A stretch of 64,000 nucleotides of DNA from an uncultured Elusimicrobia bacterium (lineage in GTDB: Bacteria > Elusimicrobiota > Elusimicrobia > Elusimicrobiales > UBA9959). The position numbers and the translations under genes were made by a program. Location: contig CAIXBR010000005.1 in assembly GCA_903917735.1 (NCBI GenBank), forward strand, positions 1-64,000. Direction: 5' to 3'. This document shows, piece by piece, positions 1-64,000 of this stretch (the stretch's first letter is position 1; each line of letters begins with the position of its first letter). A model generated the notes under the pieces. That model saw nothing but the letters and a program-made list of their open reading frames with translations, did no database searches and was not told the DNA's origin.

Positions 1-51
1 AGCCTCCAACGCCACCCGCAATTTAATTCCGGCTTCAATCTTTTTACGCAT
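1..51 (-). CDS. N-terminus of a probable IS3-type transposase OrfA (cut by window edge)
   Basis: Reading leftward, an ATG at 51-49 opens a frame that runs off the window after 17 residues (MRKKIEAGIKLRVALEA). An AAGGAGG ribosome binding site sits about 8 nt upstream. The end of this segment resembles the conserved start of IS3-family OrfA helix-turn-helix proteins (F/I-K-x-K/R-VALEA). Only 17 residues are visible, so the family call is a guess from that signature and the gene could be intact or broken beyond the edge. Confidence 0.35.
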   Translation of the reverse strand, partial: MRKKIEAGIKLRVALEA

Positions 52-192
52 TTTACTGGCCTCCTTAGTGTATTCTACCTTTTCAAAATACACCTTAAGT
101 CAGCCTAAAAACTGGTCCAGTTTTGCCCGACCATTACAATCTTCCGGATCCAGGAAAAAATAGAGGGCAAAAAGAATAGCGCGAAGAATTTA

Positions 193-774
193 ATGATAAC
201 GTCGCTTGTAGCGCTTTTACTAGTGGGCATCGGGTACCCCGCTAAGCTGGCATATGAGGGGAAGGTGGAAGTTAAGAAATTAACAATGGATTATAAATCG
301 CTGCAGATAGCGCTGGCCGCGGTAAACCAAAGAGATCATAAGCTTTACCGGAAGATATTTCCGCAGGTGGAAGAACTGAATAGCACAAGGATCGAATCCG
401 CCCTGAAAGGAATTGAGGATAGTATAGATATGGCGGCAAAGATAAACCTGGAGGCGGGTGATCTTTGGGCCAGGAAACAGTACGACCAGGCGATGAAATT
501 ATACGTTCGCGCCGCGAAAATAAACCCTCTTAATGACAAAAGCGCCTATCTTCTGAAAGAGGCCGAGTTGACAAAGCATGACCAGGCTTCATTTAAGCGG
601 TTCTACATTGTGCAGGAAGGGGACGATCTTAAGAGCATAGCCAAGAGGGCGGGTATCTCCGAGCAGAGAATTATAAACGCGAACGGCCCGCGCTATGCCG
701 CGTTATACGGGGGACATGTGGCCGAAGGCATGCAGCTCGCGCTGCCCGTGGCGATAGGCGGGCCGCCCTATTGA
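193..774 (+). CDS. Membrane-anchored LysM-domain protein with a TPR-like segment
   Basis: 193 aa. An N-terminal hydrophobic segment (residues 4-20) looks like an uncleaved anchor or signal. Residues 90-120 read as a TPR-like helix pair (WARKQYDQAMKLYVRAAKIN). Residues 139-185 form a LysM-like module (YIVQEGDDLKSIAKRAGI). LysM domains bind peptidoglycan glycans, so a periplasmic wall-associated role is likely. The start is uncertain: the frame stays open upstream to a stop at 106-108 but has no good earlier start codon, and no clear Shine-Dalgarno precedes ATG 193. It abuts the next gene and probably forms one operon with it and the MinD-like ATPase. Confidence 0.6.
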   Translation: MITSLVALLLVGIGYPAKLAYEGKVEVKKLTMDYKSLQIALAAVNQRDHKLYRKIFPQVEELNSTRIESALKGIEDSIDMAAKINLEAGDLWARKQYDQAMKLYVRAAKINPLNDKSAYLLKEAELTKHDQASFKRFYIVQEGDDLKSIAKRAGISEQRIINANGPRYAALYGGHVAEGMQLALPVAIGGPPY

Positions 775-791
775 GGAGCCCGGTGAATACG

Positions 792-1904
792 ATGAAAAAC
801 GATATCTATGCTTTACTTTACTCAAAGGGCACAAGAACAGGCGAGAATTATGCGAAGTCCGCCCAGAGACGGAAGAAGATATTAAAAGCGGTCGTTTTAG
901 GCCTCGGTTTGCCGCTGCTTTTAATTATCGGATATCAGTATCTCCCGGGAAAATTTTCAAGGGAAGTCACCGTGGAGGACAGCGCGGCCATTGAACGGAC
1001 GGCCAGTGAGAAAAAACTTGAAGCGTTTTATTCAAATGCCGGACTGTACAACCGGATCGGAAATCTGGGGCAGTTGGAAAACGCTTTTCTGGCCGGAAGT
1101 CACGGAGATCCCGGCACGAAGAATGAAAAAGAGATAGCCGCTCTTGTGAAGAACGGGGCGGATGTTCTGGCGTACCATTGCGTGGGGAGGGTGCTGGACG
1201 GGAAAGTGGCGGACTATAATAAAAATAATTTCAGCGCTTTCAGCCGGACGGTCAGGGCGGTTACAAGAAACCCGGGGGAGTTTTTAGAAGACTTAAACCG
1301 GTCCAGGAAAAAAGGCCGGGGGACTATTATTGCGCTTATAGGTTCCGGGAGAGAGCATTACAATATCCTCCCGGACGCAAGCACGGACCCCAACTGTTCG
1401 GCTGGGATATTAATGCGGTTCGCAAAAGAGCATCCGGAATATTCGGGCAGGCTGAAGGTTATATTCTTTCACCCCTATACCCAGGACGCCTTATTCGGCC
1501 AGCCGGAATATGAGGACGAAAAAATCGGTGAAATCTCAAGGCAGGGGTGGAAAAACGCCTTTCTCGGGGTAGATCTTGGAAGCGATGATCTGGCCAAGCC
1601 GCTGGTTACGGAAAACGGCTGGCAAAACGGCGAATTCTGGGCCGAGGGCCCCGGTATCGTGAATTTCTCGGCGAAGCATGTTTTGCTGGAGAAGACGCTA
1701 ACGGCTTCCAGGCTGAAGGCTATAGGCAAAGGCGCCAATATCTCCAATTTCTACTGGCTTCCATGGGGCACGATCCCAAAAAACGGCGGAGCCGTTAAGG
1801 AAATAGCCGGCAATTATGAGCTGGTTTTTGCCGGCTACAGCGGAGCGAAATTCGAATCAAGATCACCGAGGATAATCCCCGCTAGGATAATGGAATCGAA
1901 ATGA
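792..1904 (+). CDS. Membrane-anchored protein of unknown function
   Basis: About 370 aa. A Lys/Arg-rich cytoplasmic head is followed by one transmembrane segment (roughly residues 29-49) and a ~310-residue domain that should lie outside the cytoplasm. I do not recognise the domain. It alternates strand-like and helix-like stretches, with IIALIGSGREHYNILPD near residue 180 and Trp-rich blocks toward the end, so an enzymatic alpha/beta barrel is possible but unproven. A GAGGAG at 773-778 could serve GTG 783 (4-nt spacing) or ATG 792 (13-nt spacing). The end overlaps the ATPase gene by 4 nt (ATGA), which implies translational coupling. Confidence 0.6.
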   Translation: MKNDIYALLYSKGTRTGENYAKSAQRRKKILKAVVLGLGLPLLLIIGYQYLPGKFSREVTVEDSAAIERTASEKKLEAFYSNAGLYNRIGNLGQLENAFLAGSHGDPGTKNEKEIAALVKNGADVLAYHCVGRVLDGKVADYNKNNFSAFSRTVRAVTRNPGEFLEDLNRSRKKGRGTIIALIGSGREHYNILPDASTDPNCSAGILMRFAKEHPEYSGRLKVIFFHPYTQDALFGQPEYEDEKIGEISRQGWKNAFLGVDLGSDDLAKPLVTENGWQNGEFWAEGPGIVNFSAKHVLLEKTLTASRLKAIGKGANISNFYWLPWGTIPKNGGAVKEIAGNYELVFAGYSGAKFESRSPRIIPARIMESK

Positions 1905-3685
1905 GAAGCCACGAAGACAGAATAAAAAAGATATCAAAAACAATAGTTGTCGCCGGCGGAAAAGGCGGAGTCGGAAAATCTAATATTTCGGTGAATTTAG
2001 CCGTAACTTTCAAGGAGCTGGGCTATACCCCTATAATCTTTGACGGAGACACCAATCTTGCCAATATCTCCCAGATAATAGGCGCGCCCGAGCCAAGATA
2101 TGATTTCACCGATGTTTTGAGGGAAAAAAGGACGATAAAGGAAATAACCTATCACCGCTATGGCGTTGACTTCATTCCCGGAGCCTCGGACATGGAAGAA
2201 TTGCAGAGAATGAGCTACGCGGAAAGGCAGCGTAAAATAATAGGGCAGATGAATAATCTCGACAGGGTCTACGATCTTTTTATAATAGACGCCCCCGCCG
2301 GGTTGAATGATTATGTTCTTTCCATGGCGGGAATGGCCGACGAGGTTATAATAGTGACCTGTCCCGAGCCTCCCTCACGGTCCGATTCCTTCAAGCTCAT
2401 AAACGCAATAACCGTTAAGAACACCGAGAAGGCCCTGGCGGAGATACTTCAGAAATACAGCGTAGAGGATGCCGTGCTGGCCTATCTTAACCTGCAGAAG
2501 CCGCTTGGAGAGCTGATAACTAAAAAATACGGGGATGATTTCGAAAAGAAAGGGAAGGCATACGCGCTGGCCCAGCTTGCCAAGCCCCTTGAGGAATTGA
2601 CGGATATAAATCCCGGGGGTATAAGCGGCTACTATCACAGGTTCGTACTTAAAGAGGTAGCAAAGGCCGGGCTTAAGAAAGGGGATTCTATAAATGAATC
2701 CCTTGTGGCGTTCTGGAATATGGGCTATTCCCTGCCATTCATAACCAGTATAGCCAATGAGATCTGTAAAGATAATTCCTCGGAAATAACCAGGTTGAAC
2801 ATGGAAACCTTCGGTAAAGTCTCCGAAGCAGGCAGGGAGGATGGTTTTGACGCGGAGCATCTGGCGTCTTATTGCATTGACAGACTGGGCATTAATCCCT
2901 ATGAAGTACTGGAATATTTCAAAGAGGGACTGGTAAAATCGGGGCTTTCGAAAATTACCCCCTTCCTTCTGATGAAGAAATTTTCACCCGAGACGCTGGA
3001 AGAGCTGCACGGTTCCACATTCGGAACTCATACAGGGCTTATCCCGGCCGGCAATGAAATAGACGCCTGGCTTGAGCAGATAGATTCTATGGAAAACTGG
3101 CTCATGGATCAACAGCAGAGCGAAAAATATGATCTTGAGGGGACAACCGCCTTTTACGCGAAAAAAGAAAATCATGACCAGATGATCAGGGGACAGAATC
3201 CATTTCTTGATTCATATATAACCATGTTCCAGAATCTTGAGCGCATCGATTTCATAGTGAAGGGGGCAAAAACTCCGGATATTGGCGGACTTATCGAATT
3301 ATTGAAATCAAAAACGCAGGTTTATTCGGATATAAAGTTTATAAAATTAAAAAATGAGGCGTCGCTCAGGCTTCTTGTAAACATGGCCGACAGCCTGGCT
3401 GAGGGGAAAGAGCAGTATTTCCTTATGAAAACGATGGTTGAAGAGACGTCGCCCCAGCACCTGGAATCTTCGGGAACTGTATGCCGGGACCCCGAGCTTA
3501 TTAAGGCTATAAAAGTGGGAACCCCGATAGTGAAATATAATGCCAGGGCCGAGTCTTCGGTAAATTTAAGAGCAATAGCCCAACAAACGGCAAACAGGCT
3601 TTTTTACGTAAATATCCTGATGGAGAATTTAGAGAGTGAAGGATTCGGTACAAAATGGCTTAAAAAATTCGGTATCAGGAAATAG
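1901..3685 (+). CDS. FlhG/MinD-family ParA-type ATPase with a long internal insertion
   Basis: 594 aa. It carries the deviant Walker A motif KGGVGKS (residues 21-27, signature Lys21), the switch segment FDGDTNLAN (48-56) and a Walker B-like FIIDAPAG (127-134), as in MinD/FlhG/ParA proteins that dimerise on ATP at membranes or poles. Usual family length is 260-300 aa. Here about 330 mostly helical residues (roughly 170-500) separate the N-terminal half from a segment near 527-570 (DPELIKAIKVGTPIVKYNAR) that resembles the family's usual C-terminal helix-strand end. The start overlaps the upstream membrane gene (ATGA). Placement of a polar or envelope assembly is inferred; no flagellar genes are nearby. 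Confidence 0.75.
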   Translation: MRSHEDRIKKISKTIVVAGGKGGVGKSNISVNLAVTFKELGYTPIIFDGDTNLANISQIIGAPEPRYDFTDVLREKRTIKEITYHRYGVDFIPGASDMEELQRMSYAERQRKIIGQMNNLDRVYDLFIIDAPAGLNDYVLSMAGMADEVIIVTCPEPPSRSDSFKLINAITVKNTEKALAEILQKYSVEDAVLAYLNLQKPLGELITKKYGDDFEKKGKAYALAQLAKPLEELTDINPGGISGYYHRFVLKEVAKAGLKKGDSINESLVAFWNMGYSLPFITSIANEICKDNSSEITRLNMETFGKVSEAGREDGFDAEHLASYCIDRLGINPYEVLEYFKEGLVKSGLSKITPFLLMKKFSPETLEELHGSTFGTHTGLIPAGNEIDAWLEQIDSMENWLMDQQQSEKYDLEGTTAFYAKKENHDQMIRGQNPFLDSYITMFQNLERIDFIVKGAKTPDIGGLIELLKSKTQVYSDIKFIKLKNEASLRLLVNMADSLAEGKEQYFLMKTMVEETSPQHLESSGTVCRDPELIKAIKVGTPIVKYNARAESSVNLRAIAQQTANRLFYVNILMENLESEGFGTKWLKKFGIRK

Positions 3686-3733
3686 CGCGAGTGCGGTGTC
3701 GGCAAGGAGGAGAGCCCGGTTTTTCCTAAATTA

Positions 3734-3742
3734 TGGTATAAT
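3734..3742 (+). promoter_or_regulatory. Extended -10 promoter for rpmE
   Basis: TGG immediately followed by TATAAT gives an extended -10 element about 36 nt before the rpmE ATG. No good -35 is visible, as is common for extended -10 promoters. A GAGAGGA ribosome binding site (around 3763-3769) lies between it and the start codon. Confidence 0.55.
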
Positions 3743-3777
3743 TATCATTAGAAACTGATTTTTGAGAGGAAACGACT

Positions 3778-4152
3778 ATGAAAAACGACATACACCCCCA
3801 ATACACTCTTTGCGAAGTCTCCTGCGTCTGCGGGAACAGCTTCCAGACCCGCTCGGTGAGACCTGCCATAAAGGTCGAGATCTGCTCCGCCTGCCACCCG
3901 TTCTACACCGGCAAGCAGAAGCTGCTCGACACCGCCGGCCGCGTTGAGAAATTCAACAAGAAATTCGCCTCCAGCGAGGGTAAGATGGTGGAGCGCAAGG
4001 CCAAGAAAGTGATAGTGAAGACGGTTACGCCGCGCCATACCGCCAAGCGCAAGGTGCTCTCCTCGGCCCCGGTAAAGAAAGCCGACGATAAGGCCGCGAA
4101 AACCGCCGCCCCCAAGGCCGCTCCCGCCGAGAAGAAACCCGAAACGAAGTAG
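3778..4152 (+). CDS. rpmE: 50S ribosomal protein L31, zinc-binding form, with basic tail
   Basis: The first ~65 residues match bacterial L31: MKNDIHPQY start, the zinc-site cysteines C16, C18, C36 and C39, then HPFYTGKQK and [11 protein letters not shown]31 bridges the large and small subunits. Normal L31 is 65-75 aa; this one is 124 aa because of a ~58-residue Lys/Ala/Pro-rich low-complexity tail (EKKPETK end), probably disordered and RNA-binding. The gene has its own promoter and is followed at once by a strong terminator. The ATG at 3778 keeps the canonical L31 N-terminus. Confidence 0.95.
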
Positions 4153-4163
4153 CTTAGTTCTTT

Positions 4164-4200
4164 AAACGGGCGTTCCTATATATAGGGACGCCCGTTTTTT
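4164..4200 (+). terminator. Rho-independent terminator after rpmE
   Basis: An inverted repeat (AAACGGGCGT paired with ACGCCCGTTT, extended by TCC/GGG) around a TATATATA-containing loop is followed by six T residues. It lies 12 nt past the rpmE stop and directly before prfA, so prfA needs read-through or its own promoter. Confidence 0.85.
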
Positions 4201-4228
4201 CATGTCCGGCGGGGTAACGCAAAAACCT

Positions 4229-5291
<1,063 letters not shown>

Positions 5292-5317
<26 letters not shown>

Positions 5318-6137
5318 GGCAATCAAGAGGCTGTCCGCGCGCGGCGTGGAAGAACCCGAGCTTAACGCCCAGTGGCTGCTGGCTTCGGCCATGGGCGTGG
5401 AGCGCCTGCGCCTGCTGGCCGAACCGGACCTGCCCGTGCCTGCCGCCGCTCTGAAAAAATTCGAGGCCTATCTGAAGCTGAAGGAACAGGGCCTGCCGCT
5501 GGCTTATATACTGGGCTGGCAGGATTTCCGCGACATCAGGATAAAAGTGGACAAGCGCGTGCTGGTGCCCCGGCCGGAGACCGAGGAGCTGGCCGGGCTG
5601 GCCGCCGATTTCCTTAAGACGCGCAAAGGGGAGCTCTCGGCGCTGGATTACGGCGCCGGGTCGGGCGCCATCGGCCTGTGGCTGGCTAAAAAATTCCCCG
5701 CCCTCAAACTGACCGCCGCCGAACTCTCGGCCAAGGCCATAGCTTGCGCTAAGGAGAACGCGGCGGAACTTGGCCTGGCCGCCCGCGTGAAGTTTGTGCG
5801 GACCGGGGTGCTGGGGCCGGTGCGCGGCCCCTTCGATTTGATCGTTTCCAACCCGCCGTATATCCCCACCCGCGTGATACCGGGGCTGTCCCCGGAAGTG
5901 CTGAGCGAGCCGCACGTGGCGCTGGACGGCGGCGGTGACGGACTGGATGTAGCCCGGATGCTGGTGGATGTGGCGCCGCGCAAGCTTAAAAAAGGCGGTG
6001 CGCTGATACTGGAGCTGGGCGGGGCGCAGGCCGTTAAAATGCTGGCCGCCATGGCTCCCTCCATATGGGGGGAAAAGAAAACTTTTAAGGACCTCAACGG
6101 CATAGAAAGGTTCGTCTACGGGAGAATAAATGGATAA
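5292..6137 (+). CDS. prmC: Release factor glutamine methyltransferase PrmC
   Basis: 281 aa SAM-dependent methyltransferase that N5-methylates the GGQ glutamine of release factors. It shows the PrmC N-terminal helical domain, the family motif VPRPETEEL (about 92-100), motif I DYGAGSGAIGL (119-129) and the catalytic NPPY (187-190). ATG 5292 is preferred over the TTG at 5253, which would lengthen the overlap with prfA. With ATG 5292 the overlap is 26 nt, supporting coupled expression with its substrate. It overlaps murA by 8 nt at the other end. Confidence 0.95.
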
Positions 6138-7386
6138 TTTCATCATCCGCGGCGGCCGGCCCCTGAACGGACAGACCACAATAAGCGGCTCAAAGAACGC
6201 GGCCCTCCCTATCCTTGCCGCCACCCTGCTGACCCGCGAAAAGTGCGAGATAAAGAACGTCCCCGAGCTGATGGATATAAGGTCCACCTTCGAACTGCTC
6301 AACTATCTGGGCAAGAACTGCTTTTACGGCTATGGCAACTTCGTGGCCGAGGAACACGCCCAGCTGAAGCTGCACGCCCCTTACGACCTGGTGCGCAAGA
6401 TGCGCGCCTCCATGCTGGTGTCGGGCCCGCTGCTGGCCCGCTTCAAGAAAGTGCGGTTCTCGCTGCCCGGCGGCTGCTCCATCGGTATGCGCCCGATAGA
6501 CATACACCTGGAAGGATTCAAGAAGCTGGGCGCGCACGTCTCCTACGAGAAGGGCGACGTGATACTGTCCGCGAAAAAGCTTAAGGCCGGCCGTGTGAAG
6601 TTCCGCTTCCCCAGCGTGGGCGCCACCGAGAACCTGATGATGTGCGCCGCGCTGATAGAAGGCGTGACTACCCTTGAAAACTGCGCCAGAGAGCCTGAAA
6701 TAGAGGACCTGGCCGCCGCTCTGACCAAGATGGGCGCCCTGGTGGAGGGCGCCGGCACCCCGACGATAAAAATACACGGGGCGGCCTCGCTTAAAGGCCT
6801 GAAATATACCGTAATGCCGGACCGTATCGAGGCCGGGACCTTCATGCTGCTAGCCGCCGCCGTGGGGGGGAAGATAAAGCTGCTGAACGCCGCCCCGAAA
6901 AATCTGGACGCGCTGATACGCGCCATGAAGAAAGCCGGCGTTAAGATCACGTCCTATAAAGATTCCATAGAAGTCGAGGCTCCCCGGAGCCGGCCCAAGC
7001 CGGTGAACGTCGTAACCAGGCCGCATCCCGGTTTCCCCACCGACCTGCAGGCGCCCTGGATGGCCTTTATGGCGCGCGCCAACGGCGTAAGCGAAGTGCA
7101 GGAACATATTTTCGAGAACCGCTTCATGCATGCGCCCGAACTGGTGCGCATGGGCGCGGATATTACGGTGATGGACAAGAAGGCCGTGATCCGCGGCGTG
7201 GCGGAACTGCTGGGCGCCCCGGTGATGGCTTCCGATCTCAGGGCCGGAGCGGCCCTGGTGGTAGCCGCGGCGGCGGCCAAGGGTAAGACTGTGATACGCC
7301 GCATATACCATATAGACCGCGGCTACGAAAAGCTGGAACACAAACTGAAGGACCTGGGCGTGGACGCCTCGCGAGTAAAGGCGTAG
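6130..7386 (+). CDS. murA: UDP-N-acetylglucosamine 1-carboxyvinyltransferase
   Basis: 418 aa, normal MurA length. It transfers enolpyruvate from PEP to UDP-GlcNAc, the first committed step of peptidoglycan synthesis, in the cytoplasm. Visible motifs are SGSKNAALPILAA with catalytic Lys22, the active-site loop LPGGCSIGMRPIDIHLEG with the PEP/fosfomycin-target Cys116, and RMGADI near residue 340. The start overlaps prmC by 8 nt and a GGAG precedes it, so prfA-prmC-murA read as one operon. The Cys is retained, so fosfomycin sensitivity would be predicted. Confidence 0.96.
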   Translation: MDNFIIRGGRPLNGQTTISGSKNAALPILAATLLTREKCEIKNVPELMDIRSTFELLNYLGKNCFYGYGNFVAEEHAQLKLHAPYDLVRKMRASMLVSGPLLARFKKVRFSLPGGCSIGMRPIDIHLEGFKKLGAHVSYEKGDVILSAKKLKAGRVKFRFPSVGATENLMMCAALIEGVTTLENCAREPEIEDLAAALTKMGALVEGAGTPTIKIHGAASLKGLKYTVMPDRIEAGTFMLLAAAVGGKIKLLNAAPKNLDALIRAMKKAGVKITSYKDSIEVEAPRSRPKPVNVVTRPHPGFPTDLQAPWMAFMARANGVSEVQEHIFENRFMHAPELVRMGADITVMDKKAVIRGVAELLGAPVMASDLRAGAALVVAAAAAKGKTVIRRIYHIDRGYEKLEHKLKDLGVDASRVKA

Positions 7387-7450
7387 TGGGTTTGACTTTG
7401 ATCTTGAGAAATTATGTGGCTATACCGGTACAAAGCAGTGTGACCGGAGA

Positions 7451-7609
7451 AGCTTCTTGAACGGGCCAGATAATTCTTCGGATGTTTTTGATTACACGCA
7501 GACTGGAAGACCGATAGGCAGCGGGAAATTTGTAGGGAAGCTTGAACGGTAATTCGGGCGCAGGCTGCACGCGTTGGCGACAGGGTGGCCAAGGGGTAAA
7601 GAGAAATAA
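7451..7609 (+). pseudogene. Decayed C-terminal tail of a REP-associated (Y1/IS200-like) transposase
   Basis: One forward frame reads GRPIGSGKFVGKLER, then a TAA at 7550-7552, then FGRRLHALATGWPRGKEK and a stop at 7607-7609. The pattern TGRPxGSxxFxxKLExxxGRRL..GRPxGK is the typical C-terminus of Y1 transposases of the REP-associated group, recognised from family knowledge. The catalytic HUH part is missing and the frame is interrupted, so it is a remnant. It lies between murA and the inverted-repeat patch and supports past mobile-element activity here. The bases from 7610 to 7786 show no gene. Confidence 0.55.
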
Positions 7610-7786
7610 TAAATAGGTGTCCGTCCCCATTTGCCCATTTCGAGCATAAGGCGCAGTATTCCGCTTACTGTGATCCTGGTGGATAGCGGTGGACGTGGTG
7701 GTCCTGGATTTTAGGCTGTTCTTGACGATGAGTTGGGGAATCATGAAATGACTTTACACGACGGGGAAAAAGTGGAAATCCCCTTT

Positions 7787-7975
7787 GAAATCCACCGAAG
7801 CCCAGTTACCGGCTTGGTCAATTCCCCGAATCCACCACTTCCCTTCCGGCAGATTTCCGAGGGCGGGTAAATCCGAAGAATTATAATTATGGTCAATATT
7901 GTCGAAAAAATAATGCAGAAAAAAATTCGGAGTTCCGGCGGGGGTGGGTTCTTTGTCCCAGATTTCAAGGCGGCC
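7787..7975 (-). repeat. Inverted, diverged copy of part of the 1875-aa surface protein gene
   Basis: The reverse complement of this ~189-bp stretch matches 9885-10074 with roughly a dozen mismatches by eye. Read leftward it encodes a near copy of that protein segment (LEIWDKEPTPAGTPNFF, then NLPEGKWWIRGIDQAGNW). It then diverges and hits a stop (TAA at about 7753). It has no start codon of its own and is best seen as an orphan gene fragment in inverted orientation. Confidence 0.8.
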
Positions 7976-7998
7976 AACAGCACAGCATGGAGAGCAAT

Positions 7999-9057
7999 AT
8001 GAAAAAAATCCTTATTTTCAGCATAATTATTTCCTTTGCCACACTCTTGCATGCGCAAGGCGTGGCAAACAAGGTTGAGACCCCGGAAGTCCGGGAAACT
8101 ATAAATAAGATGCTGGCTGATGTTGAATCTGCCAAGAGCAAGCCTTTGCCCTTAAACCGCGCTATAAACACATTGAGTGACCAATTATTAAACAATTGGA
8201 ATACAAAGGTATATGTAAGTCCTGACACAACCCGTAATGTGACAAAGAAACTGATAGCAGTATTTAATGGAATTAACGATGAAGGGACAAATCAGGCAAA
8301 TAAATTGAGAATTATTGAAGCGATAGGCTTCTCAGATAATAGTCAAGAGGCGCACGATTTTTTTCTTTCCCTTATGGAGAAAGGAACGAAAAAGCAACAA
8401 GAAATGTTGTTGCGGTCATTAAGCCCTATTGGGGTACGGGGAGATGATATTTATCAAAAAGTTAAGGAATTGGTTATAAAAGGGACGCTGAAGGAAGAGA
8501 ATTCTTTTGCGGCGCTTCAACGTGTTGACGCGAAAAAAGCCTTGCCGGAAATTCAGAGGTTTCTTTCCACTACGAAAAACGTAGAGCATTTTGTAAAAAT
8601 TGGATTGGTTTTAAGCTATTACCAGGACCCTAATCTACTGGATGTCCTGGTTGAGCGCCAGAGTGAATTTAAAGTTGAACAACCCAAAACAATGCAGGAG
8701 GCAATGAATCGTATGGAGCCTGCTGACGCTATCGGCTCAAAAGATTTAAAGAAGTATATAGAGGTGCGAGAAGGAGGAAAAGTTAAGTCGGCTTTAGCTC
8801 TTTTGCGGAAAAAGGGTACGTCTGGGGATAAAGACTTATCCTTTTTTGAAAAAAGACTGTCTAGCAATGTAAGTGAAACGCGAGAGGCCTTATTGGATTT
8901 CATCCAAGATCAGGTTGATGATGGGAATTTTTCTGCGGACAAAGTGACGCCAGTTTTGAAGCGTGTAGAGCTAAATGAAAAAAACGGAAAAATAAAAACC
9001 CGTATTAAAAATCTGATTGACAAGGTCAATCAGCGGAAAGTTAAAGAGGGAAAATAA
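7999..9057 (+). CDS. Secreted helical (HEAT-like) protein of unknown function
   Basis: 352 aa with a cleavable Sec signal (MKKILIFSIIISFATLLHAQ). The rest is Lys/Glu-rich and apparently all-helical, with repeat-like blocks such as DPNLLDVLVERQ and KKALPEIQRFL that suggest HEAT/ARM-type solenoid repeats. ATG 7999 is preferred over ATG 7987 because GGAGAG (7989-7994) lies just before it. The gene is visibly AT-richer than its neighbours, a sign of transfer. Its TAA overlaps the next ATG by one base (TAATG), so it is translationally coupled to the large surface protein and may be its partner. Confidence 0.65.
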   Translation: MKKILIFSIIISFATLLHAQGVANKVETPEVRETINKMLADVESAKSKPLPLNRAINTLSDQLLNNWNTKVYVSPDTTRNVTKKLIAVFNGINDEGTNQANKLRIIEAIGFSDNSQEAHDFFLSLMEKGTKKQQEMLLRSLSPIGVRGDDIYQKVKELVIKGTLKEENSFAALQRVDAKKALPEIQRFLSTTKNVEHFVKIGLVLSYYQDPNLLDVLVERQSEFKVEQPKTMQEAMNRMEPADAIGSKDLKKYIEVREGGKVKSALALLRKKGTSGDKDLSFFEKRLSSNVSETREALLDFIQDQVDDGNFSADKVTPVLKRVELNEKNGKIKTRIKNLIDKVNQRKVKEGK

Positions 9058-12000
9058 TGCCTGCTAAAAAACTTTTTCAAGGCATGTTGGCTGTGCTCTT
9101 CTTGTCATGCGGGAATATCCCGTGTGCAAAAGCAGGCACCTATGGTGCCTTGGACCATCAAGAAAAAGCCGATGTGCTTTTTAGGAATTTAGCTGTTATC
9201 CCCAAGATTCCCGTTGAAGTGCACAGTGGAATATATGAGAAATATTTTACAGGCGACCCTGATAATCCCTTTAATCATTTGGTTTTTCAAATGACAGGTG
9301 TCGTGACGTCTAAGCTGTGCTTAGACGATCTATTTGGCTGTGTGGAAACTGTGCGCGGGATTGAACCTATATTGCTTTCGACATTTAAAACAGTGGAGTC
9401 TCCTTATTATGGCGCCTTTGCCCTTGCGAGTTCCCCAGGCAGGGCTGAAAGACAAGCTATTTTGGAAGAGGCGAAAAGATTAAGAGCCATGTCGATAGAT
9501 TATATTGTGATGCCTGATGAGGGTAAGTCAAATTTGCTTAATCACTATGTCCGTTATACTGACTTTAACAGTGATGGCATTATGCAAGAAGGGGAAATTA
9601 CTCGGATGCGTAGCGACGCTTTTGTTGAGTATTCCTATGCGGTTGCAGGGTTTCCTATCATGGATGTGGACATTACAAGTGCTGCCGGAATTTATACTCT
9701 TCAATTCCGTTCAGGTATGCAGCTACTCTTTCCTTCCGACCAGCAGGCGCGCATGGTTTCGGCCACGATTCAGAAGCCTGAACTCCATGTTTATGAGGAT
9801 GAGACGAATAAGGAACTCCTGAACGATGATTTTACGTCAAAGCAATCTTTTCATGTTTATGTAGAAGACCTCCTTTCCGGGCCCGGCCGCCTTGAAATCT
9901 GGGATAAAGAACCCTCCCCCGCCGGAACTCCGAATTCTTTTCTGCATTATTTTTTCGATAATATTGGCCATAATTATAATTCTGCGGATTTTTCTGCACT
10001 CGGAAATTTGCCGGAAGGGAAGTGGTGGATTCGGGCAATTGACCAAGCCGGTAACTGGGCTTCGGTGGATTTCACAATTAGCGATGACAAAACACCTCCT
10101 CAGATAACCGTTTACGATTACGGGAATAAATTTTCGGTGGTCGGTGATAGCCCTATTGAGGCGGCTCCGTGGCTGGTCGCGCTGTCTACCCCCGTATTCT
10201 CCTTTTCCGACTCCGGCAGCGGGCTGAGCTGGTACGCACTTTATGACGCCGACAGTGGCGAGATGCTCCGCTGGGAGTTCTTCGACGAAACCTCCTCCGC
10301 CACCGCGGAGATCTACCTGCCCAATGACAGGGCCGGTTACCAGCTTGTGGTGGCCGACAACGCCGATAACCAGAGCTCGATGTATTTCAGCGTGGATAGA
10401 CACGAGCCCAAAATCGAGTATTCCGACATAAAAATTAAACCATTCGGTGATTATTACAGTGCGGATGTGTCCGGAACGGCCACCGATCTTGCGGCAGGCA
10501 TAGGTGCCGGACCGGTGATGCTCGCAAATCCCCCTATGTATGGAGACTTGGGCGTGCACCCCACCGGGAACCCATACCCTCCCGGGCCGTTAACAAGCAC
10601 CTTCTCCTACACCAATCTGACCGGGAGCGGCTTTATGGACTATATGTTCCTTGCCGCCGACAAGGCCAACAACCTTGGCACTAACGAATTAGGACTGTCC
10701 AATAACAAGGACGCTGTAAAAATTAACACCACCTCCGGGTATACAGAGTACGTCAATGGGGAATGGGTAGTTCATAAGGGGCTGTTACACCTGGGTGGCG
10801 TCGTTTCCGGCAGGCAGATACTGCTGAATTCGCTCAGGCTCGACTATCCGGCATGGGGCGGCTGTATCGTTTCCGGAGACCATTCGGGAATGTCCGCGAC
10901 ACTGTCGGCGGGTGGCTATACCCCGACCGCCCAGGAGAATGTCAGCTCCGCCTGGGATAATGTTCCGGCAAATTTTAGTTTTCCATTTTCGACTCCGGAC
11001 CCCGTCACCGGTATTGAGTTGGGCGCAGTTCCGGTCAGCGCGTCGAATTGGGTGATGCCGCAGTACACCTACCTGCAGTTAACGGGAACCCCGAACACTA
11101 AAGAAATGTCACTTACCTGCACGACCAGTCAGGGAACTGTCACGTCCCCCATAGCTTCCGGGACATTGTATTATGAGGCAAGCGTGGATTCCACATTTAC
11201 GCTTATAGAAGCTCCGCGGGTAATCCGCCAGGAGTGGGTGACGCCGGACTTTAACGTTCTGGTGAAAGCGGGGCTGGTTGAAGTGGAAATAGACAAAATA
11301 ACCGTGCCCGGGAAGGTCACTGTTTCGCGCGCTAAGTATGACCCGAAGGTGCCCAACTTTAAACTTGCCGGAGACAAATACGTGTATGACGTCAACATCG
11401 GCGCAAAATACGAAGGCAACGTGCGGGTGACGTTCTATCTGAACGTGGCCGGGTTAAGCGCCCAGCAAAAAAATGGGATTGGCATATATCACAACGACGG
11501 TTCAGGCTGGAAAAACCAGACGGCCGAAGTGGGTGATGATCACATAACGTATGAGGGGGCGACCGCGTCGCCTTTTGTGGTGCTTGTGCCCATGAACGAT
11601 ACCCTACCGCCCCACACAAGCTTCTCTGCTATAGGCGCCGCTGCGGCAGTCAATAATCGGACATATATTTCCTCAACCACCCTGGTGGAGTTGGATGCGT
11701 CCGATACTGCGCTGACCCCCGACGACGTGTCCGGCCCCGCAACCACGTATTACTTGATAGACGCGGCTCCCGCCGCCGACTGTCCGGCCACGCCGTATAA
11801 CGCCGTGGCTGGGCGCGGTACGTGCGCGAATCCCGTCTATGCCGGCCATTTTGCGCTTTCAGAAGGCGTCCACGCGGTTTCATTCTGGAGCGTGGATAAT
11901 GCCGGCAACTCCGAGGCTGTGCAGTCCAAGACCTTATATGTGGACGGCACCGCACCGCAGGCCGCGCTTTTTGCGGACGGCGCGGTGGTCGAGAGCAGCA

Positions 12001-14684
12001 GCGCCGCCTACATAACCGACGCGGACTCTATAACCATCACCGCCATAGACCAGGAATCCAACGGTGTGATTTCTAACGTGAAGGATGTTTATCGCTTCGT
12101 GGACGTCAATCCTGTTTCCTGCGGACAGCTGCGGGCGGTAGTGTCCACCGCCCCGGTGGGAAGCTGCCAGAATTACCTGTACAAAGGGCCGTTCAGGCTG
12201 ACTGTCGGCACCCATACGGTTTATTACAGTGCTATAGATAACGCCGGCAACCTGGCCACAGGGAAGAGCGCACAAATATCAGTTATTGGTTCCGTGAACA
12301 GCTCAAATCTGGTGGACGGTACGCCGGAGATCCGGTTCGTCACGCCCATAGCCAATGCCAGTATAACCCCCGTGACTTTGGGTTCCGCGCAGGGAATGGC
12401 CGCTTTGGCGGCAGCTAATTCACAGAACCTGTTGCGGGTTAGCGGCCTATATAAGCTTGGCCCCGACGGAAACTATCCATCATACAGCAGCGTAACGTTC
12501 TCGTATTCAACCGCGACATTGCTGGCCGGTGTTCCGGAATCCGAGCTGGCTATTTACGCGCGTTCCGCTTCGGAAGAGTGGATTAAACTTTTCAGCCAGA
12601 CGGCAGATGCGGCAAACCATATAATAACCGGGCCTGTAGCAAGTTTGGCGTCTTCCCTGTTCGCCGTTTTAGGCCCTAAACCCGCAGTGGCACCAGTGGC
12701 CTCGGCCTTCAGCGGCGTGACCGAGACCGGTATTACCGCGCGCTGGGCTTCCAACGGCAATCCCTCCGACGCCGGATATGTTGCGCATATTTCCACCGAC
12801 AGCGGCTTCGGCTTGGTTCTCTTAAGTTCAGAGACCGCTAACCTATCGGCGCAGTTCGGCGCCGGCGGCGTTGGCGCAGACCTGGTTGCCAATACCACTT
12901 ATTATTTCCGGGTAAAATCCGTAGGCCACTTTAATTCCAGCAGCTTTGTTGTGCTGGGCAGCACCTGGACGCTGGCTTTCCCGCCGTCCGGCACGGCCAC
13001 TTCCGGCATCTGGACAACAAGCGCGGCTGTAAGCTGGGAGTTAAACGGCAACCCGGAGGGCACTATGGGCGAAGTTCAGCGCTCCACCGACAATAGTTCC
13101 TACGCCCGTGTGTTCCTGGGCTCGGCGGTTTCGGTGACCGATGCGAATTTGAAAGCCTGTACTACCTATTACTACAAAGTGCGAAACCGGAACTGGGCCG
13201 GGATATATTCCGGTTATGATTCGGACACGCACTTTTCCACGATGGGCTCCACCCCGTCCACAGCCGGCGATTTCACCGCCGAATCCCTGAGCGGGGACAG
13301 AATAGGCCTGTCCTGGGGTTTCTCGCCTTCGGAAGGGGTTACGCAGTATCTGCTGTATTCTGACGCAGGCACGGGGACCATAGACTACGACTACCCGCTG
13401 GTTGTATTCGGTTCCACCGTTACAAGCTGGATTACTGGAGCTTTGGCCCCCGCCACCTCTTATAAGTTTGGCCTGCGGACCAAGAACCGCTGCGGCATAG
13501 AAGAGCCCAATACTTCCGTCTTCGCTTCGGCTACGGCTTTAAGCAGCCTTACCGGCGTGCGCGCGGCCATAAAAGTGCCCCAGACCGGCAAACACATACA
13601 AGGCAACAGCATTACGGTGGTAGCTGAACTGCTCCTGGGCGAGGCCCCCCAGACCAAGCAAGTGCTTTTCCAGTACCGCCTCCTGGGCACCACGACTTGG
13701 ACCGATATCACGGCGGTGAACACCAACCATCCCAACCCGGCCCTGGATTCGCCCTACCTAGTGCATTGGAATGTTATGGCTTTCACCCCCGGTGTGTATG
13801 AATTGCGCGCGGTAGCCACCGACACAAACAACACCATCGACGCCGCCCCGCCCACCATCACGGTAGTGGTGGACCCCATGGATTTTGACATCGACGAAAA
13901 CTCTACCGGCGGCAAGGTAGAGAAAGACCAGAAGTTGGACAATGCTGTCACTAACACCGTGCAGGCAGCGGACGAGGGTTCATCTCTTTTGATCAAGCTG
14001 GTTATTCCGGCGGGAGCACTGGACACCTCCACGGTGACCGTGACGGTGCTTAACGCCCCGGCGGTAAGGCCTTCGGCTCCTCAAGGCGCCGAGGACCTGG
14101 GCGTGATCGCGCGGATAACCCTGTCCAACAGCCAAAGCCAGCTTTCCGGTGGACAAACAGCTACGCTTACGCTGAATTACAGAGATGACGACGATAACGG
14201 GATAGTGGACGGCACCTCCGTAAAGGCCGATTCGCTGAAGATGTATGCCTCCGCCACTTCAGCAGGCCCCTGGGTACTGCTACCGTCGGTCGTGGATAAA
14301 GTGAAGAAGACCGTGACCGGGACCACCCCGCATTTCAGCTTCTTCGGCGTCTTCGCGGCCGCGGCGTACGACCTTAGCGCGGTAAGGGTCTATCCCAATC
14401 CGTACAAACCCAACGGCGGCAATTCTGACGAGGGCGTTCCCTACAGTGCCGGCAACCCTAATTCCGGGATAATCTTCTATAACCTGACCGACCGGGTCAC
14501 GATAAAAATATATACGCTGACCGGCCAACTTGTGGCAAAGGTCTCGTCCGACAGCAGCGGCGGGAAGATACAATGGGACGCCAAGAACGACAGTGGGCGC
14601 AAGGTGGCTTCCGGAGGCTATGTGGCCGTCATCACAAGCCCTGGGAATTCCGACACGGTCAGGAAGATTCTGATAGTACGGTGA
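9057..14684 (+). CDS. 1875-aa secreted multidomain surface protein with FlgD/type IX-like C-terminal domain
   Basis: A Sec signal covers residues 1-27. An EF-hand-like calcium loop DFNSDGIMQEGE sits at 169-180. Beta-rich Ig-like modules follow (AVDNAGNS-type repeats around 950-1080), then about three fibronectin-III-like domains (roughly 1205-1500). A second Asp-rich loop DDDDNGIVDG lies near 1711. The C-terminal domain from ~1772 has VRVYPNPYKPNGGN, then WDAKNDSGRKVASGGY and ends KILIVR, as in FlgD-like Ig or type IX sorting domains. It is likely exported to the cell surface and acts in adhesion or matrix. The first ~275 codons are AT-richer than the rest. A PorV-like barrel gene follows after 5 nt. 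Confidence 0.8.
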   Translation: MPAKKLFQGMLAVLFLSCGNIPCAKAGTYGALDHQEKADVLFRNLAVIPKIPVEVHSGIYEKYFTGDPDNPFNHLVFQMTGVVTSKLCLDDLFGCVETVRGIEPILLSTFKTVESPYYGAFALASSPGRAERQAILEEAKRLRAMSIDYIVMPDEGKSNLLNHYVRYTDFNSDGIMQEGEITRMRSDAFVEYSYAVAGFPIMDVDITSAAGIYTLQFRSGMQLLFPSDQQARMVSATIQKPELHVYEDETNKELLNDDFTSKQSFHVYVEDLLSGPGRLEIWDKEPSPAGTPNSFLHYFFDNIGHNYNSADFSALGNLPEGKWWIRAIDQAGNWASVDFTISDDKTPPQITVYDYGNKFSVVGDSPIEAAPWLVALSTPVFSFSDSGSGLSWYALYDADSGEMLRWEFFDETSSATAEIYLPNDRAGYQLVVADNADNQSSMYFSVDRHEPKIEYSDIKIKPFGDYYSADVSGTATDLAAGIGAGPVMLANPPMYGDLGVHPTGNPYPPGPLTSTFSYTNLTGSGFMDYMFLAADKANNLGTNELGLSNNKDAVKINTTSGYTEYVNGEWVVHKGLLHLGGVVSGRQILLNSLRLDYPAWGGCIVSGDHSGMSATLSAGGYTPTAQENVSSAWDNVPANFSFPFSTPDPVTGIELGAVPVSASNWVMPQYTYLQLTGTPNTKEMSLTCTTSQGTVTSPIASGTLYYEASVDSTFTLIEAPRVIRQEWVTPDFNVLVKAGLVEVEIDKITVPGKVTVSRAKYDPKVPNFKLAGDKYVYDVNIGAKYEGNVRVTFYLNVAGLSAQQKNGIGIYHNDGSGWKNQTAEVGDDHITYEGATASPFVVLVPMNDTLPPHTSFSAIGAAAAVNNRTYISSTTLVELDASDTALTPDDVSGPATTYYLIDAAPAADCPATPYNAVAGRGTCANPVYAGHFALSEGVHAVSFWSVDNAGNSEAVQSKTLYVDGTAPQAALFADGAVVESSSAAYITDADSITITAIDQESNGVISNVKDVYRFVDVNPVSCGQLRAVVSTAPVGSCQNYLYKGPFRLTVGTHTVYYSAIDNAGNLATGKSAQISVIGSVNSSNLVDGTPEIRFVTPIANASITPVTLGSAQGMAALAAANSQNLLRVSGLYKLGPDGNYPSYSSVTFSYSTATLLAGVPESELAIYARSASEEWIKLFSQTADAANHIITGPVASLASSLFAVLGPKPAVAPVASAFSGVTETGITARWASNGNPSDAGYVAHISTDSGFGLVLLSSETANLSAQFGAGGVGADLVANTTYYFRVKSVGHFNSSSFVVLGSTWTLAFPPSGTATSGIWTTSAAVSWELNGNPEGTMGEVQRSTDNSSYARVFLGSAVSVTDANLKACTTYYYKVRNRNWAGIYSGYDSDTHFSTMGSTPSTAGDFTAESLSGDRIGLSWGFSPSEGVTQYLLYSDAGTGTIDYDYPLVVFGSTVTSWITGALAPATSYKFGLRTKNRCGIEEPNTSVFASATALSSLTGVRAAIKVPQTGKHIQGNSITVVAELLLGEAPQTKQVLFQYRLLGTTTWTDITAVNTNHPNPALDSPYLVHWNVMAFTPGVYELRAVATDTNNTIDAAPPTITVVVDPMDFDIDENSTGGKVEKDQKLDNAVTNTVQAADEGSSLLIKLVIPAGALDTSTVTVTVLNAPAVRPSAPQGAEDLGVIARITLSNSQSQLSGGQTATLTLNYRDDDDNGIVDGTSVKADSLKMYASATSAGPWVLLPSVVDKVKKTVTGTTPHFSFFGVFAAAAYDLSAVRVYPNPYKPNGGNSDEGVPYSAGNPNSGIIFYNLTDRVTIKIYTLTGQLVAKVSSDSSGGKIQWDAKNDSGRKVASGGYVAVITSPGNSDTVRKILIVR
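9885..10074 (+). repeat. Forward partner of the 190-bp inverted repeat
   Basis: This segment lies inside the 1875-aa surface protein gene (codons about 277-339). It is the sense copy of the inverted fragment at 7787-7975. It falls where base composition changes from AT-richer (left) to the GC-rich norm (right). The bases between the two copies (7976-9884) hold the HEAT-like gene and the 5' end of the surface protein gene. Confidence 0.8.
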
Positions 14685-14689
14685 ACTTT

Positions 14690-15610
14690 ATGAAACATCT
14701 TAAATTTGCCGGCATACTGATAGCGGGAATTTGCTGGTCTGGCCCCTGCGCCGTGGCTTCTTCAGCCGGGTACGAACCGTTCAATTTCCTGTTCCTGGAT
14801 AGCAGTGTTAGGGCTGTGGGAATGGGCGGGGCCTATACCGCGCTGGCAACTGACGCCAGTGCCCTGTCTTATAATCCAGCAGGCCTGGGGCGGATAGGCA
14901 ACCGTGAAGCCAGTTTCATGCACAACCAGTATTTCGAAAGCATAACACAGGAGTACCTAGGCTTTGCCGATCCGCGCGGTTGGGGGGCGAGCCTCAACTA
15001 TTTAAATTTCGGGGACGTGCCTAAGACTACTATCTCTAACCCCGCCGGTACCGGCCTGGGCAGCGCTGGTATGAAGGATATGGCCGTCAGCGCCGGCTAT
15101 GGACATGCCATAAGCGATTCCCTAAGCGTTGGCGTGGGCGGGAAGCTTATCAAGGAATCGATTGATAATGTCTCGGTTAACGCATTTGCCGCTGACCTGG
15201 GCGTGCTTTTCAACATGCCGGGCATGTCGAAACTGACCTTGGGTTTTGCGGTGCAAAACCTGGGGCCTGCTATTAAATTCCAGAGCGCCGAAGAAAATCT
15301 GCCGCTGAACCTGCGCGCTGGTGCGGGGTACGGATTCACGCTCCTCGGGAGGAAAAGCACCGCGGCTTTGGATATCACAAAAGAACGCAGAGAGAGCGCG
15401 CTTTTAAACCTGGGCGTGGAGGTCCTTGTCGCCAAGACAGTGCCGGTGCGCCTGGGCTTTAACACCCGCAATGACGCGGGTTCGGGTATTTCGGCCGGCC
15501 TGGGCTGGATACACAAAAACTTTAATTTTGATTACGCTATAGTGTCTTTCGGCGACCTGGGGATTACCCACCGCATCAGCCTTACCTGTATGTGGGGCAG
15601 GGGGGATTGA
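14690..15610 (+). CDS. PorV/PorQ-family outer-membrane beta-barrel protein (first copy)
   Basis: 306 aa with a signal peptide (to about residue 23). The N-terminal block SSVRAVGMGGAYTALATDAS followed by YNPAGLGRI is the hallmark of the PorV/PorQ (UPF0164, FadL-like) family. Amphipathic strands and the C-terminal DYAIVSFGDLGITHRISL fit a barrel. In Bacteroidota, PorV is the shuttle that takes cargo C-terminal domains from the type IX translocon to the attachment complex. The ATG is 5 nt after the surface-protein stop, so the two are co-transcribed. The second copy at 41663 sits in the same arrangement. Confidence 0.8.
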   Translation: MKHLKFAGILIAGICWSGPCAVASSAGYEPFNFLFLDSSVRAVGMGGAYTALATDASALSYNPAGLGRIGNREASFMHNQYFESITQEYLGFADPRGWGASLNYLNFGDVPKTTISNPAGTGLGSAGMKDMAVSAGYGHAISDSLSVGVGGKLIKESIDNVSVNAFAADLGVLFNMPGMSKLTLGFAVQNLGPAIKFQSAEENLPLNLRAGAGYGFTLLGRKSTAALDITKERRESALLNLGVEVLVAKTVPVRLGFNTRNDAGSGISAGLGWIHKNFNFDYAIVSFGDLGITHRISLTCMWGRGD

Positions 15611-15674
15611 GTTGACCTGCGGCCCGATAGATAAGGCATAATTTAAAAATGGTGGGAATGAGTAAAGATTACTG

Positions 15675-16970
15675 ATGATGACTTTTGAAGAAGCCAAGGC
15701 AAAACTGACAGGCAGGCAGGACTTCGTTAAGAAGGACGGGCTGGCCCGCGTGTACGCGTGCCTGGAGAAGATCGGGAACCCGCACCAGCGCCTGAAGACC
15801 ATCCATGTGACCGGCACCAACGGCAAAGGCTCGGTCTGCGCCCTGTTCGAGTCCTCCCTGCGCGCGGCCGGGCTTAAGACCGGGCTGTTCATCTCGCCGC
15901 ACCTGGTCAGCATGACCGAGCGGATACAGCTGAACGGCAAGGCTATCGGCCCGGAGGCCTTCACGGCTTTGTTCGAAGAGGTTTTCACCGCCGGGCCCGA
16001 CCTGAGTTTCTTCGAGCTGCTCACCTGCATGGCTTTCCTGTACTTCGTGCGGGAGAAAACGGACCTGGCGGTGATAGAGGTAGGCATAGGCGGGCGTTGG
16101 GACACCACCAATGTGCTGTTGAAGCCCGAGCTGAGCGTGATAACCTCGGTGGATTATGACCACAAAAAATATTTAGGGGCTACCCTGGCGGAGATTGCGG
16201 CGCAGAAGGCCGGCATAATAAAGCAGGACGGTATAGCTATAGCTCCCATACTGCCGCCGGAGGCCGGGACCGAGATCTCAAAAGAAGCCGCGGCAAAGAA
16301 CGCGCAATGCCATTTTTTCGCGCCGATCTTCGAGATAATCTCGTATGACTGGGAAAAGAACAGCATGACGCTGCGCCACAAGAAGAACGGCGAAATTATT
16401 AATTTCGGCATAATAGGCGAGATGCAGGTCTCCAACGCCACGCTGGTCTGGGAAGGACTTGAGATACTCGCAGGCCTGGGCTGGCCGGTGAACAGGGCTC
16501 ACGCCGCGGCGGGGTTCGCAGCGGTGCGCTGGCCGGCCAGATTTCAGGCCGTGCGCGGCGGGCCTTCCTTCGGCAACGCGCTTTTTATAATAGACGGCGC
16601 GCATAACGAGGAAGCGGCGCGGGCTTTCGCCAGCACCTGGGCGGTTTCTCCTTTCGCAGGCCGCCCGGGAGCTTTTGTAGTGGCTATGCTGCAGGATAAG
16701 GAGCGGCGCGCCATCCTTGAAACGCTTTCAAAGCTTTCCGGCAGGTTCGTCTTTACCAGGCCGGACTCTTCCCGGGCGGCGGATCCCTGCGCGCTGGCGG
16801 ACGAGATGGCGGCCATAAAGCCGGATGCGGAAGTAGAGGTGCAGGAAGATATAAGGGCCGCGCTGAGCGCGGCGGCCCGGAGCGGCACAGCCGCGGTGCT
16901 GGGGTCTTTCTACCTGGCAGGCGCGGCGCTGGAAATACTCGGTAAGCAAGTTGCGGAGTCAGGAGCCTAG
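15675..16970 (+). CDS. folC: Bifunctional folylpolyglutamate / dihydrofolate synthase
   Basis: 431 aa Mur-ligase-fold enzyme that adds glutamate to dihydropteroate or folates using ATP. The P-loop HVTGTNGKGSVCALFE is near residues 36-51, followed by FISPHLVSMTERIQLNG. VIEVGIGGRWDTTNVL is at ~135-150 and IDGAHNEEAARAF near 300 matches the C-terminal domain. Length is typical. Start ATG 15675 or 15678 cannot be separated (ATGATG). It follows the PorV gene after 64 nt without a visible terminator. Confidence 0.93.
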   Translation: MMTFEEAKAKLTGRQDFVKKDGLARVYACLEKIGNPHQRLKTIHVTGTNGKGSVCALFESSLRAAGLKTGLFISPHLVSMTERIQLNGKAIGPEAFTALFEEVFTAGPDLSFFELLTCMAFLYFVREKTDLAVIEVGIGGRWDTTNVLLKPELSVITSVDYDHKKYLGATLAEIAAQKAGIIKQDGIAIAPILPPEAGTEISKEAAAKNAQCHFFAPIFEIISYDWEKNSMTLRHKKNGEIINFGIIGEMQVSNATLVWEGLEILAGLGWPVNRAHAAAGFAAVRWPARFQAVRGGPSFGNALFIIDGAHNEEAARAFASTWAVSPFAGRPGAFVVAMLQDKERRAILETLSKLSGRFVFTRPDSSRAADPCALADEMAAIKPDAEVEVQEDIRAALSAAARSGTAAVLGSFYLAGAALEILGKQVAESGA

Positions 16971-17039
16971 GGTCAGGAGTCCGGGAGTCAGTATTACCGA
17001 CCCTGGGCCCGCGATCCCCGACTTCCCCTGGAGGACATT

Positions 17040-17990
17040 ATGCTTGGAATAGGTATCGACATCGGCGGCACTAACACAAAACTCGTGGTGGTAAACCGCG
17101 CCGGAAAACTTATGGCGCAGGACAGGTTCCGCACCGAGCCGGACAAGGGGCCGGCCTTTTTCATAAAGCGCCTGGCCGCCGGTGTGGATGCGTTCAAGCG
17201 CGATTACGGCCGGCAGCTGGTGTCCATAGGCATAGGCGCCGCGGGCGACGTGGACCCGGAAAAGGGGCTGCTGCGCTTCGCACCTAATCTGTTCTGGCAC
17301 AACATTAAAATAACCGGGCCGCTCGAAAAACTGACCGGTCTCCCCTGCGCTATGGAGAACGACGCCAATATGGCGGCCTGGGGCGCCTATGAACTTGAAA
17401 TGCGGCGCCGCAGCCCCAATATACTTACTTTAACCCTTGGGACCGGGATAGGTTCGGGGCTGATATTGGACGGAAAGCTATACCACGGGGCCACCGGCTC
17501 GGCCGGTGAAGCGGGCCATTTGAAAATAGTGCCGGACGGACGTCCCTGCCATTGCGGCGGGCGCGGCTGCCTGGAAGCTTACTGCGGCAGCTACGCTATA
17601 ATGGCGCGGGCCAAGGAACTTATAAAGGACGAAGCCGCCTTTACAAAGAAGTTCGCGGCTCCCGGCCATGTAAAATTCAATACCATCTGCCTGACGAACG
17701 CGGCCGAGGCGGGGCACGCCGTAGCGCGCAAGGTGTGGGCGGAGACCGGGCATTACCTCGGCACGGGGCTGGCCGGGCTTATACTGCTGCTGAACCCGGA
17801 CTGTGTGGTGCTGACCGGCGGGGTTTCCAGGGCCATTAAATGGTTCATGCCCGCCATGGAAAAAGTGCTGCACACGCAGCAGATAAAGACGCCTTTTACG
17901 CGGGTCAAGATCAAGGTGTCTGACGACGCGGACCTGGGTTCGCACGGAGCGGCCCTGTTCGGCCTGGAGAGGGCTTTGAAGCAAGGCTGA
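17040..17990 (+). CDS. ROK-family sugar kinase (probable glucokinase)
   Basis: 316 aa cytoplasmic kinase. It begins with the phosphate loop GIGIDIGGTNTKLVVV. It has the ROK zinc site: GHLKIVPDGRPCHCGGRGCLE (written in two parts, GHLKIVPDG and CHCGGRGCLEAYCG), with one His and the Cys triplet. MENDANMAAWGAYE supplies the catalytic Asp region. ROK members include glucokinases, N-acetylglucosamine and mannose kinases; the sugar cannot be fixed from sequence alone. A clean GGAGG lies 6-7 nt before ATG 17040. The short spacer before it contains GTCAGGAG-type microrepeats. Confidence 0.85.
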   Translation: MLGIGIDIGGTNTKLVVVNRAGKLMAQDRFRTEPDKGPAFFIKRLAAGVDAFKRDYGRQLVSIGIGAAGDVDPEKGLLRFAPNLFWHNIKITGPLEKLTGLPCAMENDANMAAWGAYELEMRRRSPNILTLTLGTGIGSGLILDGKLYHGATGSAGEAGHLKIVPDGRPCHCGGRGCLEAYCGSYAIMARAKELIKDEAAFTKKFAAPGHVKFNTICLTNAAEAGHAVARKVWAETGHYLGTGLAGLILLLNPDCVVLTGGVSRAIKWFMPAMEKVLHTQQIKTPFTRVKIKVSDDADLGSHGAALFGLERALKQG

Positions 17991-18025
17991 AGGGACATGA
18001 AGAAGCGACAGACCGGCTGGAATTG

Positions 18026-20104
18026 ATGAAAAAACTTCTAATTGCGGGACTTCTTGCGGCCGGGGCGGCGAACGCCGCCGCCTATGATCTGCCTTCCTCC
18101 ACGGGCACGCATCATGTGCAGTTCAACGCCGATTTCGCGAAGTTCAACGAAAACACCCGCGCCATAGACCTGGAGGGAAATGTCAGCCTTAAGGAGTATT
18201 CCGCTTCGGATAAGACCCTGAAATTCATCAGGGCCAGGAGCCTTACGGTCAATATGGACAGCCGCACCGTGGTTTCTCCGGCGGACTTCGTGATGGACGA
18301 CGATACCGGCACAGTTTACGGAAAAAGCGGGACTATCGACTACGGCTCCGGTTCAGGACGGATAAACGAGGGGCGGTTCGCCTATAAGAACTTTATTTTC
18401 CGCGGCCGGACCGTGGAGTTCGACAGGACGAAATACACCTACAAGAAAGCCAGCGTAACCAGCTGCGACGAGGAGCCGCCGGATTACCAGCTTAAAGCTT
18501 CGCGCATCTACATGGTGCCGGACCATTATTTCCTGGCCTATAATACGCTCCTTTTTATAGGCAAGATCCCGGTCTTCTATTTCCCGGTGGTCTATAAGCC
18601 CATCGGCGGCAGCACCCCTTTTGTCAGCATCTTCCGGCCCGGCTACGACCAGCGCAACGGGTTCTTCATGAAGTCTACCTATCTTTTCCGCGTGAACCAG
18701 TACACGCGGGCCAAACTGTTCCTGGACTATTTCGGGCAGCGCGGTTTCGGTACCGGCGGAGAGTACGATTACCGGCGCCCGGAAAAGAACATCACCAACC
18801 TTTCGGTCTACCGCATACGCGAGGACGGCGCGCGCAAGGACAGGTGGGGCGTGAGCGGGGGATACTGGCAGCTGCTCAACCGCTTTAACGAATCCGATCC
18901 CTCCCAGTATTACAGCCAGGGCTCTTTCCGGCTGCTGTCGGACCCGAAGGTCAACAACGACTTTTTCAGGAGCAACCCCTTTGCGGTCAGCCCGGACGAG
19001 CAGGCGAGCCTTGCGATAACCCGCAAGACCAACTACACCCTGACGCGCCTCAGCGCCTCCGGGACCGAGACGCGCAGCGCGGATTCCGTGAGGTTCAACA
19101 AGGCCAACAGCTCCCTCCCCAGGCTGGACTTTAACACGGTGCCTTTCAGCGTGCTGCGCCTGCCTGTGCTGAACTCTTTCACCGCGTATTTCGAGAACGC
19201 CAGGGACGCGGGGCAGGACTTTACCCAGAAAAGGGGAGACGGCGCCTGGACCGTCAGTAAAGCCGTTCCCATAGCCAAAGGCCTGACGCTTTCCCCGTCG
19301 GTATTCTACGACCAGTCGGTGTTTATCTCTACGGTGCCGGGCGACGTTAACACCTGGACGGGCCGCTACGGCGGCGGCGCCACGCTGCGCTATGAAAAGA
19401 TCTGGGGCTCCCTGGACCTGATATACGCTTACAAGCGCCGTATGCGCAGCAACAAGCTGGAGCTCGATACTTCAGCCGCCGACAAAGGGCAGGAGACCAA
19501 CTCGGTCTCTCCGCAGCTGTTCATTATGCCGCGGTTCAACACTTATTACAAGCTCTCCGCCGGCTACGACCTGCGGAACTATTATGACGCGTCTTTCAGC
19601 AAGCGGGTTCTGCCTCTGGTGGCGGAGGTCTATTACGCCCCGCGCCCGATGGTGGATATTTTCGCCTCGGAAACATACAGCCTTTCCGGCGGCAGCCGCA
19701 GCTTCGTCAGCCAGGTGAACGTGGGCAACAAGGAAAATTATATAGGAGGAGGCATAGCCAACTACAGCACTTCGTCCAGGGCCTGGGTGATCAGCAACAC
19801 TATAGGTTTCCGCCCGTGGCGCGGTTCGGGCTGGCGCGTGGAAACGGTTCTGCGCTACCGCCTGATGTCCGAGGGCGGCCTGAAATTCAGCGATTTAAGA
19901 TTTTTCGAGAAAGGCATAACCTTATACCGGGATTTTCACGATTTCCGCACCCGCTGGAACTTCAGGGAGCGCACCGGCGGCGTGAGAGAGTTCCTCTTCT
20001 ATGTCAGCCTCAAAGTAAGCGAGCCCGCCCGCAAGGACGCCCTTGAGGATAAGTCGCGGGAGTACTGGCACCCGTGGCGTGAGGACGGACAGGAAAGGGA
20101 TTAA
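18026..20104 (+). CDS. lptD: LPS-assembly protein LptD-like outer-membrane barrel
   Basis: 692 aa with a signal peptide (MKKLLIAGLLAAGAANAAA). Residues ~30-140 resemble the LptA/OstA beta-jellyroll (HVQFNADFAKFNENTRAIDLEG). VTSCDEEPPDYQLKASRIYM near residue 152 matches the conserved Cys segment at the jellyroll-barrel junction of LptD. The remaining ~500 residues are strand-rich with many Arg/Tyr/Phe, as in the C-terminal barrel. LptD inserts lipopolysaccharide into the outer leaflet. The cysteine pattern is reduced relative to E. coli. ATG 18026 is used rather than TTG 18023. Confidence 0.85.
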   Translation: MKKLLIAGLLAAGAANAAAYDLPSSTGTHHVQFNADFAKFNENTRAIDLEGNVSLKEYSASDKTLKFIRARSLTVNMDSRTVVSPADFVMDDDTGTVYGKSGTIDYGSGSGRINEGRFAYKNFIFRGRTVEFDRTKYTYKKASVTSCDEEPPDYQLKASRIYMVPDHYFLAYNTLLFIGKIPVFYFPVVYKPIGGSTPFVSIFRPGYDQRNGFFMKSTYLFRVNQYTRAKLFLDYFGQRGFGTGGEYDYRRPEKNITNLSVYRIREDGARKDRWGVSGGYWQLLNRFNESDPSQYYSQGSFRLLSDPKVNNDFFRSNPFAVSPDEQASLAITRKTNYTLTRLSASGTETRSADSVRFNKANSSLPRLDFNTVPFSVLRLPVLNSFTAYFENARDAGQDFTQKRGDGAWTVSKAVPIAKGLTLSPSVFYDQSVFISTVPGDVNTWTGRYGGGATLRYEKIWGSLDLIYAYKRRMRSNKLELDTSAADKGQETNSVSPQLFIMPRFNTYYKLSAGYDLRNYYDASFSKRVLPLVAEVYYAPRPMVDIFASETYSLSGGSRSFVSQVNVGNKENYIGGGIANYSTSSRAWVISNTIGFRPWRGSGWRVETVLRYRLMSEGGLKFSDLRFFEKGITLYRDFHDFRTRWNFRERTGGVREFLFYVSLKVSEPARKDALEDKSREYWHPWREDGQERD

Positions 20105-20189
20105 GCGCCGTCTTGATAGAGCTTATGGCCTGAACCGGCGGCGATAGAAGTTGTCGCGGCAATTTTCAAAATGATAAACTGTTGATTAT

Positions 20190-21158
20190 ATGGATGAAAA
20201 CATGAAAAAACCGCTTTGGCTTGTTACCGGGGGGGCCGGGTTCATAGGCTCCAATATAGTGGAGGAACTCCTGCGGCGCAAATGCCGCGTGAGGGTGTTC
20301 GACAATTTTTCCGCCGGCAAGAAAGAGAACCTGGCGCCTTTCGCCGGTAAATTAGAGCTGGTCAAGGGCGACCTGAGAGAGCCTAGGGACCTGGTGAAGG
20401 CCATGAAGGGCGTGACCTACGTGCTGCATCAGGCCGCCTTCCGCTCGGTGCCGAAGTCCGTGGACAATCCGCGCGCCGCCAACGACAACAACGCTACCGG
20501 CACGCTCAACGCCCTGATGGCGGCCAAAGCCGCCGGGGTGAAGCGCTTCGTCTACGCCGCCACCAGCTCCGCCTACGGCGAGTGCAATATTTTCCCGCAG
20601 AAGGAGACCCTCCCCACCGGGCCCATTTCGCCTTACGCCGTCAGCAAGCTGGCCGCCGAGAACTACTGCCATGTCTACGCCAGAACTTACGGGCTTGAAA
20701 CCGTGGCGCTGCGCTATTTCAACGTTTTCGGCCCCCGCCAGAACCCGGAGTCGGTCTATTCCGCCGTGATCCCGCGCTTCATGGAACTTTTCCTGGAGCA
20801 TAAGCCGCTGGAGATCCACTGGGACGGCCGCCAGTCCCGCGACTTCACTTACGTAGCCAACGTGGTGGACGGGAATATCCGCGCCGCGCTGGCTCCCAGC
20901 CGCGTTTCCGGCCTGACCATCAACGTGGCCACCGGCACGAATATTTCCCTGCTGGACATCGCCCGCGAGCTGGAAAAGATAACCGGCCGGAAGACCGAGA
21001 AGCTTTTCTCCCCGAAGCGCAAGGGCGACATCCGCAAGACCTACGCGGATATCTCGCGGGCCAGGCGGGAGCTGGGCTACAAGCCGCTGGTCAACTTCCC
21101 CGACGGCCTTAGGCTTACGTGGGATTATTTTTCTTCCGGATTCGGAGGCAATAAATGA
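20190..21158 (+). CDS. Extended SDR nucleotide-sugar epimerase/dehydratase (UDP-GlcNAc 4-epimerase-like)
   Basis: 322 aa. The Rossmann glycine motif is VTGGAGFIGSNIVEELL near residue 12. The catalytic Tyr-Lys pair is in SPYAVSKLAAENYC, with an upstream ATSSAYGE serine motif. FNVFGPRQNPESVYSAVIPRF and SRDFTYVANVVDG are typical of WbpP/GalE-type epimerases acting on UDP-hexosamines or UDP-glucose. A role in LPS or surface polysaccharide precursor synthesis is inferred from family and from the neighbouring lptD. ATG 20190 and ATG 20202 are both possible; neither has a clear ribosome binding site. The stop overlaps tdk by 4 nt (ATGA). Confidence 0.82.
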   Translation: MDENMKKPLWLVTGGAGFIGSNIVEELLRRKCRVRVFDNFSAGKKENLAPFAGKLELVKGDLREPRDLVKAMKGVTYVLHQAAFRSVPKSVDNPRAANDNNATGTLNALMAAKAAGVKRFVYAATSSAYGECNIFPQKETLPTGPISPYAVSKLAAENYCHVYARTYGLETVALRYFNVFGPRQNPESVYSAVIPRFMELFLEHKPLEIHWDGRQSRDFTYVANVVDGNIRAALAPSRVSGLTINVATGTNISLLDIARELEKITGRKTEKLFSPKRKGDIRKTYADISRARRELGYKPLVNFPDGLRLTWDYFSSGFGGNK

Positions 21159-21718
21159 TATTCAACGTCTCTTCCTCTTCGGGCTGGATAGAGGTGGTCT
21201 GCGGCAGCATGTTCTCCGGCAAGACGCAGGAACTGATACGCCGCCTGAAACTGGCCAATATCGCCAAGCAGAAGGTGCAGGTTTTCAACTCCCACCTGGA
21301 TACGCGTTATTCAAAAGAGCACCTGGTCTCTCACGACAAGTCCACGCTGGCGGCCAAGCCGGTAAAGACAGCCAGGGAAATACTTAAGGAAGTCAGCCCC
21401 GACACCCAGGTGGTCGGCATAGACGAAGCTCATTTTTTCGGAGGAGAAATAGTGGAGGTCGCGCAGAAGCTGGCCAATTCCGGCCGCCGGGTGATAGTGG
21501 CCGGTTTGGACCAGGATTACCGCGGTGAGGCTTTCGACAACATGGCCAAGCTGATGGCCGTGGCCGAGTTCGTCACCAAGAACCTGGCCATCTGCATGGT
21601 CTGCGGCAACCCCGCGCATTTCAGCCAGCGACTCACCGATTCGGGCCGCCGCATAATGGTGGGGGCGGGGGATAAGTACGAAGCCCGCTGCCGCAAGTGT
21701 TTCCAGCCGGAGAAATGA
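21155..21718 (+). CDS. tdk: Thymidine kinase (TK1 type)
   Basis: 187 aa salvage enzyme that phosphorylates thymidine. The P-loop is GSMFSGKTQELIRRLK, the Walker B-like DEAHFF near residue 91 carries the catalytic Glu region, and the lasso/zinc cysteines occur as CMVCGNPA and CRKC near the C-terminus. Length is typical of TK1-type enzymes. The ATG overlaps the epimerase stop (ATGA), so it is translationally coupled to it. Confidence 0.95.
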   Translation: MIFNVSSSSGWIEVVCGSMFSGKTQELIRRLKLANIAKQKVQVFNSHLDTRYSKEHLVSHDKSTLAAKPVKTAREILKEVSPDTQVVGIDEAHFFGGEIVEVAQKLANSGRRVIVAGLDQDYRGEAFDNMAKLMAVAEFVTKNLAICMVCGNPAHFSQRLTDSGRRIMVGAGDKYEARCRKCFQPEK

Positions 21719-21734
21719 GCGTTCCTCTATAACC

Positions 21735-22235
21735 ATGTACAGATCTGAAAAATTCAACCCTACGCTTTTCGGGAAACTCTTCCATCTCGGCGCCAAACTG
21801 TCGGATACCAACCGCTGGCTGAAACTGGCCGAAGCGCTGCCCTGGGAAAAGCTGGACGAAGGCTACGGCAGGTATTTCTCAGCCGGCTACGGCCGTCCCG
21901 CGAAGGACTCCAGGCTTGTCTGCGGCCTGCTGATGGTCAAGCAGCTCAAGAATATTTCCGACGACGACGCCGTGGCCGAGTTCATGGAGAACCCGTACGT
22001 GCAGGCTTTCTGCGGGCAGGAATATTTCGCCCTGGAGGATGTGATCAACCCCGGCATACTTTCCGAGCGCCGCCGCCGCCTTGGGCCCGAATTCCTGGCC
22101 CTGCTGGATGCGGAGCTTTCGACCGCGCTGAAAGCCGACAAGGAACTGAAGTTCCGCACGGGCCGCCCGGCCGCCGCCGAAGACAGCCTCTTCGCCGCCC
22201 TGCTCGCCAGGGTCCGGGGCTTGTTCGGCAACTGA
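21735..22235 (+). CDS. IS5/IS1182-type transposase N-terminal domain protein lacking the DDE domain
   Basis: 166 aa. Residues ~20-125 match the DUF772 N-terminal domain of IS5-group transposases: SAGYGRPAKDSRLVCGLLMVKQL followed (separately) by NISDDDAVAEFMENPYVQAFCG and a late LSERRRRLG. The downstream RNase-H/DDE catalytic domain is absent. The protein ends after a short Ala-rich tail and a terminator. The frame is intact and base usage matches the host, so it may be an old fragment retained as a DNA-binding protein, or simply a truncated insertion. No ribosome binding site is obvious and I see no IS ends around it. Confidence 0.6.
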   Translation: MYRSEKFNPTLFGKLFHLGAKLSDTNRWLKLAEALPWEKLDEGYGRYFSAGYGRPAKDSRLVCGLLMVKQLKNISDDDAVAEFMENPYVQAFCGQEYFALEDVINPGILSERRRRLGPEFLALLDAELSTALKADKELKFRTGRPAAAEDSLFAALLARVRGLFGN

Positions 22236-22255
22236 CCCGCCCGTAGATCCTAAAT

Positions 22256-22288
22256 AAAAAAAGCGGAACTTTTGTTCCGTTTTTTTGT
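22256..22288. terminator. Bidirectional terminator between the IS5-type gene and tolB
   Basis: A stem AAGCGGAAC / GTTCCGTTT with a short T-rich loop is flanked by A-rich sequence on the left and a T-run on the right. It can therefore terminate both the forward gene and the leftward tolB operon. Confidence 0.8.
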
Positions 22289-22310
22289 TTTCCTGCTTTC
22301 CTTATTTTCT

Positions 22311-23597
22311 TTACGGTCCCCAGTCAGGAGTGAAGGACCAGCCTTTAAGCTCTGTCAGGGGGTGCGGCGCGCTGCCGTCCGCGTCCATCACAAAGATCTC
22401 CCTGCGGCCCCTGCGGGTGGAGGTGAACGCCACGAAGCGTCCGTCGGGGGACCAGGACGGGTCCTCGTTGTCCCCGGCCTTGTTCGTCAGGCGGCGTATC
22501 TGGCTGCCGGTCAAGTCTATTGCGAAAATGTTCATGTTCTCTTTCGATGTTTCCCGCCCGGCGAAAACTATCCATTCCCCCGAAGGGGACCAGGAGGGGG
22601 AATCGCACCAGTTCAGGTGGGTAAGGCGCCGCGTAGCGCTGCTTTCCATGTCAAGCACGTAGACCTGCGGGTTGCCGGAGCGGTCCGAGATGAACGCCGC
22701 CTGCTTCCCGTCGGGCGACCAGGTGGGGGAGGAGCTGACGCCGAAGCTTTTAAGCAGTTTTTTAGCTTTTTTAGTCACTATGTCCAGCGCGTAGATGCTC
22801 GGGTCGTCGCCGCGCGAAAGCGTCATCAGCATGGTCAGACCGTCCGGTGAAACTCCGCCGGGGATGTTCAGGCCCTGAAAGGTGGTGAACGGCCGTATCT
22901 TGCCCGCCTTGAGGTCTATTTCGAACATGTCCGGGTTGCCCCAGCGGTAGGTGGTGTAGTAGATGCGGGAAGCGTCATGGGACCAGCGAGGCAGCAGGTC
23001 TATGCTGCTGTCCAAGGTGAGTCTGGTAAGATTTTCCCCGTCATAGTCCACCACGTAGATTTCCTTGCGGCCGGTGGAATTGTTGGCGAAAGCCAGCTTG
23101 GAATGGGCCACGCCCAACCGCCCGGTCAGGCGCAGTATCACGTCGTCCGCGAACAGGTGCGCCGCCCGCCGCATCGCGCGCTTTTCGCCCTGGTAGAATT
23201 TTTCCATCACCACCTTCCCCGTAGCCAGGTCGTAGAGGCGGGCGTTGAAGGTCCAGACCGCACCGGAGTCCTGTGCTTTGCCCGTGATCAGGTGGCCGGC
23301 CAAGCCTTTCCAGTACATAAGCGATTCAGGGCTTGTGTCCAGGTTGGCCTGCGATAAGGGCTCCTCTTTTACTTCGAAGTAGCGGGAGTAAAGAAGGTCG
23401 GAGCGCACTATGCCGCGCATGGCTTCGGCCAGGGCCAGGTCCTCGGTGCTGTTCGGCCGCGCCGGGTGGAAGGACGCCATGGCCAGGGCGGTCTGCTTGA
23501 CCTCCCGACCCGGAGAGACGCCTATGTATACGTCCGTGCCCGCGGAAACAGGGCGCACGACCGCGGCAAGGAGCAGCAGGGCCGTCAGTATCTTCAT
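22311..23597 (-). CDS. tolB: Tol-Pal system beta-propeller protein TolB
   Basis: 428 aa periplasmic protein of the Tol-Pal complex, which keeps the outer membrane attached during constriction. There is a signal peptide (first ~19 residues). An N-terminal domain binds TolA-type partners in model systems. A C-terminal propeller has recurring SPTWSPDGKQAAFISDRSG and DPSWSPDGRFVAFTS-type blades. It is last in the order pal, cpoB-like, tolB, with zero-base spacing to the upstream gene. No tolQ, tolR or tolA is in the window. Confidence 0.92.
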   Translation of the reverse strand: MKILTALLLLAAVVRPVSAGTDVYIGVSPGREVKQTALAMASFHPARPNSTEDLALAEAMRGIVRSDLLYSRYFEVKEEPLSQANLDTSPESLMYWKGLAGHLITGKAQDSGAVWTFNARLYDLATGKVVMEKFYQGEKRAMRRAAHLFADDVILRLTGRLGVAHSKLAFANNSTGRKEIYVVDYDGENLTRLTLDSSIDLLPRWSHDASRIYYTTYRWGNPDMFEIDLKAGKIRPFTTFQGLNIPGGVSPDGLTMLMTLSRGDDPSIYALDIVTKKAKKLLKSFGVSSSPTWSPDGKQAAFISDRSGNPQVYVLDMESSATRRLTHLNWCDSPSWSPSGEWIVFAGRETSKENMNIFAIDLTGSQIRRLTNKAGDNEDPSWSPDGRFVAFTSTRRGRREIFVMDADGSAPHPLTELKGWSFTPDWGP

Positions 23598-24368
23598 TTA
23601 GTTCTGGGCAGCTGGGACTTTTTTGCGCTTTTTCGCTGGCTGGGCGGCCGGTTTCGCCGGAGTCAGCCTGTTCAGATAATCTTTGGCCGTTTTGGCTTCC
23701 TGCGAAGCGGGGAAATCTTTTATTACGGAGCGGAGGTATTTTTCAGCTTCGTCTTTCTTGTCGCCCGGCAGTTTGAGCAGCGTCATGGCGTATTTCAGCC
23801 TGGCCGCGGGCACGCGGGCGGATTTCGGGAATTTCTCCAGAACGTTCGCGTAGGCCAGCGCGGAGTCCTGCCAGCGCTCTTTCAGGTAAAGCGACTCGCC
23901 CAGGTAGAAATACGCCCCTTCAGCCATTTCACCCGTAGGGAATTTGGACAGGTAGGTCTTGAAACCGGTGGACGCGGCCTCGAAGTTGTTGTTGAGGAAG
24001 GCATTGTAGGCGTCGTTGTAGATCTTGGCCGGCAGCAGGGCGGTCTCCACCTCTTCCTGCTGCTTCTTTATGGTCTGGCCGATGGCGTTGACACGTTTGT
24101 TCATGGCCGCGTCCAGGTCGTCCAGCCGGCCCGTCAGTTTTTCCATCTGCCCCGAGATGTCCTTCATGCTTTCCGACGAGGCGTTGAGGTTCTTGGAGAG
24201 GTCCTCCATCTTCACGGCCAGCTCGGCCTGGTTCTTCTGCATGTTGGCCAGATTGTTGTTCAGGTCGTCCATCTGGCTCTGCATCTGCAGCATATCCTGC
24301 TGCGTGGCCACGCAGCCCGTCGCCAGCAGGCAGACGGGGATTAGCAGGTAGATCTTTTTTAATGCCAT
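23598..24368 (-). CDS. CpoB/YbgF-like periplasmic coiled-coil and TPR lipoprotein
   Basis: 256 aa. The signal ends in the lipobox LLATGC, so it should be a lipoprotein. Residues ~22-115 form a Gln/Asn/Leu-rich coiled coil (MQSQMDDLNNNLANMQ). Residues ~120-235 hold three TPR-like repeats (YNAFLNNNFEAASTGFKTYL; AYFYLGESLYLKERWQDSA). A Lys/Pro/Ala tail closes it. This is the CpoB/YbgF pattern, which coordinates peptidoglycan synthesis with Tol-Pal constriction in E. coli. E. coli CpoB is soluble, so the lipid anchor here is a difference. It sits between pal and tolB. Confidence 0.85.
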   Translation of the reverse strand: MALKKIYLLIPVCLLATGCVATQQDMLQMQSQMDDLNNNLANMQKNQAELAVKMEDLSKNLNASSESMKDISGQMEKLTGRLDDLDAAMNKRVNAIGQTIKKQQEEVETALLPAKIYNDAYNAFLNNNFEAASTGFKTYLSKFPTGEMAEGAYFYLGESLYLKERWQDSALAYANVLEKFPKSARVPAARLKYAMTLLKLPGDKKDEAEKYLRSVIKDFPASQEAKTAKDYLNRLTPAKPAAQPAKKRKKVPAAQN

Positions 24369-24917
24369 TTAATTGCCCTTTATCTTGGTCTCGGCGCGGC
24401 GATTCTGCAGCCAGCAGGCGTCGGTGGCCTCGGTGCAGAGGGGTTTTTCTTCTCCGTATGAAATAGTGCCCACGGAGCTTTCCGGCACGCCCAGCCGGAC
24501 GTAATAGTCCCGTACCGACTTAGCTCTCTTCTGCCCCAGGGCCAGATTGTATTCTATAGTGCCGCGGTCGTCGCAGTGCCCCTCTACCAGGACGGACCAG
24601 TCCTTGCGGGCTTTTATAAGCGTGGCGTTGGCCTGGAGCGTGTTCTGGGTCGCTTCGGAAAGCTCATACTTGTCGTATTCGAAATTTACGGTCTTGATGT
24701 TCTCCTGCGTTAGGAAGTCCACGCCGCGGATGTATCCTTCCGTAGAGGCGGTCATGGAACTTTCCTGTACGTCAATGGTGGGGATAGCAGCGGTATCGGT
24801 GACCATGTCGCTCTTGTCGCCGGCGTCGGCCTTTATGTTCTTCTTGATGCAGGATGAAAGCGTTAAAGCCGCGAGCAGCGGCAGGGCCAGAGCGAGGAAC
24901 AGGGTGTTTTTCTTCAT
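24369..24917 (-). CDS. pal: Peptidoglycan-associated lipoprotein Pal (OmpA-like)
   Basis: 182 aa. The lipobox LSSC lies at the end of a 23-residue signal. The OmpA-like domain (about 75-180) contains VNFEYDKYELSE, the diaminopimelate-binding signature VLVEGHCDDRGTIEYNLALG, QKRAKSVRDYYV and an NRRAE end. Pal links the outer membrane to peptidoglycan. GGAGG lies about 10 nt before the ATG. The AT-rich stretch upstream (24930-25000) is the likely promoter region for the pal-cpoB-tolB operon. Confidence 0.93.
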   Translation of the reverse strand: MKKNTLFLALALPLLAALTLSSCIKKNIKADAGDKSDMVTDTAAIPTIDVQESSMTASTEGYIRGVDFLTQENIKTVNFEYDKYELSEATQNTLQANATLIKARKDWSVLVEGHCDDRGTIEYNLALGQKRAKSVRDYYVRLGVPESSVGTISYGEEKPLCTEATDACWLQNRRAETKIKGN

Positions 24918-25038
24918 TTTACTTATTACCTCCGGAACAGACGTATAACAAATAGTATATATAATTTATAAAAAATCCCGCGAATTTACAATGAAAAACA
25001 ATTGCCGCTATAGGTCCGCGGCGCTGCTGCGGGCGTAG

Positions 25039-25890
25039 TTACGCCGCAATGTACAGGCCGGCCGAGAGGAGCAGGCCGTATAAAGCCACCAGCTTGGCGG
25101 TTCCCGGCACAAGCTGTGAGAAGTCGCCTTCCTCCGCCAGTGCCTTTAGTTTGACCGCAAGCGGCGCCGAGAGCGCGCAGCATACCGGGGGCCAGATGCT
25201 GCCGAAAGTGAGCGCGAACAGGTAGGGGGTGAAAATAAGCGCGTAGTAGAATTTTTCCGCGCCGTCCGGGCCTAGCGCCGCGGCCAGCGTGGTGAATCCT
25301 GCCCCGGAGTCGCTTTTTACGTCGCGCATATTGTTGGCGTGCAGTATCGCCACTATCAGAAGGCCCACCGGGATGGAAGTCCACAGCGCCTCCGGCAGGA
25401 AGGCGCGCGCCTGTATCAGCGCCGTGCCGCATACTATGAACGGCCCGAAGGCGAAGAATATCCCGGCGTCGCCGAGGGCCCTGTACTTGTAGGCGAAGCC
25501 GGTCGCCGTGTAGAACCACGCCAGCGCGAAGCCGGCCGCCCCGAGCCAGAGGAGCGACGGGACGTGGTTCTTGAAAGCCAGCAGGAGGCCGATGGCCGCG
25601 CCGGCCGCGAACAGGCCTGCCGAAAGTTTCAGCATGGCCCGCGGGGCGATAAGGCCGTCCACCAGGCCCCTGTCGTCGGCGGTCTCCTTCCTGTCAACGC
25701 CGTTGGTGAAGTCAAAATAGGTGTTGGCCAGGTTCGCGGCGGAATGTGTCAGCAAGGCCGCCGTTATTGTGAGAGAGAAATCAGGCCAGGAGAAAGAGCC
25801 GTGCCGCCACGCTACTACGGCCCCTAGTACTACCGGGACCAGCGAGGCCGGCCAGGAGTAGGCGCGCAGGATCATAAACCATTTTTTCAT
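25039..25890 (-). CDS. menA: UbiA-family prenyltransferase, probable MenA
   Basis: 283 aa integral membrane protein with about eight or nine hydrophobic helices. The first Asp-rich motif is NLANTYFDFTNGVD and the second is HANNMRDVKSD, both as in MenA-type UbiA prenyltransferases. These attach a polyprenyl tail to 1,4-dihydroxy-2-naphthoate. The polyprenyl diphosphate synthase is 10 nt upstream in the same operon, which fits menaquinone synthesis. Other UbiA substrates cannot be excluded because no other men genes are in view. Confidence 0.82.
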   Translation of the reverse strand: MKKWFMILRAYSWPASLVPVVLGAVVAWRHGSFSWPDFSLTITAALLTHSAANLANTYFDFTNGVDRKETADDRGLVDGLIAPRAMLKLSAGLFAAGAAIGLLLAFKNHVPSLLWLGAAGFALAWFYTATGFAYKYRALGDAGIFFAFGPFIVCGTALIQARAFLPEALWTSIPVGLLIVAILHANNMRDVKSDSGAGFTTLAAALGPDGAEKFYYALIFTPYLFALTFGSIWPPVCCALSAPLAVKLKALAEEGDFSQLVPGTAKLVALYGLLLSAGLYIAA

Positions 25891-25900
25891 AACACCTACG

Positions 25901-26887
25901 CTATGCGCGGCGTTCGCCCAGCGCCAGCAGGAAATCTTTAAGCGCCGCCGCCCCGTCCCGGTCCGGCAGGCTGTCCGTCAGCAGGTAAAGACTATTCAGT
26001 CTTTCCAACGCCGTCTGCTTAGCCGCGCGCGTGAAGCCGCCGTCCCTTACAAGCCCGGCCAGCTCCAGCGCCGGAGCCATGTCCGCGGCGGGCCCGGTCT
26101 TCATGACGGCCAGGAGTTTTTCGGCCTTCGGCCCGGCCTGCGCGTCGTTAAGCGCAAGGATGAGCGGCAGCGTGAACCTGCCCTGGGATATATCCTTCAG
26201 TATTTCTTTGCCGCAGGCGCCCGTGTCGCCTTCGAAGTCGAGCACGTCGTCTATCACCTGGAAAACCGAACCGGTCTCCTCGCCTATGCGCGCGCAGGTC
26301 GAAAGCCGCGCGCGGTTGCCGGACAGGTGGCAGGCCGCCAGGGCGCACCAGCGGAACAGCGCGCCTGTTTTAAGCGAAACTATCTTGTCGGACTCCGCGG
26401 CGGACAGGCGTTCTCCCCTGCGGTTCTCCTCTATCAGGGCGCCTTCGGTCATGCGCTTCACCGCGAAAACCAGCTCCGGCTGCAGTTCCGGGGCCGCGCG
26501 CCCGGCGCAGTCGAAGGCCAGCGCTATAACAAGGTCCCCGATGAGGATGGAGGTGTTCACCCCCAGCTGGGAGTTGAGGGTGGGCAGGCCCCTGCGGTAA
26601 CGGGCCGCGTCGATACAATCGTCGTGCAGCAGAGAGGCCGTGTGGGTGAGTTCTGCGGCCGCCGCCGCTTTTTCCGCCCCGGCCCGGCCGGCGCCCAGCG
26701 CGTCCGACATAAGAAGGGTAAAGCGGGCCCTTGCCGCCTTGCCCATGAAGCTGAAAGGAAATTTGGCGAAATCGAAAACTTCACGGTCTATGGAGGACAG
26801 CGCGGAGGAAAGTTCAGCGTTTACCTGGCGCAGGGAGTCTTCTATAGTCCGGGCCGTTTTTTCCATAGGAATGGTATATTCTAGCAT
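25901..26887 (-). CDS. Trans-polyprenyl diphosphate synthase
   Basis: 328 aa. The first Asp-rich motif is LLHDDCIDAARYRRG (Asp89, Asp90, Asp93). The second is VFQVIDDVLDFEGD near 209-222, followed by KEILKDISQGRFTLPLI. These coordinate Mg-diphosphate in chain elongation of isoprenoids (IspB/HepT type). The product probably feeds the adjacent MenA-like enzyme. The start could be at 26887 or the internal Met at 26866 (MEKTARTI); a weak GGAA lies before the first. It is divergent from the His-rich microprotein. Confidence 0.87.
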   Translation of the reverse strand: MLEYTIPMEKTARTIEDSLRQVNAELSSALSSIDREVFDFAKFPFSFMGKAARARFTLLMSDALGAGRAGAEKAAAAAELTHTASLLHDDCIDAARYRRGLPTLNSQLGVNTSILIGDLVIALAFDCAGRAAPELQPELVFAVKRMTEGALIEENRRGERLSAAESDKIVSLKTGALFRWCALAACHLSGNRARLSTCARIGEETGSVFQVIDDVLDFEGDTGACGKEILKDISQGRFTLPLILALNDAQAGPKAEKLLAVMKTGPAADMAPALELAGLVRDGGFTRAAKQTALERLNSLYLLTDSLPDRDGAAALKDFLLALGERRA

Positions 26888-26927
26888 TTCGCATATTCCG
26901 CAAAATTATATATTCGGAGGTATACCC

Positions 26928-27110
26928 ATGGACGACTATCACGGACATTCCTGCCAGCACGCCGGCGAACATCGCCATAGCCACGGCCATTTCCAGCGCA
27001 AGGCGATAACCGCGGCTTTTTTTATAACGGCCGGTTTCGGCATAAGGCATTCCGTCTTCCTGGTGGAAAGCGAGCCGGTGGAGAATTCCTCCTGCGATAT
27101 CTGCGCCTGA
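26928..27110 (+). CDS. 60-aa His-rich small protein
   Basis: ATG 26928 has a CGGAGG 7 nt upstream. The N-terminus is strikingly His-rich: His at 5, 7, 11, 15, 17, 19 and 21, with Cys9 between them. A short hydrophobic stretch follows (about 27-38) and a CDIC pair ends it at 56-59. That looks like a metal-binding microprotein, perhaps Ni, Zn or Cu, but no family is recognised. It stands alone between the divergent polyprenyl synthase gene and a strong promoter for the next operon. Confidence 0.5.
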   Translation: MDDYHGHSCQHAGEHRHSHGHFQRKAITAAFFITAGFGIRHSVFLVESEPVENSSCDICA

Positions 27111-27137
27111 ACTGTATCCAAAGTAACATTTATCCGG

Positions 27138-27167
27138 TTGACAGCTGAAAAACCTTAAACCTATAAT
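27138..27167 (+). promoter_or_regulatory. Consensus sigma-70-type promoter upstream of the FecR gene
   Basis: TTGACA at 27138-27143 and TATAAT at 27162-27167 are separated by 18 nt. Both hexamers match consensus exactly, the best promoter seen in the window. It lies about 70 nt before the FecR-domain gene and probably drives the run that ends with the second PorV-like gene. Confidence 0.75.
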
Positions 27168-27238
27168 CAAAATAGGTGACTTTGCCAGGTTTGGGCGCCG
27201 CGGGTAACCGCGTTCCGCATTAACGAACAGGAGTCTAT

Positions 27239-28690
27239 ATGCGTTATCTATTTACCTTGATACTGCTGGCCTGTCTTTGCCCCGGCTTGCGGGCGGCCTA
27301 CATCTATTCCTGGCGGGGCGAGGTGGACGTCCGCAGGAGCGAAACCTCCGGCTGGGACAGGGTAACGGGGGAAGAAAAGATCCCGCTGGCGGACGGTGAG
27401 GATATACGCACCGGCAGGGCCTCCACCGTTGAGATCTTCATGGAGGACGGCTCAAAGGTGAAGCTGGCCCCCCTGTCCGAGTTTAAGATGACCTCCGAGA
27501 GCAAGAGCGCCGTCTCCCTCGGTCTTTATTTCGGGCGCGTGCGTTCGTGGGTGAAGAAATTTTCCAGGAAATTCGAGGTCCGCACCCCCTCGGCCGTCTG
27601 CGCCGTGCGCGGGACGGACTTCATGGTTTCCGCCGACGCGGAAGGCAACAGCCGGGTAGAGGTTTACGACGGCAGCGTGCTGGCGGGCGACTCGAAAGGG
27701 AGCTCAGGGCTGCTGCGCGAGGGCCAGTTCGTGGAGATCCCCAACGGCGGCAGGATGCGGGAGCCGGGCGCTAACACTAACGGGTCCGGCGATATGAATT
27801 CCTCGGTAGCCAATCCCTCCCAGGCGGCCAGGAACGAGATCTACAGCGAGATCTCGAAGGAAGACGTTATCTCCCGGGCCCAGCAGGAGATACAGTCCGC
27901 CGAATTCCAGAGCCGCAAGGTGGCGATAGACGCCTTCGGCAACCGCGTGCGCATGGAGGAATATACCATCAGGCCGGAGGCCAACCAGTTCAAGTATGTG
28001 GTATTGAACACGCGGGAAAGCCGCTTTGATTTCGGCAAGATACTTTTCACCTTCAACGCCCCTCTGCCTTCCGACCTGTCATTGGCCACGGCCAACATGA
28101 TCATGTCTCCGGGCAACGCAGCGCCGCAGTGGTACCTGACGGCCATGAACAGCGTGATGTCCAACACCACGGACAAAGTGACGGAGGACGCTTTTGGGGG
28201 GGCCATGGTCTCCAACGGACTTTCCTCCAATCCCGCTTATCAGCTGGTTTTCGGCAACTATTCTTTTTACGCCGCCGGCCCGGCGCAGGCTGCCGATAAC
28301 GGCGGGCTGGGCAAATGGATATGGACCAAGGCCGGTTATAATGTCGCCACCGGGGGGGTGGACTCTGTCTCCTACCTGGGCGGCACCGGGCTGTCCTCCA
28401 CCGCCAGCGGGGATATCTACCACAGCGTCTCGAAGAACATCTTCAACGACACCGGCGACCCCGCCGCCAATACCTGGATACAGGCGGAGGATTTCCTGCT
28501 CTTTGATAACGGCAAGCTGCTTTCCCCCGGAGATTTAGGCGCGGGGCTTGGCGGCGGCGAGACTCTGGACAGCGTAACCGACAAACTTAATTTCGAGCGT
28601 GTGTACACCAGCTCCCTTTTCGGCGGCCGGACGATAAACCTGGAGTATTCCGCCAAACTCCTCAAGGACGCCGGACTGCTGCGGTTTTAG
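27239..28690 (+). CDS. Secreted FecR-domain protein
   Basis: 483 aa with a signal peptide (cleavage near LRAA, residue ~20). Residues 21-170 form a FecR-type domain: GEVDVRRSETSGW, LADGEDIRTGRASTVEIFMEDGS, then FEVRTPSAVCAVRGTDFMVS, a common FecR core. The C-terminal ~300 residues are unrecognised and Gly/Asn-rich. Classical FecR is a one-membrane-span sigma regulator; this one has no cytoplasmic anti-sigma part, so it is more likely a periplasmic or surface beta-protein. AGGAG is 5 nt before the ATG. It heads the locus with the barrel and giant protein. Confidence 0.75.
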   Translation: MRYLFTLILLACLCPGLRAAYIYSWRGEVDVRRSETSGWDRVTGEEKIPLADGEDIRTGRASTVEIFMEDGSKVKLAPLSEFKMTSESKSAVSLGLYFGRVRSWVKKFSRKFEVRTPSAVCAVRGTDFMVSADAEGNSRVEVYDGSVLAGDSKGSSGLLREGQFVEIPNGGRMREPGANTNGSGDMNSSVANPSQAARNEIYSEISKEDVISRAQQEIQSAEFQSRKVAIDAFGNRVRMEEYTIRPEANQFKYVVLNTRESRFDFGKILFTFNAPLPSDLSLATANMIMSPGNAAPQWYLTAMNSVMSNTTDKVTEDAFGGAMVSNGLSSNPAYQLVFGNYSFYAAGPAQAADNGGLGKWIWTKAGYNVATGGVDSVSYLGGTGLSSTASGDIYHSVSKNIFNDTGDPAANTWIQAEDFLLFDNGKLLSPGDLGAGLGGGETLDSVTDKLNFERVYTSSLFGGRTINLEYSAKLLKDAGLLRF

Positions 28691-28740
28691 CTACTGACAG
28701 CGGAGACAAATAGCTATTAAACGGTTAATAACGAATATTT

Positions 28741-29973
28741 ATGGCAAATAAAAATAAATTCTTTGCTGCGGCGTCTATACTTCTGTCCTTTATTTTCTGT
28801 TCCCTGCCCGCCCTCAACGCCCAGGTAAAATTCATACCGGTGGCCGACGTCTCCCTGCTGGGCGGCAAGTATTATCTGGATTCGGACGCGGCCGCCCTGC
28901 AGGGCCGGATCGACGCTTTTTTCTCTCCTGTGCTGAAGCTGGGGGAGAACCACGACCTGATCCCGGTCTATTCCGGCAACTACTCCGGCACGCAGGACAT
29001 ACAGGAACTGGCCGGCGGCGACGTGCTTACCCGCAAGCGCCAGACGCATACCGTCTCGCTGAAGTATGTCTATACGGACGAGTTCAATAAATATAAACCC
29101 CGTATTTCCTATACCAGGGCGCTGATCAAGGAGACCAATGACGAGAACTGGGGCAAGGGCCTTTTCGATTACACCACGCTTTCTTTCGGTTTTGACGCCG
29201 AGCAGGAGCGGCCTCACGGCACCTTCACCGAATCCTATGATTTTTTCCGGGTACAGTACCCGAATTACAGCACGCTCCTTTCGCAGTCGCAGACCGTGAT
29301 AGACACCACTACCTTCAGCCAGCTTTCCGCCAACGCCGGCGCCAATGCGCTGGACAACACCAACCACCGCCTGGGCCTGGCCTACAGCTGGTTCCCCGAT
29401 CCGCTGGTAATGCAGGCCGGCTACAATTTCACTTACTGCAGGTACGGTGAACAGGCTGTGGTGTCCAAACCCGCCGCCGGCCAGCCGTATTTCAAGAGCG
29501 ACAAGCGTTCCGACCTTGTGCAGAACTTGAATTTCAGGGTCTTCCGCGATCTGAAGCCGCTGCAGCTCAGCTTGCGGGCCGGCGTGGACTGGCTGATATC
29601 AAACCAGAATTCCTACGACTCCTCCCGCACCAAGTATATAGGGGACTATTACAGCTACATTGACATGAACCTTAATCCGACCATGGCCTTAGTGCTGAAG
29701 GACGGCACGCAGTTCAGCTTCGGTCTGGACTGGCGCCGTCTCTATTACCAGGGCCGCCTCACGCAGGACCCCAGCGGCAATTACGGCGCCTCCAAGATAA
29801 ACCAGACCTTCTGGCTTACTTCCATCTCGGCGCGCTATCCCGTGTTCGGCAAATTCTTCGCCCGGGCGGCCTACAATTACCAGATCTCGTCGTCCAACAT
29901 GCGCTACGAGGAAAATTACAGATATAACTATAAGGCCAGCACTTACCTGCTGGGCCTGGAGTGGGAGTTTTAG
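28741..29973 (+). CDS. Outer-membrane beta-barrel protein of unknown function
   Basis: 410 aa with a Sec signal (to about LNAQ, residue 28). The body alternates hydrophobic and polar residues in ~10-residue strands rich in Tyr/Arg/Phe (RAAYNYQISSSNMRYEENY) and ends in Trp-Glu-Phe, a C-terminal aromatic typical of BAM substrates. I see no family signature. It starts 50 nt after the FecR gene, so they share a transcript. A pore or anchoring role for the giant protein downstream is a guess from position. Confidence 0.65.
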   Translation: MANKNKFFAAASILLSFIFCSLPALNAQVKFIPVADVSLLGGKYYLDSDAAALQGRIDAFFSPVLKLGENHDLIPVYSGNYSGTQDIQELAGGDVLTRKRQTHTVSLKYVYTDEFNKYKPRISYTRALIKETNDENWGKGLFDYTTLSFGFDAEQERPHGTFTESYDFFRVQYPNYSTLLSQSQTVIDTTTFSQLSANAGANALDNTNHRLGLAYSWFPDPLVMQAGYNFTYCRYGEQAVVSKPAAGQPYFKSDKRSDLVQNLNFRVFRDLKPLQLSLRAGVDWLISNQNSYDSSRTKYIGDYYSYIDMNLNPTMALVLKDGTQFSFGLDWRRLYYQGRLTQDPSGNYGASKINQTFWLTSISARYPVFGKFFARAAYNYQISSSNMRYEENYRYNYKASTYLLGLEWEF

Positions 29974-30075
29974 GCGGATAGTCGCAATGCGGATTCGGTT
30001 GCGGAAGATGCCGGATTTTTAGTCGCGTGGTCTTAGACTATAGACTGTGGCGTGGTCGTTCTTTTAGGAGAACTT

Positions 30076-33000
30076 ATGTTTAACATAAAAAAAATGATTT
30101 TAAACCTGGCCTGCATGGCTGCCCTGGCCGCGCCAGCGGCCGCGGCTTCACCCGGGTTCACCGGGAACTTCTCCCAGTCCGCTGGCTCGGTTTTTGACGG
30201 CGGGGACTATGACCGGACGTCGGCCATCGCCATAGACACCTGGACCGCGGGCGGACCGTTCGTCTATGTGGTCGGCGGCAGTTCCGATAACGCGGCCGGC
30301 ACGGAATACGGCTTGATAGTAAAATACGGTTCCGACGGGGTCATGCTGGCTTCCGATACGTATAGAAACGTGAAGAGCATGTTCCGCTCTGTCCAGTTCG
30401 ACGCCGCGGGCGACTTGGCGGTATCCGGGAATGTGGATTCCGCCTTTCTTGTAGTCAAGTACAATAAGGCCCTCTCCAGGCTTAATTCTACTTCCATTTC
30501 CGGCGGCGGGGACGGGTGGGCTCTCGCTTCCGACTCGCAGTCGAATCTGTATCTCGCCGGCAGCGGTGTGGGCGGTTCCGGCTGGTTCATGAAGAAGCTG
30601 AATTCGTCCCTGGCAGGAACGGCCTCCGCGGATTTCCCCAGCGGCTTTGCGTCGGGCGTGGGCGTTATGCCGGACGGCAGCGTAGTTTTTGTCGGCAACC
30701 TGGATACGGGTTCCAGCAGGGATTGGCATTTCCGCCGCTATGATCAGTCGCTGAGCACTCTTCTCTCCTCGGCTACCTACAGCGTCTCTAACTCTACCGG
30801 CGGCGGCAGTTATCCTTTTACCGCTTTTGACGGGAACGGGAATATTTATGTCGGCGGCCATAAAGATGTGGCCGGCACACAGTATGCCCATCTGGCCAAG
30901 TTCAGTTCTGCTTTTGCTCTTCTGGATTCCACCACTTCGGCTACCGCCAATTCAGTGTTTGCCCGGCCCGCTCTTAATCCCGCGGCTGACAGACTGATAG
31001 TGGGGTCTTTTACCGACCAGAAAAGGCTCATGGCGTTCGATCCCTCCAACCTCCACAGGGGAGCGTCTCTCCCGTCGTCTTATCTGGGCATCAGCGCGGC
31101 TGCGGATAACGGCGGTTACGTATATGTCGCCGGCGATTCTCCGTCCGTGACGGACGAAAAGGACCCCGCCAACGATTTCCACACGGTCCGTTATTTAATT
31201 CCTTCGCTGCCTGTAGTGGGCGCGGGCTTCACCGGCAATTTCACGCAGACCTCCGGCGCTAATTTCGACGGCGGGGATATGGATATGGGCACAGGGGCCG
31301 CGTTCTATAACTCCAATGTTTATGTAGCAGGCGGGGCTCTGCCCAACGGCGGCATCATTATCAGATATAACGGGGCCGGAACGGTCCTTTCCTCAGCCAC
31401 TCTCGGGGGCGTGGACGGCTTCATGCGCGTGGCCGCCAATGCCAACGGCATTTACGCCGTGGCCCAGGGTACTAACACCGGGTTTGTTACCGTTAAATAT
31501 ACGCCAAACCTGGTTTTTGTGTCTTCGGCGGTACTGGCCGGAGATTCCAGCGCCAGGGACCTGACCTTTGATCCGTCCGGCAACGTATACGTGGTCGGCT
31601 CCAACATGGGAGAGGGCGGAAATAACGATTACAAGATAGTCGAATACAACTCGAACCTCGCTCCTATGGGCTCTCCCAAATTGTTCGATGCCGGCGGCTA
31701 TGACGAAGGCAAAGGCATAGCCTACGATAGCGGCAATCTTTATGTGACTGGCGACAGCCTGATCGGGAACACCACTTATTTCGTCACCGCGAAATTCATG
31801 GCCTCTACGTCGCTGGTGTTCCAGTCTTCCGTTTCCTACACGGACACCTACGTCGAGCCTGATATGCCCATGGGCGAGAGGCTGGCCATAAGCACGACCA
31901 CGCATAACGTCTATCTCGTGGGTACGAACGGGACCGAGAACGGCCGGCACATATTGACGCTAAGATATTCACAGAACCTGCTGCTGTTGAGCTCGGCCGC
32001 CTTCGCCGGTTCCACTTACCAGTTGGGCGCCGACATTAAGGTGGACAAGGACGGCTACGTTTACACGCTCGGCAAAGACGGTTCGTCCGCCGACCACCCG
32101 GTGCTGGTCAAATACGATCCCAGCCTGAATTTCCTGTCCAACGCCACAAGCGTTCAGCCTAACAGCTACCTGCCGCTGGCCTTTGCGCTGGATCCCGCCA
32201 CCGGTGAAAGCTACGTGACGGGTTTTTATTCCACGGACGGGTCTAAGGACATGCCAAAGGCGGACATGCGCACTGTCAAGCTCCCTCCTCTCGGCAACGG
32301 CGTCCCCGGCAACCACTCCCCCGTGCTTGCTTGGGCGGGCGGCGGGGCTTACGAGAACGGAGGCCTTAATGTTGTGAACGGCACGGCAGGCAACACCTCT
32401 ATGTTCTTCGTTTACAAGGTTAAATACACGGACCCCGACAACGATCCCCCTGGCGCGGGCTACCCGAAACTGTATGTTACTAACGCGGGAATAGCCGCTG
32501 CCATGCAGGAACAGGATCCCGCCGATAAAAATTACAGCGCCGGCAAGATCTACACCTATGCCACGCAGCTCTCCCCCGGTGCCAATTACGGGTATTATTT
32601 CGTGGCGCAGGACTCGAACACCGCGCCCGCCACCGGTGTGCCTACGGATATTACTCCGGGCCCGGTCGTGGTCGACGCCCCGACGCTGAGCTATCAGTTG
32701 TCCAACCACTTTTCCGCCGGCATTAACGCCAATCTGGTCCTTGCGCCCGTTCCCGGTTCCAATAATCCGGCGCTCGCGAAGGACCTTGCCGGGAATGTTT
32801 ATACCGCGCAAACTTCCGTTTTTAACGCGGTTCCCATGCTGGTGCTGACCAAGTATAATTCCGCGGGCGGCGTACTGTGGACCAGATTCATTCCTTCCGG
32901 TATCCTTGTGGCCAAGGATATAGCGGCAGATGCCCTGGGCAACAGCTATGTGCTGAGCGCTATAGGCGGCGGTTCTTTATTCATAACCAAATACGACGCT

Positions 33001-36000
33001 ATGGGCGCGGAAGTGTGGACCAACACCTGGTCCTCCGGCAATCCCGACACTCCGGGAGCGATCCGCGTCACTCCCGACGGCACTGTGTATGTCGCGTCCT
33101 CGCATTCTGCAACCCCCAGTGGTACCAAGATCGCTTTGGCGAAATTCAACGCCTTCGGCGCTCCCGTCTGGAGCTCGCCGGTGGAATACCAGTCAGTCCC
33201 CGGCAGCAGCATCGATACTGCGAACTCCATGGCGCTCATCCCCGGGGCTACCGCCTTCATCTACGTGGCCGGGAACAGCAATCTCAATGTCCCGGGCGGC
33301 AGCAGCGACGGCCTCCTGGCGAAGTTTGTTGATGTGGGCCCCGCGGCGTTCGTGAACGGCAACGCAATAAGGTACGACAGTCCCAATAAGGGCTACGACA
33401 CGGCCAATTCCGTCGCCGTGGACCAGCTTGGCAACGTGTACATGACCGGTTCAGAAGAGAGGTCCGACCTCGGGCAGGGCAACAATATCTGGGTGGCCAA
33501 ATACGATCCTTTCGGCACCAGGCAGTGGCTTCAGGAGTACAACTCCGGCTCCTACACCAACGACAACGGCAATGCCATAGCTCTGGATAATTTCGGCAAT
33601 GTCTATGTCGCCGGACAGGTGGATCTGTGGAGCAGCGGCACGGGCGAAAATCTCTGGATAGGCGAATACAATTCCCGCGGCGTTATGCTGCTGGACCGCC
33701 ATTATTCTCCCGGCAGCGGTTCTGATAACGCCTATGGCATAGCGGTAGGCTCGGCTTCGGTCTATGTGCTTGGTTCGTTCCTTAATAACAGCGTCACCCC
33801 CGCAGTTCAAACCTCCGGCCTGTACATCCTGCCGGCCGTGTCCGGCGGCGGAGGCGGCGCCCAGGCGGCGTTCCTTGCGGCCATGGAAGGCTCTAACACC
33901 GGTTCCGTGGCGCTTTCCTGGAACTATCCGTCCAGCCTGCCCGCGGGCTCGTCCTTCACGATCCAGTACAGCACTTCCCCTAACGCCGTCTGGTCCCGCG
34001 ACTCGGCGCAGGTGACCGTTTCCACCATGCCCAACCAGGGCGATATGCAGAACTATACCATCGGCGGCCTTATGACCGGTAGAAATCCGGACCAGACCAT
34101 GTTCCCGAACTATATGTTCCGGGTCTGGCTGGTGTCTGCCGACGGCAGTTCCACTCTGCTGCCTGGCGCCACCAGCTACGCAAAAACTCCCTTCGCCTAC
34201 GACAACACCATGTATTACGGCCAGGACCGCATATCCTATCTTTCCAACGTGCAGGCGGGGAACGGCACCAGGAACGCCGTGGCGGTGGTTGGCGATTCCG
34301 TTTACCAGGCTTTCGGCAACGCTCCCATTGCGGGCAGCGACCCGTTAGGGCTTGGTTTCAGGAAGTATAATCTCAATAATTACGTAGAATGGACCCGCTT
34401 CTTCAACACCGCTTCCGGCGCTTATTACAGCGTCAATGCCCTGCTCCGCGATAACGCCGGGAATTTCTACGCTGTGGGCGGCGAAACGCCCTCCAGTGAC
34501 GCGACTAACAAAAATCTATGGATAGGTAAGTTCAGCGCTGCGGGCGATCTGCTCTGGTCCGCTTCCGAGGACGTCAATGGCGGATTCGATGAACTGCACG
34601 GCGCTGCGCTGGACGCCGCCGGCACCGGCCTTTATGTGGCCGGCGAGTTCAGTGACAGCGGCCAGGCCCAGGAAATATTGGTCAGGAAATATGACGTTTC
34701 CAATGCCACAGGCACTTCCGTTAAATGGCAGTACACGGAACCCGGCCGGGGTGGCAGGCCTGCTGCCAGCGCCCGCGGCATAGCGGTGGATGCGGCCTAT
34801 GTTTACGCCGTCGCAACGATCTCCGGTTCAGTGGATAACGATATCTGTGTGCGCAAAATTAGGCAGTCCGACGCGGCCATCGTGTCGTCCTTCACCTACA
34901 ACTCCGGTTTCGGCGATGATTCCGGCAATGATATAGCTGTGAACGCCGCCGGTGTTTATGTGGCCGGTTCCATAGCCACCCCCAGCGAGACGCAGTCCAT
35001 ATATATGGCGAAGTACCAGCTCTCCCTCGGCACTACCTTCTGGGCACTGACCTCCGGTCCTCAGGGAAATTCGGAGATGAACAGCCTTAAACTGGACGCC
35101 GCCGGAAATGTTTACGGCGCCGGTTACGAGACCCGGGGTGATAACAAGGACGCTATTTACGGAAAACTGGCGGGAACGGACGGGGCCATTATCTGGAACC
35201 GTTCTTTCAACGATAACAACGCCGGCAATATCGCGGCCTACTCCGTGCAGGTGGATACGGCCGGCCGGGTTATTTCCGCCCTGGACGACAACGGGCGCCC
35301 GGGCTTCTTCGTGTTCCCGCAGCCTTCGTTCGCCCTGCAGGCCATGCCGTATACAGTGCCCGGCTCGGTGAAGCTCAGCTGGATGGCGCGTGATAACGCC
35401 AACTCGGCCGACTTCTACATCCAGTACAGCACGGACCCAAACGTAGCCTGGTCCACCTCCGCTGCCCAGGTAACGTTCACGAATAACAACATGATGGCCG
35501 GCTCATACCAGACCGCCGCCATTTTCGGCCTCGACAACATCAGGGACGCGCGGGGAATGTCTATGGTCCCGCCCTATTATTTCAAGGTGTGGGTCTCTAC
35601 GGTTTCCGGTATATTCAACCTGGCGCACGAGAACGCCGTTCCCCCGGCCTCGGCGAAAGCCGCGGACATGAACGTTGCCGAGAGCATGAGCAGCTTCGCC
35701 GGTGACGCCCAGCTTTTCACCGTGGGCTACAACAATAATATGTATTCCCCGGCGGCGGGGATGGAGAAGGAGCTGAACGGCGTTGCTAGTGACTCCTCCG
35801 GCAACGTTTACATGGCCGCCAACACCAACTGGAGCGGCAGCGACATATTCGTGCTCAAAAAGTTCAATTCCTCCGGCAGCCCGGTCTGGACCAGGACTTA
35901 TACTCCGGGCGAGTTTTACAACATCAAGGCCGAAAGGATAGCGGCGGACGCTTCCGGCAACATCTATGTGACCGGCTATCAGCGCAACCCGGTGGACACT

Positions 36001-39000
36001 AGCAGGGGGAAGGACCTTTTCCTGATCAAGTTCAACTCGGCCGGCTCATTGGTGTTGAAGTACCTTAGTCAGAAGCCCGGCGACGACGCCGGATACGCCG
36101 TTACGGTCGCCCCCGACGGTTCCGCCGTTTACGTGGCCGGCAGTTCTACCACCGCGAACATGGAAGACGTCTATGTGGCCAAGTTCCCGGCTTCCACCCT
36201 GGCGGCCCCGGTATGGGAGAGGGGCTATAACGGCTCGGCTAACATTACCGATATCGGCTACGGCATAGCACTGCACGGCAACTATCTTTATGTTGCCGGC
36301 ATTTCCGGAGAAAGCCAGTCCGGCAGGCAGAATTCCGTTGTCTGGGCAGGCAGGTACAGCGCCGGTAACGCGAGCGAGCCTATAACCGCGTATGTCGGCA
36401 GTCTTTCCAACATGCCGGCCTCCGGTTATGACGTGGCCGTGGACAGTTCCGGCTACGTTTATGTGGCCGGCGAGGCCGCTGACGAAGCCTCCTGGATGAA
36501 TAACGGCGTTATCTACAGAGCGAGCGCTGACCTGAGCGATTTCGGGGTTACGGTTTCCACCTATCGCGGCGGGAACCCCTCCGGCTCCAATGCCGCGGCC
36601 TACGGCCTGGCTATGGACGCCATGGGCGGCATTTACGCGGTGGGCATGGAAGAGCGCTACGACCTGAACCAGGACAAAAACCTCTGGATACGGAAATTCG
36701 CGCCCGACATGTCCGAGCTCTGGACGCAGACCTTCAATTCTAATAACACCAGCGCCGGAATGAATCTGCCGAACGCGGACCTGGGCCTCGACGTAGCCGT
36801 GGATAATGCTGGCTACGTCTATGTAAGCGGCAAGTTCGGCTCCAACGGCGGAATGTACCGCTACAAGCAGTCGAACACGCTGGCTTATAACCCCACGCTG
36901 ACCGTGAACGTTAAGATGGGCAGCAGCGGTTCCGCGGCGACCTCGGCTTTCCAGGGAGTTCCCGTTACGGTCGTGCCTTTCTCGCAGGCCGGCGGTATCG
37001 ACTCCTCCAACGCGAAGACTCTGGTCACTAACTCCAGCGGGACCGCGGCTTTCACTGTTCCCGCCGGCAAGCAGTATTTTGTGGCGCTCTCCACCCAGGG
37101 GTGGATACCGACCATAAAAGACCAGCAGATGGATCCGTACGGCAATTTCTTCGTGCAGCTTAATGGCGACATCGCCAAAGAGTACATCCTTTATCCCCGG
37201 CCCGCCGGAGACCCCGCTTACCCCCTGACGGTCACCGTCAGCAGCGCCATACCCAACGACAGCATCATGGCCGAGATCTTCTATATGAAGACGGGTGAGA
37301 AGGTGGCTTACGGTATGTCGCAGATAGGGGTCAACAAGAGCAGCGTGACCTTTATAGTGCCTAACGTTTCGCCCGCGGACGCGAACGTCTACACGCTCGG
37401 TATCACCATCCCCAACAGGAACGTGATGAAGAGCGTGCCGCTCACCGCGGCTTTCCCGGCGGGCAGCTCCTACTCGGTGAGCATGTCCACCATGGAAGGC
37501 GCCATAGCCGCTTACGGCGGTTTCGACGCCAGCGTTTCCACCAACCCGGCCTCGCTGGAAGGCGTGGTCAGGGACCGGGTTTACACTTCGCCTATTGCAA
37601 ACGCCACGGTATCTATTTATCATCAGAATAACTGCAGCCCGGGGAATAATCCGCAATATGACGAGTATGAAACCCTGACCGACGTGAACGGCAAGTTCTC
37701 CTTCTATGACGTGCCGCAGAGCGCTATGCCTTACCAGATGGGGGTTAAAAAAGCCGGCTATTCAAGAGGCGGTTTCGGCGGCTGCTGGTTTGACACCAAG
37801 AATAGTAAATATGTCTATAACGGCGTCACCGTCTCGAGTTCCTCGGCGGGCAACTACCAGGAATTCGGGCTTGACCAGGCCACGTATACCTTCAAAGGCA
37901 TCATCACCTATAACGGCGTTCCTCTGCCCAATGCCAGCGTTATGGTCAACGGCGACTTTGGCTGGTATAACAGCGGCAGCGACGTTTACAGGCAGAACGG
38001 CGGCATAGCTACCGACGCGAATATAAAGACAGGAGCGGACGGTTCTTTCACGTTCAGCTCTGCCACGCTGAACGGCCTGCTGGAAGGCGGGCTCACGCTG
38101 CAGGTCTCGTTCTTCGGCAACTGGACCGATATCAACCAGGGAGACAACCATCAGACCGGCAGCAGCGGGCCGGATTACGACGATATCAGGATAGTGCTTT
38201 CTGGCCAGCGCGCGACCGACCTGGACAGCGTCTGTAAAGCCGGCAAAGTATGGGTGCTGAAGGCGGCCGACGGTTCCTGCATGACCGCGGCCAACCCGGA
38301 TACGGCGCTTACCTTCAATATACAGCCCGCGGGCGGCAACAATGCCGCTACGCTGCACGGCCAGATGATGTTCGTCACCACGTATACCGTAACCCAGCAG
38401 ACCCCGCTGAACATCTCCACTTCCGCTCCGGTGACCGTAATGGCCATGCAGCAGTGCAACGGCAATTGTAACGGACAGGCTATAGGGTTCACTCCGCTTT
38501 CGGGCCAGTTCACTTCCAATGTGGCGACCTACAGCGTAGTACTCTCCAGCGGCATAAGCTATTACACGCAGATAGTGTCGGCCGACTGGGGCGAGACCAC
38601 CTCCTTCGACTCTAACGCCGACTTCTCCTCCACCGACACCGTAAGGATGGACTTCACCGTGGGCAAGTCCGGGGTGCTTAAAGGCAGCATTCTGCTCCCG
38701 AACGGGAACAACTTCAAGCCTTTCTACGGCACCAGCAGCGGAAATAATGATCCGGCCGCGTATTCCGCAAACGTCCAGGTGAAGGGCACGAACGTGGACG
38801 TGAGCAACGGCAACGGCACGGATGACAACGGGGCCTTCGAGTTCCCTAACCTGGCTCCGGGCATCTATGATATAACGCTCCAGCCGCAGGGCTCGGGCTT
38901 CGTCTGGGCGCCGGTAGTAATGACCGGCGTGTCGGTTGCCGTGGGCAAGACCACCGAGGTCAAGCTGCAATTGAGCGAGGGCATTGTGGTGCAGCCGCAG

Positions 39001-41586
39001 ATAGTCGGCTTGCCCGATATCTCTACCCCGACCTGGTCTTACATAATTATCCCCGTGCCTTCGGGTACGGAAATGAACCTGAAGAAGATAACGGACATGT
39101 TCTTCGGGGACAGCCCGTTCGCGTTCAACTACAGCACGGCGACCAAAACCTGGGACAAGAAGTACATGCTGCCGGGCCAGTACGACTTCTACCTTATGCT
39201 GGCCTCCAAGTATAATCCCGGCGGAGGTGATTCCAGCAATCAGACCAGCTATGACCAGTTCGGCAACTTCATAGGCAAGGTAAAAGGCGTGGCCGTACAG
39301 AAGTCGGATACCAACCCGGGGACGTTCAACCAGCCTATACCGGTGAACATACTCGGTTCCATCGGGCAGGGCGTGTTCGACGGCACCGTGAAGGGGGCCA
39401 AGGTCTTTACGGACGCGGATATCATCAGGATCTTCGCCAACTTCAACAACGAGATAACGCCGCTAATTCCCGCCGTTATGATCTACGACTCGGCCGGCGA
39501 CCTGAAGGGTTATACCGCGGCCCTGCCCGCGCAGGAGGACTTCGCGGGTTTCTGGACCGTTGTGCAGAACAAGGACGCCGCCGGCCTGAAGTCTTACTTC
39601 TCCGCGCATCCCGGCCGCTTCATGGTGCCCGGCCTGCCGCCCGGCAGATACACGGCGGTGTTCTCTAACCCGAACTATCCGCCCGTAGTAAAAGATCTGG
39701 AGCTGCCGGCCGAGGGCTATGCGTTCGACTTCGAAGGGCAGCAGCTGCTGGCCGGCTCCATTTCCGGCACGGTGTTCGTGGACGGTTCTACCGAGCCCGT
39801 CTCCAACGCCGTGGTATACCTGAAGCACCGGATAGTGGACAAGTTCTCTAAAACGGACAACAACGGCGTCTTCTCGTTCAACAACCTGCCTTCTGGTATT
39901 TTTAGGCTGGAGGTCAGCAAGGACGGCTTTGTGACCACCGGGGATAAGACCTCGCTGTCGCTTACGGATAACGTGAATCTGACCCTGCGCATGGCGCCTT
40001 CCGCGTCCAAGATCACCGGCGCGGTCTACCTGAGCAAATTCCCGTCGCCGCTCACCAAGGCGGGCATAAGCATAGTGGGCTATGACGAAACCCTGAACGT
40101 CGGCTCTCCCGACGCTTATCTGCCGAAGATAGCGGCCATTACGGACGCGCTCGGCGGGTACGAGCTGACCGGCATTATCCCCGGCCATCTCTACAAGGTC
40201 TCCGCGTTCTACAGCGGCAAACTCACTGTTACGCTGGACGTTACGGCCGTAGTGGGCGACACCTACATGGACGACATCGTGCTGAAGGATATGCCGCCGC
40301 AGATCATGGTGAAGGTGAAGAGATCGCCCGACTCCACCAGCAAGGTGGACGTTGTTATCTCTTCGCCCAAACAGCTGGTGTCCACGCCGGTCTGCAAGTT
40401 CAACCCCGGGATAAACTATGTCTCAACGGCGGCGGTCAGCCTGGCGCTGACGCCCGGCCCCAATAACACATATTTGGGCCAGTTTACCGTTTCGAGGAAC
40501 CAGCCGTCATACACGGTCTACTTCTCGGCCGGAGACAACAACAAGATGGAGAAGACCATCCGGTACGACCAGACCAACGACGCCAGTACGGATCAGTACA
40601 TACAGGACGAGGCCATACAGGGCGGCGAGGTGCAGATGGACGCGGAAAGCGAAGAGTATTCCGGGCTGGAGCTTGACCCGGGCACGCTTTCTTATTCCAC
40701 CGCCTCCGCATCCGCCAGCTTCGACAACCTGGTGGGCGGGTTCTTCAGCGCGCTGCCCTCGGTCAGGACAGTGAAGACAGCCAAAGGCAATCTGACCATA
40801 GAGGCTGCCGTGCAGAACCTGATGGCTTCGGAGGTTTATAACATGAACCTCTCAAACGCCAGTGCCAACAAGCCCTTCACCCTGACGCTCAAGTACGACA
40901 AGGACAAGGGAGCCAACAACGGCGGCCTGAGGATCTATCAGCACGACGACTCGAACGGCTTATGGAATGAAGTCCCCGGCAATTACACCATAGACCCGAT
41001 GCTGGGTGTGGTATCGGTGGATGTGGCCGGCCTGACGAACGCTTACCAGGGCACGGACGGGACCACTACTCCGCTGGTGCGCAAGCGCTTCGGCATGAGC
41101 TCCGTGGTGAACGGGCGCTACCGGCCTTCGGCCGCGGGCACCCCGCCGCAGAGCGGCCAGTTCGCCGTGTTCACTGCGAAACCGCCCACGGGGACACCGG
41201 CGTACAGTTCCTCGTTCGAGGTTTACAATATGCCCAACCCGTTCAACCTGAAAACGAAGAACGTGACATTGAGCGCCACGGACATCGGGACTTTGACTAT
41301 AGCCAACCCGTACCCGACCAAAGGTACGGTCATAAAGTACAACCTGCCGGTCGGCAAAGCGGGGAACCTCAAGTTCGTCATCTACAACGTGGCGGGCGAG
41401 AAGGTCAGGACCATCAGCGAGGGGGGCAGGGACAACCGGAATGGGGCTAACGGCGTTTATTACTCGGAGTGGGACGGCAAGAATGATAACGGTTCCGACT
41501 GCGCGTCCGGAGTGTATTTCCTGCTTACATATCTCGACGGGAGCAAACTGGGCAATAAGGCCCTTAAGATGGCGATAATAAAGTAG
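30076..41586 (+). CDS. 3836-aa secreted propeller-repeat surface protein with FlgD/type IX-like C-terminal domain
   Basis: ATG 30076 has AGGAG 5 nt upstream; the Met at 30052 has none. A signal peptide (to ~AAAASPG) precedes about 2250 residues of SBBP-like propeller repeats with the recurring core GNVYVAG...D..V.KY. These are grouped in blocks divided by fibronectin-like segments (near 1260-1375 and 1750-1855). From ~2270 come carboxypeptidase-regulatory-like beta modules (e.g. LEGVVRDRVYTSPIANATV ~2490; ISGTVFVDGSTEPVSNAVV ~3230). The final ~120 residues hold VYNMPNPFN, EWDGKNDNGSDCASGVYFLL and end ALKMAIIK, a FlgD/type IX-like sorting domain. It is probably a surface adhesin or matrix protein. 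A PorV-like gene follows. Confidence 0.8.
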   Translation: MFNIKKMILNLACMAALAAPAAAASPGFTGNFSQSAGSVFDGGDYDRTSAIAIDTWTAGGPFVYVVGGSSDNAAGTEYGLIVKYGSDGVMLASDTYRNVKSMFRSVQFDAAGDLAVSGNVDSAFLVVKYNKALSRLNSTSISGGGDGWALASDSQSNLYLAGSGVGGSGWFMKKLNSSLAGTASADFPSGFASGVGVMPDGSVVFVGNLDTGSSRDWHFRRYDQSLSTLLSSATYSVSNSTGGGSYPFTAFDGNGNIYVGGHKDVAGTQYAHLAKFSSAFALLDSTTSATANSVFARPALNPAADRLIVGSFTDQKRLMAFDPSNLHRGASLPSSYLGISAAADNGGYVYVAGDSPSVTDEKDPANDFHTVRYLIPSLPVVGAGFTGNFTQTSGANFDGGDMDMGTGAAFYNSNVYVAGGALPNGGIIIRYNGAGTVLSSATLGGVDGFMRVAANANGIYAVAQGTNTGFVTVKYTPNLVFVSSAVLAGDSSARDLTFDPSGNVYVVGSNMGEGGNNDYKIVEYNSNLAPMGSPKLFDAGGYDEGKGIAYDSGNLYVTGDSLIGNTTYFVTAKFMASTSLVFQSSVSYTDTYVEPDMPMGERLAISTTTHNVYLVGTNGTENGRHILTLRYSQNLLLLSSAAFAGSTYQLGADIKVDKDGYVYTLGKDGSSADHPVLVKYDPSLNFLSNATSVQPNSYLPLAFALDPATGESYVTGFYSTDGSKDMPKADMRTVKLPPLGNGVPGNHSPVLAWAGGGAYENGGLNVVNGTAGNTSMFFVYKVKYTDPDNDPPGAGYPKLYVTNAGIAAAMQEQDPADKNYSAGKIYTYATQLSPGANYGYYFVAQDSNTAPATGVPTDITPGPVVVDAPTLSYQLSNHFSAGINANLVLAPVPGSNNPALAKDLAGNVYTAQTSVFNAVPMLVLTKYNSAGGVLWTRFIPSGILVAKDIAADALGNSYVLSAIGGGSLFITKYDAMGAEVWTNTWSSGNPDTPGAIRVTPDGTVYVASSHSATPSGTKIALAKFNAFGAPVWSSPVEYQSVPGSSIDTANSMALIPGATAFIYVAGNSNLNVPGGSSDGLLAKFVDVGPAAFVNGNAIRYDSPNKGYDTANSVAVDQLGNVYMTGSEERSDLGQGNNIWVAKYDPFGTRQWLQEYNSGSYTNDNGNAIALDNFGNVYVAGQVDLWSSGTGENLWIGEYNSRGVMLLDRHYSPGSGSDNAYGIAVGSASVYVLGSFLNNSVTPAVQTSGLYILPAVSGGGGGAQAAFLAAMEGSNTGSVALSWNYPSSLPAGSSFTIQYSTSPNAVWSRDSAQVTVSTMPNQGDMQNYTIGGLMTGRNPDQTMFPNYMFRVWLVSADGSSTLLPGATSYAKTPFAYDNTMYYGQDRISYLSNVQAGNGTRNAVAVVGDSVYQAFGNAPIAGSDPLGLGFRKYNLNNYVEWTRFFNTASGAYYSVNALLRDNAGNFYAVGGETPSSDATNKNLWIGKFSAAGDLLWSASEDVNGGFDELHGAALDAAGTGLYVAGEFSDSGQAQEILVRKYDVSNATGTSVKWQYTEPGRGGRPAASARGIAVDAAYVYAVATISGSVDNDICVRKIRQSDAAIVSSFTYNSGFGDDSGNDIAVNAAGVYVAGSIATPSETQSIYMAKYQLSLGTTFWALTSGPQGNSEMNSLKLDAAGNVYGAGYETRGDNKDAIYGKLAGTDGAIIWNRSFNDNNAGNIAAYSVQVDTAGRVISALDDNGRPGFFVFPQPSFALQAMPYTVPGSVKLSWMARDNANSADFYIQYSTDPNVAWSTSAAQVTFTNNNMMAGSYQTAAIFGLDNIRDARGMSMVPPYYFKVWVSTVSGIFNLAHENAVPPASAKAADMNVAESMSSFAGDAQLFTVGYNNNMYSPAAGMEKELNGVASDSSGNVYMAANTNWSGSDIFVLKKFNSSGSPVWTRTYTPGEFYNIKAERIAADASGNIYVTGYQRNPVDTSRGKDLFLIKFNSAGSLVLKYLSQKPGDDAGYAVTVAPDGSAVYVAGSSTTANMEDVYVAKFPASTLAAPVWERGYNGSANITDIGYGIALHGNYLYVAGISGESQSGRQNSVVWAGRYSAGNASEPITAYVGSLSNMPASGYDVAVDSSGYVYVAGEAADEASWMNNGVIYRASADLSDFGVTVSTYRGGNPSGSNAAAYGLAMDAMGGIYAVGMEERYDLNQDKNLWIRKFAPDMSELWTQTFNSNNTSAGMNLPNADLGLDVAVDNAGYVYVSGKFGSNGGMYRYKQSNTLAYNPTLTVNVKMGSSGSAATSAFQGVPVTVVPFSQAGGIDSSNAKTLVTNSSGTAAFTVPAGKQYFVALSTQGWIPTIKDQQMDPYGNFFVQLNGDIAKEYILYPRPAGDPAYPLTVTVSSAIPNDSIMAEIFYMKTGEKVAYGMSQIGVNKSSVTFIVPNVSPADANVYTLGITIPNRNVMKSVPLTAAFPAGSSYSVSMSTMEGAIAAYGGFDASVSTNPASLEGVVRDRVYTSPIANATVSIYHQNNCSPGNNPQYDEYETLTDVNGKFSFYDVPQSAMPYQMGVKKAGYSRGGFGGCWFDTKNSKYVYNGVTVSSSSAGNYQEFGLDQATYTFKGIITYNGVPLPNASVMVNGDFGWYNSGSDVYRQNGGIATDANIKTGADGSFTFSSATLNGLLEGGLTLQVSFFGNWTDINQGDNHQTGSSGPDYDDIRIVLSGQRATDLDSVCKAGKVWVLKAADGSCMTAANPDTALTFNIQPAGGNNAATLHGQMMFVTTYTVTQQTPLNISTSAPVTVMAMQQCNGNCNGQAIGFTPLSGQFTSNVATYSVVLSSGISYYTQIVSADWGETTSFDSNADFSSTDTVRMDFTVGKSGVLKGSILLPNGNNFKPFYGTSSGNNDPAAYSANVQVKGTNVDVSNGNGTDDNGAFEFPNLAPGIYDITLQPQGSGFVWAPVVMTGVSVAVGKTTEVKLQLSEGIVVQPQIVGLPDISTPTWSYIIIPVPSGTEMNLKKITDMFFGDSPFAFNYSTATKTWDKKYMLPGQYDFYLMLASKYNPGGGDSSNQTSYDQFGNFIGKVKGVAVQKSDTNPGTFNQPIPVNILGSIGQGVFDGTVKGAKVFTDADIIRIFANFNNEITPLIPAVMIYDSAGDLKGYTAALPAQEDFAGFWTVVQNKDAAGLKSYFSAHPGRFMVPGLPPGRYTAVFSNPNYPPVVKDLELPAEGYAFDFEGQQLLAGSISGTVFVDGSTEPVSNAVVYLKHRIVDKFSKTDNNGVFSFNNLPSGIFRLEVSKDGFVTTGDKTSLSLTDNVNLTLRMAPSASKITGAVYLSKFPSPLTKAGISIVGYDETLNVGSPDAYLPKIAAITDALGGYELTGIIPGHLYKVSAFYSGKLTVTLDVTAVVGDTYMDDIVLKDMPPQIMVKVKRSPDSTSKVDVVISSPKQLVSTPVCKFNPGINYVSTAAVSLALTPGPNNTYLGQFTVSRNQPSYTVYFSAGDNNKMEKTIRYDQTNDASTDQYIQDEAIQGGEVQMDAESEEYSGLELDPGTLSYSTASASASFDNLVGGFFSALPSVRTVKTAKGNLTIEAAVQNLMASEVYNMNLSNASANKPFTLTLKYDKDKGANNGGLRIYQHDDSNGLWNEVPGNYTIDPMLGVVSVDVAGLTNAYQGTDGTTTPLVRKRFGMSSVVNGRYRPSAAGTPPQSGQFAVFTAKPPTGTPAYSSSFEVYNMPNPFNLKTKNVTLSATDIGTLTIANPYPTKGTVIKYNLPVGKAGNLKFVIYNVAGEKVRTISEGGRDNRNGANGVYYSEWDGKNDNGSDCASGVYFLLTYLDGSKLGNKALKMAIIK
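30148..32290 (+). repeat. Two tandem homologous propeller modules inside the giant gene
   Basis: Module one opens with PGFTGNFSQSAGSVFDGGD (from ~30150) and module two with AGFTGNFTQTSGANFDGGD (from ~31219). Both then run through matched VYVVGG/VYVAGG, VKYG/IRYN and SMFRS/GFMRV segments, so a ~1.07-kb unit was duplicated. Nucleotide copies have diverged. Later blocks near 32700, 34200 and 35700 are more distant versions of the same design. Confidence 0.7.
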
Positions 41587-41597
41587 GCGCCTGCGGC

Positions 41598-41618
41598 GCG
41601 GCCGGGCTGCCCGGCCGC
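41598..41618 (+). other. Strong GC hairpin between the giant gene and porV-like gene
   Basis: A perfect 9-bp stem GCGGCCGGG / CCCGGCCGC with a CTG loop sits 12 nt after the giant-gene stop and 45 nt before the PorV-like ATG. No T-run follows, so it is not a standard terminator. It could stabilise the upstream message or tune read-through into the barrel gene. Confidence 0.6.
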
Positions 41619-41662
41619 CGTTGGACTGCGGTTTTCAGGGACAGGGATCCAGAGGTAATTTT

Positions 41663-42595
41663 ATGAGAAAAATATTCATTTTTTCTATGGCGCTGTGCGT
41701 GCCGGCGGGAGCCTGGGCTTCCGGCGCGGGTACTACGGCGGCGCCTTTCCTTAAGGCGGCCATGAGCCCGAGGGCCGTAGCCATGGCCGGGGCTTTCAGC
41801 GCCCTTGCCGACGACTCCGGGGCCATATTCGTGAACCCGGCGGGCCTGGCCCAGTCCGAAATTCAGGAGGCGGGGCTGGACTTCAGCAACTACCTGCAGG
41901 ATGCCAAGATGGGGAATCTTTCCTACGCCGGGATGGTGGGGGACAACAGGTTCGGTTTCGGCGCCACATTCATGACCGTGGGCGAGCTGGACAGGCGCCT
42001 TAACGACACTGCCACAACCGGAGCAGTGCCCTCGCTCGGGAGCTTCGGCGCCAGCGACATTGCTGTTACGCTTGCCTATGCCAAAAAGGACTTTATCCCG
42101 GATACTTTAAAAAATCTGGACGGCGGCTTCGCAGCCAAGTTCATCCGCTCCACCATAGACACTAAGACCGCTTTCGCGGTCGCGGTGGACGCCGGGGCAA
42201 TCTACCACGCGTCCGAAAAAATAAATATTTCGATGGCGCTGCAGAACCTCGGCACTAAAATGAAGTTCGTGGATAAAGCCGACCCGCTGCCTATCGACCT
42301 GCGCGTCGGCATGCTTTATAGGGCTTCGCCGGAGTTCAATGTAGTGGCTGAAGTGAACGAATATCTGCAGGATGAGAAATTCTACCCGGCCTTGGGCGCG
42401 GAATACTGGTTCCGCGACGCGTTCGCGCTGCGCGGCGGCTACAAGTTCGGCTATGATACGTCCAACCTCGGAGCCGCGGTCGGCTTAAGCCTTGGCTTCG
42501 GGATCAAGGTAGCCGGTCTGGGCGTGGACTACGCTTACCTGCCTTTCGGGGACCTTGGCAACGTGCACCGCTTCGGTTTCTGGATGCAGTTCTGA
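41663..42595 (+). CDS. PorV/PorQ-family outer-membrane beta-barrel protein (second copy)
   Basis: 310 aa. A signal peptide ends near AWASG. The family block is SPRAVAMAGAFSALADDSGA followed by FVNPAGLAQSE, matching the first copy at 14690. The C-terminus DYAYLPFGDLGNVHRFGFWMQF is split here as DYAYLPFGDLGN and HRFGFWMQF and ends in Phe, as barrel proteins do. ATG 41663 has AGAGGT about 7 nt upstream; the longer frame from 41621 has a non-signal start. It directly follows the giant protein gene, repeating the cargo-plus-PorV order of the first locus. Confidence 0.82.
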   Translation: MRKIFIFSMALCVPAGAWASGAGTTAAPFLKAAMSPRAVAMAGAFSALADDSGAIFVNPAGLAQSEIQEAGLDFSNYLQDAKMGNLSYAGMVGDNRFGFGATFMTVGELDRRLNDTATTGAVPSLGSFGASDIAVTLAYAKKDFIPDTLKNLDGGFAAKFIRSTIDTKTAFAVAVDAGAIYHASEKINISMALQNLGTKMKFVDKADPLPIDLRVGMLYRASPEFNVVAEVNEYLQDEKFYPALGAEYWFRDAFALRGGYKFGYDTSNLGAAVGLSLGFGIKVAGLGVDYAYLPFGDLGNVHRFGFWMQF

Positions 42596-42634
42596 ACATT
42601 GACAGCAACGGAAGGCAAGAGCCAGGAAACAAGA

Positions 42635-42660
42635 AAGAGCCGCGATATTCGCGGCTCTTC
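42635..42660. terminator. Hairpin between convergent genes (probable bidirectional terminator)
   Basis: AGAGCCGCGA pairs with TCGCGGCTCT around a short AT loop. It lies between the PorV-like gene (forward) and the leftward membrane-protein operon. Flanking pyrimidine-rich sequence on the minus strand (CTTTCTTGTTT) gives a moderate U-tract for leftward transcripts; the forward side is weaker. Confidence 0.6.
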
Positions 42661-42687
42661 CCTTTCTTGCCTTCAACTGTTATGGCT

Positions 42688-43320
42688 TTATCTTATGAAG
42701 TCCTCGTTCGGCCAGTCTCCTGGTGAGCCGTCTACCGAAATCAGGCGCGGGTCTTCGTGCGAATTAGCCCTCATTTTTTTGAAAGACTCTTTCAGTTCGC
42801 TCATCGAGACATCGGACCTTTTTGTCTTCAGCAGGACTACGTAGCTTATGACCGCCATTACGAAGGAAACTGGCAGCACGTACAGCCATGAATTGGAATT
42901 GAGCTGGAACAGCAGCACGGCGCACAGGAAAACCCAGAAGGAAAGAGTGAAGTTGGCGCCGGAAAGCATGTACGAAACTATCAGCGCGTACTCTTCCGCC
43001 CGTGAAAGGGACAGTGTAATGGCTATGAGGGCGATGTTTATCAAAGCCAGGTAAAGAGCCCTGGCTACCCAGCTCTTCCAACGGTGTTTTGAAAGGATGA
43101 TCGTCCCGTAGATAGGGTGGTTGATTATCTCGGCGTCTTCATAGGTAGTTTCGGCGGCGGACTCCTGTATCTTTGGAGTTTCCTTGCCCGCGCCCGGGTC
43201 GTAATCGAAGGTCTGTTCTTCCTTCGAGCTGCCTACCTGCGCGCCTCCCGGCGCCGGGCAGCATACGGCCAGCGCTGCAAGCCCGAGAGCGGCTATCAGG
43301 ACTGTCTTAGTTGTTGTCAT
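42688..43320 (-). CDS. Multi-pass membrane protein of unknown function
   Basis: 210 aa. A hydrophobic signal-like N-terminus contains CC near residue 20 (LAVCC, a possible weak lipobox). A polar acidic stretch (25-65) follows, then three hydrophobic helices (about 85-107, 112-135, 138-160) and a charged C-terminal tail. No family recognised. GGGAG lies 4 nt before the ATG. Its start overlaps the end of the 98-aa gene by 14 nt, so the small genes below hemW form a coupled operon. Confidence 0.6.
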   Translation of the reverse strand: MTTTKTVLIAALGLAALAVCCPAPGGAQVGSSKEEQTFDYDPGAGKETPKIQESAAETTYEDAEIINHPIYGTIILSKHRWKSWVARALYLALINIALIAITLSLSRAEEYALIVSYMLSGANFTLSFWVFLCAVLLFQLNSNSWLYVLPVSFVMAVISYVVLLKTKRSDVSMSELKESFKKMRANSHEDPRLISVDGSPGDWPNEDFIR

Positions 43321-43603
43321 TTTCTCCCAGCTTAGGCATGGACGGGGCGGTTCCGGAGTCCAGGCGGTAATACTGCGTGGCGCCCACTTTCAGCTTTACG
43401 GGGGTGTATTGCACTTCCTTCAGAGTTTTTCGCCGCTGCTCCTGCGTGCGCCATTTTGTTATCTTTATATCCTGGCGCACCGTAATGCGGTCCGTAAAGT
43501 GCCAGTAGGACGAGACGAAAGCCCCTATCACGCAGGTGATTATGACCCCGCTCAAAAAATACTGCTCGCGGTCGCGCCGTATCCAGAAGTCGCGTATCTT
43601 CAC
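43307..43603 (-). CDS. 98-aa single-pass membrane protein
   Basis: The GTG at 43603 has GGAGG 7-8 nt upstream, whereas the longer frame from 43660 lies inside the preceding gene and has no ribosome binding site. One transmembrane helix (about 15-35, YFLSGVIITCVIGAFVSSYW) sits after a basic N-terminus. The rest is Lys/Arg-rich then polar, ending GENDNN. No family recognised. GTG overlaps the upstream stop as GTGA, implying translational coupling. Confidence 0.6.
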   Translation of the reverse strand: MKIRDFWIRRDREQYFLSGVIITCVIGAFVSSYWHFTDRITVRQDIKITKWRTQEQRRKTLKEVQYTPVKLKVGATQYYRLDSGTAPSMPKLGENDNN

Positions 43604-43776
43604 TTTAATTCCTCCAGTATGACGGTCGGCCGGGAGATCTTCCCGGAAGTGTCCTCGCAACGTACTTTAATCTTCTCTATCTCCGCCTGCGGCTTGGAGA
43701 TAAAAAGCTTTTCTTTCTGCCAGGTTCCTGACCACTTGGCCTCTACCGACTTGGGATCGTAAGCTTTGCTTAGCAT
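43600..43776 (-). CDS. 58-aa small protein with a ValRS-like N-terminus
   Basis: ATG 43776 has AGGA 4 nt upstream and lies 7 nt after the hemW stop. The first ~26 residues (KAYDPKSVEAKWSGTWQKE) resemble the opening of valyl-tRNA synthetases (xYDPKxVExKWxxxW). The remainder does not, and there is no HIGH motif or other synthetase part. The stop codon overlaps the next GTG (GTGA), which argues it is really translated. It may be a soluble helper of the two membrane proteins that follow, or the resemblance may be chance. Confidence 0.5.
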   Translation of the reverse strand: MLSKAYDPKSVEAKWSGTWQKEKLFISKPQAEIEKIKVRCEDTSGKISRPTVILEELK

Positions 43777-43783
43777 TGTTCCT

Positions 43784-44875
43784 TTATACGAATTCGCGGA
43801 AAACGGCGTTGGAGACGTAAAGACGGTCTTCTTTTATCCTGATACGGAGGCCGCTTTTCTCAATGAGGCCGGCGTCCAGCAGGCGGCTTATCTCGTCCTT
43901 AAATTCTATAAATATATAGTCGGTCAGTTCAATTCCGGAGGTTTTGCGCAGACCCAGCATTATCTTCTCGGCATTTTTAGCCTTCCCGGTCAGGGTTTCG
44001 CGGTACTGCAGGGGTATGGCGTCACCGCCCAGGGCGGCCTTCAAATAGGCCGCGGTGGAGGCGGTGTTGGCCCGGCGTTCCCCGCCCAGGTAGGAGGCCG
44101 CTGCCGGGCCCATGCCCAGGTATTCGCCCTGTTCCCAGTAGTTCAGGTTATGTGCCGATTCTCTGCCCGGCCGGGAGAAATTTGAGATCTCGTAGCGGGC
44201 GAACCCGGCCAGTCCGAGCGCGGCAGCCCCGTCCTCATACATGTCCGCCGCCTCATCCGGTTCCTCTTCCACTCCGTCCGCCGAGAACGGCGTTCCGTCG
44301 TGTACTTCAAGCGCGTAGAAAGAAACGTGCTCGGGCTTCAATTTAAGCAGCCATTCTATAGAGTCGGTGAAATCCTTCCGCGTCTGCCCCGGCAGGCCGC
44401 ACATCAGGTCGGCGTTTATGTTGGCGAAGCCGGCGCCGCGCAGCAGGCCGAAGGCTTTCAGAAAATCCCCGGGAGTGGCCAGGCGTCCAAGCCGCTTAAG
44501 CAGGCTGTCCTGTGAGGCCTGGAGTCCCATGCTTATGCGGTTTACTCCGGCATTCATCAGCAGTTCCGCTTTGACGGCGTCCAAGCTTTCAGGGTTGGCC
44601 TCGAAGGTGGACTCTGCTATCGCTTTCAGCGGCCCGGTCAAGGTTGAAATTATGAAAAAAAGTTTTTCCAGCTGGCCCGGGGAAAGTAGGCTGGGAGTGC
44701 CGCCGCCCACATAAAGGGTGCTGAACTTTCCGGCCAGCCCGGCATAAGTTGAAGCTTCCCGGGCCAGGGCCCCCAGGAAAACGTCTATTTCCCCCGGGGT
44801 TCCGGGCGCGGAGGCGAAGTCGCAGTAGCCGCACTTGGCCCGGCAGAAGGGGATGTGTATATAGAGTCCGCGCAT
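43784..44875 (-). CDS. hemW: HemW-like radical SAM protein (CPO-like)
   Basis: 363 aa. The radical SAM cluster motif is CRAKCGYC (Cys11, Cys15, Cys18) in YIHIPFCRAKCGYCDF, followed by LYVGGGTPSLL (53-64) and INADLMCGLPGQTRKDF near 170. A C-terminal HemN-type domain is present. The C-x3-C-x2-C without the extra HemN Cys marks HemW, a heme-binding chaperone for respiratory enzymes rather than the oxygen-independent coproporphyrinogen oxidase. It leads the operon with the three small genes. Confidence 0.88.
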   Translation of the reverse strand: MRGLYIHIPFCRAKCGYCDFASAPGTPGEIDVFLGALAREASTYAGLAGKFSTLYVGGGTPSLLSPGQLEKLFFIISTLTGPLKAIAESTFEANPESLDAVKAELLMNAGVNRISMGLQASQDSLLKRLGRLATPGDFLKAFGLLRGAGFANINADLMCGLPGQTRKDFTDSIEWLLKLKPEHVSFYALEVHDGTPFSADGVEEEPDEAADMYEDGAAALGLAGFARYEISNFSRPGRESAHNLNYWEQGEYLGMGPAAASYLGGERRANTASTAAYLKAALGGDAIPLQYRETLTGKAKNAEKIMLGLRKTSGIELTDYIFIEFKDEISRLLDAGLIEKSGLRIRIKEDRLYVSNAVFREFV

Positions 44876-44915
44876 GTCTAGATTATAGCCAATCCTGGAG
44901 CGCCGGAGTTAAATA

Positions 44916-44948
44916 GAGAACGGGAGCGGAATTAACCGCTCCCGTTCT
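44916..44948. terminator. Terminator hairpin between hemW and slipin genes
   Basis: GAACGGGAGCGG pairs with CCGCTCCCGTTC across an AATTAA loop (12-bp stem). It follows the slipin stop in the leftward direction and lies before hemW. The U-tract on the minus strand (CTATTT) is moderate. Confidence 0.7.
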
Positions 44949-44969
44949 TTGCTCAGTCGACCCTGTACG

Positions 44970-45722
44970 TTACTTCGTTTCGTTCAGGCTCTTCTTCATG
45001 AACAGGTTTATCATGTCTATCGGCACCGGGAAAATAGTGGTGGAGTTGTTGTCCGTGGCTATCTCGGTGAGGGTCTGCAGGTAGCGCAGCTGTATCGCGG
45101 CGGGGTTGATCGCCATGATGGCGGCCGCGTCTGAGAGCTTCTGGGCGGCCTGGAATTCGCCTTCGGCGTGGATGATCTTCGCGCGGCGTTCGCGTTCGGC
45201 TTCGGCCTGCTTGGCTATAGCGCGCTGCATTTCCTGCGGCAGGTCCACGTTCTTAACTTCCACGCTGGAGATCTTTATTCCCCAGGGCTCGGTGTGCAGG
45301 TCTAGGATCTGCTGGAGGTTCTGGTTGATCTTGTCGCGCTGGGCAAGCAGGTCGTCCAGTTCCTGCTGGCCTAGGACGCTGCGAAGCGTAGTCTGGGCCA
45401 GCTGGGAGGTTGCGTACATGAAGTTCTCCACGTTCAGCACGGCGGCCTGGGGGTCCACCACCCTGAAGTAAATAACGGCGTTGACCTTCACGGAGATGTT
45501 GTCGCGGGTTATCACGTCCTGCGGGGGCACGTCGAGAACCACTACGCGGGTGCTCATGCGGAACATCTGCTGTATGCCGGGGATCAGGAAGATCAGACCG
45601 GGGCCTTTCACTCCGGTAAAGCGGCCCAGCGTAAGCGTAACGCCGCGCTCGTATTCGTTAAGCACTTTTATGCTGGCGAAAAGGAGTACTACCAGTATGA
45701 TAATGACAGGAACTAAACCCAT
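44970..45722 (-). CDS. Slipin/stomatin-type SPFH-domain membrane protein
   Basis: 250 aa. One N-terminal membrane helix ([18 protein letters not shown]) is followed by the SPFH domain ([35 protein letters not shown]) and an Ala/Glu/Arg-rich coiled coil ([18 protein letters not shown]). Slipins form oligomeric membrane scaffolds. ATG 45722 has GGAGG 6 nt upstream, and the longer frame to 45791 is not supported. The usual partner NfeD is not adjacent on either side. Confidence 0.88.
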
Positions 45723-45788
45723 TTTAAACCTCCGTATCTTCTCGTTCTTACCCTGCCTTAAAAGTCTACAAAAGATAGGGGGGTAAGG

Positions 45789-45821
45789 CAATCGGCCGAA
45801 TTCAATCGGCCGAATTCAATC
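45789..45821 (+). repeat. Two-copy 14-bp tandem repeat with partial third
   Basis: CAATCGGCCGAATT occurs twice in direct tandem (45789-45816) and a third begins (CAATC). The core TCGGCCGA is palindromic. It lies upstream of the slipin gene and could be an operator. The stretch 45822-45911 also carries a short GAAGCGGGCC duplication and no other recognised feature. Confidence 0.75.
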
Positions 45822-45911
45822 AGTTAAAATGTTACAGAAGCGGGCCGAAGCGGGCCCTGGACAACTCGAATAGTGTCAGGTACACTGATAAATGTGGAGG
45901 ATTTGGGTTTT

Positions 45912-46154
45912 ATGAAAATTAATTATTTTGTTGAGTCCATAAACATGCTTGGGCCTAATCTGCTTAAATTGGATAAGGGAAAAGAACGCGCTGAGTTTGA
46001 AGCTTTGGCGACATTGATTGTAAGTCATTTGGGAGCAGGAAATTTAAACTATTCTCCCAAGTGTTTCCCAGATGTTCCGGATCCCTGCACTGGTAGGATA
46101 CCTGAACCCCCTCCCCCAACATGTGTTCAGGGAAATAATCCACACGCCGTGTGA
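45912..46154 (+). CDS. 80-aa orphan peptide with Pro/Cys-rich tail
   Basis: ATG 45912 follows GGAGG (45895-45899) at a long 12-nt spacing; an in-frame TTG at 45903 is an alternative. The first ~45 residues are Leu/Ala/Glu-rich and helical-looking (MKINYFVESINMLGPNLLKL). The tail carries three Cys and a Pro run (CFPDVPDPCTG, PEPPPPTC). DNA is visibly AT-richer than the flanking genes. It resembles a leader-plus-core layout, but no modifying enzyme is adjacent. No family recognised. Confidence 0.45.
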   Translation: MKINYFVESINMLGPNLLKLDKGKERAEFEALATLIVSHLGAGNLNYSPKCFPDVPDPCTGRIPEPPPPTCVQGNNPHAV

Positions 46155-46159
46155 ATGCC

Positions 46160-46181
46160 CCTCCTCGTTGCCTCCTCGTTG
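46160..46181 (+). repeat. 11-bp tandem duplication
   Basis: CCTCCTCGTTG is present twice back to back, in the gap between the 80-aa peptide and nusB. A possible -10 (TATTAT, 46210-46215) follows 19 nt before the nusB ATG. Confidence 0.8.
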
Positions 46182-46233
46182 CGCGTTCCGTGCCTGTCTT
46201 TAAATTTAGTATTATATCATCAAGGTCTTTATT

Positions 46234-48650
<2,417 letters not shown>

Positions 48651-48677
48651 ACCGCCGGGCGGCGGCAGGGAGGAAAA

Positions 48678-50291
48678 GTGAACTATAAAATACTTGCGGC
48701 GGTGCTTGTCCTTTCCGGTTTTTATCCGGTTTACGGCGCGGGGGAGGAAACTACCCTGCTGACCGAGCCGCCCCCGAAGACGGCCGGGATCGGAGAGGTC
48801 GTGACCTTCAAGGCGAAGGACGGCTATCATTTCAATCTCAAGGCCCCGCAGGAATGCGGCGCCTCCGACGCCTTCGACGTCACTAAAAAGGCCCTGAAGT
48901 GCAAGTTCGGATCCGCCGGCGTGCAGGAGGTCAGCCTTAAGATCTGCGACGATAAAGAGATCGCCTGCATGTTCGAGGACTTCACCGTGCTGGTAGAGGG
49001 CCGCGCGCAAAAGCAGGCCGCCGCAGCCGCGCCCGCGGCGAAGGATACGGGGCTTGAGGGTTTTCTCCTTAACGACACTGCCGCCGCGCTGGAGCGGGCT
49101 AAAAAAGAGCACAAACTGCTGTTCATAGATTTCTTCGGCAGGTGGTGCCCGCCGTGCCGGGTCATGGAGGATACCGTGCTGGGCCAGCAGGCTTTTTTCG
49201 ACGCCACGCGGAATATGGTGCGCGTCAGCCTGGACGTGGACAGGCCGGCTTCGCGCGAATGGCGAACCCTCTTCAAGCCATCCGGCTACCCGACCTATCT
49301 TATAGCCGACGCGGCCCTGAACGAGATAGGGCGCTGGAGCGGCAGCGGGAACCTCTCAGCCTTTACCGCCTGGGTTAAGGACCAGGAACTCTGGAAGGAC
49401 CAGCCCATAGCGAAGGTCAAAGCCGAAGTTGCCTCTCTGGACGAGGCAGGCAGGCTGCGCGTGGCCAAAGAGTATCTGGGCGGCGAGAAATGGGCGGAGG
49501 CGCGCAAGGCGCTGGCCGGGATGAACACCAGGGCAGCGGCCTACCTGGACGCGCAGGCGCAGGTAAAGGAAACTAATTCCACCGATACTGCCAAAATGGC
49601 CGGTCTCTACCGCGGCCTGATAGACCGCTTCGACGGACATGACGGCCAGGACGCCGAGGGGACCGTGCTGGACTGGATAGCGGAACTGCAGAAACTGGAC
49701 CCTGTAGCCGCGAAACCGTACATAGCAGGCCTGGACGCTCTTATCGCCCGCCTGAACTTCTCCAAGGCCGCTGTGGCCGAGGGCTACGACACCACCGACG
49801 TGCTGTATCAGGCGGCCACCGCTATGGAAGACTCCGGACTCTCTGAGCTGGCGATGGACCTTTATGGCCGCGCGGCCCTGGCTTATGCGGCCGTGGCCGA
49901 TAAAGCGGCCGGGCCGGAACTGGCAAAGGGTTTGCGCATGTCGCAGGCCAGGTGCCTTATGGGAGCGAAACGCTATGCCGAGGGCGCGGCCGTTTACGGG
50001 GCGCTCGCGGAAAAGTTCCCCGGGGAATATTCTTTTCACCGCTCGTACGCCAACGCGCTGCTCGAGCTGAAAAAATACCCGGAAGCGCTGAAGGAGGCCG
50101 GCCTGGCCGCGCAGCTTTCCTACGGTGATATACATTCCAGCATTGTGATCTTACAAGCGAAGATAGAGCTGGCGCAGAAGAACAAGGCCGGCGCGATAAA
50201 GACCCTGAACGACGAGCTGGCGGCTCTGGACCCCTCCGTCCCGTCGAGCGCGCTTAAGGATTTTTTAAAAAAAGCGGAGGCTTCCAACTAA
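48678..50291 (+). CDS. Secreted thioredoxin-fold protein with TPR tail
   Basis: 537 aa beginning at GTG 48678, with GGGAGG 4 nt upstream. A signal peptide spans ~1-21 (VYGAG). An N-terminal Ig/DsbD-alpha-like domain (25-110) is followed by a thioredoxin-like domain with the redox motif RWCPPC near 153-158 and a cis-Pro loop GYPTYLI. The last ~250 residues form TPR-like helical repeats (LYGRAALAYAAVADKA, YAEGAAVYGALAEKFP). It probably acts as a periplasmic disulfide reductase or chaperone. No DsbD transmembrane core is present. Confidence 0.8.
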   Translation: MNYKILAAVLVLSGFYPVYGAGEETTLLTEPPPKTAGIGEVVTFKAKDGYHFNLKAPQECGASDAFDVTKKALKCKFGSAGVQEVSLKICDDKEIACMFEDFTVLVEGRAQKQAAAAAPAAKDTGLEGFLLNDTAAALERAKKEHKLLFIDFFGRWCPPCRVMEDTVLGQQAFFDATRNMVRVSLDVDRPASREWRTLFKPSGYPTYLIADAALNEIGRWSGSGNLSAFTAWVKDQELWKDQPIAKVKAEVASLDEAGRLRVAKEYLGGEKWAEARKALAGMNTRAAAYLDAQAQVKETNSTDTAKMAGLYRGLIDRFDGHDGQDAEGTVLDWIAELQKLDPVAAKPYIAGLDALIARLNFSKAAVAEGYDTTDVLYQAATAMEDSGLSELAMDLYGRAALAYAAVADKAAGPELAKGLRMSQARCLMGAKRYAEGAAVYGALAEKFPGEYSFHRSYANALLELKKYPEALKEAGLAAQLSYGDIHSSIVILQAKIELAQKNKAGAIKTLNDELAALDPSVPSSALKDFLKKAEASN

Positions 50292-50300
50292 GTATCTTGC

Positions 50301-51800
50301 ATGGACAAGACGGCCTATCTAAGCGTTTACGACAAGACCGGGACGGAGGAATTCGCCCGCGGCCTGTCCGAGCTCGGTTTCGAGATCTATGCCTCAGGTT
50401 CCACCTATAAACTGCTTAAGGAAGCTGGCATAGAAGCCGAGGAAGTCCGTTATTCCCCGCCGGTGCCTTACGCGGTACTGAAGGCGATCTCGGGGCGCTT
50501 CCCGGCGGTCTCCGAGAACGGCGTGGAGCTTCCGGGCTTCTATGTGGTGGCCGCAAATCTCTACCCCATAGCCAATATAATCGGCCAGGAGGAGTTCGCC
50601 CTCGAGGAACTCTCCAATTACCTCGACCAGGCCAACTCCGCGGTGCTCAGGGCGGCGGCGCGCGACTTCGGGAGCGTGATAACCATCTCAAGCCCGGTGG
50701 ACTACGGGCCAGTGCTGCGGGCTATAAAAGAGGACGGCGGCCTGGAGCCGGAGATCAAGAAGCAGCTGGCGGCAAAAGCCTGGCAGTGCCTTGCCGCCTA
50801 CGACGCCACCGTGGCGCAGTACCTTTCGGAGACCGGGAACCTGCTGGGAGACGAGGTGGTTATCAGCCTTAAGAAAGTGACCGACCTTGAGTACGGCGAG
50901 AACCGCCACCAGCGGGCCGCCTTCTACGCCCTCAGCGGCGCCAGGCCGCGCGGCCTTAACGCCGCTAAAATACTCTGCGGCCGGGAGTTCAACCTGAACC
51001 ATTACCTGGACCTGGATACCGCCTTCGAGCTGGCCATGGAATTTACCGAGCCGGTTTGCGCCATAGTCAAGCATGCGCGCCCGGCGGGCCTTTGTGCGGC
51101 CGCGACTCCGGCCGACTGCCTGCGCGGCGCGCTTAAGGCGGACCCGCCGGGGGCCGTCGGCGGCACCGCGGCCTTCAACAGGCAGGTGGAGGCCGAAACC
51201 GCCGGCCTGCTGAAAGAAGCTTTTATAGAAAGCGTCGTGGCGCCGGGCTACAGCCCGGAGGCGCTCAGGATATTGCGCTCCAAGGAGGGCCTGCGCGCGC
51301 TGGAGCTGGGCGCTCCGGTGCTTTCCCCCTACGAGGTGGAGATGCACTCCGTAGCCGGCGGGCTGCTGATAGAATCCAAGGACAACAGGCTTTTTTCCGC
51401 CGAGCCGTCCTGCGTCACCAGAAGAAAACCTTCCGATGCCGAAATGCGCTCGCTGCTGCTGGCCTGGAAAGCGGTAAAGTACGCCAAGACCTACGCCGTG
51501 GCGCTGGCCGAGGGGAACTCGGTGGCCGTGGTGAGCGCGGCCGAGAGCTCCACCTATGACGCCGTCCGGGGGGCTGTGTGGAAAATGCGGGAGAAGCGCT
51601 CCATCCTGCCGGGAGCGGGCCCGCTGGTTATGGCCGCGGACGCGGCCCTGCCGCTTAAAACTTTACAGGCCGCCCTGGCGGGCGGCGTAACGGCCGTCAT
51701 ACAGCCGGGCGGCTGGCAGGACGACGCCGACTGCGCGGCGCTGTGCGATTCCAGGAACGCCGCCATGCTGATGGCAGGCATACGGCATTTCAGGCACTAA
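50301..51800 (+). CDS. PurH-like protein with eroded active-site motifs
   Basis: 499 aa, aligning over its length with bifunctional PurH (AICAR transformylase / IMP cyclohydrolase). Family landmarks are SVYDKTG at the start, YGENRHQRAAFYAL (198-211), DLDTAFELAMEF, VKHARPAGL with Lys257-His258, VTAVIQPGGW and the RHFRH end. The IMP cyclohydrolase loop GRVKTLHPKIHGG is missing (here GRFPAVSENG) and IDIGGPS is replaced by YLDQANS. In the transformylase half, the usual KSNA is KTYA (Tyr398) and GIGAGQ is VVSAAE. Either a divergent enzyme or a repurposed paralogue. Confidence 0.8.
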   Translation: MDKTAYLSVYDKTGTEEFARGLSELGFEIYASGSTYKLLKEAGIEAEEVRYSPPVPYAVLKAISGRFPAVSENGVELPGFYVVAANLYPIANIIGQEEFALEELSNYLDQANSAVLRAAARDFGSVITISSPVDYGPVLRAIKEDGGLEPEIKKQLAAKAWQCLAAYDATVAQYLSETGNLLGDEVVISLKKVTDLEYGENRHQRAAFYALSGARPRGLNAAKILCGREFNLNHYLDLDTAFELAMEFTEPVCAIVKHARPAGLCAAATPADCLRGALKADPPGAVGGTAAFNRQVEAETAGLLKEAFIESVVAPGYSPEALRILRSKEGLRALELGAPVLSPYEVEMHSVAGGLLIESKDNRLFSAEPSCVTRRKPSDAEMRSLLLAWKAVKYAKTYAVALAEGNSVAVVSAAESSTYDAVRGAVWKMREKRSILPGAGPLVMAADAALPLKTLQAALAGGVTAVIQPGGWQDDADCAALCDSRNAAMLMAGIRHFRH

Positions 51801-51831
51801 CTTCCATCGCTGAGTCCGTTATAAATGAAAC

Positions 51832-51858
51832 GGCCGCGGGCTTTTTAGTCCCGCGGCC
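51832..51858. terminator. Hairpin between convergent purH-like and kbl genes
   Basis: GGCCGCGGG pairs with CCCGCGGCC across a loop CTTTTTAGT (9-bp stem). It serves both convergent genes; the U-tract on either side is weak. Confidence 0.65.
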
Positions 51859-51873
51859 ACTTCGTATTGCGCT

Positions 51874-53064
51874 TTATATGATATTCAGCTCTTTGCCGAC
51901 TTTTTTAAATTTCTCCACGGCGAATTTCAGGTCCTTCATCGTGTGCCCGGCGGTAACTATGGTGCGCAGGCGTTCTTTGCCCTTCGGCACGGTGGGGAAG
52001 CCCAGCGGCAGCGCGAAAACCCCTTCCTCGAAGAGGCGCTTCGACAGCTGCACGGCTTTCGCCATATCGCCTACCATCACCGGGGTTATCGGGGTGACGG
52101 AGCAGCCGGTGTCGAACCCGGCTTTCTTCATCTCTTCCTTGAAGAAGGCCGTGTTCTCCCACAGCTTCTTCAGGTACTTGGGCTCTTTAAGCAGTATGTC
52201 CAGCACGGCTATGCAGGTGGCCGATACCGACGGCGGCTGGGAGCTGGAGAACAGGAACGGCCTGGCCACCGAGCCCAGGTAGTCGCGCAGATTCTGCGTG
52301 GTGGCCGCGTAGCCGCCCACGGCGGCGAAGGCCTTTGAAAGGGTGCCTATCTGTATTTCCACCTTCCCGTCCAGACCGAAATGGCTTACCGTGCCGCGGC
52401 CTTCCTTGCCTATCACGCCGCTGGCGTGTGCGTCGTCCACCATCACGAAAGCGCCGTACTTGTGGGCGACAGCCGTCACCTCGTCGAGGTTGGCGATGTC
52501 GCCGTCCATGGAGAAGACGCCGTCCGTCACTACCATCTTGCGGCGGGATTTCCTGGCCTCGGGCGACTCCAATATTTCGGTCAGGTGCTTTATGTCCTTG
52601 TGGCGGTAGATCTTGCGCGGGGCCTTGGCCAGGCGTCCCCCGTCTATGATGGAGGCGTGGTTCAGTTCGTCGGAGATCAGCAGGTCGGCCTCGCTCGACA
52701 TCAGCGACTGGCACACCGCCACGTTGGAGGTGAAGCCGGACTGGAACAGGATGGAGGCTTCGGCGTGCTTGAACTCGGCGAACCGCTTCTCAAGCTCTAC
52801 GTGCAGGGACATCGTGCCTATGATAGTGCGCACCGCGGCCGAGCCCACGCCGTATTTCTTTATGGCGTCTATGGCGGCTCTCTTTACCTTTGGGTTGTCG
52901 GCCAGCGCCAGGTAATTATTGGAGGTGAGGTTCACCACTTCCTTGCCGTCTATTACCGAGACCGGCGCCTGCGCCGATTCCAGCACGCGCGGCCTGATGA
53001 AGCGGTTCTCATTCTTAAGCAGCTCCACTTCCTCGTCTGCGAATTTCAGGGTGTCGAAGGTCAT
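51874..53064 (-). CDS. kbl: 2-amino-3-ketobutyrate CoA ligase (glycine C-acetyltransferase)
   Basis: 396 aa PLP enzyme of the alpha-oxoamine synthase family that cleaves 2-amino-3-oxobutyrate with CoA to glycine and acetyl-CoA. PLP Lys244 lies in GTLSKAFAAVGGY, VDDAHASG is at 209-216 and SNNYLALADNP matches the family N-terminus. ATG 53064 has AAGGAG upstream; the longer frame to 53145 does not look coding. tdh lies 53 nt upstream in the same direction, the classic tdh-kbl threonine degradation pair. Confidence 0.92.
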   Translation of the reverse strand: MTFDTLKFADEEVELLKNENRFIRPRVLESAQAPVSVIDGKEVVNLTSNNYLALADNPKVKRAAIDAIKKYGVGSAAVRTIIGTMSLHVELEKRFAEFKHAEASILFQSGFTSNVAVCQSLMSSEADLLISDELNHASIIDGGRLAKAPRKIYRHKDIKHLTEILESPEARKSRRKMVVTDGVFSMDGDIANLDEVTAVAHKYGAFVMVDDAHASGVIGKEGRGTVSHFGLDGKVEIQIGTLSKAFAAVGGYAATTQNLRDYLGSVARPFLFSSSQPPSVSATCIAVLDILLKEPKYLKKLWENTAFFKEEMKKAGFDTGCSVTPITPVMVGDMAKAVQLSKRLFEEGVFALPLGFPTVPKGKERLRTIVTAGHTMKDLKFAVEKFKKVGKELNII

Positions 53065-53117
53065 GTTGTTTCTCCTTTTAACGGAAATATGAAACTTTTG
53101 CCATAGGCCATATCCGC

Positions 53118-54152
53118 CTAGGGCATCAGAATTATTTTGCCGCATTTCTTTTCTTTAGAATTTATCAGCGCGAAAGCCTTCTTGAAATCCTTGAAGGGGA
53201 AGGTGTGCGTTACGGCCGGCCCGGGGTTGACCGCGCCGGATTTCAGCAGGCTCTCCATCTTATACCAGCTGCGGAAGATCTCGCGGCCCGCCACGCCCTC
53301 CAGGCGTATACCGCGCTTCACTATGTCGCCGGCGTAATCCAGGCTGAGATTGGCCACCGGCAGGCCGAAGGCCACGAAGCGGCCGCCCGGGCGCAGGGCT
53401 TTAAGGCCGAGCGAAATAGCTTTGGCCCCGCCGCTCATCTCTATCACGGCGTCCACGCCTTCCGGGCCGCAGACGCGTATGATCTTCGCTAGGCAGTCCC
53501 CGGACGAAGGGTCGATGGCTGTGTCGGCTCCCATCTTTACGGCCAGCTTCCTGCGGTAGTCCGAAGGGTCCAGCGCGATGACCCGCTTGGCGCCTCCCGC
53601 CTTGGCGATGCCTGAGGCGAAAAGTCCCTGGGGCGCGCCGCCGGAGATAAGCACCGTGCGTCCGACGATATCCTCGGCCAGCACGGCGTGCACGGAGCTG
53701 CCGAAGGGAGGCATTATCGCGGCTACGTCCTTAAGCGAATCGTCCGTGTGCTTCCAGGCGCAGCGCGCCGGCACGGCGGCGTACTCGGCCAGGCCGCCCG
53801 GCACGTCGCGCCCTATCACGCGCAGGTTCTGGCAGATGTGGCGCTGGTCGTTGCGGCACTGGCCGCAGACGCCGCAGAAAATGTGGGATTCCACCGATAC
53901 GAAGTCGCCCTTGTCGAAGCCCTTGGCCAGCGCCCCTATCTCCACCACTTCGCCGCAGAATTCCTGCCCGAAGATGAACGGCAGGGTGGGGGTGGCGAAC
54001 CCGGGGCCCGCGTGGTTGTAGATGGCCAGGTCGCCGGGGCTGATGGAGGCCGCGGTCACGCGTATCAGGAGCTCGTCCTTGTTTATAACCGGCACTTCTG
54101 CGTCGCGGTAGCTGGCTCCGCGCGCGCGGGAGGTCTTCTGTATGGCTTTCAT
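53118..54152 (-). CDS. Threonine 3-dehydrogenase-like MDR protein without catalytic zinc ligands
   Basis: 344 aa medium-chain dehydrogenase closest to Tdh. The structural zinc cysteines are intact at C93, C96, C99 and C107 (FCGVCGQC, HIC), at the same positions as in E. coli Tdh. The catalytic ligands are not: Ser38 (SISPGD) replaces Cys38 and Gln63 (FGQEFCGE) replaces His63. The Rossmann turn reads GGAPQGLFASG. GGAGCC lies 6 nt before the ATG. The neighbour kbl argues for threonine breakdown, but chemistry must differ or be lost. It might be a zinc-free MDR reductase. Confidence 0.75.
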   Translation of the reverse strand: MKAIQKTSRARGASYRDAEVPVINKDELLIRVTAASISPGDLAIYNHAGPGFATPTLPFIFGQEFCGEVVEIGALAKGFDKGDFVSVESHIFCGVCGQCRNDQRHICQNLRVIGRDVPGGLAEYAAVPARCAWKHTDDSLKDVAAIMPPFGSSVHAVLAEDIVGRTVLISGGAPQGLFASGIAKAGGAKRVIALDPSDYRRKLAVKMGADTAIDPSSGDCLAKIIRVCGPEGVDAVIEMSGGAKAISLGLKALRPGGRFVAFGLPVANLSLDYAGDIVKRGIRLEGVAGREIFRSWYKMESLLKSGAVNPGPAVTHTFPFKDFKKAFALINSKEKKCGKIILMP

Positions 54153-54274
54153 CGGTGGCTCCTTGGGCCGCTCTGCTTCGGGGCGGTGTTTGCCCGCAAT
54201 ATTATGATATAAAAAAAATACCGCTAAAAAAATATTTTTAATTCGCCGGAAATATAGTAAATTATAAGAGAACT

Positions 54275-54664
54275 ATGCCGGAGCTTTCAAAACCCCTGCC
54301 AGCCGAAGACCGTATGGTGCTTCTTCCGAAGAACCCCGGGACGTGCTATGTCTTCTGGCAGTTTTCCTCCGGCCGCGCCGAAGCTTTCCGTGCCGGCGCT
54401 TTCGCTCCAGAAGTGGAACTGCGCCTTGCCTGTGTGGAAGACGGCTCCCGTTCGTCCGTTATCAAGGCGGACTGGCAGGCCGGCCGCGCCTACCTGCCGG
54501 TGCCGTCCCAGGGCAGAACCTACAAGGCGGCGCTTTGCGCGCAGCGCGGCGGCGCCTGGGAAAAGATCCTGGAATCCAATATCAAGGCCTCGCCCGCCGC
54601 GGCCGGCATGGCGCAAGAGCGCGCCTACGCCAGCCTTGAATTTCACAAGAAGGTGTTGTCATGA
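54275..54664 (+). CDS. DUF4912-like carbohydrate-associated protein
   Basis: 129 aa without a signal peptide. Residues ~12-100 fit the DUF4912 pattern (MVLLPKNPGTCYVFWQFSS, later GRTYKAALCAQRGG), a small beta-sandwich. Such domains often sit next to GH57 glycosidases and glycogen enzymes. It overlaps the GH57 gene by 4 nt (ATGA), so the two are coupled and may act together. The AT-rich gap before it holds divergent promoters with tdh. Confidence 0.65.
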   Translation: MPELSKPLPAEDRMVLLPKNPGTCYVFWQFSSGRAEAFRAGAFAPEVELRLACVEDGSRSSVIKADWQAGRAYLPVPSQGRTYKAALCAQRGGAWEKILESNIKASPAAAGMAQERAYASLEFHKKVLS

Positions 54665-56268
54665 GCTCGCGCGGCTCGCTGATGTTCCTGCTCCACGCCC
54701 ACCTCCCGTACGTGAACCACCCGCAGGACTCGAGCTTCCTTGAAGAGAACTGGTTCTTCGAGGCCGTGGTGGAAACCTATGTGCCTATCATCTCGGCGCT
54801 GGAGCGCCTGGCCGCCGAAGGCATCAGGCCCGGCGTGGCCATCTCCATTTCTCCCACGCTCGGGGCCATGCTGGAGAACGAGGCCCTGGAAGCCAAACTT
54901 CAGCTTTATGTGGAGTCCCGCCTTGAGCTTTTGGAAAAAGAGCTGGAGCGGGCGCAGAACGAGCCGACCCTCCTGAAGACCGTCAGCCTCTACCAGAAGC
55001 TTTACCTGGAAGCCGCCGAGCTCCTGCACAAGTACAGCGGCGACCTGATAACCCCGCTGAAAGCGCTGCAGCACGCCGGGCAGATAGAGATAATAACTAC
55101 GGCGGCTACGCATGCGGTGCTTCCGCTGCTTGCCAGGCCGGAGGCCGTGCGCGCCCAGCTGGCCGTGGCCGCGGAGGACTACGCAGACAGGTTCAACTGC
55201 AAGGCTTCCGGTTTCTGGCTGCCGGAATGCGGGTATGAACCGCGGCTTAATTCCTATCTGAAGCTTTCCGGGTTCAATTATACTTTCACCGAATCGCATT
55301 CCGTGGAGTTCGCTTCTACCCTGGCGCCCAACGGCGTCTATTCTCCGTACCGCACCTCCAACGGCGTGGGGCTTTTCGCCCGCGACGCGGCCAGCTCCCG
55401 CGAGGTGTGGAGCGCCCAGTTCGGCTATCCCGGGGATCCGGCTTACCGCGAGTTCTACCGCGACTTCGGCTACGACGGGAATTATGACTATATCCGCCCC
55501 TATCTGGGCACAGACGGGGTCAGGCGGCCGCTGGGGCTTAAATATTACCGCATCACCGGCTCGGGAGCGGACCTGTCCGCCAAGCAGTATTACGACCCGG
55601 ACGCCGCCATGGCCCGCGTGGAGGCGCACGCCTCTGACTTTCTGGCGCGCCGCATGAAGCAGACCGACGATTTCTATGCCGCGCGCGGCACCAGGCCTCT
55701 TATCGTAAGCTGCTACGACGCGGAACTGTTCGGCCATTGGTGGTTCGAAGGCCCCGCTTTCCTGGAGACGGTGATACGGAAGATCAGGGTTGAGCGCCTG
55801 CCGCTGCAGTTCGTTACGCCGTCGGAATACCTGAACTCCTGCCAGGAGCCGGCCGAGCTGACCCCGGGCATCTCCTCGTGGGGGGAGAACGGCTACTTCG
55901 ACCCCTGGGTGAACGAGACCAACGATTTCATCTACCCGGCCGTGTACGCGGCCACCGACAAGATGATAGAGACGGCTAACCGCTTCCGCAACCAGGACCT
56001 GAGCAGCCTCAGCGCCAGGGCGCTTAACCAGGCCGCGCGGGAAACCCTGCTCGCGCAGTCTTCCGACTGGGCTTTCCTGCTTTATATCGGCTCGCACTCC
56101 GCCTACGCCAAGGGCCGGCTGGAAGACCACGCCGCCAATGCGGTGAAGCTGCTGGGCGAGGTCATAGAAAAAAGGGTGGACGAGCAGGCCCTGGCCGCGC
56201 TGGAGCAGAAGAACAGCGTCTTCCCCAGGCTGGATTTCAGGGTTTTCGCTTCAGTCTCTAAATTCTAA
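54661..56268 (+). CDS. GH57 1,4-alpha-glucan branching enzyme
   Basis: 535 aa. It matches the AmyC/TK1436-type branching enzyme of family GH57. The N-terminal motif is MFLLHAHLPYVNHP. The predicted nucleophile Glu189 lies in GFWLPECGY and the acid/base Asp353 in SCYDAELFGHWWFEG. W-GENGYF near 400 and the C-terminal helical domain (TYP-type YIGSHSAYAKGR) agree. It forms alpha-1,6 branches in glycogen. No glgA or glgP is in the window. Confidence 0.9.
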   Translation: MSSRGSLMFLLHAHLPYVNHPQDSSFLEENWFFEAVVETYVPIISALERLAAEGIRPGVAISISPTLGAMLENEALEAKLQLYVESRLELLEKELERAQNEPTLLKTVSLYQKLYLEAAELLHKYSGDLITPLKALQHAGQIEIITTAATHAVLPLLARPEAVRAQLAVAAEDYADRFNCKASGFWLPECGYEPRLNSYLKLSGFNYTFTESHSVEFASTLAPNGVYSPYRTSNGVGLFARDAASSREVWSAQFGYPGDPAYREFYRDFGYDGNYDYIRPYLGTDGVRRPLGLKYYRITGSGADLSAKQYYDPDAAMARVEAHASDFLARRMKQTDDFYAARGTRPLIVSCYDAELFGHWWFEGPAFLETVIRKIRVERLPLQFVTPSEYLNSCQEPAELTPGISSWGENGYFDPWVNETNDFIYPAVYAATDKMIETANRFRNQDLSSLSARALNQAARETLLAQSSDWAFLLYIGSHSAYAKGRLEDHAANAVKLLGEVIEKRVDEQALAALEQKNSVFPRLDFRVFASVSKF

Positions 56269-56285
56269 AAAAGCGGGCATAAAAA

Positions 56286-56312
56286 AACCGGCCGCAAAGC
56301 CGGTTCCTTTAT
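56286..56312 (+). terminator. Rho-independent terminator after the GH57 gene
   Basis: AACCGGC pairs with GCCGGTT across CGCAAA, followed by CCTTTATTTT. The preceding A-run lets it also serve the convergent RluD-type gene. Confidence 0.8.
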
Positions 56313-56327
56313 TTTATGCGCGCAGCT

Positions 56328-57305
56328 TTACTCGCGCACGCCGCGCCGGGGGCGCGCCTTTCCTACGCGCGCAAGCCGCCTGGGGCGCGCTTTCCCGGCG
56401 GGCTTTCCCTTCACCTCTTCCCAAGTCTTTTTGAAGTCTTCCGGCAACGGGGCTTCCAGCTTCGTCTTTCTGCCGGTCACGGGGTGTTTGAAGGCCAGGC
56501 TGAAGGAGTGCAGCAGCATCCTGGCCGCCGTGGGCCCGCCGTAAAGCTTGTCGCCTATTATCGGATGGCCTATGTGGGCCAGATGTATCCTTATCTGGTT
56601 CGTGCGGCCGGTCTTAGGATGTATTTCAAGGAGCGAGCAGCCTTTGCCCTTTTCCGTCCGCACATATTCGGTCACGGCCTCGCGGCCGTATTCCCACACC
56701 TTTATCTTCTTGAAGCCGCTGGCGCGGCCTATGGGCGCGTCTATCAGGCCCTTCTTCTCGGCTATCCCGGCTACCGCGCCTATATAGGTTTTCTCCATCA
56801 GGCGCTCCCTGAACCCCGTCTTGAGCTCCTCCTGGGCCTCCTTGGTCTTGGCCAGCAGCATAAGGCCGCTGGTGTCGCGGTCCAGGCGGTGTACCAGGCC
56901 AAGGCGCTCAATCCCGCCTTTCGCCATTTCCGGCCTGGCGGCATAGATCATGGAAACAAGGGTCGGTTCCCCCAGCAGGGAGGCTTTCGGGTTAGTCTCC
57001 CAGCCCGGGGCGTTGGGATGGACGGCTATCCCGGCGGGTTTGCGCACGGCCAGCAGTACTTTATCCTCGAAAAGAACAAGGTCTTCGAAGCCTTTCTGGG
57101 TTTTATCCGCGCCGGGGAGGGAGAACTCCACGGTGTCGCCGGGGTTCAGCACGTAGGCGGGCTTTTTGTTATTCCCGTTCACGGTGGCCAGGCCTTCCTC
57201 TATAAGGCGCCGGGCGTAGGAGCGGGAGAAATTCTCGCCCGTCTCCGTCAGGAAGACGTCCAGGCGGCGGGGTTCGCCGTCATAAACCAGTTTGTTCTTT
57301 TTCAT
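56328..57305 (-). CDS. RluD-family 23S rRNA pseudouridine synthase
   Basis: 325 aa. An S4 RNA-binding domain (residues ~12-70, RLDVFLTETGENFSRSYARRL) is followed by the RluA/RluD catalytic domain with VHRLDRDTSGLML carrying the catalytic Asp, and HPKTGRTNQIRIHLAHIGHPI. The last ~25 residues are a basic Arg/Pro/Ala-rich tail (KARPRRLARVGKARPRRG), longer than usual. The start overlaps lgt by 4 nt, so they are coupled. Confidence 0.9.
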   Translation of the reverse strand: MKKNKLVYDGEPRRLDVFLTETGENFSRSYARRLIEEGLATVNGNNKKPAYVLNPGDTVEFSLPGADKTQKGFEDLVLFEDKVLLAVRKPAGIAVHPNAPGWETNPKASLLGEPTLVSMIYAARPEMAKGGIERLGLVHRLDRDTSGLMLLAKTKEAQEELKTGFRERLMEKTYIGAVAGIAEKKGLIDAPIGRASGFKKIKVWEYGREAVTEYVRTEKGKGCSLLEIHPKTGRTNQIRIHLAHIGHPIIGDKLYGGPTAARMLLHSFSLAFKHPVTGRKTKLEAPLPEDFKKTWEEVKGKPAGKARPRRLARVGKARPRRGVRE

Positions 57306-58099
57306 TTTTTTGCCTTTACCGCGTGTAACTTTGTAAATAGTATGACCGCCGCGGCGAAAGCCGCCGCCGAGATCAGCTGCGCCGGGGAAAGGCCCAGGCG
57401 AAGGGCGCCGCGGTCGTCTCCCCGCAGGAACTCGATAAAGAAGCGCTCCAGCGAATAAAGTCCGCCGTAGAGCACCAGGACCGCTCCGGCCGGAAGTTTG
57501 CCGGCCAGCGAGCGGCGCAGGGCCGCGTTCAGTATGAAAAAGATGGCCAGATTGCCGGCCGCTTCATAGAGCTGGGTCGGATGCAGCGGCACGCCCAGGT
57601 ACAGCGGGTTCACTTCGGAAGCCGGGTCCGTGAAAATGACGCTTACCGGGCAGGTGGTGGGGCTGCCGTGGCAGCAGCCCGCCAGGAAGCAGCCGACGCG
57701 GCCGAAGGCGTGCCCCAGGGCCAGGGCCGGAGCGAACAGATCTGCCGTCTTAAGCGCGTTGACTTTAAGTCGGCGGCAGATCAGGAAAAAGACCGCCGCC
57801 CCGAGGATGAGGCCGCCATAGAACACAAAGCCGTACTGGAAAGTGCGCAGCAGGTAGGCGGCGCGGGAATAAAGATCCGCTCCGAACTGGTCCCAGTAGG
57901 TGGCCGCGTAAAAGATCTTGGCTCCCGCCATGCCGCCCAGGACGGAGTAAAAAATAAGATCGGAAAGGGGTTCCCGTTTGAGGCCCGCGGCCGCGGCTTT
58001 TCTGAACAGGTAGGAAATAGCCGCCACATAGCCCAAAGCCACCATAAGGCCGTAGGCCGGCAGCTTGAACGAACCGAAATGAAAAAATATAGGGTGCAT
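57302..58099 (-). CDS. lgt: Prolipoprotein diacylglyceryl transferase
   Basis: 265 aa integral membrane enzyme with about seven helices. It transfers diacylglycerol to the lipobox Cys of prolipoproteins such as Pal and the CpoB-like protein above. The Lgt signature is GRVGCFLAGCCHGSPT, with LPAYGLMVALGY at the N-terminus and HPTQLYEAAGNL later. Length is normal. It overlaps the RluD-type gene by 4 nt. Confidence 0.93.
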   Translation of the reverse strand: MHPIFFHFGSFKLPAYGLMVALGYVAAISYLFRKAAAAGLKREPLSDLIFYSVLGGMAGAKIFYAATYWDQFGADLYSRAAYLLRTFQYGFVFYGGLILGAAVFFLICRRLKVNALKTADLFAPALALGHAFGRVGCFLAGCCHGSPTTCPVSVIFTDPASEVNPLYLGVPLHPTQLYEAAGNLAIFFILNAALRRSLAGKLPAGAVLVLYGGLYSLERFFIEFLRGDDRGALRLGLSPAQLISAAAFAAAVILFTKLHAVKAKK

Positions 58100-58124
58100 A
58101 TCAGATATTAATAAAACTTCCTGT

Positions 58125-58769
58125 TTATTTACTGTTCTTCTTGAGAAAATTTACAGCGCGGCTGAAGTTTGTCAGCGGTGAGGCCGCGATCCCATGCTCG
58201 CGGCACAGTTTGTAAAGCCTGCCGGCGGCGTAGACCTTGTCCGCCGCCGCGGCGGCCTTCAGGTCGTTGGGCCCGTCTCCGAAGAAGATCACGCGGCGCC
58301 CGGCCCGCTTCTGGCGCAGCACCCGGTCTTCCTTGAAGGTGCTCAGGTCCAGGCGCTTCAGGAAGGGATAGTGTATCTTTATTCCGCCCTTCACTACCCT
58401 GGCCCTGCCGAAAAATGACTTCACCTTTACGCCGTGCTTTTCAAAGAACGGGTCGGCGTAAAGGTTCACGCCGCCGCTGGCTATCTCGAACGGCACGGAG
58501 TTCTTCTCGCAGAAGAAGATGAAATCCCTGAAGCCCGGCCTGGCCTTGACCTTTTCGCGCACGAAGTCGGCTATAGTTTTCTCCGTCAGGCTGGCGCCCG
58601 CGAAAGCGCGCTTCATGAAATCTTCCACGCGGACTTTCAGGGAGTAAGAGGCTTCTATCGTCTTTTTATCCGAGAACCCGTAATGCAGCAGCAGGTGGTC
58701 GCCGACGTCGCGCAGGGTTATGGTGCCGTCGAAGTCGGAGACGGCCGCCCAGCCGTTGACGCGCTTCAC
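58125..58769 (-). CDS. HAD-superfamily phosphatase (MtnX/SerB-like)
   Basis: 214 aa. HAD motif I is SDFDGTIT (Asp12, Asp14), motif II lies in FEIASGGVN, and motif IV is FFGDGPNDLKAA near 160. The four-helix cap after motif I and the Y/F-rich segment fit the MtnX-type (DKMTPPase) subgroup. Substrate is unknown; methionine salvage is one option but no other mtn genes are near. Overlaps the MBL hydrolase by 4 nt. Confidence 0.78.
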   Translation of the reverse strand: MKRVNGWAAVSDFDGTITLRDVGDHLLLHYGFSDKKTIEASYSLKVRVEDFMKRAFAGASLTEKTIADFVREKVKARPGFRDFIFFCEKNSVPFEIASGGVNLYADPFFEKHGVKVKSFFGRARVVKGGIKIHYPFLKRLDLSTFKEDRVLRQKRAGRRVIFFGDGPNDLKAAAAADKVYAAGRLYKLCREHGIAASPLTNFSRAVNFLKKNSK

Positions 58770-59401
58770 ACTACCGCCTTCAAAAAATCCTCGCGGCGCC
58801 CGGCCCGGGCCAGCTTCAGGTAAATATTGTATTCCTTCTGCACGCCGAAGGTGGATTTGTCCCCGTTATAGGAATGGCCGGGGTAAACAGCCGTGCCGTC
58901 CGGCATGGCCGAAAGCTTGACGAAGCTGTCGTACAGGGCTTCCGCGCTGGAGCCTGGCAGGTCCACGCGGCCGCATTCGCCTATAAAAAGCGTGTCACCG
59001 GTATATACCCCGCCGCCGGCCTGGTAGCAGACCGAGCCCGGCGTATGGCCCGGGGTGTGCAGCACCGTTATCTTAAGGGCGCCGGCCTCCAGCTTCTCCC
59101 CGTCCGTTATGTGGCGCAGTACCGGGGGTTTGTAGTCCAGCATGAAATGGTCGGCTTCGTGCAGGTATACCGGCAGTTCCTTCTCGGGTGCGGTGAAAAA
59201 AGCGACACCGTTGACGTGGTCGGGATGGGCGTGGGTCAGCAGGATGCACTGCAGCAGCAGCCCTTCTTTCTTTATGAATTCGGCAAGCTTGACCGGCTCC
59301 CAGGCCGGGTCCACTGCCGCGGCTTCTTTAGTGTCCTGGTCCCACAGCAGGTAGGAAAGATTATCCATCGGGCCCAGCTTGAATTGGTGCGTCTTTATCA
59401 T
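58766..59401 (-). CDS. MBL-fold hydrolase (glyoxalase II-like)
   Basis: 211 aa. The metal motif HAHPDH lies at residues 57-62, then HTPGHTPGSVCYQ (third His), GDTLFIGECGRVDLPG (Asp) and a late YPGHSYNG (His). This layout suits glyoxalase II-like or persulfide dioxygenase-like enzymes of the family. Cytoplasmic, with no signal. It overlaps both the HAD gene and the FtsB-like gene by 4 nt, in one leftward operon. Confidence 0.85.
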   Translation of the reverse strand: MIKTHQFKLGPMDNLSYLLWDQDTKEAAAVDPAWEPVKLAEFIKKEGLLLQCILLTHAHPDHVNGVAFFTAPEKELPVYLHEADHFMLDYKPPVLRHITDGEKLEAGALKITVLHTPGHTPGSVCYQAGGGVYTGDTLFIGECGRVDLPGSSAEALYDSFVKLSAMPDGTAVYPGHSYNGDKSTFGVQKEYNIYLKLARAGRREDFLKAVV

Positions 59402-59688
59402 TTGTCGGATTCCTTAGGCGGGGGAAAGCGGTATTCGGTCTCGTTCGGCCTTATCAGGCCCAGTTCCTTGCGGGCGGCGTGCTCCACGGCCGGTTTTTCT
59501 TTTACGTCTTTCAACTGCTGCTCCAGATCCCCGCGCTGCAGTTCAAGCTGCGTTTTTTCTACTGTCAGCTTGTGATATTCCCTGTAGTTGTCCACCAGCC
59601 GGCGGAAGCCCCTGTTGAAGAGCAGGAGCAGCGCCAGCGCCAGGATGGCAAGATATTTAAGTTTGAATTTAAAGCGGACCGGTTTCAT
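59398..59688 (-). CDS. FtsB/DivIC-type septum formation protein
   Basis: 96 aa. A short basic cytoplasmic N-terminus is followed by one transmembrane helix (about 12-26, LAILALALLLLFNRG) and a periplasmic coiled coil (KTQLELQRGDLEQQLKDVK). It ends with ARKELGLIRPNETEYRF, the classic FtsB/DivIC tail. It helps recruit and activate the FtsW-FtsI septal synthase. eno lies just upstream, as in many bacteria where eno is followed by ftsB, although a terminator stands between them here. Confidence 0.87.
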   Translation of the reverse strand: MKPVRFKFKLKYLAILALALLLLFNRGFRRLVDNYREYHKLTVEKTQLELQRGDLEQQLKDVKEKPAVEHAARKELGLIRPNETEYRFPPPKESDK

Positions 59689-59723
59689 TTTTTTACTGCT
59701 ATCCGCCGAAGCGAAAGTGTTAA

Positions 59724-59757
59724 AAAGCCCCGTCCGTTTTAAGGCGGACGGGGCTTT
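59724..59757 (-). terminator. Rho-independent terminator after eno
   Basis: A 13-bp stem (AAAGCCCCGTCCG / CGGACGGGGCTTT) with an 8-nt loop is followed on the minus strand by a U-run. It lies 14 nt past the eno stop and 36 nt before the ftsB-like start, so ftsB may be expressed by read-through. Confidence 0.9.
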
Positions 59758-59770
59758 CGGGGGGCGATGC

Positions 59771-61054
59771 TTACTTGAACTTGAACACCGAGTCTTTGGC
59801 GTAGCGGGCTTTCTTACCGAGCTCTTCCTCTATGCGGATGAGCTGGTTGTACTTGCACAGCCGCTCGGAGCGGCACGGCGCGCCGGTCTTGATGGCTCCG
59901 GCGTTGGTGGCCACGGCCAGGTCAGCTATGAACGAATCCTCGGTCTCTCCCGAGCGGTGGCTGATCACGGTGGCGTACTCGGCCTTGTGGGCCATTTCTA
60001 TCACGCGGATGGTCTCGGTCAGCGAGCCTATCTGGTTGAGCTTTATCAGCACTGAATTGGCGACGCCGTCCTCTATGCCCTTCTTCAGGCGCTCCGGGTT
60101 GGTCACGAACAGGTCGTCGCCGATCACGCGGGCTTTCTTGGCCAGGTGCTTGGTAAGGTAGTCCCAGCCTTCCCAGTCGTCCTCGGCAAGCGGGTCCTCG
60201 TAGGAGATGATCGGGAAATGCTTTTTCCACTCGGTGTATTTGGAGGTCAGTTCCTGGTAGGTCAGGTTGGAGCCTTCGAACACGTAGCGGTCGTTCTGGA
60301 AGAACTCGCTGGCGGCGGAGTCCAGGCCTATCTGCACTTCCTTGAAGGTGTAGCCCGCGTCCTTTATGGCGTTGCAGATGGTCTCCAGCACGGACTCGTG
60401 CGTGAAGATCTTCGGGGCGAAGCCGCCCTCGTCGCCGACTGACGTGCTGTAGCCGGCCTTGGTCAGCACCTTCTTAAGCGTGTGGTAGATCTCGCAGCCC
60501 ATGCGGATGGCGTCGGTGAAATGCGGCGCGCCGGTGGGGACTATCATGAATTCCTGTATGCTGATGCCGGAGTCGGCGTGTTTGCCGCCGTTGATGATGT
60601 TCATCATCGGGGCAGGTATTATGTAGTCCTTGTGCTTCAGGCCGTAGGCCTTGCGGATGTAGGCGTAGAGCGGGAGTTTAGCTGAGACCGCCCCGGCGCG
60701 GGCCAGCGCCATGGAGACGGAAAGTATCGCGTTGGCGCCCAACTTGCTTTTGGTCTGGGTGTCGTCGAGCTTTATCATCATCTCGTCGATCCTGATCTGG
60801 TCGGCTTTCAGCCCGGTGATCTCCGCGGCTATGGGCTTGTTCACGTTCTCCACGGCCTTCACCACGCCTTTGCCGAGATAGCGCTTGCCGCCGTCGCGCA
60901 TTTCAAGAGCTTCGTGGGTGCCGGTGGAGGCGCCGCTGGGCACGGCCGCGCGGCCAAAAGACCCGTCGGTGAGGTATACGTCTGCTTCCACGGTGGGGAA
61001 ACCGCGCGAGTCGAGGATCTCCCTGGCGAACACTTTCTTTATTTTAGCTTCCAT
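59771..61054 (-). CDS. eno: Enolase
   Basis: 427 aa glycolytic enzyme interconverting 2-phosphoglycerate and PEP. Landmarks are [13 protein letters not shown] at the N-terminus, [15 protein letters not shown], the metal and active-site segments [37 protein letters not shown] (catalytic Lys) and [18 protein letters not shown]. Length is standard. GGAG lies before the ATG. Confidence 0.98.
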
Positions 61055-61103
61055 AGTTTATTTTTCTCCTGGATGTCCGGCGCCTTAAGCGGCGTCCGGC
61101 CTT

Positions 61104-62600
61104 TTAGAATTTTCCGGTCATTATCTTCTTGCCGGCCTCGTTCAGCGCGGCGGCTTTCTGGGGCGTGGGCGCTTCCGCGTAGATGCGCACCAGCGGCTCG
61201 GTGCCGGAGGGGCGCAGGCCCAGCCAGCTGCCGTCCTTCATGATGAACTTGAAGCCGTCGGTGTGGTCTATGCGCCACACGGAGGAGCCGGCCAGGTTCA
61301 GCGGCGGGTTTATCCGCAGGCGCTCCACCAGCACGTCCATGTTCAGGTTCTTGTCCACCTTCAGGTTAACCCTGGAATTGACGAAATTGCCCACGCGCTT
61401 GTTCAGGTCGGCCAATATCTTCTTGATCGGTTTGCGCTCGTAAGCTACCATTTCGGCTATCAGCAGGCAGGCGAGGATGCCGTCCTTTTCGGGGACGTGG
61501 TTCATTATCGAAAGGCCGCCGGACTCTTCCCCGCCCAGCAGGTACTGGCCGGTGCGCAGGAGGTTGCCGATATGCTTGAAGCCCACGGCGGTCTCGCGCA
61601 CTTCCAGCCCGTGGCTGCGGGCTATGGCGTCGGCGAAATGGGAGGTCATCACCGAGCGGGCGAACTTGCCCTTCAGCCCGCGGTTCTTCACCAGGTGCTC
61701 GAGCACCAGGCCCAGCACCAGGTTGGGGGAGATCCAGGTCCCGTCGGAATCTATGATGCCGAAGCGGTCGGCGTCGCCGTCGCAGGCCAGGCCGAGGTTT
61801 AGCTTGTTCTTCAGAACGGTCTCGCGCAGCCCTTTCAGATTTTCCTCGTCCGTATCGGGGGAGTGCCCGCCGAACAGCACGTCGCGTTCCTCGCGCAGGC
61901 CCGTGACCTTCGCGCCGTATTTTTCCAGCATGGGGCGCAGATAGGTGCGGGCGGCGCCGTTTACGGAGTCGGCGGCTATTTTCAGGCCGGCCTTCTTTAT
62001 CGCGCTCAGGTCCAGCAGCGAAGACAGCTGTTTGAAATAGTTCTCGTGGAAATCCTCCACGCGGATGATGCCGGCGGTCACGCCGTGCTCGAAGGGGATT
62101 ATCTTGTCCACCTCGGCTATGGTCAGGCCCTGCACTCTGGCTTCCAGGTCGTTGGTGATCTCGGGCAGGGCGGGGCCGCCCCAGTAGGGGGTCCACTTGA
62201 AGCCGTTGTAATGCGGCGGGTTGTGGCTGGCGGTAAGCATGACTCCGCCGGCGGCGCTGGTGCGCATAACTTCCCACGCTACCACCGGGGTGGGGGCTTC
62301 CACGTCGGAGATCACGGCGGTAATGCCTTCTGCAGCTATAGCTTCGGCCACGTTCTTGGAGAAATCCTCGGACATGTACCGGGTGTCGTAGCCGATTATT
62401 ATTTTGGCGGCCTTGGGAGCCGGCTTTCCTGTCTTGCGCAGGTTAAGCAGGTACTCCTCGCCTTTGAAACCGTACTCCCGGTTCTCTTTGACATGTTCCG
62501 CCACCGCGTGGCTGACGCGGCGCAGACTTGAAAGATTAAAGTCCTCGGCAATGATAGCCCTCCAGCCAGAGGTGCCGAATTTGATGTTTTGAGTCGCCAT
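61104..62600 (-). CDS. Phosphohexomutase (phosphoglucomutase/phosphomannomutase family)
   Basis: 498 aa alpha-D-phosphohexomutase. It starts KFGTSGWRAIIAEDF; the catalytic phosphoserine lies in MLTASHNPPHYNGFKW, the metal loop is CDGDADRFGIID, the sugar-binding loop is GGEESGGLSI and the phosphate-binding end is GLRPSGTEPLVRIY. Substrate (glucose, mannose or glucosamine phosphate) cannot be fixed. ATG 62600 matches the family N-terminus; the longer frame upstream is non-coding. A TTGCTT-18 nt-TATATT promoter lies just before it, which would give an almost leaderless transcript. Confidence 0.9.
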   Translation of the reverse strand: MATQNIKFGTSGWRAIIAEDFNLSSLRRVSHAVAEHVKENREYGFKGEEYLLNLRKTGKPAPKAAKIIIGYDTRYMSEDFSKNVAEAIAAEGITAVISDVEAPTPVVAWEVMRTSAAGGVMLTASHNPPHYNGFKWTPYWGGPALPEITNDLEARVQGLTIAEVDKIIPFEHGVTAGIIRVEDFHENYFKQLSSLLDLSAIKKAGLKIAADSVNGAARTYLRPMLEKYGAKVTGLREERDVLFGGHSPDTDEENLKGLRETVLKNKLNLGLACDGDADRFGIIDSDGTWISPNLVLGLVLEHLVKNRGLKGKFARSVMTSHFADAIARSHGLEVRETAVGFKHIGNLLRTGQYLLGGEESGGLSIMNHVPEKDGILACLLIAEMVAYERKPIKKILADLNKRVGNFVNSRVNLKVDKNLNMDVLVERLRINPPLNLAGSSVWRIDHTDGFKFIMKDGSWLGLRPSGTEPLVRIYAEAPTPQKAAALNEAGKKIMTGKF

Positions 62601-62643
62601 AGTTACTGAAATATAGCATAAGAAGGCCAAAGAAAGCAAAAAA

Positions 62644-62661
62644 TCGCGCTTTAGCGCGATT
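62644..62661 (-). terminator. Intrinsic-terminator-like hairpin upstream of the phosphohexomutase gene
   Basis: ATCGCGC / GCGCGAT around a TTTA loop is followed on the minus strand by six U residues. It points toward the phosphohexomutase gene, 38 nt before its ATG. No gene ends here in that direction, so it may be a leader attenuator or a barrier to antisense transcripts. Confidence 0.55.
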
Positions 62662-62757
62662 CTGCCATAGGCTATACCCCGTAAAACGCAATAAATTCCG
62701 CCATGGCCTACGGCATACGGTGTAAGGTTACATTTTTTTAGTAAAATATATAACTTC

Positions 62758-63228
62758 ATGAAGAAAATTATATTGGCCGTTCTGTTCCTGGCCCAGCCTA
62801 TAGCCGCGGCGGTAGGCGAACCGGAGCTTGAACTTAAAGGTTATATCTCCGCCTGGACGCAGGACTGCTCCGGGGCGTCCTGCTCCCTGCCCGTCCCGGG
62901 TGAGCGCAACAGGCCTGTAGCCCTGCGCCTGGCCATGCCCTCGGCCGCCGGCCGGGCTTCCGCTGCGCGCGACGGGGAAAAACTTTCGCTGGCCGGGGGG
63001 GAAATTTCCGCCGAACTAAGCTTTTACGCGATCTGCCCCTACGTCGGGAAAGAGGGCTGCGCCGGGAGGTACTTCCAGGCCCAGATCTCGATAGACGGCC
63101 CGGCCGGGGCCTTCTGCTCCTCCTCGCTGAACTCCGATGATTTCGCCCCTTTCCCGGTTGTAATGTGCGCCGGCCCCGTTTCGGGAGGACGCCGCTCCGG
63201 CCTAACGCTGCACCGCCTGCCTTTATAA
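62758..63228 (+). CDS. Small secreted Cys-containing protein of unknown function
   Basis: 156 aa with a signal peptide (MKKIILAVLFLAQPIAAAVG). The mature part has eight Cys residues in loose pairs (DCSGASC, CPYVGKEGC, FCSSS, VMC) and looks beta-rich, suggesting disulfide bonds after export. No family recognised. No ribosome binding site is visible; the AT-rich run TAAAATATATAAC lies just before the ATG, so a leaderless start is possible. The methyltransferase gene starts 2 nt after its stop. Confidence 0.55.
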   Translation: MKKIILAVLFLAQPIAAAVGEPELELKGYISAWTQDCSGASCSLPVPGERNRPVALRLAMPSAAGRASAARDGEKLSLAGGEISAELSFYAICPYVGKEGCAGRYFQAQISIDGPAGAFCSSSLNSDDFAPFPVVMCAGPVSGGRRSGLTLHRLPL

Positions 63229-63230
63229 AT

Positions 63231-63914
63231 ATGACCAACGAAAAACCTGATTTCTTTTCCGGGCTCTACCATACGCCGGAGATCGCGGCTTATTTCGCCG
63301 CGCTCACCTCGGCGGACCAGGGTTACGCCTCGCATGTCACCGCTGCGATGGAAAAAGCCGGCGCGCGGGGGGAAGCCGTGTCCGCCATGGAGGGCAAAAT
63401 ACTTGAAACCCTGGTCCGGCTTTCAGGCGCGAAAAAAGCTGTCGAGATAGGTTCGTCCTACGGCTACTCCGCGCACTGGATAGCCCGCGGCCTCCCGGAG
63501 AGGAGCAGGCTCTACTCGCTTGAGAGGGACCCCGACTGCGTGAACGCCGCCAAGGACGGCATAGAGGTCTCGGGCCTGGGCAAGAAAGTTACGGTCATGG
63601 AGGGCCCCGCCCTGGACAGCCTTAAGACCCTGGTCAAGCTGGCCCCGTTCGATTTCTGTTTCATAGACGCCGATGTAGAGAACTACCCGGCCTACCTGCG
63701 CTGGGCGGCCGCCAACCTGAGGCCGGGCGGCGTAGTAGTGGCCGGCCGGGTTTTTTTCAGGGGCCGGCTATGCGCGGAGGGCGGGGCCGCGGCCGAAAGC
63801 GCCGGCGCCCGCGCCATGCGGGAGTTCTTTCACGTGCTTTTCGATTCGGACCGTTTTATCTCGTCCGCGCTGATCCCCGCCGCCGAAGGTTTTGCGCTGG
63901 GCATAAAAAGCTAA
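63231..63914 (+). CDS. SAM-dependent O-methyltransferase (family 3, CCoAMT-like)
   Basis: 227 aa. Motif I is VEIGSSYGYSAHWIARGLP and the acidic motif YSLERDP follows; FCFIDADVENYPAYLRW matches the CCoAMT-type metal site region. These methylate catechol-like or other hydroxyl groups. ATG 63231 fits the family length better than the upstream frame start. The substrate is unknown. Confidence 0.82.
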   Translation: MTNEKPDFFSGLYHTPEIAAYFAALTSADQGYASHVTAAMEKAGARGEAVSAMEGKILETLVRLSGAKKAVEIGSSYGYSAHWIARGLPERSRLYSLERDPDCVNAAKDGIEVSGLGKKVTVMEGPALDSLKTLVKLAPFDFCFIDADVENYPAYLRWAAANLRPGGVVVAGRVFFRGRLCAEGGAAAESAGARAMREFFHVLFDSDRFISSALIPAAEGFALGIKS

Positions 63915-63945
63915 AGCTAAGGATGTGCGGTTCCAGATCCGACTT

Positions 63946-64000
63946 ATGAAAAAACTGCTGGTTGTCTTTTCCCTCCTGGTCCTGGCCGCCTGCTCCGGGC
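63946..64000 (+). CDS. N-terminus of a lipoprotein (cut by window edge)
   Basis: ATG 63946 opens MKKLLVVFSLLVLAACSG and runs off the window. The lipobox LAAC follows a hydrophobic stretch, so it should be a lipoprotein. Nothing more of the protein is visible. Confidence 0.7.
   Translation, partial: MKKLLVVFSLLVLAACSG

Follow-up and report, generated by a model that had tools for sequence, protein, structure and literature searches.

Within a window of 64,000 nucleotides from an uncultured Elusimicrobia bacterium (contig CAIXBR010000005.1, positions 1 to 64,000), two long inverted arms, each with a 12-bp core at its outer end, enclose an accessory gene plus the beginning of a surface-protein gene; this architecture is real and recurrent, not confined to the window. 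With a probability that we place just short of even, the layout may constitute a reversible DNA-inversion ON/OFF switch that severs the N-terminus of the surface protein from its body. Such a switch had been proposed in a preliminary description of this DNA, and it remains the best reading, given that four further genomes show this layout and that the arms terminate outwards in a common 12-mer; the inversion event itself, its driver (a recombinase or general recombination), the promoter site and the phenotype are what we infer from this arrangement. If the switch works, members of the Elusimicrobiota, a phylum known largely from metagenomes, would toggle giant surface proteins and their secreted partners by DNA inversion.

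Inverted arms and gene content of the window

The genome to which the window belongs (G000) is represented by an assembly of 3.59 Mb in 132 contigs, 93% complete. Self-comparison of the window located two inverted arms of 190 nt each, at 7786-7975 and 9885-10074, with 1909 nt between them. The arms are complementary at 178 of 190 bases (94%), which bears out the inverted repeat of the preliminary description, apart from a left coordinate that was one base off (7786, not 7787). The longest exact inverted match in positions 6001-18000 measures 38 nt; in 100 first-order Markov shuffles the corresponding length averages 14.2 and never exceeds 20. A third copy of the arm was not found in the genome's own assembly, where the next DNA match had an E value of 1.2 and the protein search returned the two known copies only. 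The features of the locus are the following.

7641-7785, no strand: left flank, conserved and non-coding, immediately outward of the left core
7786-7975, minus strand: left arm, surface-gene codons 277-339 copied in antisense; that frame is open
7788-7799, plus strand: left core, AAATCCACCGAA
7999-9057, plus strand: accessory gene (ORF), secreted-looking, 352 aa; the start may be 7987
9057-14684, plus strand: surface-protein gene (ORF), 1875 aa; codons 1-339 within the putatively invertible segment, body outside it
9885-10074, plus strand: right arm, coding, codons 277-339 of the 1875-aa surface gene
10061-10072, minus strand: right core, TTCGGTGGATTT on the plus strand, inside the SVDF codons
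14690-15610, plus strand: PorV-like gene downstream of the surface gene (start in the ORF list 14573)

In the surface protein, fn3 scores above cut-off on sequence score, and the matches to FlgD_ig and Ig-like domains are sub-threshold. The gene at 14690-15610 matches PorV, UPF0164 and PorP_SprF, all above cut-off. Homologues of the accessory gene occur in 8 of 60 related genomes at E <= 0.001. The label "HEAT-like" attached to it earlier does not hold for the window, since the only Pfam match is to another family and falls below threshold; the accessory gene of a related genome, G012, is a clear HEAT-repeat protein (HEAT_2, E = 9e-32, Pfam).

The left flank has DNA matches of 73 to 79% over window positions 7641-7801 in three genomes (G022, G004 and G021; 32 genus genomes searched, four-sequence alignment), in each of which the conserved stretch adjoins an antisense surface-gene fragment; it was not found in G010, G012 or G030. 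Our guess is that it represents a promoter region; a consensus promoter scan of the left flanks of G000 and G022 returned none. The left flank of G022 contains one terminator-like site on the minus strand, with 0.4 expected by chance.

The composition of the interval was also examined. GC content is 38 to 47% in 400-base sliding windows starting at 7800-9800 and about 52 to 66% farther out on both sides; between the arms it amounts to 41.8%, versus 60.0% in the 3 kb leftward and 56.6% in the remaining surface gene. The interval between the copies is thus AT-richer, as had been remarked, and its composition is not uniform. The suggestion built on this, that the N-terminus is a mosaic assembly, is not supported, given two observations. 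On the one hand, an arm-less locus (L059, in genome G009) aligns with residues 15-412 of the window ORF at 31% identity, straight across the junction (ORF residue 343, protein residue 339), and L145 likewise aligns with the G004 protein (VDFNIDTGGP in L145, VDFAIDTTGP in G004). On the other hand, AT-rich upstream DNA and gene starts (upstream GC 40 to 48%) also occur in L058, L059, L130, L134, L135, L137, L141 and L145, in none of which were arms found. It follows that the composition step is typical of the operon class and is no mark of a recent join.

The collinearity with an arm-less relative also counts against a transposon insertion; visual inspection of the five complete loci described below showed no direct repeat outward of the cores, and no transposase was seen inside the segment among their ORFs. 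A diversity-generating retroelement was rejected because the differences between the window arms involve all bases and show no adenine specificity.

A recurrent architecture with a common core

Searches with the surface protein and the accessory gene covered the window's own genome and 60 related genomes, and the DNA search covered 32 genomes of the genus, including its own. Complete versions of the locus were recovered from four further genomes of the genus, each representing a different species, and the arm pairs compare as follows.

G000: 190 nt, 94% identical
G022: 248 nt, 100% identical (self-comparison)
G012: 234 nt, 100% identical (self-comparison)
G004: 173 nt, 95% identical (self-comparison)
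G030: 212 nt, 98% identical (found in the locus scan)

The locus scan comprised 58 partly overlapping loci from among the matches listed. An inverted repeat of at least 45 nt was present in 8 of the 58, and 4 of those 8 have the arm layout; five loci are complete when the window is included. L062 and L138 were set aside, as their inverted repeats extend to the contig end and carry no core, and so were L110 and L113, with inverted repeats of 50 to 78 nt at 76 to 81%.

All complete loci share one order, namely left flank, core, antisense arm, accessory gene, then the surface gene, whose sense arm closes with the core, and finally the body. Two genes occupy the accessory position in G030. The genes after the surface gene in G022, G012 and G004 are related to each other in DNA sequence and appear PorV-like by eye. 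From outer arm end to outer arm end the loci span 2.3 to 2.9 kb, and the left arm stops short of the accessory ATG by 23 nt in G000, 30 in G022, 45 in G012, 44 in G004 and 61 in G030. Accessory genes and N-termini differ among the five loci, and only the N-termini of G000 and G012 align (26%).

In pairwise comparisons of the ten arms, matches between loci at E <= 1e-3 were confined to the core end (33 nt at 88% between G000 and G012; 16 nt between G012 and G022), all others being weaker than E 1e-3. The similarity within each locus is therefore kept or renewed locally, which raises the question of how arms that, core apart, have no detectable DNA similarity across most species stay 94 to 100% matched per locus. 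The exceptions are partial loci: the left arm of G010 is close to that of G000, and the arms of G003 and G021 are 87% identical over 54 nt. In G010 the antisense fragment stands immediately before the accessory gene; the contig breaks off past codon 94 or so of that gene, in what we take to be an insertion sequence, and a right arm was not found in that assembly. A second arm was likewise not found in G021, and related stretches are present in G003.

The outer arm end is AAATCCACCGAA in G000, G022, G012 and G004, and the one-base variant AAATCCACCAAA in G030; counting this variant, the core marks the outer ends of 10 of 10 arms in the five loci, in addition to the single arms of G010, G021 and G003. 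Sites of different loci thus have a short core in common, as is characteristic of site-specific recombination. The arm match extends past the core by 2 bases in G000 and by about 6, with mismatches, in G030, so that the boundary is sharp, though imperfect. There are 16 exact occurrences of the 12-mer, spread over 11 of the 32 genus genomes, versus none in 32 for a reversed-pattern control. Eleven of the 16 occurrences fall in arm-type loci, as four exact inverted pairs (G000, G012, G022 and G004) and as singles in G010, G021 and G003, and the remaining five lie in other sequence (G024, G007, G025, G028 and a second G021 contig). The variant core gave 14 matches in 9 of 32 genomes; the other 12 places were inspected, and the G030 pair alone belongs to the architecture. 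A scan allowing one mismatch was not informative, with matches in 59 of 59 family genomes.

We also tested 24 surface loci, picked from 46 surveyed: inverted core pair and arms occur together in 5 and are both missing in 19, of which four (L058, L134, L138 and L144) have less than 2.5 kb of upstream DNA, where a left arm could escape detection. At the protein level the core encodes SVDF (LVDF in G030). In particular, we could observe that the same three codons are used in all four SVDF loci, even though TCG, GTG and GAT account for 16, 41 and 42% of synonymous usage in 21 such genes; the codon-usage product of about 6e-7 is indicative only, as shared ancestry or transfer among the loci is possible. 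The shared wobble bases suggest a constraint on the DNA itself.

Predicted effect of inversion and alternative explanations

In the proposed mechanism, the segment 7786-10074, with the accessory gene and the first 339 surface-gene codons, is bounded by the arms with their outer 12-bp cores, and the present order, with the N-terminus joined to the rest of the protein, would be the ON state. Recombination between the two arms, whether at the core or elsewhere along the homologous stretch, would invert the segment. Reading from the N-terminus would then pass via the core into the left flank and meet a stop 10 codons on, and the body would sit behind the left arm without a start codon, giving the OFF state. 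The arms flank the segment as such a switch would need, and the frames predicted after a flip are a truncated N-terminus and a start-less body.

Seven loci were examined, and in each of them the antisense frame of the left arm is open (the G021 arm being truncated at its contig end). Beyond the core, a stop follows after 10 codons in G000, G022, G004 and G021, after 6 in G030, after 13 in G010 and after 99 in G012. On the upstream side of the left arm the antisense frame stays open for 3 to 25 codons, and for 170 in G012; no ATG, GTG or TTG precedes the left arm of G000 in that frame, and in G022 an in-frame ATG lies in the antisense of its accessory gene. The short flipped N-terminal product and the G000 body without a start together predict an OFF state. 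A junction of the kind expected from inversion was encountered in G003, where the N-terminal sense arm is followed by the core, 15 foreign codons and a stop; this OFF-like junction is truncated and has no second core. All five complete loci, each from a single assembly, are in the ON order, which counts against even flipping, and the flipped order was not seen in any second assembly. Inversion predicts flipped-order reads in the sequence data underlying these assemblies.

Regarding a possible driver, no recombinase was recognised by eye among the window ORFs (in a second listing, ORFs of at least 260 aa). Searches of G000 with a tyrosine recombinase of G021 and with the serine-recombinase family gave three and four matches, respectively, all on other contigs. 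At the G021 site, comparison suggests that an adjoining pair of recombinases lies between two copies of a repeated stretch; its tyrosine recombinase was ruled out as the engine, since close full-length homologues occur only in G002 (77%) and G006 (74%), both without the core.

The comparison of G000 with G010 bears on how the arms evolve. G010 matches the window at 92% identity along 435 nt of left arm and accessory-gene 5' part; the match begins 2 bases outside the core, and the left flank before it is unrelated to that of the window. Within this stretch, the left arm shows 5 differences in 190 bases versus 29 in the next 245 (Fisher p = 0.0003), and the first 74 codons of the accessory gene give a dS of 0.50 and a dN of 0.065. 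Constraint on the left arm and its recent transfer would both fit this near absence of change; coding use fails to explain it, as the flipped body in G000 lacks a start codon. At the 12 sites that separate the two G000 arms, the G010 left arm agrees with the left arm of G000 at 11 and with the right arm at 1; the window arms have therefore not been homogenised since the G000 and G010 cassettes parted. The preliminary description took the dozen or so mismatches as speaking against frequent present-day exchange; this is reasonable for the window genome, but does not extend to G022 and G012 with their fully identical arms. A silent fragment serving gene conversion, also suggested there, appears weak, given a single short copy and a base pattern that speaks against recent conversion here.

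Cassette exchange and a copying product are the main rivals to the inversion switch. According to the former, the unit of arm, accessory gene, N-terminus and arm would be exchangeable and move among bodies or sites via its two inverted cores, inversion being incidental. The G010 stretch behind an unrelated flank speaks for such movement, as does the variation of accessory genes and N-termini across the five loci. However, N-terminus and body are collinear with arm-less relatives across the junction, the AT-rich composition is not peculiar to armed loci, and the long arms would be left unexplained; on balance, we regard cassette exchange as unlikely.

According to the latter, a break just inside a left core would have been healed, repeatedly and without any switching function, by inward copying from the right core, through template switching on the 12-bp inverted match. 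It would account for arms that start at the core and end just short of the accessory start, and for core and arms always occurring together among the tested loci, with no half-decayed arms seen. It would not account for the conservation of the core at both places, the recurrence at one gene class or, between G000 and G010, a left arm more conserved than the neighbouring gene, and we hold it to be quite improbable.

A functionless one-off, either an old inverted duplication or an assembly error, could be argued from the 6% divergence of the window arms and from the left-specific bases common to G010. The loci of the other genomes already make it unlikely; since this anatomy is found in five separate assemblies, with fully identical arms in two of them, and since the left arm changes far less than the silent sites of the accessory gene, we assign it a very low probability. 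Least probable of all is a long-range RNA or antisense control, in which a transcribed left-arm leader would pair with the right arm in the same messenger and limit expression of the body: the left arm does lie directly before the accessory start, where an outside promoter would place it in the leader, and is strongly conserved between G000 and G010, but identity of 100% over 234 to 248 nt is hard to maintain through pairing selection alone and the fixed 12-bp outer end would be unexplained.

It is also possible to hypothesize, with considerable doubt, an undescribed element of one Elusimicrobiota genus, in which a 12-bp core preceding adhesin operons matches the SVDF codons of the target gene and a dedicated process re-copies the adjoining coding segment beside that core in inverted orientation. 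If this were true, switching arms would be rebuilt whenever the N-terminus changes and would stay matched to a fast-evolving gene. A literature search by title and start of abstract, with most subscription journals outside its coverage, returned no description of the locus.

Comparison with known invertible systems

In the sap S-layer system of Campylobacter fetus, long conserved 5' coding repeats in inverted order are thought to use general recombination. That system has several full-length silent genes, whereas the locus described here has one short antisense arm.

The nearest published analogue that we found is UU172/mba of Ureaplasma, the likeness being one of layout. There, one repeat lies in the 5' part of a surface gene and the inverse copy in the adjacent intergenic spacer, and inversion detaches the 5' part from the remainder of the gene, as shown at the DNA and protein levels (PMC3047005). 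Several differences are apparent: the repeats of UU172 are about 21 to 36 nt long, versus 173 to 248 nt here; its flipped 5' end joins another gene (UU171/UU144), whereas here a stop is predicted after 6 to 13 codons (99 in G012); an accessory gene is enclosed only in our loci; and inversion has been demonstrated for UU172 but is a prediction for our loci.

In the pneumococcal spnIII (hsdS) locus, inverted repeats of 333, 85 and 15 bp in coding DNA share a common 10-bp core and can be recombined by CreX, although the longer ones still recombine when CreX is missing and when RecA is missing (PMC6620402). Long coding inverted repeats with a short common core are found in both systems; however, spnIII exchanges specificity domains between expressed and silent genes (PMC6620402), whereas our locus has just a single short arm beyond the gene, and a linked recombinase was not recognised. 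Invertons identified by read mapping are invertible segments near surface genes in many gut bacteria, and the accounts considered here deal largely with promoter-carrying segments (PMC11892184, PMC11868660); the segment in our loci comprises an entire gene together with the first part of a second one and comes from assemblies. By its anatomy the present locus would operate as UU172 and spnIII do, with inversion as the predicted step. It is set apart from both by its phylum, by the enclosed accessory gene, by arms that reach up to the accessory start, and by arms that share one core but, across most loci, no DNA similarity.

N-terminal domain of the surface protein

The N-terminal domain of the surface protein (window 9057-10073) and that of its counterpart in the related genome G012 (locus L103:7555-8433) align at 26%, and the G012 domain gives a weak match, below the cut-off, to the Pfam family Peptidase_C92. 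When the same stretch was compared by eye, R-C-D-G-L-V-E-Y in G012 corresponded to R-S-D-A-F-V-E-Y in the window; judging from this alignment, a possible catalytic Cys in G012 would be a Ser in the window domain.

An apparent second giant surface-type operon

Inspection of the ORF list by eye revealed two further genes in the window:
30052-41586, second giant surface-type gene, 3844 aa
41621-42595, PorV-like gene following it
By the same visual judgement, the region 30052-42595 appears to be another operon broadly similar in type to the one formed by the surface-protein gene and its PorV-like gene.

Repeats and mobile-element-like sequences

In the window, a short ORF at 21735-22235, which resembles a truncated transposase, lies next to a thymidine-kinase-like gene at 21155-21718. 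Near-copies, about 22 nt long, of the stretch at 7611-7632 occur in several genomes of the genus (G001, G006, and G012), often paired and inverted with fewer than about 100 bases between them, and we take this stretch to be a REP-like dispersed repeat.

In the related genome G010, a sequence resembling the end of an insertion sequence breaks off the accessory gene (in the region L057:10151-10290). The DNA shared up to that point covers about codon 74, and the contig end coincides with this interruption.

The G021 locus carries, within L075:13312-17699, two neighbouring genes:
L075:15208-16239, tyrosine recombinase
L075:16157-17236, tyrosine recombinase
Two related stretches (L075:14445-14675 and 17434-17699) enclose both, and beside the pair lies a further ORF, flanked by 33-nt inverted repeats, which resembles a REP-associated transposase gene.
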